From Acidobacteriota bacterium (GTDB lineage Bacteria > Acidobacteriota > Terriglobia > Terriglobales > Acidobacteriaceae), in the NCBI GenBank assembly GCA_021799405.1, contig JAJZAL010000038.1, forward strand, positions 1 through 29,347: DNA of 29,347 nt. Reading direction: 5' to 3'. Of this stretch, positions 1-29,347 are shown in pieces. Every line of letters begins with the position of its first letter. The first letter of the stretch is position 1. A model generated the notes under the pieces. It made no database searches and was not told the origin of the DNA. It saw nothing but the letters and a program-made list of their open reading frames with translations. The position numbers and the translations under genes are program-made.

Positions 1-419
1 GCCGGCGGGTGGCAGTGCACCCGTCCCTGGGGGTGCACAATGTTGGTGATGGCGTTGTTCGTGCCGCCGACGGGAAGGCCCATCGCCGCCAGGTCCCGCT
101 TGAGCGGCTCAATATTCGCAGGATCCTCCAGCAGAAACTCAATGTTGTTCCGGCTGGTGAAACGCAGGTGGCCGCCAGAGTATTTGTCGGCTAAATCGGC
201 AAATTTGCGTATCGTCTGAATGCTCATCAGCCGCGGCGTACCTCCGCGCACGGTGTAGAGCCGGTCGCCGGACTCGGCCACGTGGCACAGCACGCCGGGC
301 GCCAGCTTCTCGTGATACTTCCACTGGCCGTAGTTCTTCCGGATAATCGGCGGAAGAAACTTGTCGTAAGACGGCGGACCGATATCGGTGATGCGGGGCT
401 GAAGTGGAGTTGTCGTCAT
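1..419 (-). CDS. dsrB: Dissimilatory sulfite reductase beta subunit, N-terminal part (cut by window edge)
   Basis: Beta subunit of the siroheme enzyme that reduces sulfite in the cytoplasm, working as an A2B2 complex with DsrA and passing sulfur to DsrC. About 139 codons are visible. The protein opens [16 protein letters not shown] and continues with typical DsrB stretches such as [35 protein letters not shown] and [19 protein letters not shown], then leaves the window; the cluster-binding cysteines lie beyond the edge. The ATG at 419-417 overlaps the dsrA stop in an ATGA, and AAGGAGG stands seven bases upstream inside the end of dsrA, so translation is coupled and subunit output should be matched. 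Family assignment is firm. Whether the enzyme runs reductively cannot be settled from this fragment; a dsrD gene beyond the edge would support the reductive direction. Confidence 0.96.
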
Positions 420-1633
420 TGCTCACCCTCCTTCTCGGTCTTGTAATAGATGTAGGGGTTATCTCTGGGCGCGGAGACCATCTCGGGCGCCGGATCCAAT
501 CCGATGCCGTCAAGAAATGCGGGCATTCCGACCCGCTGGATCAGCTCGCCGATGCGCTCGCGATTGGTGCCGTACTCATCCCAGAAGTCCCAGATGCGCG
601 AAACCAGCTCCTTGATCGTGTCGAGCAGTTCGTCGGCAGCCACAAAGGGAATCAGCACGGAAGAAAGCAGCGCACCCTGAAGAATGGGCGCCTTGGCCCC
701 GATCAGGATCACCGCGCCGCGCTCCTTGCCCGGACGCAGGGCCTTCGGCATCACGTTGATGCAGTGCATGCAGCGCACGCAGTCACGGTTCTGGATGCTC
801 AGCTGCTTGCCATCCCAATCCATGCACTTGCTGGGACAGTGACTGCAAACGTCCTTCTGGATATCCAGTCCGGATGCGGCGTACTTCCCTACTTCCTCAT
901 GATCGATCTGAATCTCGTCTTTCCAGGTACCGATGATCGACATGTCAGCGCGGGCGATCGAAGCCACACAGTCATTGGGACAGGCGGACACCTTGAATTT
1001 GAACTTATACGGAAAGGCCGGCCGGTGCAGTTCGTCCTGATAGGCCATCGTCAGGTCATAGCAGAGCTTCATCGCATCGAAACACGCCCACTCGCAGCGC
1101 GCCATGCCTACGCAACTGGAAGGCGTGCGCACCGCGGATCCCGAACCACCAAGATCGAAGCCCGCGTGGGTAAGCTCCTGGAAAGTTGGCTCCAACTGGT
1201 CCGTGGTTGTGCCCAGCAGAATAATGTCGCCGGTGGATCCGTGCATATTGGTTACACCGGAACCGCGCCGCTCCCAGATATCGCAGATCGTCCGCAGCGC
1301 CTCACTCGTGTAAAACCACCCTGCCGGATGATTCACGCGCATGGTGTGGAAATGCGCGACATTCGGGAACTGCTCACCTACGTCGCTATAGCGGCCGATC
1401 ACTCCGCCGCCATATCCCAGCACGCCCACCAGCCCGCCGTGCTTCCAATGGCTCTTCCGGTCCTCGTAAGAAAGCTCCAACTGGCCAAGCAGGTCTCTGG
1501 CGCTGTCATTTGTTTTGGCCGCGGATTTGATCTCGGTGACGAAACTCGGCCACGGGCCGCTCTCTAACTCATCCAGTAACTTCGTATTCACTTGTCCGTT
1601 TGACGGCTTCTTTCCTTCTTCGGCGTCCGCCAT
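416..1633 (-). CDS. dsrA: Dissimilatory sulfite reductase alpha subunit
   Basis: Alpha subunit of cytoplasmic DsrAB, which reduces sulfite with electrons delivered through DsrC/DsrMK. The 405-residue protein has the DsrA hallmarks in order: [20 protein letters not shown] near the start, [39 protein letters not shown], and the siroheme/[4Fe-4S] cysteines in [11 protein letters not shown] (C-x5-C) and CPNDC (C-x3-C). A ferredoxin-like insert follows with CSHCPSKC and CVRCMHC, then [21 protein letters not shown]. It is shorter than the roughly 435-residue Desulfovibrio protein, because the stretch after the N-terminus and the one before the ferredoxin insert are compact; no key motif is missing. 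AAAGGAG lies about eight bases before the ATG. It is first in a dsrAB unit, has a predicted activator-dependent promoter 65 bases upstream, and is divergent from the siroheme synthase gene. Confidence 0.98.
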
Positions 1634-1699
1634 TGGCGATCTCCTTTCGCCGGGAATTGAGATTTACAGGGCTGGTTTGCAGTAATCAAATCACTGTGA

Positions 1700-1748
1700 G
1701 GATGAATTCTAGACTTGCTTGCATTGCGTCGATGTGACAACTATCACT
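1700..1748 (-). promoter_or_regulatory. Predicted class II activator-dependent promoter of dsrAB
   Basis: A CRP/FNR-type palindrome occupies 1733-1748 (plus strand TGTGA-CAACTA-TCACT). On the minus strand a -10-like hexamer TAGAAT sits at 1711-1706. The first base of the hexamer is 29.5 bases from the centre of the palindrome, which puts the palindrome at -41.5 relative to a start near 1699 and leaves a leader of about 65 bases before dsrA. There is no good -35 hexamer at the right distance, as expected for a class II activated promoter. The same geometry recurs before dsrM and aprB. The site and spacing are read directly; function is inferred. Confidence 0.6.
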
Positions 1749-1810
1749 GATGATGTAAGTAGCGTTTGAGAGTGCATCTACGAAGCTGTCGGAACGTCCA
1801 AATCATCGTC

Positions 1811-1860
1811 GTATTTCGCACATAAGTACGAGCGGAACAAACAAGTATTCGCACATATCT
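1811..1860. repeat. Imperfect direct repeat in the dsrA/siroheme-synthase divergent region
   Basis: GTATTTCGCACATAAGT at 1811-1827 is repeated with one base deleted as GTATTCGCACATATCT at 1845-1860, giving a period of about 33-34 bases, close to three helical turns. The copies lie 60-110 bases upstream of the siroheme synthase start and further upstream of dsrA. They could be paired binding sites for a regulator of the synthase gene. No known motif is recognised. Confidence 0.4.
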
Positions 1861-1863
1861 CAG

Positions 1864-1891
1864 TTGCGGCTCCGGATTACCGAATTATGCT
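1864..1891 (+). promoter_or_regulatory. Possible housekeeping promoter of siroheme synthase
   Basis: TTGCGG at 1864-1869 and TATGCT at 1886-1891 are separated by 16 bases and would start transcription about 20 bases before the GTG of the siroheme synthase gene. Both hexamers are imperfect. No CRP/FNR-type palindrome stands at the class II position here, unlike the dsr and apr promoters. Weak support only. Confidence 0.3.
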
Positions 1892-1919
1892 AGCCTGAAT
1901 ACCTTGAGGCGGATCTCCC

Positions 1920-2564
1920 GTGAGCGAAAGACCAGCATTCTTCCCGATGTTCGTAAATCTTCAAGAAAAGCAATGCCTCGTTGTCGGTGCGGGTAGCGTG
2001 GCGGCGGCGAAGATCGCTGGATTGCTCCTCTATGGCGCCCACGTCAAGGTAGTAAGTCCGCGTGCCGTGCCGCAAATCAGAGCCCTTGCGAAGGCAGGCA
2101 CTCTCGTCTGGCGGCAGAGATTCTTCTCATCGCGCGATGTTAACGGAGCCTTCCTGGCTGTCGCAGCCACTAACTCCACGAAAATCAATAGCGCCGTATT
2201 CCGCGCTTGCACAGCGCGAGGCATCCTATGCAATTCTGCTGACGATCCCGAGCGTTGTAACTTCATCTATCCCGCTGTGGTTCGCCGCGGGCCGCTGCAA
2301 ATTGCAATCTCCACCGCAGGACAGAGCCCCGCTCTTGCCGCGCGGCTGCGCCGGGAACTCGAAGAACAGTTCATCCCTGAGTGGAGTGAGTGGGTTAAGC
2401 GTCTGGGTGCGCTGCGCCATGATCTGCTCGACAAAAAGATGTCCTCAGCAGCCCGCACCAAACGCCTTAAACAGATCGCATCACCCCGCGCGTTTCATGC
2501 CTTTGCACAAGAGTGCGTGAAGAAGCAACTTACTTTGCCCGCCGGAAAGCTCCGGCGCAAGTAA
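1920..2564 (+). CDS. Siroheme synthase: precorrin-2 dehydrogenase / sirohydrochlorin ferrochelatase (CysG N-terminal / Met8p type)
   Basis: Converts precorrin-2 to sirohydrochlorin with NAD and then inserts iron to give siroheme, the cofactor of DsrAB. The 214-residue cytoplasmic protein has the family's Rossmann start CLVVGAGSVAAAKIAGLL at about residues 20-37, then FLAVAATNSTKIN, CNSADDPERCNFIYPAVVRRGPLQIAISTAGQSPALAARLR and a C-terminal helical part. It lacks the uroporphyrinogen methyltransferase half of full CysG, so that step must be encoded elsewhere. A GTG start preceded by GAGG at about 12 bases is chosen; an in-frame ATG at 1947 is possible and would remove nine residues. Placement back-to-back with dsrA links cofactor supply to the enzyme that needs it. 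It corresponds to genes named sirC or cysG in other organisms. Confidence 0.92.
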   Translation: MSERPAFFPMFVNLQEKQCLVVGAGSVAAAKIAGLLLYGAHVKVVSPRAVPQIRALAKAGTLVWRQRFFSSRDVNGAFLAVAATNSTKINSAVFRACTARGILCNSADDPERCNFIYPAVVRRGPLQIAISTAGQSPALAARLRRELEEQFIPEWSEWVKRLGALRHDLLDKKMSSAARTKRLKQIASPRAFHAFAQECVKKQLTLPAGKLRRK

Positions 2565-2630
2565 ACAGCCGACAGTCTGCGGCGAAAGTCACAATCGTCT
2601 CGAAAGGCGTCCCTCAGTATCTAGGTCCAT

Positions 2631-2663
2631 CTTGATTTTGCCGGTCTTACGGCATGAATCAAG
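2631..2663. terminator. Hairpin between convergent siroheme-synthase and dsrK genes
   Basis: CTTGATT (2631-2637) pairs with AATCAAG (2657-2663), and inside it TGCCG (2639-2643) pairs with CGGCA (2650-2654) around a six-base loop, with a small internal loop of one and two bases. It lies between two converging genes and could end transcription from both sides. Neither side has a clean T tract, so intrinsic termination is not certain. Confidence 0.4.
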
Positions 2664-2709
2664 TCGTATCCTTTCGTAAATCCGGCTTTCGCCATGGCCG
2701 CCAACTTAC

Positions 2710-4317
2710 TCAGCGCCACTCCCACTCAATGAACCCAGGCTTTACATCCACCATTGCATTCACAATCAGTTCAACAAGTCCTCCGTACATGATTCGATTT
2801 TGTTCCCACATGTCGTAATAGGCGAGCATGTCGCGGAACTGGCCCTTGCAGTTACTGCAGGGAGCGCAAAGATATTTCGGCGTCTCCGGCCCGATGCAGT
2901 CTGCAAATGCATTCAGGATCTGCTCCATCTTCTTGCGGCCCGCGACATGAAAGCGCCAATCCGGAAAGTTATTACCGCTCATAATGGCAAAGCCGCTGCC
3001 GCCTCCGCAGCAGTAGTTCTCCACGCCGTGCGGCTCCATCTCGCGAAACTGCGGACAGAGAGCGCGCACGATCTCCCGCTGCGGCTCAACCACGCCCATC
3101 AATCGCACCATGTTGCAGGGATCGTGGAGGGTGACGGGAAAGTCGTTGCGCGCTGGATCGAACTTGATCTTGCCGCTCATTACGATGTCCCGCACCAGAG
3201 GCAGCCAGCTTGTGCGCGGGATGTTGAAGTCGCCGGTGAGCAGCCGGTCGGCGGTCACGCACAGCGCCTTGTGCGCATGGCCGCACTCGCCGACGATGAT
3301 TTGTTTTACACCGAGCTTCTTCGCCGCTTCGACATGCTTCAAGGCTACGCGCGCAAACTGCGCATCGTCGTACCAGAGACCGTAGTTGATCGAGTCATAT
3401 CCGGCCAGTTCCGAGGACATTGTCCAGTTCACGCCGGCCATGGTCAGGATCAGCGCAAAGGCTCCTGGATTCTCCGGCCAGGCCATGATCTCGCCGGCGT
3501 TGTGGATCAGCAGAACATCCGCCCCCTTCACATCCCACGGCGTGTGCACTTCAATGCCCGTTCTCTCGCTGATGTCCTCATCGATGAAGTCGACATTGTC
3601 TTTCACGATTTCCGCGGTCATGCCGGTCGAGGAACCGGCCTTGAGCTGCAGCATCGAACCCTGCTCATGCAGTTCGCGCGCGGCAATGCCCATCTCCTGG
3701 CTGAAGAGCTTGCGCAGCTCGTGCGCCACCAGGCCGTTGTCGCAGCCGATAGGACAGGTCTGCGCGCAGCGCCGGCAGAGATTGCAGCGATACGACAGCT
3801 CGATCAGCCGCGCCACCAGCGGCCAGTTCAGCCGGATGTTTCCGTGCTGCCACGCTGACAACAGCCCGCCGTGCCGGACGTACTTGAAGTACAGGCGGCG
3901 TAAGATTTCCGAGCGGTAAGTTGGCCGGTAAAGCTCGTTGAAGCCGCTGGCCTCAAAGATATGGCAGGACTCGGCGCAGGTCTGGCAGCCCGTGCAGTGC
4001 TCCATGGTGAGCAGGAGCGGCTGCAAGAACGTCCAGTTATTCTGCTTGTCGAAGAGCTTGTCCAGGCCTGAAAGGAAGCGGCCGACCAGTTCCTTCTCTT
4101 CTTCCGCGGTTTTGGGCTGTGGGATGTTGACCGCGCAGGTATCGTCCAGTCCGCACTCATACCGGGTGACGCACTGTTCGGACAACGGCGTCCAGGCGTG
4201 TTCCCGTGCCGGATCATCGAGCGGAGCCGGAAGCGGCATCAGCTCCTCGTTGTCAAGGTGAATCACGGGCTCTCGGTTGGACCGGGAGAGATCGCGCAGA
4301 CGGGTGAAATGGCTCAT
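2710..4317 (-). CDS. dsrK: DsrK: HdrD-like iron-sulfur subunit of the sulfite-reduction membrane complex
   Basis: Cytoplasmic catalytic subunit of DsrMK(JOP), thought to reduce the DsrC trisulfide with electrons from membrane quinol. The 535-residue protein carries two [4Fe-4S] motifs, C108/C111/C114/C118 (CTGCQTCAESC) and C178/C181/C184/C188 (CNLCRRCAQTC). The heterodisulfide-reductase-type CCG features follow: HDPC at 398-401, NYCCGGGSG with the Cys pair at 436-437, and CAPCSNC at 484-490, which bind the non-cubane cluster of HdrB/HdrD proteins. Length matches known DsrK. Its ATG overlaps the dsrM stop by four bases (ATGA), so M and K are translationally coupled. No dsrJ, O or P follows; the next gene is the convergent siroheme synthase. 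Assignment is firm from the motifs, length and DsrM neighbour. Confidence 0.95.
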   Translation of the reverse strand: MSHFTRLRDLSRSNREPVIHLDNEELMPLPAPLDDPAREHAWTPLSEQCVTRYECGLDDTCAVNIPQPKTAEEEKELVGRFLSGLDKLFDKQNNWTFLQPLLLTMEHCTGCQTCAESCHIFEASGFNELYRPTYRSEILRRLYFKYVRHGGLLSAWQHGNIRLNWPLVARLIELSYRCNLCRRCAQTCPIGCDNGLVAHELRKLFSQEMGIAARELHEQGSMLQLKAGSSTGMTAEIVKDNVDFIDEDISERTGIEVHTPWDVKGADVLLIHNAGEIMAWPENPGAFALILTMAGVNWTMSSELAGYDSINYGLWYDDAQFARVALKHVEAAKKLGVKQIIVGECGHAHKALCVTADRLLTGDFNIPRTSWLPLVRDIVMSGKIKFDPARNDFPVTLHDPCNMVRLMGVVEPQREIVRALCPQFREMEPHGVENYCCGGGSGFAIMSGNNFPDWRFHVAGRKKMEQILNAFADCIGPETPKYLCAPCSNCKGQFRDMLAYYDMWEQNRIMYGGLVELIVNAMVDVKPGFIEWEWR

Positions 4318-5249
4318 TTCCGCACCTCCTCGGCAGGATTTGCGGATGCAATCTCTGCCCAGCTTTTCTTTCCGTCGGCGCCTACATGAGCCGCGGCCCA
4401 GGTGGGACGGTTGCGCAGCGACACCGCGACTTTGCTTTCCACGATGCCATCACGCGCATTCCTGCGGTCATCCCATCGCACCGAGTGCCAGGTGAAGTAC
4501 TTGGCAATGAAGTGCGACATGTGCGTAAAAGGGATGTAGGCGGCCAGCGCTGAGACGAGAATCAGACCCAGTCCGGCGGTGGCGCCAACATGCGTCCCGC
4601 GGTCAAATCGCAAGGCGCCGCGGGCAATCTCCTCGAAGGAAGCGCCATTGACCGTGCTGCCGAGAAAGCCATAGGCGAGACACGCGAAGGCGGCGATAAA
4701 GAAAGTGAGATTGAAGATATCGCCTGCCTTTGTGTAATTCTTCAGCGTCGCATCCGTGGCTCGTCGTATCAGCAGCCAGATCGATCCCGCCAATACCAAA
4801 AGAATGCCTGTTGCTCCCGTCCAACCCGCGATCACAAATGCATCCGCCGTCATGCGGCCCGCTACTACGCCGGGAATCAGCGCGCCGAAAGCGGCTCCTG
4901 CTATCGCCAGGCCGGCGGTAACGATGGAAAGATAAAGCCCGAAATGAAAGAGAAATGAGGGCAGCCAGAGACGCGGATTGAACTCCCAGAGCCCCCTCAG
5001 GAAGACGATCTCGCGAAACATCGCCGTCCAGTCGCCGCGGTGATGGACCGCCTGTGGGCTGAGCCACCATTCACCCGACTCAAAGTAAGAGCCGCCATAC
5101 CGGGCCCGATCTGGTTGTTCGTGTGGGACGGGATAGAGCTCCCAGCGCAGATGGAATGGCGTCCGCGCATATTGATAAATGCGCTTTAGACAACCAACCA
5201 AAAACAGCAACGCTCCAGCGTACATTGCGACATAGACCGCAACCGTCAT
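4314..5249 (-). CDS. dsrM: DsrM: membrane cytochrome b subunit (NarI-like)
   Basis: Membrane diheme cytochrome b that oxidises quinol and feeds electrons to DsrK. The 311-residue protein has five predicted transmembrane segments at about 4-22, 97-117, 137-161, 177-198 and 222-241. Candidate heme histidines are H102 in FLFHFGLYL and H243/H246 in THMSHF, the latter just before KYFTWHSVRW, a characteristic end of NarI/DsrM domains. A soluble loop between segments 1 and 2 and a charged C-terminal tail of about 60 residues complete it. It heads the dsrMK unit and overlaps dsrK by ATGA. Two CRP/FNR-type sites lie 72-113 bases upstream of its ATG. DsrM and related HmeC/NarI proteins look alike; the DsrK partner and dsr setting decide the name. 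Confidence 0.9.
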   Translation of the reverse strand: MTVAVYVAMYAGALLFLVGCLKRIYQYARTPFHLRWELYPVPHEQPDRARYGGSYFESGEWWLSPQAVHHRGDWTAMFREIVFLRGLWEFNPRLWLPSFLFHFGLYLSIVTAGLAIAGAAFGALIPGVVAGRMTADAFVIAGWTGATGILLVLAGSIWLLIRRATDATLKNYTKAGDIFNLTFFIAAFACLAYGFLGSTVNGASFEEIARGALRFDRGTHVGATAGLGLILVSALAAYIPFTHMSHFIAKYFTWHSVRWDDRRNARDGIVESKVAVSLRNRPTWAAAHVGADGKKSWAEIASANPAEEVRK

Positions 5250-5287
5250 TCCTCCTCCGATCCCGGCGATGGCTCACCTGCGTCTGG

Positions 5288-5362
5288 CTGAAAACGATAG
5301 GCTTGCCCGAGAATGGACGATGTGTTTCACGTCACAGCCCTTGAGGGGTGTTTCATGTCACA
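5288..5362 (-). promoter_or_regulatory. Predicted dsrMK promoter with tandem CRP/FNR-type sites
   Basis: Two near-identical sites stand 26 bases apart: TGTGTTTCACGTCACA (5321-5336) and GGTGTTTCATGTCACA (5347-5362); the shared 15 bases at 5322-5336 and 5348-5362 differ at one position. Read on the minus strand both begin with a perfect TGTGAC half-site. The proximal site is centred 29.5 bases before a -10-like hexamer TATCGT (minus strand, 5299-5294), i.e. -41.5 from a start near 5287, giving a leader of about 38 bases. The distal site then falls at about -67.5. Geometry matches the dsrA and aprB promoters. Confidence 0.6.
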
Positions 5363-5743
5363 AACATGGCGATTAGAACCGGGGGGAAGTGTGTGCCAAC
5401 TCACCCGACACCGATCATTTATCCAGACAGGAACGAAAGTTAGGTGTCCTATCTCACATGCATGCTCGTATAAGTTTGCGACTAAGATAAAGTAACTAAC
5501 TTCGATATCTTTCAGCAAGTCACAACACATCGTCACCTGGATCGCTGATCGCCCAGAGAGGTATTGATTGGCAAATCGCATGGCGGCGCGATCCCCTCAG
5601 CACAGCCATTCCAGAGACGCTGCATGCGGCTCGCACTTACTCATGCAACCGCGATCCTGGTGATTTTAGGCTCACGATCATAAGTTATCGACTTGCTTGA
5701 GATGTGATTCGCCGCATAGAACTTATAAGCTCTTGGCCGGAGC
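5363..5743. other. Divergent intergenic stretch without a recognisable gene
   Basis: About 380 bases between the dsrM sites and the apr promoter are visibly richer in A and T than the flanking genes. Short open frames exist, but none has a ribosome site plus family-like sequence. The only structure noted is a 7-base inverted pair ATAAGTT (5680-5686) and AACTTAT (5720-5726), just upstream of the apr activator site. It may hold further upstream regulator sites; none is recognised. Confidence 0.5.
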
Positions 5744-5792
5744 CGTGACAGCGGTCACAGAGATGCAATTTAACTGAACGTAGAATTTGCAC
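5744..5792 (+). promoter_or_regulatory. Predicted class II activator-dependent promoter of the apr-qmo-sat operon
   Basis: A CRP/FNR-type site CGTGA-CAGCGG-TCACA covers 5744-5759 and contains a perfect five-base inverted repeat GTGAC-N4-GTCAC. A -10-like hexamer TAGAAT lies at 5781-5786, its first base 29.5 bases from the centre of the site, exactly as at dsrA, where the hexamer is identical. The predicted transcript start near 5793 gives a long leader of about 317 bases before aprB. Sequence and spacing are seen; regulator identity is inferred. Confidence 0.6.
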
Positions 5793-5803
5793 GGTTTAAG
5801 AAA

Positions 5804-5825
5804 GCGAACAAAGTTAGCTGTTCGC
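5804..5825 (+). repeat. Inverted repeat GCGAACA-N8-TGTTCGC at the start of the predicted apr leader
   Basis: A perfect seven-base inverted repeat with an eight-base spacer covers 22 bases, two helical turns, and begins about 11 bases after the predicted apr transcript start. As DNA it would suit a dimeric repressor blocking early elongation; as RNA it would be a 5'-end stem-loop. The half AAAGCGAACAA (5801-5811) is repeated exactly at 6060-6070, 40 bases before aprB. Confidence 0.45.
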
Positions 5826-6109
5826 AGGCAAGAACCGATCCTAACTGTCCGCACGGCTAAGTCTGCTGGACATTGGATCGCCGCAGAAGTTAACTCAACG
5901 GCAATCCGCTCCACCCTTCGCCTGGCGGACTCTTTGGACCAAACAGATTCTGGAGCCGGGATCCATTTGCGGATTCCGGGGACGGGTCACCAAGCAATGT
6001 GAGTATAAGTCGCGTCGAGGAATAGCGTTATCTTTCATGCGACGCCGGCTATGTCAAGGAAAGCGAACAATCCGCGTTTCAACAATTCGGATCCTGCTGG
6101 AGGTGAGTA

Positions 6110-6568
6110 GTGCCGAGCTACGTCAATCCCGAAAAATGCGATGGCTGCAAAGCATTGGACCGTACTGCGTGCCAGTACATTTGTCCGAATGACCTGATGG
6201 TCCTGGACAAAGACACGCAGAAAGCATATAACCGCGATCCCGCCATGTGCTGGGAATGCTACAACTGCGTCAAGATTTGCCCAACTCAAGCTGTTCAGGT
6301 TCGCGGCTACGCGGATTTTGTTCCGTTAGGCGCCTCCGTAACGCCTTTGCGCTCCACTGACGCGATTATGTGGACCGTGAAGTTCAGAAACGGAACCCTG
6401 AAGCGCTTCAAGTTTCCCATTCGCACCACGCCCGAGGGCGCTGCAGTGCCGAACGGCGGGTTCGAGTCGAACGGAGACCTCTCCAGCAACGCGCTCTTTA
6501 CGGAGCCGGCATCGCTGGGGCTGCCCGAGGTTTTCAGTCTGAACAAGACAGGAGGCGCTCATGCCTAA
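6110..6568 (+). CDS. aprB: Adenylylsulfate (APS) reductase beta subunit
   Basis: Ferredoxin-like electron-transfer subunit of APS reductase, passing electrons from QmoABC to the FAD of AprA in the cytoplasm. The 152-residue protein has the two [4Fe-4S] motifs at C10/C13/C21/C25 (CDGC...CQYIC) and C47/C50/C53/C57 (CWECYNCVKIC), then the AprB C-terminal tail that embraces AprA. The opening PSYVNPEKCDGC is the family's normal start, which fixes the GTG at 6110; GGAGG stands about six bases upstream. Its last eight bases overlap aprA, implying coupled translation. It is the first gene of the long plus-strand operon, behind a leader of about 317 bases if the predicted promoter is right. Confidence 0.97.
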   Translation: MPSYVNPEKCDGCKALDRTACQYICPNDLMVLDKDTQKAYNRDPAMCWECYNCVKICPTQAVQVRGYADFVPLGASVTPLRSTDAIMWTVKFRNGTLKRFKFPIRTTPEGAAVPNGGFESNGDLSSNALFTEPASLGLPEVFSLNKTGGAHA

Positions 6569-8507
6569 TCCCGAAGTATTCGTTGTCGAAACTGATCTTC
6601 TGATCCTGGGCGGAGGCATGGCGGCATGCGGGGCCGCTGTTGAGGCCGCGCACTGGGCCAAGCAGAAGGGCCTCAAAGTCACGCTCGTCGACAAAGCGGC
6701 GATGGACCGCTCCGGCGCCGTGGCCATGGGCCTTTCCGCCATCAACCAGTATGTCGGCCTGAAAGACGGGGCCAACTCCGTGAAGGACTATGTGGACTAT
6801 GTCCGCAATGACCTCATGGGCGTGACCCGCGAAGACCTGGTGGCCAACATCGCCCGCCACGTCGACTCAAGCGTGCATCTCTTCGAAAAGTGGGGCCTGC
6901 CCATCTGGAAAGATGAGGCCGGCAAGTACGTGCATGAAGGCCGCTGGCAGTTGATGATCAACGGCGAGTCCTACAAAGTGGTGGTTGCCGAGGCTGCGAA
7001 GAACGCGCTGCTCGGCAGCGGCGTGGGACAGATTTTCGAGCGTGTGTTCATCGTCGGACCGCTGATGGACGGCGACCGCTGCGCCGGCGCCGTGGGCTTC
7101 TCGGTGCGCGAGAACAAGGTGTATATCTTCCGCTCCAAGGCCACGCTGGCGGCCATGGGCGGCGCAGTCCACGTCTTCAAGCCCCGCAGTTCGGGCGAAG
7201 GCATGGGGCGCGCCTGGTATCCACCGTGGAACTCCGGCTCCTCCGCCTACTTCACGCTGAAGGCGGGAGCGGAGATGACCTGCCAGGAAGTCCGCTTCAT
7301 TCCCGTGCGCTTCAAGGATGCGTATGGGCCCGTAGGAGCGTGGTTCCTCCTGTTCAAGTCGCGCGCCACCAACGCCATGGGCGGAGATTACATGGTGGAG
7401 CGCCGGCCCGAGTTGGAGAAGTGGGGGCCATACGGCAGAGTCAAGCCGGTTCCCGCCAACCTGCGCAACTACCTCGGCATGCTCGACGTGCTCGACGGCA
7501 AGGGACCGATCTCGATGAGAACGGAAGAAGCCCTGACCAAGATCGCCGAGCAGTACAAGGACGATCCCAAGGCCTACCAGAAGAAGATGAAAGAGCTGGA
7601 GTCGGAGGCGTGGGAAGACTTCCTGGATATGACGATCTCGCAGGCGATTCTCTGGGCCGCATCGAACGTGCAGCCTGAGCAGAAGAGCTCCGAGATTGCC
7701 GCCGCCGAGCCTTATTTCATTGGCTCGCACTCAGGGGCATCGGGCGCCTGGCTCTGCGGTCCTGAGGACCTGCAGACCGGTGAAACCAAGTCCGAGTACT
7801 TCTGGGGCTACACCAACATGTCAACCGTCAAGGGCCTGTTCTGCGCGGGAGACGCCTCCGGAGCTTCGAGCCACAAGTTCTCGTCTGGCTCGCACGCCGA
7901 GGGACGGATCGCCGCCAAGTCCGCGATCAAGTTCGTCGTGGAGAATAATGCCCTGCCCAAGCTGGATCAGGCCGAGGTCGACAAGATCGTCGCCGAAGTC
8001 CTGAAACCGCTGGAGACGTTTGAACAGAACCGGAAGCTGACCACCGACGAGGACGTCAATCCCAACTACATCAAGCCGCGCTCTTTCATGTTCCGGTTGC
8101 AAAAGATCATGGACGAGTATGCGGGCGGCGTCACTGCCCAGTTCAGCACCAACAAAGCACAGTTGGAGCGGGCTCTGGAACTGCTGGCTTTCCTGAAGGA
8201 AGACTCGGAGATGCTGGCAGCCGCCAATACCCATGAACTGATGCGGTGCTGGGAGAACGTCCATCGCATGTGGCAGGCCGAGGCTCACGTCCGCACCATG
8301 CTGTTCCGCGGCGAGACCCGCTGGCCGGGCTACTACATGCGTACGGATACGCCGGCTCTGGACGAAGAGAAGTGGCACGTCTTCGCCAACTGCCGGTGCG
8401 ATCCCAAGACGGGGAAATGGGAGATGCTCACGCGGCCTATCTTCCGTATCTTCGAGCAACCGAAGGCCGAGGCGCCCGCGCCCCAGCCAGCGGCGGCCGC
8501 GCGCTAA
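6561..8507 (+). CDS. aprA: Adenylylsulfate (APS) reductase alpha subunit
   Basis: FAD subunit of APS reductase, converting APS to sulfite and AMP (the reverse reaction in sulfur oxidisers). The 648-residue protein starts with the FAD-binding motif [18 protein letters not shown] (about residues 13-30). It continues with [17 protein letters not shown], the substrate-channel region [20 protein letters not shown], and [12 protein letters not shown] with the conserved active-site-type histidine at about residue 390; [19 protein letters not shown] closes the FAD domain. Length is typical of AprA. It overlaps aprB by eight bases and is followed by a strong hairpin, then by the zinc-ribbon gene. Qmo-linked Apr is common in sulfate reducers and also occurs in some sulfur oxidisers, so direction must be judged with the Dsr type. 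Confidence 0.98.
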
Positions 8508-8513
8508 CGCGAG

Positions 8514-8541
8514 TGAGGTTCCGGCCACGGCCGGAACCTCA
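8514..8541 (+). repeat. Perfect hairpin between aprA and the zinc-ribbon gene
   Basis: TGAGGTTCCGGC (8514-8525) pairs base for base with GCCGGAACCTCA (8530-8541) around the loop CACG, six bases after the aprA stop. No T run follows directly, so full termination is unlikely. It may protect the 3' end of the aprBA message or act as a partial attenuator, lowering expression of the genes behind it. Confidence 0.6.
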
Positions 8542-8568
8542 TTCCACTTCTTTTCGAGAGAGCAGGTT

Positions 8569-8856
8569 ATGGCGCCAGAAACCGATCCTCGTTGCCCGCA
8601 CTGCCATAGCCTCATGCGGCGATGGGCCAACCCCCAAATCACCTCCTGGGACGGCGAGTACCAGTGGGTGTGTTTCAACGACGATTGCCCGTATTTTGTA
8701 CGCGGCTGGGAGTGGATGAAGAGCCAATTCAACGTCACCGCTTCCTACCGTCACCGGCTGGAGCCGAGGACGGGCGAGAGCGGACCGCTTCCCGTGTGGT
8801 CGCGCGATGCACTGAAGAGCAACATTCTTCCCGGAGAGGCAGGCCAGGATGCCTGA
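8569..8856 (+). CDS. Small zinc-ribbon protein linked to APS reductase/Qmo
   Basis: A 95-residue cytoplasmic protein with paired cysteines CPHC at 9-12 and CFNDDC ending near residue 42, arranged like a zinc ribbon of the Ogr/Delta type. The rest is a distinctive [19 protein letters not shown] stretch and a C-terminal RHRLEP...[12 protein letters not shown] tail. It has no signal peptide or membrane segment. The last eight bases overlap the next gene, so the two are probably made together. Similar small zinc-ribbon proteins are, as far as I recall, seen beside sulfur genes in other sulfate reducers, but no function is established. Being wedged between aprA and qmoA suggests a role in assembly or regulation of the Apr-Qmo system; that is inference only. 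Only a weak purine stretch (GAGAGCAGG) precedes the ATG. Confidence 0.8.
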
Positions 8857-9673
8857 GTTCACTGAGCAGGAAATTCTCGAAAACAGTTCGCGCATGGGCC
8901 TCGATACCAGGTTCAAATTTTGCTGCGGTCCCGGCGTGGAGTGTTTCAACCGTTGCTGCGGCGATGTCGCGATTCTGCTTTCCCCCTACGACGTATTGCG
9001 GCTCAAGAATGCGCTGCACATGGACTCCTCGGAGTTCCTCGAGAAATACACCCTCACCATGCGCTCCCGGGACAAGCATATTCCGGCCGTGTTTCTGCGC
9101 ATGGACGATGAGACGCGCCGCTGCCCCTTTGTCACCGAGTCCGGCTGCGCTGTTTACAATCACCGGCCCTGGGCATGCCGCATGTATCCGCTGGGCATGG
9201 CGGAGCCGAAAGGCCCGAATGCCGCGGCGCAGAGGTTCTACTTCCTGGTACAGGAGGAGCTCTGCCAGGGACATCGGGCGGCCAATGAGCATTCGGTCCG
9301 CGAGTGGATCGCGGCACAGAAACTCGATGACTTTGACCGGATGCAGGCTCCGTTTCTGGAACTGATGTCGCATCCGGGCTGGGAAGGCCCGGAGCCGCTC
9401 AGCCAGCAGAAGCTGGACATGTGCTTCATGTCCCTTTATGACCTGGACCGCTTTCGCCGGTTCATTTCGGAGACCCGGTTTCTGGACCTGTTCGAGGTGG
9501 ACGAGGCGCGCATCGAGGCGATTGCCGAGGATGACGAGGAACTCCTGGACTTTGCCTTCGACTGGCTCGCCTTCAGTCTCTTCCACGAAAAGCGCATGAA
9601 GTTGAGAAGGCCGCTGCCAGCCAATCCGGCAGCCGTCTCGGAAGTTGAGGCAATGAGCAATTTGCCCGGGTAG
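8849..9673 (+). CDS. YkgJ-family cysteine-cluster protein
   Basis: A 274-residue cytoplasmic protein of the YkgJ/CxxCxxCC family, whose cysteines are thought to chelate zinc or an iron-sulfur cluster. Cysteines occur in [19 protein letters not shown] (residues about 24-43), then [26 protein letters not shown], the family signature with the C-x7-C...RP-x2-C-x2-YP pattern. The C-terminal half is acidic and helical ([23 protein letters not shown]) with no recognised domain. It overlaps the zinc-ribbon gene by eight bases and ends only four bases before qmoA, so it is within the apr-qmo transcript. Its biochemical role is unknown; position suggests cluster or metal delivery to Apr or Qmo. Confidence 0.85.
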
Positions 9674-9677
9674 ATAT

Positions 9678-10955
9678 ATGGTCAATCTCGATACAGGAAA
9701 CGAAGAGGGCGACGCCATCCTGGTGGTGGGCGGAGGGATTGCGGGCGTCACCAGCGCGATCGAAGCCGCCGAGGCCGGATGCCAGGTGGTTCTGGTCGAA
9801 AAGTCCGCGTATCTGGGCGGGCATGTGGCGGCGTTTCATCGTTACTTTCCCAAGCTTTGCCCGCCACCTTGCGGGCTGGAAATTGATTTCCGGCGTCTGC
9901 AGAACAATCCACGCATTACCGTCTACACGCTGGCCGAAGTGGAGAGCCTGAACGGCTCCCCCGGCAACTACGAAGCGGTGATCAGGATCATGCCGCGTTA
10001 CGTGACGGCGGCCTGCACCTTGTGCGGCGAGTGCGAGCGTGTCTGCCCGGTTGAGATTCCGGACGCATTCAACTGCGGAATCACGAAAACCAAGGCCATT
10101 CATCTGCCGCATCGCATGGCCTTTCCGGCGCAATACATGATTGACGACGACGCCTGCTCCAATGATTGCAGCCTCTGCGCCGACACCTGCCGGTACCTCG
10201 CAATTGATCTGAAGCAAAAGGAGACAAAAAAGACTCTGCGCGTGGCTTCGGTGGTCTTCGCCACAGGATGGGCTCCATACGATGCAGCTAAGATCGACAA
10301 TCTCGGGTTCGGTACCTGCGCCAATGTCGTCACCAACGTGATGCTGGAGCGCATGGCGGCTCCGGACGGCCCCACCGCCGGCAGGATCGTGCGGCCCTCC
10401 GACGGCAAGGCGCCCCGCGCCGTGGCCTTTGTGCAGTGCGCCGGATCGCGCGATCGCAATCATCTGCCCTACTGCTCGGGCGTTTGCTGCACAGCCTCGC
10501 TCAAGCAGGCGGGTTACATCCACAGTCAATATCCGGAGGCGAAGATCTCGATGTTCTACATCGATCTCCGCACTCCCGGCCATCTTGAAGATTTCGCATC
10601 CAAGGCCATCGCGGCCAACGGCATTGAGTTGATCAAAGGCAAGGTGGGCAAGGTGCAGGAGCAACCCGTAAGCCGCGATCTGCTGGTGACCGCCGAGGAC
10701 GTCCTGGGCGGAAGAAAGATCGCGCGCGAGTACGACATAGTCGTCCTCGCCGTGGGGATCGTGCCGCAGAGCGCCGGTCTGCCGGGCTGCGTCGCCCTGG
10801 ATGAATTTGGTTTTGCCTCAACCAATGGCGGGCCCGGGGTTCTTGCGGCCGGTTGCGTAAAGCGGCCGGCGGAGGTGGCTGTTTCAATTCGCGATGCTAC
10901 AGGCGCGGCATTGAAGGCGATGCAGAGCGTAGCAGGCAGGGCAAATCATGGATAA
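9678..10955 (+). CDS. qmoA: QmoA: quinone-interacting oxidoreductase subunit A (HdrA-like flavoprotein)
   Basis: Soluble flavoprotein subunit of QmoABC, the membrane-bound complex that passes electrons between menaquinone and AprBA. The 425-residue protein has the FAD motif ILVVGGGIAGVTSAIEAAEAG at about 14-34, the HdrA-type YLGGHVAAFHRYFPKLCPPPC segment, two cysteine clusters C113/C116/C119/C123 and C160/C164/C167/C171, and FVQCAGSRDRNHLPYCSGVCC, a conserved HdrA signature. It is shorter than methanogen HdrA, as QmoA normally is. No strong ribosome site is visible; the ATG at 9678 follows the previous stop by a few bases. The last eight bases overlap qmoB. Assignment is secure from motifs, length and the A-B-C order. 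Confidence 0.95.
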   Translation: MVNLDTGNEEGDAILVVGGGIAGVTSAIEAAEAGCQVVLVEKSAYLGGHVAAFHRYFPKLCPPPCGLEIDFRRLQNNPRITVYTLAEVESLNGSPGNYEAVIRIMPRYVTAACTLCGECERVCPVEIPDAFNCGITKTKAIHLPHRMAFPAQYMIDDDACSNDCSLCADTCRYLAIDLKQKETKKTLRVASVVFATGWAPYDAAKIDNLGFGTCANVVTNVMLERMAAPDGPTAGRIVRPSDGKAPRAVAFVQCAGSRDRNHLPYCSGVCCTASLKQAGYIHSQYPEAKISMFYIDLRTPGHLEDFASKAIAANGIELIKGKVGKVQEQPVSRDLLVTAEDVLGGRKIAREYDIVVLAVGIVPQSAGLPGCVALDEFGFASTNGGPGVLAAGCVKRPAEVAVSIRDATGAALKAMQSVAGRANHG

Positions 10956-13200
10956 ACGGCTGGGCGTTTACATCTGCGGCGGCTGCTCCATCGGGGAGTC
11001 CCTTGACGTGGACCGGCTGGCGAAAGTTGCGGCGACAGGACATAAGGTTCCGGTGTGCCGTACGCATGCATGCCTGTGCGGCGAGGAAGGCGTTGCCCAG
11101 ATTCGCGGCGACCTGACGGGCGGCGCGGTCAATGCGATCGTGATTGCGGCTTGCTCCCCGCGCGCCAAGATGGAGTGTTTCAACTTCGGCTCAACTCAGA
11201 TCGTGGAGCGCGTGAACCTGCGCGAGCACGTTGCGTGGTCGCACCCCCCGAAGGATGAGGACTCCCAGGCGCTGGCGGAAGACTACCTGCGCATGGGCAT
11301 GGCAAAAGCGGAAAAGATGGAGCCGCCCGAGCCGCTGTCAGAAACCATCTCCCGCGCGATCCTCGTGGTGGGCGGCGGCGTAACCGGTATCAATGCCGCG
11401 CTCGAGGGCGCCAAGGCCGGCCACGATGTGCTCTTGGTGGAAAAGGAACCGCAGCTTGGCGGCTTTCTCGGCGGCCTGAAGAAAGTCTTCCCAACGCATC
11501 CTCCCTACACTGAAGCCGAAGACAACCAGCTCGCGGAAAAGATCAGCGCGGTCAGCGCGCATCCTCGCATCAAGGTATTCTGCTCGACGCAAGTGACTCG
11601 GACCGAAGGCCAGCCGGGGATGTTCGACGTCACCTTGCGCAACGGGAATGATGCGGAGACGCATCGCGTCGGCGCCATTGTGATGGCCACCGGCTGGAAG
11701 CCCTACGATCGCGCCAGGCTGACCTTGCCCGGCTGCGATCTGCCGGACGTTGTCACCAACGTGGAGTTTGAGCGGATGGCCGCGGCTGGCTCCGTCGCGC
11801 GGCCTTCCGATGGCCAGCCAGTGAAGAGCGCTCTGTTTGTGCAGTGCGCCGGTTCGCGCGACCCCAAGCATCTGAGCTACTGCTCGTCGGTCTGCTGCAT
11901 GTCCACCCTCAAGGAAGCGGAATGGCTGCGCGCACAGAATCCCGAGGTCGAAATCTTCATAATTTATCGGGACATGGTGACCCCGGGGACGTATGAAAGC
12001 TACTACCAGAGCCTCCAGAACCACGCGCTCAATTTTCTGATGAAAGGCAGCGTCACCAGCCTGGAGCGGGATGCAAACGGCAAGGTGGTTGTGAGCGTGG
12101 ACGGCAGCCTGATCGGCTCTCCGATCCGTGTCGCGGTCGATATGGTTGTGCTGGCGACCGGCATGGTGCCAAATTCGGCTGACAATGACGCCATTCGCAC
12201 GCTGCGCGATGCGAGGCGGACCGTCGAGCGGAATGAATCCGAGACGCAGCGAGCCGAAGCGGAAAAGATTGTCACTCTTTTGCAGGATCGGGATGGGACT
12301 GAGATTTTGAATCTCAGCTACCGCCAGGGCCCCGACCTGCCGGTGCTTCAAAACGGCTTCCCCAACTCCCACTTCGTGTGCTTCCCGTATGAGACGCAGC
12401 GCACGGGCATCTATGCGGCGGGCGCGGTGCGCTCGCCCATGGACTCCGCGATGGCCGCCGAAGATGCCTGCGGCGCCATGCTGAAGGCCATCCAGAGCGT
12501 GCAGCTCGCCACAAACGGGCAGGCGGTTCATCCGCGCGCGGGAGATCTCTCCTATCCGAACTTTGCGCTGCAGCGCTGCACCATGTGCAAACGCTGCACC
12601 GTCGAGTGTCCCTTCGGCGCTCTGGACGAGGACGAAAAGGGGACGCCTAAGTTCAATCCCTACCGCTGCCGCCGCTGCGGCATCTGCATGGGCGCGTGCC
12701 CGGAGCGAATCATCTCCTTCAAGAACTACTCGGTGGACATGATCGCCTCCATGGTGAAGGCGATCGAGGTGCCGGACGAGTTCGAGGACAAGCCACGCAT
12801 CCTGATCTTCGCCTGCGAAAACGATGCGTATCCCGCCCTCGATCAGGCCGGCATGATGCGAGCCACCTATGACGCCAGCGTGCGCGTGATTCCTCTGCGC
12901 TGCCTGGGCTCAATGAACATTGTCTGGATCGCCGACGCGCTCTCGCGCGGCATTGACGGCGTCATGCTGATGGGCTGCAAGTTTGGCGACGACTATCAAT
13001 GCCACTTCATTCGCGGCAGCGAGCTGGCCAACCGCCGCCTGGAAAACGTAAAGGACACGCTGGAGCGCCTGCAATTGGAATCGGGGCGGATCGAACTCGT
13101 GCAGTTGGGGATCGACGAGGGCGATCGCGTTCCCAGGATAATCGACGACTTTGTCGCACGGGTCCGCGAGTTGGGCCCGAACCCATACAAGGGGTTCTAG
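10948..13200 (+). CDS. qmoB: QmoB: HdrA-like flavoprotein with MvhD-type C-terminal domain
   Basis: Large soluble subunit of QmoABC. The 750-residue protein begins RLGVYICGGCSIGESLD, the HdrA N-terminal domain. Then comes an FAD motif (ILVVGGGVTGINAALEGAKAG, about 134-155), the LGGFLGGLKKVFP segment and FVQCAGSRDPKHLSYCSSVCC. Two ferredoxin motifs follow at about 543-555 (CTMCKRCTVEC) and 573-584 (CRRCGICMGAC). Residues from about 610 form an MvhD/FlpD-like domain (ILIFACENDAYPALDQAG...VIPLRCLGSMN...GCKFGDDYQCHF), the part that in other complexes accepts electrons. This HdrA-MvhD fusion is the defining layout of QmoB. It overlaps qmoA by eight bases and ends two bases before qmoC. Confidence 0.96.
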   Translation: MDKRLGVYICGGCSIGESLDVDRLAKVAATGHKVPVCRTHACLCGEEGVAQIRGDLTGGAVNAIVIAACSPRAKMECFNFGSTQIVERVNLREHVAWSHPPKDEDSQALAEDYLRMGMAKAEKMEPPEPLSETISRAILVVGGGVTGINAALEGAKAGHDVLLVEKEPQLGGFLGGLKKVFPTHPPYTEAEDNQLAEKISAVSAHPRIKVFCSTQVTRTEGQPGMFDVTLRNGNDAETHRVGAIVMATGWKPYDRARLTLPGCDLPDVVTNVEFERMAAAGSVARPSDGQPVKSALFVQCAGSRDPKHLSYCSSVCCMSTLKEAEWLRAQNPEVEIFIIYRDMVTPGTYESYYQSLQNHALNFLMKGSVTSLERDANGKVVVSVDGSLIGSPIRVAVDMVVLATGMVPNSADNDAIRTLRDARRTVERNESETQRAEAEKIVTLLQDRDGTEILNLSYRQGPDLPVLQNGFPNSHFVCFPYETQRTGIYAAGAVRSPMDSAMAAEDACGAMLKAIQSVQLATNGQAVHPRAGDLSYPNFALQRCTMCKRCTVECPFGALDEDEKGTPKFNPYRCRRCGICMGACPERIISFKNYSVDMIASMVKAIEVPDEFEDKPRILIFACENDAYPALDQAGMMRATYDASVRVIPLRCLGSMNIVWIADALSRGIDGVMLMGCKFGDDYQCHFIRGSELANRRLENVKDTLERLQLESGRIELVQLGIDEGDRVPRIIDDFVARVRELGPNPYKGF

Positions 13201-13202
13201 AT

Positions 13203-14348
13203 ATGGCTGACGCGTTGATGCTCCGTCCGGATCGGGAACTCATCCGCGAAGTTACGCAGAACAGCGGCGGAGAGCTCAAGAAGTGTTTCCAGTGCGCAAC
13301 CTGCAGTTCGGTCTGCTCACTCTCGACTGAGGCACGGCCGTTCCCGCGCCAGCAGGTTCTCAAGGCGCAGTGGGGGATGACGGATCAGTTGATCGGCGAT
13401 CCCTCCATCTGGCTCTGCCACGACTGCGGCGATTGCACGGCCCGTTGCCCGCGCGGCGCGCGGCCGTCGGCGGTAATGGACGCCATCCGCATGGCAACCA
13501 TCCGCCGGCTCGCCTTTCCGCGCTTCATGGGGAATATGGTAGGCAGGCAGGAGAATGGGGCGATCATGTTCGTGCTCTCCGCCCTGATCCTGCTGGCCAT
13601 CGCCATATTGCCCGCCATCCGCTCGGAGGTGCGGCCTCTGGTCTTTGCCCAGATGTTTCCCAAAGACAGGCTGGAGCCGCTGTTCTTTGCCGTCAGCGCC
13701 TATGTTGTGCTGGCGTTGACGATAGGCGCTCTGCGCTTTGTGAAAGCATTGCGCGCCTCGGGAGCAGACGGGCCGATTCTGCCGGCTCTCGTTCCCGTTC
13801 TGATTGAGATCATCCGCCATCGCCGCTTTGCGAGCTGCGGCGCCGGGCATGTCCGGCGCTGGGGACATCTCCTTGTGCTCTCCGGCTTTCTGGGCCTTGC
13901 CCTCATGGGCACCACGGTGGGCATCGGCAGCCTGCTCGGCCTGATGGATACCCCGATTCCGACGCTGAATCCACTGAAGATCTTTGCGAATCTGTGCGCT
14001 CTTCTGCTCGTCATCGGCGTCTCGTTGCTCTTCTGGAATCGCATCACCAACCCGGAAAAGCGCGCAGGCAGTTCGTATTGCGATTGGTATTTCCTGGCCC
14101 TGGTGGGCAGCGTCGGGCTGACCGGATTCCTCTCGGAGATGTTGCGCCTGGCGCAGAACCCCGACTGGATGTTCTCGGTCTACTACATCCATCTCTCCCT
14201 GGTCCTGACGCTCTTTTTGTGTACGCCCTATTCGAAGTTCGTTCATTTTCTTTACCGGACCTTGGCCATGGCTGCTACATGGCGCGAAAACCAATCACCC
14301 GGCCAGGCGCTCGTGGGTGCTCGTGGTTCCGAAATCACGTCCGCTTAG
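13203..14348 (+). CDS. qmoC: QmoC: HdrC/HdrE-type fused iron-sulfur and cytochrome b membrane subunit
   Basis: Membrane anchor of QmoABC that exchanges electrons with menaquinone. The 381-residue protein has an N-terminal HdrC-like part with two [4Fe-4S] motifs, C28/C31/C34/C38 ([11 protein letters not shown]) and C72/C75/C78/C82 ([11 protein letters not shown]). A NarI/HdrE-like membrane part follows, with segments at about 120-140, 160-181, 219-248, 259-279, 296-315 and 324-345; histidines such as H206, H222 and H330 could bind heme. The open frame extends 68 codons upstream into qmoB, but the ATG at 13203 gives the usual family start ([19 protein letters not shown]) two bases after the qmoB stop, so the longer version is rejected. 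No qmoD-type gene follows; sat is next after 40 bases. Confidence 0.95.
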
Positions 14349-14388
14349 AGTCCCGGCCCTTACCGCGTTATTTGAACGAGGTCTTCCT

Positions 14389-15660
14389 ATGCACAAACTC
14401 GTCTCTCCGCACGGCAGTTCTGACCTGAAGCCCCTGCTGCTTGAAGGTCGCGATCGAACCGAGGAAATCCAGCGGGCCGCAAAGCTGAAACATGTCCCGC
14501 TCACCAGCCGGGAAACCGGCGATCTCATCATGATGGGCATCGGCGCCTTCACGCCGCTCGATGGCTTTATGGGCCATGACGATTGGAAGGGCTGCTGCGA
14601 CAGTTACACACTGGCCAGCAAGAACGGAACCTTCTGGCCGATTCCCATCACGCTTTCCACCGAGGAAACGCTGGCCAACTCCATCGCTCCGGGCGAAGAA
14701 GTGGCTCTGTGGGACGTGGAGACCGATGCGCTTGTCGGCACCATGAAAGTCGAGGAGAAGTACACCATCGACAAGGAACACGAGTGCAAAGAAGTGTTCC
14801 GCACCACCGACCCGAAACATCCCGGCGTTCAGAAGGTGATGGAGCAGGCCGCCGTCAACCTGGCCGGACCGGTGAAGGCGCTCTCCGAATCCTTCTTCCC
14901 GGAGGAGTTCAAGGGAATCTATCAGCGTCCCGCCGACGCCCGCAAGATCTTCACCGAGCGCGGCTGGAGCACTGTGGCGGCACTGCAGCTGCGCAACCCC
15001 ATGCACAATTCGCACGCTTACCTGGCGTGGATTGCGATTGAAGTTTGCGACGGCGTGTACGTGCACCAGTTGCTGGGCAAGCTCAAACCCGGCGACATTC
15101 CAGCCGATGTGCGCGTAAAGGCGATCGACGCATTGGTCAATAAGTATTTCCGCAAGGAGCGCGTGCTCCAGGGTGGCTATCCGATGGAGATGCGCTACGC
15201 CGGCCCGCGCGAGGCCCTGCTCCACGCCGTCTTCCGCCAGAACTACGGCTGCTCTCACCTCATCGTGGGGCGCGATCACGCCGGAGTCGGCGACTACTAC
15301 GGCCCGTTCGATGCACAGAAGATCTTCAACGAGGTGCCCGCCGGCGCTCTCGCAATTCAGCCGCTGTGCATGGACTGGACCTTCTATTGCTACGAGTGCG
15401 GAAGCATGGCCTCCATGAAGACCTGCCCGCATGAAAGCAAGGCGGTCATCGACGAGAACGGGAACTACAAGGGCGGCGCGCGCCTGTTGCTCTCCGGCAC
15501 CATGCTGCGCAAGCTGATGAGCGAAGGCAAGCCGGTGCCCGCGGAGTTCTCAAAGCCCGAGGTGATTGAAGTCCTGAAGAAGTATTACGACACCCTGGAG
15601 GAGAAGGTGGAAGTCGCGCTCCACTCAGCGGCTACCGGCGATGTGAAATCGAAGCGCTGA
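14389..15660 (+). CDS. sat: Sulfate adenylyltransferase (ATP sulfurylase)
   Basis: Activates sulfate with ATP to APS and pyrophosphate in the cytoplasm, the entry step to AprBA; it runs in reverse in sulfur oxidisers. The 423-residue protein has the nucleotide-binding signature [11 protein letters not shown] (family QxRNPxHxxH), the second active-site motif [12 protein letters not shown], and a zinc site CYEC...C-x-H in [18 protein letters not shown], as in single-domain bacterial Sat. It lacks an APS kinase domain, as expected for a dissimilatory enzyme. The frame is open from 14317, but the ATG at 14389 with ACGAGG seven bases upstream gives the normal start [17 protein letters not shown]. 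It follows qmoC by 40 bases, and a strong hairpin lies after its stop. Confidence 0.97.
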
Positions 15661-15715
15661 ATGTGAAGCACTGTGCGGAGGCCGATTCATTAACGGGAAG
15701 CAAGTTGGGCCACTA

Positions 15716-15746
15716 CCGGCCCGCATCCTGCAACGATGCGGGCCGG
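15716..15746 (+). terminator. Strong hairpin downstream of sat
   Basis: CCGGCCCGCATC (15716-15727) is perfectly complementary to GATGCGGGCCGG (15735-15746) around a seven-base loop CTGCAAC, 55 bases after the sat stop. No T run follows, so it may only reduce read-through into the accessory genes or stabilise the upstream message. It also contains the first in-frame ATG of the next frame, which argues for the later start at 15766. Confidence 0.55.
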
Positions 15747-15765
15747 CGGAGAATGGGACGGCACT

Positions 15766-16575
15766 ATGTCGGTCATCACGATTTCCAGAGGGTCTTTCAG
15801 TGGCGGAAAAATGCTGGCTGAGTGCCTTGCGGCAAAGCTGGGCTACCGATGCATTGATCGCGACGTAATCGTCGAGCGCGCGGCATCTCATGGAGTAACC
15901 CAGGATGAACTCCGTGACGCGCTGGAAAGGCCGCCTGGCTTTCTGGACCGCTTCAGTCACAAGAGATATAAGTACCTGGCCCTGATTCAGGCCGGCCTTG
16001 CCGAAGAGGTGCGGGACGGCAAGGTCATCTATCACGGACTGGCCGGCCATTTGCTTCTGGGCGGCGGCCGCCACATTCTGCGCACGCGCATCATCGCGCC
16101 CATGGATTACCGCATCCGGCTCGTGCACGAGCGTCTTAACTATAGCGCCGCCGAGGCCGCCGCCTACATCCAGAAGATGGACGACCAGCGCCGCCGCTGG
16201 ACGAGCTTTCTATACGGAGTGGATTGGGGCGATCCGCTGCTCTACGACCTCGTGGTGAACCTCGACCACATGACCCTGGAGACTGCTTGCCACATTATCG
16301 CGGCAGCCGCGCGCCGGCGCTGTTTCGAGTTGACACCTGCCTGCCGGCGAGCGCTCGCGGATCTCGCGCTGGCGAGCAAAGTGCGAGCTGCGGTGGCGAT
16401 CACGCCATCAACTGAGGGTCTGGAACTGGAGTCGACCGCCGACGATGGCGTGGTTTCGCTCAAGGGGAAACTTGCGAGCGTCAATCAGCTCGAAGAAGTC
16501 AGGCGCATTGCAATGGAAATTCCAGGCGTAGTCGATCTCAATCTGGATGGGCTCACACCTCCCGTCCAGGGATAA
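15766..16575 (+). CDS. Cytidylate-kinase-like protein fused to a C-terminal BON domain
   Basis: A 269-residue protein. Residues 1-185 resemble the cytidylate kinase-like family (P-loop NMP-kinase fold): MSVITISRGSFSGGKMLAECLA at the start with a Walker-A-like G-x4-GK, then LGYRCIDRDVIVERAA and a basic region RRRWTSFLYGVDWGDPLLYDLVVN typical of this group. Residues about 195-262 form a BON-like domain (ADDGVVSLKGKLASVNQLEEVRRIAMEIPGVVDLNLDGL), usually a ligand- or membrane-associated module. The GK is followed by Met rather than Ser/Thr, so catalysis and substrate are uncertain. The ATG at 15766 is preferred because an earlier one at 15736 sits inside a hairpin. It lies right after sat, where APS turnover yields AMP, so an NMP-kinase or AMP-sensing role is conceivable. 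Function unproven. Confidence 0.8.
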   Translation: MSVITISRGSFSGGKMLAECLAAKLGYRCIDRDVIVERAASHGVTQDELRDALERPPGFLDRFSHKRYKYLALIQAGLAEEVRDGKVIYHGLAGHLLLGGGRHILRTRIIAPMDYRIRLVHERLNYSAAEAAAYIQKMDDQRRRWTSFLYGVDWGDPLLYDLVVNLDHMTLETACHIIAAAARRRCFELTPACRRALADLALASKVRAAVAITPSTEGLELESTADDGVVSLKGKLASVNQLEEVRRIAMEIPGVVDLNLDGLTPPVQG

Positions 16576-16611
16576 CCCGCTTGCGCCATCGACCATGAAA
16601 GGCGGTCGAAC

Positions 16612-17526
16612 ATGGATCTCTATCTGCCGGTTGCTGGAATGAGCATCAGCCTCTTTCTCGTTGTCTCAGTCGGAGGGCTTGTGGGCTTTCTCTCCGGCCT
16701 GGTGGGTGTGGGTGGAGGCTTTCTGCTGACTCCGATTCTCATGATGGTTGGCGTTCCTCCCACAATCGCGGCGGCGTCGGGAGCCTGCGCGCTGGTTGGC
16801 ACGTCTTCTTCCGGCACGTCGGTACACTTCCGCCTCGGCAACGTGGACCTGCGGCTGGGCGGCATCCTCCTGATGGGAGGATTGGCCGGAGCCGCTCTCG
16901 GCGTGCATATCATCAAACTGCTGCGCGCTATGGGAAGCGCCGACCTGGTGATTACCTTCACCTATGTCGTGATGCTCGGCAGCATCGGCGCCTTCATGTT
17001 CGTAGAAAGTCTGCAAAGCCTCCGGCGCGGAATGCTTGGGCACAAAGCGCCGCATCCGGTCCAGCAGAACAGGCTCCTCAGCAAGCTTCCGTTTCAGATG
17101 AATTTTCCGCGCTCCAATGTAAGGCACTCGGTCTTTGTGCCTTTCATTCTCTGCGCTCTGGTGGGAGTTTTGGCGGCCATCATGGGTGTCGGCGGCGGCT
17201 TCATCATGGTACCGATGATGGTTTACCTGCTGCGCATGCCCATGCACGTAGCGGTGGGAACCGACCTGTTTCAGATTCTGTTTACCTGCGCCGGCGCCAC
17301 GCTCATGCAGGCGGCCACCAACCAAACCGTTGACGTCGTTCTGGCGCTGCTGGTGGCCTTCGGTTCCACGGTGGGCGCGCAGGTGGGCGCGCGCATGGTC
17401 CGGCTCCTGCGCGGAGAACAATTGAGGATTGTTCTCGCCAGCATCGTGTTGGCGACAGCCGTAAAGATGACGCTGGACCTATTCATTGAACCCGCAAGTT
17501 TGCTTTCGAGCATCGGAGGAAATTAA
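16612..17526 (+). CDS. TauE/SafE (TSUP) family permease, copy 1
   Basis: A 304-residue integral membrane protein of the sulfite exporter TauE/SafE (TSUP) family, which moves sulfur-containing anions such as sulfite or sulfoacetate. It shows the internal two-fold repeat typical of the family: GFLSGLVGVGGGFLLTPILMMVGVPP in the first half and GVLAAIMGVGGGFIMVPMMVYLLRMP in the second, each followed by VGTSSSGTS or VGTDLFQILFT. About eight hydrophobic segments are visible. AAAGGCGG precedes the ATG. It follows the kinase-like gene by 36 bases. Together with the second copy, which it closely resembles, it flanks the PEP-synthase-like gene. It may bring in sulfate or sulfite or release sulfite to avoid toxicity; direction cannot be read from the sequence. 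Confidence 0.92.
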   Translation: MDLYLPVAGMSISLFLVVSVGGLVGFLSGLVGVGGGFLLTPILMMVGVPPTIAAASGACALVGTSSSGTSVHFRLGNVDLRLGGILLMGGLAGAALGVHIIKLLRAMGSADLVITFTYVVMLGSIGAFMFVESLQSLRRGMLGHKAPHPVQQNRLLSKLPFQMNFPRSNVRHSVFVPFILCALVGVLAAIMGVGGGFIMVPMMVYLLRMPMHVAVGTDLFQILFTCAGATLMQAATNQTVDVVLALLVAFGSTVGAQVGARMVRLLRGEQLRIVLASIVLATAVKMTLDLFIEPASLLSSIGGN

Positions 17527-17611
17527 TTCGAGCCAGGCATTTTGATGGGTTGCAAGTGAGAGAAAAGACAGGGCAGGAAACAGACAGCGATACGGTAAGA
17601 AAGGTAAAAAA

Positions 17612-20173
17612 ATGCAAGTCTGGTGGAGGAGACAAGAGGCGAAAGCTGCTTCTCCGGAACAGACAATCCGCTCCAAATACGCAAGCTTCAGGAAGTTGCT
17701 GTCTCTCAACAACGATTGCCTGGAGGTACTCGCCAGCGTTCAGGAGGATCTGCAGTTTGTCCCCGCAAGCCGCAAAGTGCTTGGCGACCAGACCACCGTC
17801 ATCTTCGAAAAGCTTGATGACATCGTCGCCACACTCGAGCGCCTCACCGGAGATCACCTGACGCGCCTGGCCGTGATGGTTCAAGCGCAAAGCAGCGAAG
17901 TTGAATCCTACATCGCTGCGCGCGACGAGTTGGCCACTCCGCCGCTGGCGCGATCACTCTCTGAAATCGACCGCCATGCTGAGCCGGAGGTCGGCGGCAA
18001 AGCCGCTGCTCTGGGAGAGATCAAGAACAAACTGCGGCTGCCGGTGCCCGACGGCTTTGTCCTGACCGCCGAGGCCTATCGCCAGTTCTGCGGCATCCCC
18101 CTGTGGAAGCAGGTTCGCGACGCAACACACAACCTCGACCTGAATGATCTGCACGCGTTGGAGGAAGTATCAGACAAGCTGGCCGCGCTCATCCGGAATC
18201 ACCCCGTTCCAAGAGCGATTGAAGTGGCCCTGGTCGAGCGGGCGCGCGTTTTCCATGCGCCCGAAGCCGGCATGGCCGTGCGCTCCAGCGCCGTGGGTGA
18301 AGGCGGCGAACGCAGCTTCGCGGGCCAGTTTCTCAGCGTTCTCAATATCCCGCCGGAAGGGATGGTGGACGCTTATCGCGAGGTTGTCGCCAGCCGCTTC
18401 GGCGCCAAGGCGCTGTTCTATCGTCTCTCCGCCGGACTGCCGGAGGTGGAGAGCCCGATGGCGGTACTGTGTTTGCGCGTGATTCCTGCACAGGCCGCGG
18501 GCATCATGTATACGCGCGACCCGAAGAATCCCAAAAGCGACGCGCTATGGATCACGGCCACATGCGGTCTCGGCCTCGATGTCGCCAGCGGACGCGCTCC
18601 CGCCGACCTGATGGTGATCTCGCGCAAGCGGCCCCATCCCATCCTCGAACAAAATATCGCGCGCAAGGAAGAGCGGATCGCGCTCGGCGCCGAGGGCGGC
18701 ATCACGCGTCAGCCCGTATCGGACGAACGGGCAAACCGTCCGAGCCTCTCAGAAGCCCATCTGCAGGCGCTCTCCGAGTGGGCCATCCGGATCGAGGATC
18801 ACTTTGGCTGTCCCCAGGATGTGGAATGGGTGCTCGATGAGGAAGACCGGTTATGGGTTGTTCAATCGCGTCCTCTGGCTCTGGCGGATTCCAGCGCCAT
18901 GCGTTTGAAGTCGCGCATACGCATTGACCCGATTCTGTCCGGCGGGCGCACCATCTATCCCGGGCGCGTCTCAGGCACCGCTCACCTGGTCACGGATGCA
19001 AACTTGCTCAGCGCGACCCCGCAGGGCTCCATTCTGTTTCTGCGCAAAGCCTCACCGGAAATTGTTGAGGTCTTTCCGCGCATCTCGGGCCTGGTGGCGG
19101 AGTGGGGCAACCTCACCGGTCACGCCGCGGCGCTGCTGCGCGAGTTCAAGATCCCATCGGTCTTCCAGCTCACCGGCGCTTTTGAGAAGCTCAGTAATGG
19201 CGATCCAGTCAGCCTGGACGCCGTGCAGCCGCGCGTGTACCCGGGCGCTTTGTGGCCCGGGCGCAACTTCGAGTTGCCCCTGCTGGAGCGCTACCACGAA
19301 GGACCGAATAATCCCATCGGCGCCCGTCTGCTCACATTGCATCTACTCGATCCCGCAGCGTTCAATTTTCACCCGTCCGGCTGTAAGTCAGCCCACGATG
19401 TGCTGCGCTTTTGCCATGAAAAAGCCATCGAAGCCATGTTCGCCCTGAACGACACCGAGATAGCGCACGGCTCACCGCACGCGAAGAAGCTTTTAACGCC
19501 CGCGCCGATCAATCTCCACGTGCTCGATCTGGGCGGCGGGCTGGCGCCGGCCGATGCCTCCGCCGTCGAAGTTACGCCATCGCAAATTATCTCGCGGCCA
19601 TTCCAGGCACTGTGGAGAGGCGTCACCCACCCGGGCGTCACCTGGACACGCGAAATTCCCGCGAGCCTGGGCGATCTTGCATCCGTGATGGCTACATCCC
19701 TGACGTCGTCCGCGGGCCCCATCCGCGCGCTCGGCGAAAAGAGCTACCTGCTGGTCGCCGACGAATACATGAACCTGAACTCGCGGCTCGCGTATCACTT
19801 TACGCTGGTCGATGCCTGCGTCTCCGATATCCCGAGTAATAACTACATTTCCTTCCGCTTCGCCGGTGGCGGCGCGACGCGGCGGCGGCGTAATCTCCGC
19901 GCCTGCTTTATTGAGAATTGCCTGGCGCATTACGGCTTCCGAGTTGACCGCCGCGGCGACCTGGTCAACGCATGGTTTAAAAAAGCGCCCGCTGCGCAGA
20001 CAGAAGCCAATCTCAACATCCTTGGCCGGCTGATGGCCTGCAGCAGCCAGCTGGACATGTACATGACAGGCAACGAAGCCGCGGGCTGGTATGTGCAGCA
20101 GTTTCTCGAGGGCAACTACGCATTTCAAATGTCCGGCCCATCTTCGGGGAAAAAGGAGGTCATGGCGTCATGA
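17612..20173 (+). CDS. PEP/pyruvate-binding (PEP synthase/PPDK-like) protein lacking the usual C-terminal TIM barrel
   Basis: An 853-residue cytoplasmic protein. Residues 1-115 are a helical N-terminus without a match. Residues about 118-425 look like the ATP-grasp (PPDK N-terminal) domain: EVGGKAAALGEIKNKL, PVPDGFVLT, MAVRSSAVGEGGERSFAGQF near 221-240, and QDVEWVLDEEDRLWVVQSRPL at its end. Residues about 440-530 form the swivelling phosphohistidine domain with WGNLTGHAAALLREFKIPSV, catalytic His at 504. The PEP/pyruvate TIM barrel that should follow is not seen; instead there are some 300 residues with motifs such as DEYMNLNSRLAYHFTLVDA and NNYISFRFAGGGA. AAGGT precedes the ATG. It is sandwiched between two TSUP permease genes. 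It could phosphorylate an unknown acceptor or couple to AMP/PPi; the substrate is unknown. Confidence 0.85.
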   Translation: MQVWWRRQEAKAASPEQTIRSKYASFRKLLSLNNDCLEVLASVQEDLQFVPASRKVLGDQTTVIFEKLDDIVATLERLTGDHLTRLAVMVQAQSSEVESYIAARDELATPPLARSLSEIDRHAEPEVGGKAAALGEIKNKLRLPVPDGFVLTAEAYRQFCGIPLWKQVRDATHNLDLNDLHALEEVSDKLAALIRNHPVPRAIEVALVERARVFHAPEAGMAVRSSAVGEGGERSFAGQFLSVLNIPPEGMVDAYREVVASRFGAKALFYRLSAGLPEVESPMAVLCLRVIPAQAAGIMYTRDPKNPKSDALWITATCGLGLDVASGRAPADLMVISRKRPHPILEQNIARKEERIALGAEGGITRQPVSDERANRPSLSEAHLQALSEWAIRIEDHFGCPQDVEWVLDEEDRLWVVQSRPLALADSSAMRLKSRIRIDPILSGGRTIYPGRVSGTAHLVTDANLLSATPQGSILFLRKASPEIVEVFPRISGLVAEWGNLTGHAAALLREFKIPSVFQLTGAFEKLSNGDPVSLDAVQPRVYPGALWPGRNFELPLLERYHEGPNNPIGARLLTLHLLDPAAFNFHPSGCKSAHDVLRFCHEKAIEAMFALNDTEIAHGSPHAKKLLTPAPINLHVLDLGGGLAPADASAVEVTPSQIISRPFQALWRGVTHPGVTWTREIPASLGDLASVMATSLTSSAGPIRALGEKSYLLVADEYMNLNSRLAYHFTLVDACVSDIPSNNYISFRFAGGGATRRRRNLRACFIENCLAHYGFRVDRRGDLVNAWFKKAPAAQTEANLNILGRLMACSSQLDMYMTGNEAAGWYVQQFLEGNYAFQMSGPSSGKKEVMAS

Positions 20174-20210
20174 TCGGGGCCGCAAAAATTTATCACGAGG
20201 AGGCGGGTTG

Positions 20211-21194
20211 ATGCCGATTCTTCTGCCCATTGCCGGAATCACCACCAACTTTGCCGTCGTGATTGCGATCGGCGTGGTGATTGGACTGCTGTCGGGACTG
20301 CTCGGCGTCGGCGGCGGATTTCTCCTCACGCCGATCCTGATGATGATCGGCGTGCCCCCTACAGTCGCTGCGGCCTCGGGTACAAACGCCATTGTGGCGA
20401 CGTCATCCTCGGGTATGGCGGCTCACTTCCGGCTGCGCAATGTTGATCTCCGCATGGGCACGATCCTGCTCTCTGGAGGGCTGGCCGGTTCCGGCGTCGG
20501 CGTCCATTTCGTCCGCATCCTGCGGAGCATGGGCAATGCGGATTTTGCGATTGAGATTACTTATATCCTTATGCTTGGCTTTGTCGGAGGTTACATCGTT
20601 CGCGATAGCTGGCGTAAGATGCGCCAGGGACAGATGGCCAATCCGCGGCGTGGACGCTCGCGCAGCCGTGGCCTGCTGTCAAACCTTCCCGCTCAGATGG
20701 AATTCCCTCACTCCGGCGTTCGCCACTCGGTGTTCGTGCCCTTCATTCTCTGCTTTCTGGTCGGCCTTCTGACTGCCGTGATGGGGGTGGCCGGCGGCTT
20801 CATTCTGGTGCCGATGATGGTCTACCTGCTCAGCATGCCCGCCCACGTCGCGGTGGGCACGAGCCTCTTCCAGGCGCTGTTCACCTGCGCCGGCGCCACA
20901 TTCATGCAGGCCGGCTCCAATCGTACCGTTGACCTGGTCCTGGCGATGATTGTGGCCGTGGGATCTACCGTTGGCGCTCAGATCGGAGCGCGCATGAGCC
21001 GCCTGTTGCGCGGCGAGCAACTCATGATTCTGCTGGGCATTCTGGCGCTCGCAGTCATGCTCAAGATCGTCGTCGCTCTTGTGATTACGCCGTCCATACC
21101 GATCTCTGAAATCGCAGCCATTCATTGCCTGCCACCGATTCAGCATGTTGGCGCCGGCGCAGTCCTGCACTTCGGGAGGTGTTTGATGGGGTAA
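20211..21194 (+). CDS. TauE/SafE (TSUP) family permease, copy 2
   Basis: A 327-residue integral membrane protein closely similar to the copy at 16612: GLLSGLLGVGGGFLLTPILMMIGVPP, ATSSSGMAAHFRLRNVDLRMG, PFILCFLVGLLTAVMGVAGGF and GAQIGARMSRLLRGEQL have near-identical counterparts there, so the pair arose by duplication. It differs by a longer basic cytoplasmic loop (NPRRGRSRSRG) and about 19 extra residues at the C-terminus. The frame is open from 20091, but the ATG at 20211 with GAGGAGG ahead matches the start of copy 1 (MPILLPIAGITT against MDLYLPVAGMSI). It lies 37 bases after the PEP-synthase-like gene. Family role: transport of sulfite, sulfate or organosulfur anions; the substrate here is not known. 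Confidence 0.92.
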   Translation: MPILLPIAGITTNFAVVIAIGVVIGLLSGLLGVGGGFLLTPILMMIGVPPTVAAASGTNAIVATSSSGMAAHFRLRNVDLRMGTILLSGGLAGSGVGVHFVRILRSMGNADFAIEITYILMLGFVGGYIVRDSWRKMRQGQMANPRRGRSRSRGLLSNLPAQMEFPHSGVRHSVFVPFILCFLVGLLTAVMGVAGGFILVPMMVYLLSMPAHVAVGTSLFQALFTCAGATFMQAGSNRTVDLVLAMIVAVGSTVGAQIGARMSRLLRGEQLMILLGILALAVMLKIVVALVITPSIPISEIAAIHCLPPIQHVGAGAVLHFGRCLMG

Positions 21195-22177
21195 GTGCTG
21201 TCAAATTCTACAGGGAGTGCCTGTGGCGCGGCTGGTTGCTCAGAGCGCTGGCCCTTGCCGTATGCTTCGGGGCTTCGGCCATCGCCCTCCCAACTGCGCC
21301 GGCGGATCATGCTCCGGCCGAGATGCCGCCGCCTAAGCTCATTCCCGAAACAATCGAGATGGGCGCATTTTATGACGGTTCCCATGTCCGCATTGAAGGT
21401 ACGGCGCCGGATGGCGCAGGCGTTCTGGTCGTGATCCGGGGTGACCGGAAGGATGAGTTCTTCAATCGCAAAGGACGCGTAGGACCCATCTGGCTGAATG
21501 TCGACCGAATCCATATCAAGCAGGCACCCTCGGTCTTCCTCAGCTTCGCTTCCGGCGATGCCAGCACGATGCTCGATCGCGCATCGCTGGATGAATACCG
21601 GCTGGATGAATCCGCGATCATGAAGCGGATCCATTGTCTCTGCCGGTGCAAATGCAGCCTGACCGAAGGCACGCGGCAAAGCGGTGACCGCGATATGCAA
21701 CCGGATCCCGAATATGCAAAGCTCCTGCAGGGCGACTTCTTCCACCTCAAGGAGCGCGAGGGATGTTATTGCGTTCGTCCGCACTCTGTAAACCTCACCG
21801 CCAGCGGTTCGAAGACCGCCTATGCTCTCGACTTTGAGTGGCCGAGGATGGCGCCACCCGGCGACTATCAAGTCGAGGTGTACGCCTGCCGGGGAATGTG
21901 TGTGATCGCGCGTTCTGCCGCTACCCTTCGGTTCGTCGAGGTTGGGTTCCCTGCGTATATGGCCAGCCTCGCCTCCAACCGGCCGTGGGCGTACGGAGGG
22001 GGAGCGGTGCTGGTGGCGATGCTCGCAGGCTTCCTGACCGATGCGCTCGCTTCCAGGCTGCGCCGCAAGCGCAGACCGCGGGCCAAAGACGGCACCACCG
22101 CGGCCAGCGCCCGGGGAGGCGCGCCTGAAGAGGCTGCGGTCGAAACACACGAAGCCGAAACAACACATAGGGACTAA
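21179..22177 (+). CDS. TIGR02186-like periplasmic/membrane protein, TSUP-associated, with cysteine-rich insert
   Basis: About 332 residues from a GTG at 21179; the start is uncertain (see findings). The N-terminus is a signal or anchor (LLRALALAVCFGASAIA), followed by a beta-rich periplasmic part with GAFYDGSHVRIEGTAPDGAGVLVVIRG, PIWLNVDRIHI, PPGDYQVEVYAC and VEVGFPAYMASLA. A membrane segment at about 270-290 and a short basic cytoplasmic tail follow. This order matches the TIGR02186 family, often encoded beside TauE/SafE permeases. Unusual is HCLCRCKCSL (21632-21661; cysteines 153, 155, 157 and 159) plus GCYC and ACRGMC, seven or more cysteines on the periplasmic side that could bind metal or react with sulfur species. 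It is probably a partner of the preceding permease. Family call moderate, function unknown. Confidence 0.75.
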   Translation: MFDGVSAVKFYRECLWRGWLLRALALAVCFGASAIALPTAPADHAPAEMPPPKLIPETIEMGAFYDGSHVRIEGTAPDGAGVLVVIRGDRKDEFFNRKGRVGPIWLNVDRIHIKQAPSVFLSFASGDASTMLDRASLDEYRLDESAIMKRIHCLCRCKCSLTEGTRQSGDRDMQPDPEYAKLLQGDFFHLKEREGCYCVRPHSVNLTASGSKTAYALDFEWPRMAPPGDYQVEVYACRGMCVIARSAATLRFVEVGFPAYMASLASNRPWAYGGGAVLVAMLAGFLTDALASRLRRKRRPRAKDGTTAASARGGAPEEAAVETHEAETTHRD

Positions 22178-22247
22178 AATGAAAGCAGCTTTTCGACTGC
22201 GGATTGCCAGCGTGGCGACGGGCCAGGGGCCGACGAGGAGACGAAAG

Positions 22248-23546
22248 ATGTGCTTCCACTGCATCCGTCGTGGGATGCCGGCCTATCTACTGATTGTGTG
22301 CTGCCTCTGTGCGCGGTCTATCGACTGCCAAAAGGCATGGGAACACATTCCCGGAGATGGCGCTCTGGTGGAGGCGGCTGATCAGAATTTTCCGCGGGTG
22401 GCCTTCAGGAGCAACGGTATGCTGATCTCCAACCGCGAGGGATCAAGCCAGGTCAAGGTCCAGGGTTATCTCCAGGCGGATGGACGTCTTTTCGCCGCCA
22501 ACCTGAATGGCCTTCAGCATGATCAACTTCTCTTCCGCCGTGTCCGCCCGCTGGTCGAAGGCACCCTCGCGGACCAGATGTACTTCCGCTTTATGCCCGA
22601 CTTTGGCGAAGGCAATACGGTCATCCAGGAAGTCTACGCCGAATCTACCTCACTGCCCTTCGGAAATTTACGCCTGGGAAAATTCAAGACGCCAATCGGC
22701 ATCGAGGTGCTGCGTCCGGATCGGGACCTGACCTTCGCCGAACGCTCCATGGCCTCCGATCTGCTGCCCCTTCGCGATCTGGGGTCGCAGTTTGAAGGCT
22801 CGTTCCTCGGCGATGCGATCACCTACGAGCTTGGCTATTTCAGCGGTACGGAAGACGGCGCAAATGCCAACTTCGAGTGGCACGGCACAAATGAGGGTGT
22901 CGCCCGTGTCTTCGTCGAACCGTTCACCGGAGCCGGGATCACCTCGCTGCAACCGTTAGGCGTGGGCGTTGCCGCCTCCGCGGGTCATCATTTCGGCGAT
23001 CCTCCCGTCTTCAGGACAATCGGACAGGAGATCCTCTTTCATTACGCTGCCGGCACCATCGCGGACGGCATGCATAAGCGCGTATCACCACAGGCAAGCT
23101 ACTTCTTCGGACCGGTGGGAGTGCTCGCCGAGTATGTTGTCTCCGGCGCGACCCTCTCCGCCGGTGGCGTTCATCAATACCTCTCCCACCACGGCTGGGA
23201 GCTTGCCGGCTCCGTCATGCTCACGGGAGAAAATAACACGTACAGCGATTTTCGGCCCAGACACGACTTCGCGCCTGCCGAAGATCTGCATCATTGGGGA
23301 GCCTGGGAACTCGCCGTCCGGCACAGTGGGCTGGATTTTGACGCAAATGCGTTTCCGAACTTCGCGTCTCCAGCCAGTTCTGCCAAGAGGGCCAGCGAAT
23401 CGGCCGTCGGCATGAACTGGCACATGAACCGGCACACAAAATTAATCGTGGACTACGAATACACGTCGTTTCACATGGCCGCGGGCAATATTCCCCGCAT
23501 ACATAGCGAGCGGGTGGCGATGACGCGCATCCAGTTGGGCTTCTGA
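22248..23546 (+). CDS. OprP/OprO-type outer-membrane porin
   Basis: A 432-residue exported beta-barrel protein. After a signal peptide (residues 1 to about 28, RRGMPAYLLIVCCLCARSIDC) come porin O/P features: FRSNGMLISNREGSSQVKVQGYLQADGRLF, LLFRRVRPLVEGTLADQMYFRFMPDFGEG, LRLGKFKTPIGIEVLRPDRDLTFAERSM, FEGSFLGDAITYELGYFSG and a C-terminal strand ending in aromatic Phe (RIQLGF). These match the phosphate-selective porin family of anion channels. The ATG at 22248 has GAGGAG seven bases upstream; an alternative in-frame ATG at 22179, two bases after the previous gene, would add 23 residues and place the hydrophobic core too far in. As the last gene of the sulfur run it may admit sulfate or related anions across the outer membrane; that specificity is inferred from position. 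Confidence 0.88.
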   Translation: MCFHCIRRGMPAYLLIVCCLCARSIDCQKAWEHIPGDGALVEAADQNFPRVAFRSNGMLISNREGSSQVKVQGYLQADGRLFAANLNGLQHDQLLFRRVRPLVEGTLADQMYFRFMPDFGEGNTVIQEVYAESTSLPFGNLRLGKFKTPIGIEVLRPDRDLTFAERSMASDLLPLRDLGSQFEGSFLGDAITYELGYFSGTEDGANANFEWHGTNEGVARVFVEPFTGAGITSLQPLGVGVAASAGHHFGDPPVFRTIGQEILFHYAAGTIADGMHKRVSPQASYFFGPVGVLAEYVVSGATLSAGGVHQYLSHHGWELAGSVMLTGENNTYSDFRPRHDFAPAEDLHHWGAWELAVRHSGLDFDANAFPNFASPASSAKRASESAVGMNWHMNRHTKLIVDYEYTSFHMAAGNIPRIHSERVAMTRIQLGF

Positions 23547-23582
23547 ACTCCGCGTGCTGCGAACGTGGTTCGTCTCCGGCAG

Positions 23583-23683
23583 CGGCACGCGATCAGCGAA
23601 TCATTGAATCCGGCGCACTGATTCCCGCCAGCCGGCATCGAGCACAGCTGCAGTCCGAAAGTCCCGCAGGGATTCGCGTGCCG
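23583..23683. other. Convergent intergenic region with a long-range inverted repeat
   Basis: Between the porin gene and the opposite-facing hydrolase, CGGCACGCGA (23583-23592) is complementary to TCGCGTGCCG (23674-23683) with about 81 bases between. It might be part of a structured two-way terminator, but no compact hairpin with a T tract is seen. Confidence 0.25.
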
Positions 23684-23708
23684 GCGCCACAATCTCGCTG
23701 GTCTGTTG

Positions 23709-25643
23709 TTATGGCTGCGGCAGCACCATCACCCGCACGCCCGAGGCCGCACCCTTCTGGTGGAAGATCTGCTCGGTCGCTTCCCGGAAATCGCCCGGTT
23801 TGGCGTACGGAATGTCTGTGAAGATCTGCGGATTGCGGTCCGTAAGCGGGAACCAGGAGCTTTGCACCTGCACCATGATGCGATGCCCGCGGCGGAAGGT
23901 GTGATAAAGATCGGGCATATTGAAATCGATCTCGGTGATCTTCCCGGGCGTAAGCGGCTGGGGCTTCTCCAGGCTGTTGCGGAACTTGGCGCGGAAGGGC
24001 TCGCCGCGCAGCAGTTGCTCATAGCCACCCATCAGCAGCGGAGGCACTCCCAGAATCCGCTTGCCGGACTCGCCGCCAGAGCTGGAATTGACATAGTCGT
24101 TCGGATAGACGTCGATCAGCTTCACGTCAAAGTCGGAGTCGGTGCCGGAACTTGCCACCTTCAGCCTCGGCGAGATGGGACCAGCGATCGTGACGTCTTC
24201 CTTGAGCGGCTCGGTCTCATAAACCACCACATCGGGCCGGTAGCGGGCAAAGCGCTGGTCGTCCACCATGTAGCGCTGCGGCACCGTATTGGTTGTATAG
24301 CCCACGAAGGGCACGGGATGGTTGGGATCGCTTACGTATTCGTCTTCGCTCCTGGCTTTGGCCGGCGGATCGAAGCTGAGTTTGCCGTCGGCGTGGAAAT
24401 AGAGCATCTTCGGCGTGGCGGCCTTGGGCGGCCATGCGTCGTATCTGCGCCAGACGTTCGTGCCTGTTTGAAAAACGATGGCCCTGGGCAATGCCTCGCC
24501 TTTGCCCTTCAGATAATGCTCGAAAAATGGAAATTGGATGTAGGTGCGGAAGTAGTCGGCGGTCTTGGCGTTGAACTGCACATCGCCCAGGTGGCTGCCA
24601 TCGCTGCGCGCCCAGCCGCCGTGCACCCATGGACCCTCGACCAGCGTGATCGGCGTCGTGGGATTGAATTTGTGGATGGCGTAAAAGGTGCGGTATGGGC
24701 CTTTCAGATCCTCTGCGTCAAACCAGCCGCCCACCACGAGCACCGCGCAGCGCACGTTCTTCATGTGGCGCGAGAGGTCGCGCGACTGCCAGTACGAGTC
24801 ATAGGTGTCGTGCTTCCATTGGTCATCCCAAAGCCAATTCGGGCGCGTCAGGTATGAATCCAGGTTGGCCACGTTGCCGGCCTTCAGATAGAACTCGTAG
24901 CTGTCGGGCGTGCCAAAACTGAACGGAGCTCCTGGATGGGGCAGCACCGGATTGTTTTGCGGATAAAAGAAGGGTGCATAAAAGCCAAAGCCCGCCGAAA
25001 GCATAAAAGCGCCGCCGTGGTAGGAGTCATCTCCGCGAAAGAGATCGGTCATGGGCGCCTGCGGGCTGGCAGCGACCAGCGCCGGCGGCGAGTCAATGAT
25101 CGACGCCGAGGTGTAGAACCCCGGGTAGGAGATGCCCCAAATGCCCACCTTGCCGTTGTTATTGGACACATGCTTGAGCAGAAACGCGATGGTGTCATCG
25201 GTATCCGACGATTCGTCCACATCTTTCGGGGATTTTTTGACGTCGATGTGAGGACGCATCTCCACAAATGTGCCCTCACTCATCCACCGTCCGCGCACAT
25301 CCTGGTAGACGAAGATATAGCCGGACTTCTCAAACTCATCGGAGGGACCGAGATGCGCCGGATACTGATCCTCACCGTAGGGAGCCACGCTATAGGGCGT
25401 GCGCTCCATAAGAAAGGGATACGGCCCGTGATCCTCAGGAAAGGCCGATGGCTTGGGCACGTACACCGCGGTAAACAGGTGCACGCCATCGCGCATCGGG
25501 ATGCGGTACTCGTACTTGGTGTAGTGAGAGCGGACGAAGTCCTCGCCGGACGTCTGGGAAACTGCCCTCCGTGCGCTGGTAGCGCCAAGAGTCAGAAAAA
25601 TAACTACCAGTGCAACAATAGAAAAACAGCCCTTCTTATGCAT
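23709..25643 (-). CDS. CocE/NonD family hydrolase (X-Pro dipeptidyl-peptidase S15-like), exported
   Basis: A 644-residue serine hydrolase of the CocE/NonD (peptidase S15) family, which cleaves acyl or amide bonds in peptides or esters. It has a signal peptide (CFSIVALVVIFLTLGATSA), then YRIPMRDGVHLFTAVYVPK and PFLMERTPYS. The nucleophile elbow is GIWGISYPGFYTSA with Ser172, and GGWFDAEDLKGPYRTFYAI (acid region) and EGPWVHGGWARSDG (histidine region) follow. The C-terminal jelly-roll ends with FNMPDLYHTFRRGHRIMVQVQSSWFP. The frame is open from 25856, but only the ATG at 25643 gives a proper signal peptide; AGGAGA is about 13 bases upstream. It follows the M61 peptidase gene by 58 bases, likely as a secreted peptide-degrading pair. 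No link to sulfur metabolism is apparent. Confidence 0.9.
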   Translation of the reverse strand: MHKKGCFSIVALVVIFLTLGATSARRAVSQTSGEDFVRSHYTKYEYRIPMRDGVHLFTAVYVPKPSAFPEDHGPYPFLMERTPYSVAPYGEDQYPAHLGPSDEFEKSGYIFVYQDVRGRWMSEGTFVEMRPHIDVKKSPKDVDESSDTDDTIAFLLKHVSNNNGKVGIWGISYPGFYTSASIIDSPPALVAASPQAPMTDLFRGDDSYHGGAFMLSAGFGFYAPFFYPQNNPVLPHPGAPFSFGTPDSYEFYLKAGNVANLDSYLTRPNWLWDDQWKHDTYDSYWQSRDLSRHMKNVRCAVLVVGGWFDAEDLKGPYRTFYAIHKFNPTTPITLVEGPWVHGGWARSDGSHLGDVQFNAKTADYFRTYIQFPFFEHYLKGKGEALPRAIVFQTGTNVWRRYDAWPPKAATPKMLYFHADGKLSFDPPAKARSEDEYVSDPNHPVPFVGYTTNTVPQRYMVDDQRFARYRPDVVVYETEPLKEDVTIAGPISPRLKVASSGTDSDFDVKLIDVYPNDYVNSSSGGESGKRILGVPPLLMGGYEQLLRGEPFRAKFRNSLEKPQPLTPGKITEIDFNMPDLYHTFRRGHRIMVQVQSSWFPLTDRNPQIFTDIPYAKPGDFREATEQIFHQKGAASGVRVMVLPQP

Positions 25644-25701
25644 CGTATTCCCGCATTCTCCTGAAGAAACAGAGTACTGCACAACCGCGGCCAGGTTGCG
25701 T

Positions 25702-27642
25702 TCAGCGCGGCTGCTCTTCCTGCTTCGCCCCACTCGGCGTCTCATGCTGTGCCAGCGGCCTGGCAATATCGTCCAGATAGTCCGGCGTTCCTTTCGCGCG
25801 TTCGAGCACGGGATAGCGCATGCCGTCGTGGTAGTCAATGTCTGTCGTATGGACATAAGAATCCGCCTGCACGATCAGGTGAATCGGCTCGCTGTTCCCT
25901 TTCGCCGCGCTGATTGCCTCGCGCATCGCATCGGCGGAGTAGATGAGCCCATTCACGGCCATGATCTTCTCGCCCGGAGCCAGCATCGCCTTATCCGCCG
26001 GGCCGTTCCAGCGCACGTCTGCGATCGTGCCGTCGTGGCTCAGCCGCAAGCCCACGGAAAACCAGAAGTCCGCCCACTGGCCCGCGGATCCCCCCGCTGA
26101 TCCCATGACGCGCTCAGTGGCGCTGGGCTGATCCTGATAGACCAGCTTGTATCCCCCCTGCTCGATGCCGGCCAGATCGGCATGAGGGTTAATCCTGTCG
26201 ATACGATCCTGCAGGAACGCCGCCCAGTCGTACGGCACGACCTCGTTCAGGTCCCGCACCAACTCATCAAAGTTATAGGTCACGATCAGGGGCCCGGTAT
26301 TGCCGCCCTTGCCCAGGAAGATCCTTTCAAAATCGTCGAGCGATTTCTTATTTCCGGTCAGCTTGCGGATCAGCGTATCGGCATCGAGCCACAGCAATTC
26401 GCCCTCCTGGTAGTAGTCTTGGCCGCGCCGCCAGTTGGACCAGGCGGGATTGAGACCGCGCAGGATGCTGGCGGCGATGGCTGTGTCCTCAGTCGGGCGC
26501 CACTCGCGGCCTGGCCGGTAGTCCAAATTGGCGGCAGAGAGCGCAAGCTTGTCGCGGTATTGCGCCTGCGTCTCCAGGCCGGCGCGCGCGGCCAGCACAT
26601 TACCGAGATATTGCGTCATGCCCTCGTACACCCACAGCAGATTTCCCCGCTCAGGTGTTGCAAAAGTCGGCTGATAGAGTCCCGCCGGCCTGCGATATTT
26701 CCCGTTCCACGAATGCGTGAACTCGTGGGGCAGCAGGTCTGCGTTGCGCAATACGTGGGCCTTGTCGGCAAAGCCCTTCTCGCCCACACCGTTGTCTGAC
26801 GACTGGCCGTGCTCCAGTCCCTCGCCGCCTGCGACATTCGAAAGCGTCAGCAAAAAGTGGTACTCGTGATAATGATGGCAGCCATAAAGCGCGGTTGCCT
26901 CGCGGACCAGGTTGCTCAGTTCAGCCAGTACCGTAGGCCGCAGGTTCGAGTCCCCCGGGTAGTCCGAAACCACGTCGATGTAGTGCTTGGGCGTGATTTC
27001 AGGCGCGAGCGCAAACTCATGGAAATACTGGCCCGTCAGGACCGGCGAGTCCTCAAGCTGCTCCACATTGGTGACGGCAAAGCGCGTCGTGCTGCCGGCG
27101 GCGGGTATGGGGTACGGGCCGCTGCTGACCGGCGCCAGCGCCGTGCCGATGCCCCAGCCGGCCGGCACCTTCAACGAGGGCTGAATGGGAATCTCGCGCA
27201 CCGGAATATGGGCGGGATAGAGCAGTAGTTTCTCCCACTCCAGCACCGCCAGCTTTTGTGAAACGCGTGAGGTTACGATGCAGTCCAGGTGGGCGTGCAA
27301 CGTGGTTACGCCCTGGGGTATGGTCACGTGGAACTCGTAGAGATCTACATCGTCGCGCCGCCACGGCAGGGTCTTGCCGTTGGCGGTGAAGACGACGCCG
27401 GTAATCTCATTTGCCGGGCCGGCAGGCATATGCGTGCCCGGAATCCACTCCGGAGTGATCAGGTCGAGCGACCCGGGCGTCACCGGCAGATCGATTTCGG
27501 CATGATAAAGCTTGCGTGGCGCGTCAGTCAGGTCAGCCAGAATTTGGATGGGCACCCTTTGCGCCAATGCCGGAGCGAGCCCCAAGCCGAGGCAGAGCAA
27601 GGTCAGCAGCGGAGCCGTAAGGCGGAGCAGCTTGCGCATCAT
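25702..27642 (-). CDS. M61 family metallopeptidase with PDZ domain, exported
   Basis: A 646-residue exported zinc aminopeptidase of the M61 (glycyl aminopeptidase) family. It has a signal peptide (LLRLTAPLLTLLCLGLGLAPALA), an N-terminal beta domain with LITPEWIPGTHMPAGPANEITG, and the catalytic domain with the zinc motif LLPHEFTHSWNGKYRRP (HExxH at about 305-309) and the third ligand in WVYEGMTQYLG. A C-terminal PDZ-like domain (about 530-600, DGTIADVRWNGPADKAMLAPGEKIMAVNG) completes it. AGGAG precedes the ATG by nine bases. It is encoded upstream of the CocE-type hydrolase in the same direction and divergent from glnA. M61 proteins are frequent in Acidobacteriota and other soil or aquatic bacteria, so the gene hints weakly at host group. 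Confidence 0.93.
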   Translation of the reverse strand: MMRKLLRLTAPLLTLLCLGLGLAPALAQRVPIQILADLTDAPRKLYHAEIDLPVTPGSLDLITPEWIPGTHMPAGPANEITGVVFTANGKTLPWRRDDVDLYEFHVTIPQGVTTLHAHLDCIVTSRVSQKLAVLEWEKLLLYPAHIPVREIPIQPSLKVPAGWGIGTALAPVSSGPYPIPAAGSTTRFAVTNVEQLEDSPVLTGQYFHEFALAPEITPKHYIDVVSDYPGDSNLRPTVLAELSNLVREATALYGCHHYHEYHFLLTLSNVAGGEGLEHGQSSDNGVGEKGFADKAHVLRNADLLPHEFTHSWNGKYRRPAGLYQPTFATPERGNLLWVYEGMTQYLGNVLAARAGLETQAQYRDKLALSAANLDYRPGREWRPTEDTAIAASILRGLNPAWSNWRRGQDYYQEGELLWLDADTLIRKLTGNKKSLDDFERIFLGKGGNTGPLIVTYNFDELVRDLNEVVPYDWAAFLQDRIDRINPHADLAGIEQGGYKLVYQDQPSATERVMGSAGGSAGQWADFWFSVGLRLSHDGTIADVRWNGPADKAMLAPGEKIMAVNGLIYSADAMREAISAAKGNSEPIHLIVQADSYVHTTDIDYHDGMRYPVLERAKGTPDYLDDIARPLAQHETPSGAKQEEQPR

Positions 27643-27864
27643 CGTTGGAAACTCCTGCGCAATCCAGAGTACAGCACCTGAGCTGGACGCCTGGGCCGAG
27701 CCCGAAATCCGGGCCTTCCGGCCGAGTCTTCCACAGTACAGTGCGCCATCTCTGGTAATTTCGTTATGCGCCCGGGGGGCGGGCAGGTTACCCTATTTTA
27801 GAGTTCCTAAGCACCCGCCATCGAACCCCGGGGCTGTACTGACTCCCGCCAAAAAAGGAGATCC

Positions 27865-29295
27865 ATGTCTACCGAGTATCGCAATTTCCTTGCTCTTTCC
27901 TACGAGGAGCTGGAAGAGCTCAACCTGCAGGCAAAGAAAGACCGCGCCAACCGTATCGCAAGTGACGAAATCCGCGAGAAGCGGCTGAAGTATTTGACCG
28001 ACGAAAAACGCATCAAAGCTGTAACCGTGCTGTTCAGCGACCTGGAAGGCCGTCTGCACCTGCTCGATTACGACAAGAAGTTTCTGCTCGGCTCGTATGA
28101 GAATCTGACCTTCGACGGCTCGTCGATCCGCGGCTTTACCGCGCAGAAAGAGAGCGACCTGCGCCTGGGCATCGACTGGAGCGCCTTTTACTGGGTGCCC
28201 GCCGACGTCTTCGGCAACGGCAAGGTGCTGGTCTTCGGCGACGTCATCGACAAGGACGGCAGCCAGTACTCCGGTGACCTGCGCGGCGTCCTCAAGAACT
28301 ACTCCGAAAAGCTCTTCAAGGAAAAGCAATACACCCTGAATGCCGCCACCGAAATCGAGGGCTTCCTCTTTGCAGGCAAGGATGCCGAGCGCCGGTACCA
28401 CGAGACCGGCAAGTTTGAGTTCATCAACTCCGGCGGCTACTATCATGTATTGCCCCTCGATCCCCTGCGTCAGTTCATCGACACAGCGGCTGAAGTACAG
28501 CGCGCCATGGGCTTCCAGAACGAGAAGGACCACCCCGAGGTTGCGCCCAGCCAGTTTGAGATCAACTTCGGCTACGCCGAAGCAGTCGCCGCCGCGGACC
28601 AGATCCAGCTCTACAAGCTACTCTGCCGCCAGATCGCCAACAACATGGGCTACACCGCCAGCTTCCTGCCCAAGCCGGTCGTCGGAGTGAACGGCAGCGG
28701 CATGCACACCAATGTCTCGGTTTCCAAGGGCAAGACCAACCTCTTCTGGGATGAGAAGGGCGAGGAACAGCTTTCCAAGTTCGGCTGGGACTTCCTGGAC
28801 CGTATCCTGAGCCACGCTCTGGATCTCTGCCTGATCTTCAACTCCAGCGTGAACGCCTATCGCCGTCTGGATCCGCACTTTGAGGCGCCGAACCAGATTC
28901 GCGCTTCGGCAGTGGACCGCGGAGCCATGGTGCGCGTGCCCATCGGCAACTCGCGCTCGATGCGCACCGAGGTGCGCGCGGTGGCTCCGGACGCCAATCC
29001 CTACCTGGCGCTTTACGGCATCTTCAAGACCGGCGTTGACGGATCGATCTCGAAGGACAACAACCTGCGCGCCGGCGGCCGCTACCTGCCTGACAACATC
29101 CAGCAGGCGATCGACGACTTCAAAAGTTCGAAGTGGATTGCCGAGATTCTGGGCGAGGATGTAAAGGGCCGGTACGCCGACCTGAAACAAGCCGCGGCCA
29201 ACCGCTCCCCGCGCGAGCTGGGAACCATCGTCAAAGGCTCCGAAGTGCAGTTCCACCACGCCGTCTACAACCAGTCCCTCTGGAACCTGTTTTAA
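27865..29295 (+). CDS. glnA: Type I glutamine synthetase
   Basis: Makes glutamine from glutamate, ammonia and ATP in the cytoplasm. The 476-residue protein has the N-terminal latch domain with LTFDGSSIRGF, then the catalytic domain with ATEIEGFLF (metal-binding Glu), QFEINFGYAEAVAAADQ, VNGSGMHTNVSVSK (ammonia-site region), NSRSMRTEVRAVAPDANPYLAL and a C-terminal helix. At the place where adenylylated GlnA has the Tyr of NLYDLP, this protein reads KDNNLRAGGRYLPDN, so the standard adenylylation site is missing. AAAAAAGGAG precedes the ATG by five bases. It is divergent from the M61 gene with a 222-base intergenic region that has a GC-rich run (CCCGGGG at 27771 and CCCCGGGG at 27826) but no clear promoter or sigma-54 site. 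Confidence 0.97.
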   Translation: MSTEYRNFLALSYEELEELNLQAKKDRANRIASDEIREKRLKYLTDEKRIKAVTVLFSDLEGRLHLLDYDKKFLLGSYENLTFDGSSIRGFTAQKESDLRLGIDWSAFYWVPADVFGNGKVLVFGDVIDKDGSQYSGDLRGVLKNYSEKLFKEKQYTLNAATEIEGFLFAGKDAERRYHETGKFEFINSGGYYHVLPLDPLRQFIDTAAEVQRAMGFQNEKDHPEVAPSQFEINFGYAEAVAAADQIQLYKLLCRQIANNMGYTASFLPKPVVGVNGSGMHTNVSVSKGKTNLFWDEKGEEQLSKFGWDFLDRILSHALDLCLIFNSSVNAYRRLDPHFEAPNQIRASAVDRGAMVRVPIGNSRSMRTEVRAVAPDANPYLALYGIFKTGVDGSISKDNNLRAGGRYLPDNIQQAIDDFKSSKWIAEILGEDVKGRYADLKQAAANRSPRELGTIVKGSEVQFHHAVYNQSLWNLF

Positions 29296-29330
29296 AGCGG
29301 ACTGGTCAAGGCGGAAATATAAAGCGGCGC

Positions 29331-29346
29331 GGCCTTGCAAGGGCCA
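29331..29346 (+). terminator. Possible start of a glnA terminator, cut by the window edge
   Basis: The last bases contain the palindrome CCTTGCAAGG (29333-29342) within GGCCTTGCAAGGGCC, about 37 bases after the glnA stop. The sequence ends before any T tract could be seen. Confidence 0.25.
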
Positions 29347-29347
29347 C

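Follow-up and report, generated by a model that had tools for sequence, protein, structure and literature searches.

Three gene sets of sulfate reduction in a member of the Acidobacteriaceae (Acidobacteriota), namely dsrAB, a dsrMK-like pair and apr-qmo-sat, are each preceded by a palindrome of the TGTGA-N6-TCACA type at one and the same distance from a predicted -10 hexamer. We consider it probable that these palindromes are the operators of a CRP/FNR-family class II activator, with the group A protein described below as the best candidate, and that they switch the three gene sets together. The arrangement suggests a single master regulator for all three sets, which may respond to a lack of oxygen. 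Little is known of how sulfate reducers that are exposed to oxygen time their use of sulfate; with named operators, three predicted transcript starts and one or two candidate regulators, Acidobacteria offer a way to test this. If the proposal is true, a long pathway is placed under one control via separate promoters.

The DNA analysed, hereafter the window, is the whole stretch of 29,347 bases (contig JAJZAL010000038.1, assembly GCA_021799405.1), and its relevant features are collected in Table 1. Next after dsrA is dsrB, which is cut off by the edge of the window. No NCBIfam model was matched by the dsrM-like protein at the 1e-20 limit used, and it is therefore named for its position beside dsrK. 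In the apr-qmo-sat series, matches were obtained to TIGR02060, TIGR02061, NF038018 (qmoC) and the sulfate adenylyltransferase models, and the qmoA-like and qmoB-like proteins gave HdrA-family matches under their cut-offs. No Rfam family was matched in the window.

Table 1. Predicted promoter elements and genes of sulfate reduction in the window
Feature	Positions	Strand	Remarks
Predicted CRP/FNR-type operator of dsrA	1733..1748	-	AGTGATAGTTGTCACA read towards dsrA; AGTGATAGTTGTCACA-N21-TAGAAT
Predicted -10 of dsrA, TAGAAT	1706..1711	-	Start expected near 1699
dsrA, dissimilatory sulfite reductase alpha subunit	416..1633	-	NCBIfam TIGR02064, E 3.8e-179
Predicted CRP/FNR-type operator of dsrM	5321..5336	-	TGTGACGTGAAACACA read towards dsrM; TGTGACGTGAAACACA-N21-TATCGT
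Predicted -10 of dsrM, TATCGT	5294..5299	-	Start expected near 5287
Weaker second palindrome, two mismatches	5347..5362	-	26 bases upstream of dsrM operator
dsrM-like gene	4314-5249	-	Named by place beside dsrK
dsrK-like gene	2710-4317	-	DsrK model NF045796, E 4.1e-97, 325.6 bits, under cut-off 400
Predicted CRP/FNR-type operator of apr-qmo-sat	5744..5759	+	CGTGACAGCGGTCACA; CGTGACAGCGGTCACA-N21-TAGAAT
Predicted -10 of aprB, TAGAAT	5781..5786	+	Start expected near 5793
Conserved block CGGTTTnnGAAnGnGAA	5792..5808	+	At start of predicted apr transcript
aprB, aprA, further ORF, qmoA-like, qmoB-like, qmoC, sat	6110..15660	+	Model matches
Further ORF in apr-qmo-sat series	8849-9673	+	

Each of the three palindromes has one mismatch to TGTGA-N6-TCACA, and each is separated by exactly 21 bases from a TAnnnT hexamer facing its gene, with 29.5 bases from the palindrome centre to the first hexamer base at dsrA, dsrM and aprB alike. 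The dsrM hexamer matches TATAAT at four of six positions. At spacers of 16-18 bases, the best -35 matches reach 1 to 3 of 6 positions, so the -35 elements are poor. All three predicted promoters thus have class II geometry, i.e., a predicted -10, a poor -35 and N21 between palindrome and TAnnnT, and the positions, spacing and poor -35 hexamers described in an earlier note on this DNA are all confirmed. The same note mentions "four sites", yet lists three.

Apart from these three, the window contains no palindrome with fewer than two mismatches. In 1000 dinucleotide shuffles of it, palindromes with one mismatch or none averaged 0.59 and at least three occurred in 2.3% of cases; taken alone, the palindromes are therefore mildly unusual for the whole window, and this mild enrichment is what a reading as chance palindromes with coincidental spacing can draw on. 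Against this reading, when the -10 at N21 was included and no more than a single mismatch was allowed in palindrome and hexamer together, the mean was 0.006 and none of the 1000 shuffles reached three, in line with the earlier expectation that agreement of three promoters is unlikely by chance. Shuffling the two intergenic regions alone gave three palindromes in 0 of 5000 trials, and two with a -10 likewise in 0 of 5000. With two mismatches allowed, the window holds 11 palindromes versus 8.3 expected, which is no excess. As the arrangement also recurs at orthologous promoters and shows a genome-wide spacing peak, both described below, chance is a very improbable explanation.

In a genome of the same species (G000), the exact palindrome occurs 13 times versus once for a reversed control, and 111 versus 30 times with one mismatch. 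Across ten genomes, the palindrome with a -10 was counted 120 times versus 6 in a control that mainly tests the palindrome, some sites being counted from both sides. The distance preference is also genome-wide: 50 other palindromes are followed by TAnnnT 7 times at gap 21 and 4 times at gap 22, versus a mean of 0.69 at other gaps (11 at gaps 21-22, 1.4 expected). The Poisson probability is 8e-6 for gap 21 alone and 2.5e-7 with gap 22, which was added post hoc, after the counts. The earlier note named, as grounds for refutation, many equally good sites at the same spacing upstream of unrelated genes. This is partly the case: the 5.3 Mb genome has the arrangement at 12 further places, which we read as a putative wider regulon. 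Two of them lead to genes plausibly linked to low oxygen (a phosphoketolase and an HdrA/MvhD-type set); the others are followed by regulators or genes of unknown function, or have no clear gene on the side they face. Many of the genes near sites in G000 have no established connection with oxygen, and a number of sites fall within ORFs. The wider family regulon seems to include universal stress proteins (Usp), multihaem cytochromes and phosphoketolase, and to have a low-oxygen flavour.

The sites recur at orthologous promoters of relatives, where their loss would have argued against function. With the window included, six aprB, eight dsrM and five dsrA loci carry one, two of these sites being imperfect. 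Outside the window, the dsrA site is found in L008, G007 (L200), G121 (L240, where it precedes the ATG at 9426 by 99 bases) and L012. In L012, the dsrA site is without TAnnnT at gaps 20-23 and the dsrM site has two mismatches. GTGA and CAC of the dsrM site are invariant in all eight aligned loci, and its TAnnnT lies at gap 21 in seven of them and at gap 22 in one; at aprB, four of the six loci have gap 21 and two have gap 22. L008 has a second site as well, likewise 26 bases away. In a phylum-wide sample, with loci placed by tblastn positions, dsrM site and -10 were present together in 4/4 same-family genomes with enough upstream DNA and in 0/24 others. G073 has a dsrM site. Among the 845 windows of 16 bases between dsrM and aprB, the best three by score all overlap the aprB operator (site score 0.875 versus a mean of 0.393 around aprB), and the dsrM site ranks 58th in conservation.

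Some loci count against the proposal. L026 has the dsrM site and no aprB or dsrA site; no site was found in L010 and L011, which are close AprB relatives, or at the aprB locus of SbA3 (L035). Two one-mismatch palindromes upstream of aprB, in L022 (-141) and L040 (-74), were rejected, being off the conserved place and without a gap-21 -10 beginning with TA. Six others, in L057, L060, L062, L076, L078 and L085, turned out to be GGCAC-N5-TTGCW, i.e., sigma-54-type promoters. The block CGGTTTnnGAAnGnGAA has exact copies, among seven genomes, in G000 and G345 (at apr) and in G073 (one, elsewhere); its one-mismatch counts in the same seven are about equal to control, and it was dropped as a second regulatory motif.

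A search for a CRP/FNR gene with a matching recognition helix was successful: G000 encodes four such proteins with an Arg-Glu helix (L001, L002, L003 and L004). Group A (L001) has the helix SRETVTR and four FNR-like cysteines, three N-terminal (CX2CX8C) and one in EPCQV, in all five group A proteins. Since these cysteines are placed roughly as in FNR, group A is perhaps an oxygen-labile Fe-S sensor. The four other genomes of the genus that were examined encode it at 88-92% identity to L001, with cysteines and helix kept. Its score against the curated NCBIfam Fnr model is 59.6 bits (cut-off 228), so the protein is FNR-like and is not filed as FNR. Members of the genus that lack dsrM have it too, so it is no dedicated sulfate regulator. 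The gene sits between universal-stress-protein genes with sites, and is near such genes in G000, G388, G345 and G171; in the passage cited, uspA genes of Acidobacterium capsulatum rise as oxygen falls (PMC11636273). Palindromes and group A-type proteins are associated across 24 family genomes: the mean number of exact sites is 10.0 in the 19 genomes that have a strong L001-like protein and 1.2 in the five that do not. The genomes are related, however, and those with few sites (2 to 5) overlap the protein-less ones (0 to 3). In G217, nine of the 10 exact sites lie within 50 kb round the group A-type gene, among Usp genes.

The acting protein could also be the paralogue group B (L002), using the same sites and class II activation, which we regard as unlikely. 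Each of the five genomes examined in the genus encodes group B (82-85% identity to L002), which has the helix TRETVTR and three cysteines (CX2CX8C). Next to its gene in G000 is a divergent multihaem cytochrome gene, preceded by a site that has TAATCT at gap 22; by these features, groups A and B are not separable. Group B is, however, without the fourth FNR-like cysteine, and G217 has its 10 exact sites with one strong L001-like protein. In addition, the CRP/FNR proteins fetched from G121, G073 and G023 (g4 and g2), where palindromes are present, share at most 38% identity with group B in a comparison of above-cut-off proteins and eight extra stretches, one of which (L251) matched no query; to group A, too, they are no more than 45% identical. 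We infer that group A is the better choice. L003 (SRETVTR, no cysteines) was rejected, as G007 and G345, both site-bearing, have no protein that corresponds to it. With conservation in relatives, the genome-wide distance preference and these helix-matched genes, the single CRP/FNR-type regulon of class II geometry first proposed from the window is supported.

Rex, an NADH-sensing repressor, was weighed as the protein binding these sites. Its motif, a TTGTGAA-type palindrome, resembles the one here, but no half-site of the three operators contains TGTGAA, and the Rex DNA-binding family PF06971 is found in 0/8 genomes tested versus 7/14 control genomes. Rex was set aside as absent, and its involvement is next to inconceivable; this absence, like that of hcp below, concerns MAGs of 99-100% estimated completeness.

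For group A, the mechanism would be as follows. A CRP/FNR-family dimer would bind at about -41.5, overlapping the -35 region, and the bound dimer would recruit RNA polymerase to promoters that have a -10 but a poor -35. When oxygen is absent, group A may activate dsrAB, the dsrMK-like pair and apr-qmo-sat jointly. According to the earlier note, the whole pathway would answer to one signal; for G345 this is a reasonable view, although neither dsrC nor dsrJOP was identified. By class II activation, sulfate reduction seems to have been joined to a regulon that is older and probably responds to low oxygen. The broadest form of this proposal, on which we are evenly balanced, is that one acidobacterial family connected reductive dsr, the dsrMK-like pair and apr-qmo-sat, one promoter at a time, to a low-oxygen regulon that already existed, with an FNR-like regulator of CRP-like DNA specificity; the whole of sulfate respiration would come on at oxygen loss, the reverse of the HcpR repression predicted in Desulfovibrio, and other lineages would have the same operon on sigma-54-type promoters.

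Among known systems, the HcpR regulon of Desulfovibrio shares a CRP/FNR-family TGTGA-N6-TCACA site before sulfate reduction genes (there apsAB and sat); in the passages cited, these sites overlap the -10 and are read as repression, and DsrAB is outside the regulon (PMC545781, PMC1274295, PMC5701242). Here, by contrast, 21 bases separate the aprB site from the -10 that follows it, dsrA and dsrM have sites as well, and hcp is missing. Control by an HcpR/DNR-type nitric-oxide regulator (group C, L004) is accordingly quite improbable. The Arg-Glu that studies of HcpR tie to TGTGA sites (PMC545781, PMC1274295) is retained in its helix, VRELISR. In G000 its gene neighbours a ScdA/hemerythrin gene, and in G171 hcp is about 1.4 kb away from it. 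However, hcp (PF03063) is absent from all five dsrM-bearing family genomes (G000, G007, G345, G121 and G073), three further genomes tested yielding it in G171 only, and in G112, G139, G179 and G217 the L001 search gave one strong match, of group A type, alongside 3, 3, 5 and 10 exact sites. The link to HcpR raised earlier was set aside on the absence of hcp and the different site position. HcpR proteins are described without the FNR cysteine motif (PMC1274295), and Desulfovibrio HcpR2 is discussed with Fe-S clusters (PMC5701242), so cysteines alone do not separate group A from HcpR.

With FNR/Anr-type activators, group A shares four cysteines in comparable places, the class II position and some targets of low-oxygen type; unlike FNR, its helix keeps Arg at the CRP position and its N-terminal motif is CX2CX8C. 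Arg at this position gives TGTGA sites, whereas FNR sites are TTGAT. The closest solved sequences to group A are CRP and a protein that we take to be GlxR. Both bind cAMP, and class II activation is known for CRP. The recognition residues Arg-Glu and the TGTGA-N6-TCACA sites are common to CRP/GlxR and group A, which differs from them in its N-terminal cysteine motif; the arginine is discussed as Arg 180 in passages of PMC545781 and PMC1274295. Finally, in a bioreactor study, an acidobacterial sulfate reducer that is a relative of SbA3 and belongs to another family transcribed dsrAB almost only without oxygen (PMC10564751).

The earlier note had described three TGTGA-N6-TCACA palindromes, in front of dsrA, dsrM and aprB, as predicted CRP/FNR-type operators, and they are present exactly as described: in each, 21 bases lie between the palindrome and a TAnnnT hexamer directed towards its own gene, a gap that would give the class II position (about -41.5). 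These are the only palindromes in the window with at most one mismatch, and all three are intergenic. Among 1000 shuffles of the window, 2.3% contained three or more palindromes and none contained three with a -10 hexamer; when the intergenic regions alone were shuffled, the mean was 0.043 palindromes, and three were reached in 0 of 5000.

Features of the window and of compared aprB loci
Feature	Location	Position	Strand
dsrA palindrome	window	1733-1748	
dsrM palindrome	window	5321-5336	
aprB palindrome	window	5744-5759	
dsrA and start of dsrB	window		-
Siroheme-synthase-type gene	window		+
dsrK-like and dsrM-like pair	window		-
aprB-aprA-...-qmoA-qmoB-qmoC-sat series	window		+
Sigma-54-type -24/-12 promoters	L055, L057, L060, L062, L071, L076, L078, L080, L085	146 to 273 bases upstream of aprB	

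The dsrK-like protein scored 325.6 bits, under the NCBIfam cut-off of 400, and no NCBIfam model matched the dsrM-like protein at the 1e-20 limit. The pair may be an extra copy, because in G345, a genome of the same genus, another DsrMK-like pair, made up of NarI-type and Fer4 proteins, lies at 12223-14833 of stretch L198, beyond dsrAB and a DsrL-like gene. Downstream of sat are two similar TauE-like membrane proteins (16612-17526 and 20091-21194), with a long phosphoenolpyruvate-synthase-like protein between them, all named by eye.

The palindrome is not confined to the window and may mark a wider regulon. In G000, a genome of the same species (5.30 Mb, 99.1% complete, 339 contigs) whose contigs C125 (carrying the left part of the window) and C204 (23,350 bases) match window positions 331-29288 at 99.7-99.9% identity, exact palindromes number 13 versus 1 for the reversed control, and 111 versus 30 when one mismatch is allowed. 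The combination with a -10 hexamer at a gap of 21 occurs 15 times in G000, including the window's own three, and 120 times in ten family genomes versus 6 for the control. For the spacing test, 50 listed G000 sites were used (all 13 exact and 37 of the 98 one-mismatch sites, the window's three not included), and TAnnnT was found seven times at gap 21, four times at gap 22 and once at gap 20, the other gaps from 5 to 65 having a mean of 0.69 and a maximum of 4, at gap 60. The genes near G000 sites code for, among others, phosphoketolase, two universal stress proteins, a multihaem cytochrome, cytochrome c assembly, pyruvate:ferredoxin oxidoreductase and an HdrA/MvhD-type set, as well as a glycoside hydrolase, a TonB receptor, an EAL/PAS protein, an AraC/LuxR-type regulator and UvrC; some sites are near proteins without a Pfam match, and some are within ORFs. 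One site (C39:88508, stretch L151), followed by TACACT at gap 21, is inside an ORF with an ArsR-type helix-turn-helix, and MvhD- and HdrA-type genes lie downstream of it. A fumarate-reductase-type gene of G345 (L198 1163-2878) is preceded at 129 bases by a one-mismatch site (L198 1034-1049) with TAGCGT at gap 22, some 5 kb past the genes on the dsr side.

Conservation of the aprB site was followed through the best 80 of at least 566 loci, 77 of the 80 having at least 371 bases upstream. A GTGA...GTCACA site is located at -355 to -371 in five of them (L006, L007, L008, L009 and L012; -366 in the window). All five belong to the seven closest AprB relatives among these best 80, of which the other two, L010 and L011, have no aprB site. 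Across the six loci (window and five relatives), the gap to TAnnnT is 21 bases in four and 22 in two. Across the dsrM-aprB spacer, a mean of 39% of positions agree between the window and L006, L007, L008 and L012; the aprB site reaches 0.875, the top three of 845 spacer windows overlapping it, and the dsrM site stands out less, with a value of 0.64 and rank 58. A conserved block, CGGTTTnnGAAnGnGAA, is found where the apr transcript is predicted to begin (window 5792-5808), with one exact copy each in G000 and G345, both at apr. At other aprB loci a different promoter type was seen: GGCAC-N5-TTGCW, the consensus of sigma-54-type promoters, occurs within 600 bases upstream on the sense strand in 9 of 81 loci (best 80 and window, of which 78 extend 300 bases or more upstream) and on the antisense strand in 0 of 81. 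With sigma-54-type promoters at some loci and palindromes at others, the apr operon seems to be wired in at least two ways.

In a sample of 396 genomes from the phylum, 30 carry a dsrM-like gene, and five of these 30 are from the window's family. All four family genomes with enough upstream DNA (G000, G345, G121 and G073) have a one-mismatch dsrM site at -87 to -93 followed by TAnnnT at gap 21 or 22; outside the family, a site with a -10 was found in 0 of 24 genomes (of 25, those with enough upstream DNA), and a lone one-mismatch palindrome upstream of dsrM in two loci, L093 and L115. The contig of G007 stops at the dsrM gene, and its promoter was taken from L007; L007 and L008 correspond to G007 and G345, both of the window's genus, as judged in part by an identical dsrM site in locus and genome. 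GTGA and CAC are invariant across eight aligned dsrM loci, those of the four family genomes together with L006, L007, L012 (two mismatches) and L026, which may lie outside the family. In both the window (5347-5362) and L008 (6384-6399), the dsrM site has a second palindrome 26 bases further upstream. The dsrA site was present in three of nine loci scanned (window, L008 and L012) and absent from L026, L036, L061, L073, L075 and L080; stretches of G007 and G121 bring the sites to five, and in all of these but L012 a TAnnnT hexamer follows after 21 or 22 bases.

G000 encodes five HTH_Crp_2 proteins. Group A comprises L001 and, at 88-92% identity to L001, the orthologues from G007, G345, G171 and G388; its helix reads SRETVTR, and to the CX2CX8C motif near the N-terminus it adds a fourth cysteine, in EPCQV. 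In group B (L002) the helix is TRETVTR and the N-terminal three are the only such cysteines; in group C (L004) the helix is VRELISR and such cysteines are lacking. All three groups are present in both the dsrM-bearing and dsrM-lacking genus members examined. The group A gene stands between two universal stress protein genes in G000 and G388, with palindromes of no more than one mismatch in front; in G345 and G171 it has universal stress protein genes nearby. The group C gene adjoins a ScdA/hemerythrin gene in G000 and in G171 is about 1.4 kb from hcp (C23:66342, C23:67980), a proximity also known from HcpR systems.

Among 16 further family genomes, five lack a strong L001-like protein (G049, G094, G103, G155 and G163; best E 6.2e-15 or weaker, the best match in G103 being of the L005 type) and hold 0, 3, 0, 1 and 2 exact sites versus 1, 2, 1, 0 and 3 for the control; the remaining 11, each with a best E of 1.5e-48 or lower, hold 2 to 23 versus 0 to 2. 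Mean exact sites are 8.9 with the protein versus 1.2 without in these 16 (Mann-Whitney, 0.003), and 10.0 (n = 19) versus 1.2 (n = 5) in 24, eight more being added (0.0008); the genomes are related, hence not independent. In G217, nine of ten exact sites are within 50 kb round the group A-type gene. This region also holds genes for five universal stress proteins, a multihaem cytochrome, cytochrome b, glycogen phosphorylase, an alcohol dehydrogenase and a cation ATPase, besides ABC-transporter and other genes. Because sites follow L001-like proteins across genomes and cluster round the G217 gene, the palindrome is tied to the group A type, which does not by itself prove the paralogue acting at dsr and apr.

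From the cysteines, the neighbouring genes and published oxygen responses, we infer oxygen as the signal. In Acidobacterium capsulatum, uspA genes rise as oxygen falls (PMC11636273, whose text names neither FNR nor CRP), and in a Bryobacteraceae sulfate reducer dsrAB is transcribed almost only without oxygen (PMC10564751, whose text does not name FNR). The latter supports the physiology and not the motif, since that organism belongs to a different family and the palindrome is missing from the aprB locus of SbA3 (L035), a relative of that organism.

In the accessible parts of two papers on acidobacterial sulfate reducers such regulation is not discussed ('promoter', FNR and CRP are absent from PMC6018796, 'regulat' from PMC9448743), nor is the arrangement described in the accessible literature on HcpR, Rex, FNR and acidobacterial dsrAB, a scope outside which most subscription journals fall. 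Among the closest known systems is HcpR of Desulfovibrio, which recognizes TGTGA-N6-TCACA and is a predicted repressor of apsAB and sat (PMC545781, PMC1274295, PMC5701242). Here, by contrast, hcp is absent from all five dsrM-bearing family genomes, the proposed regulon takes in dsrA and dsrM, and the position of the sites fits activation.
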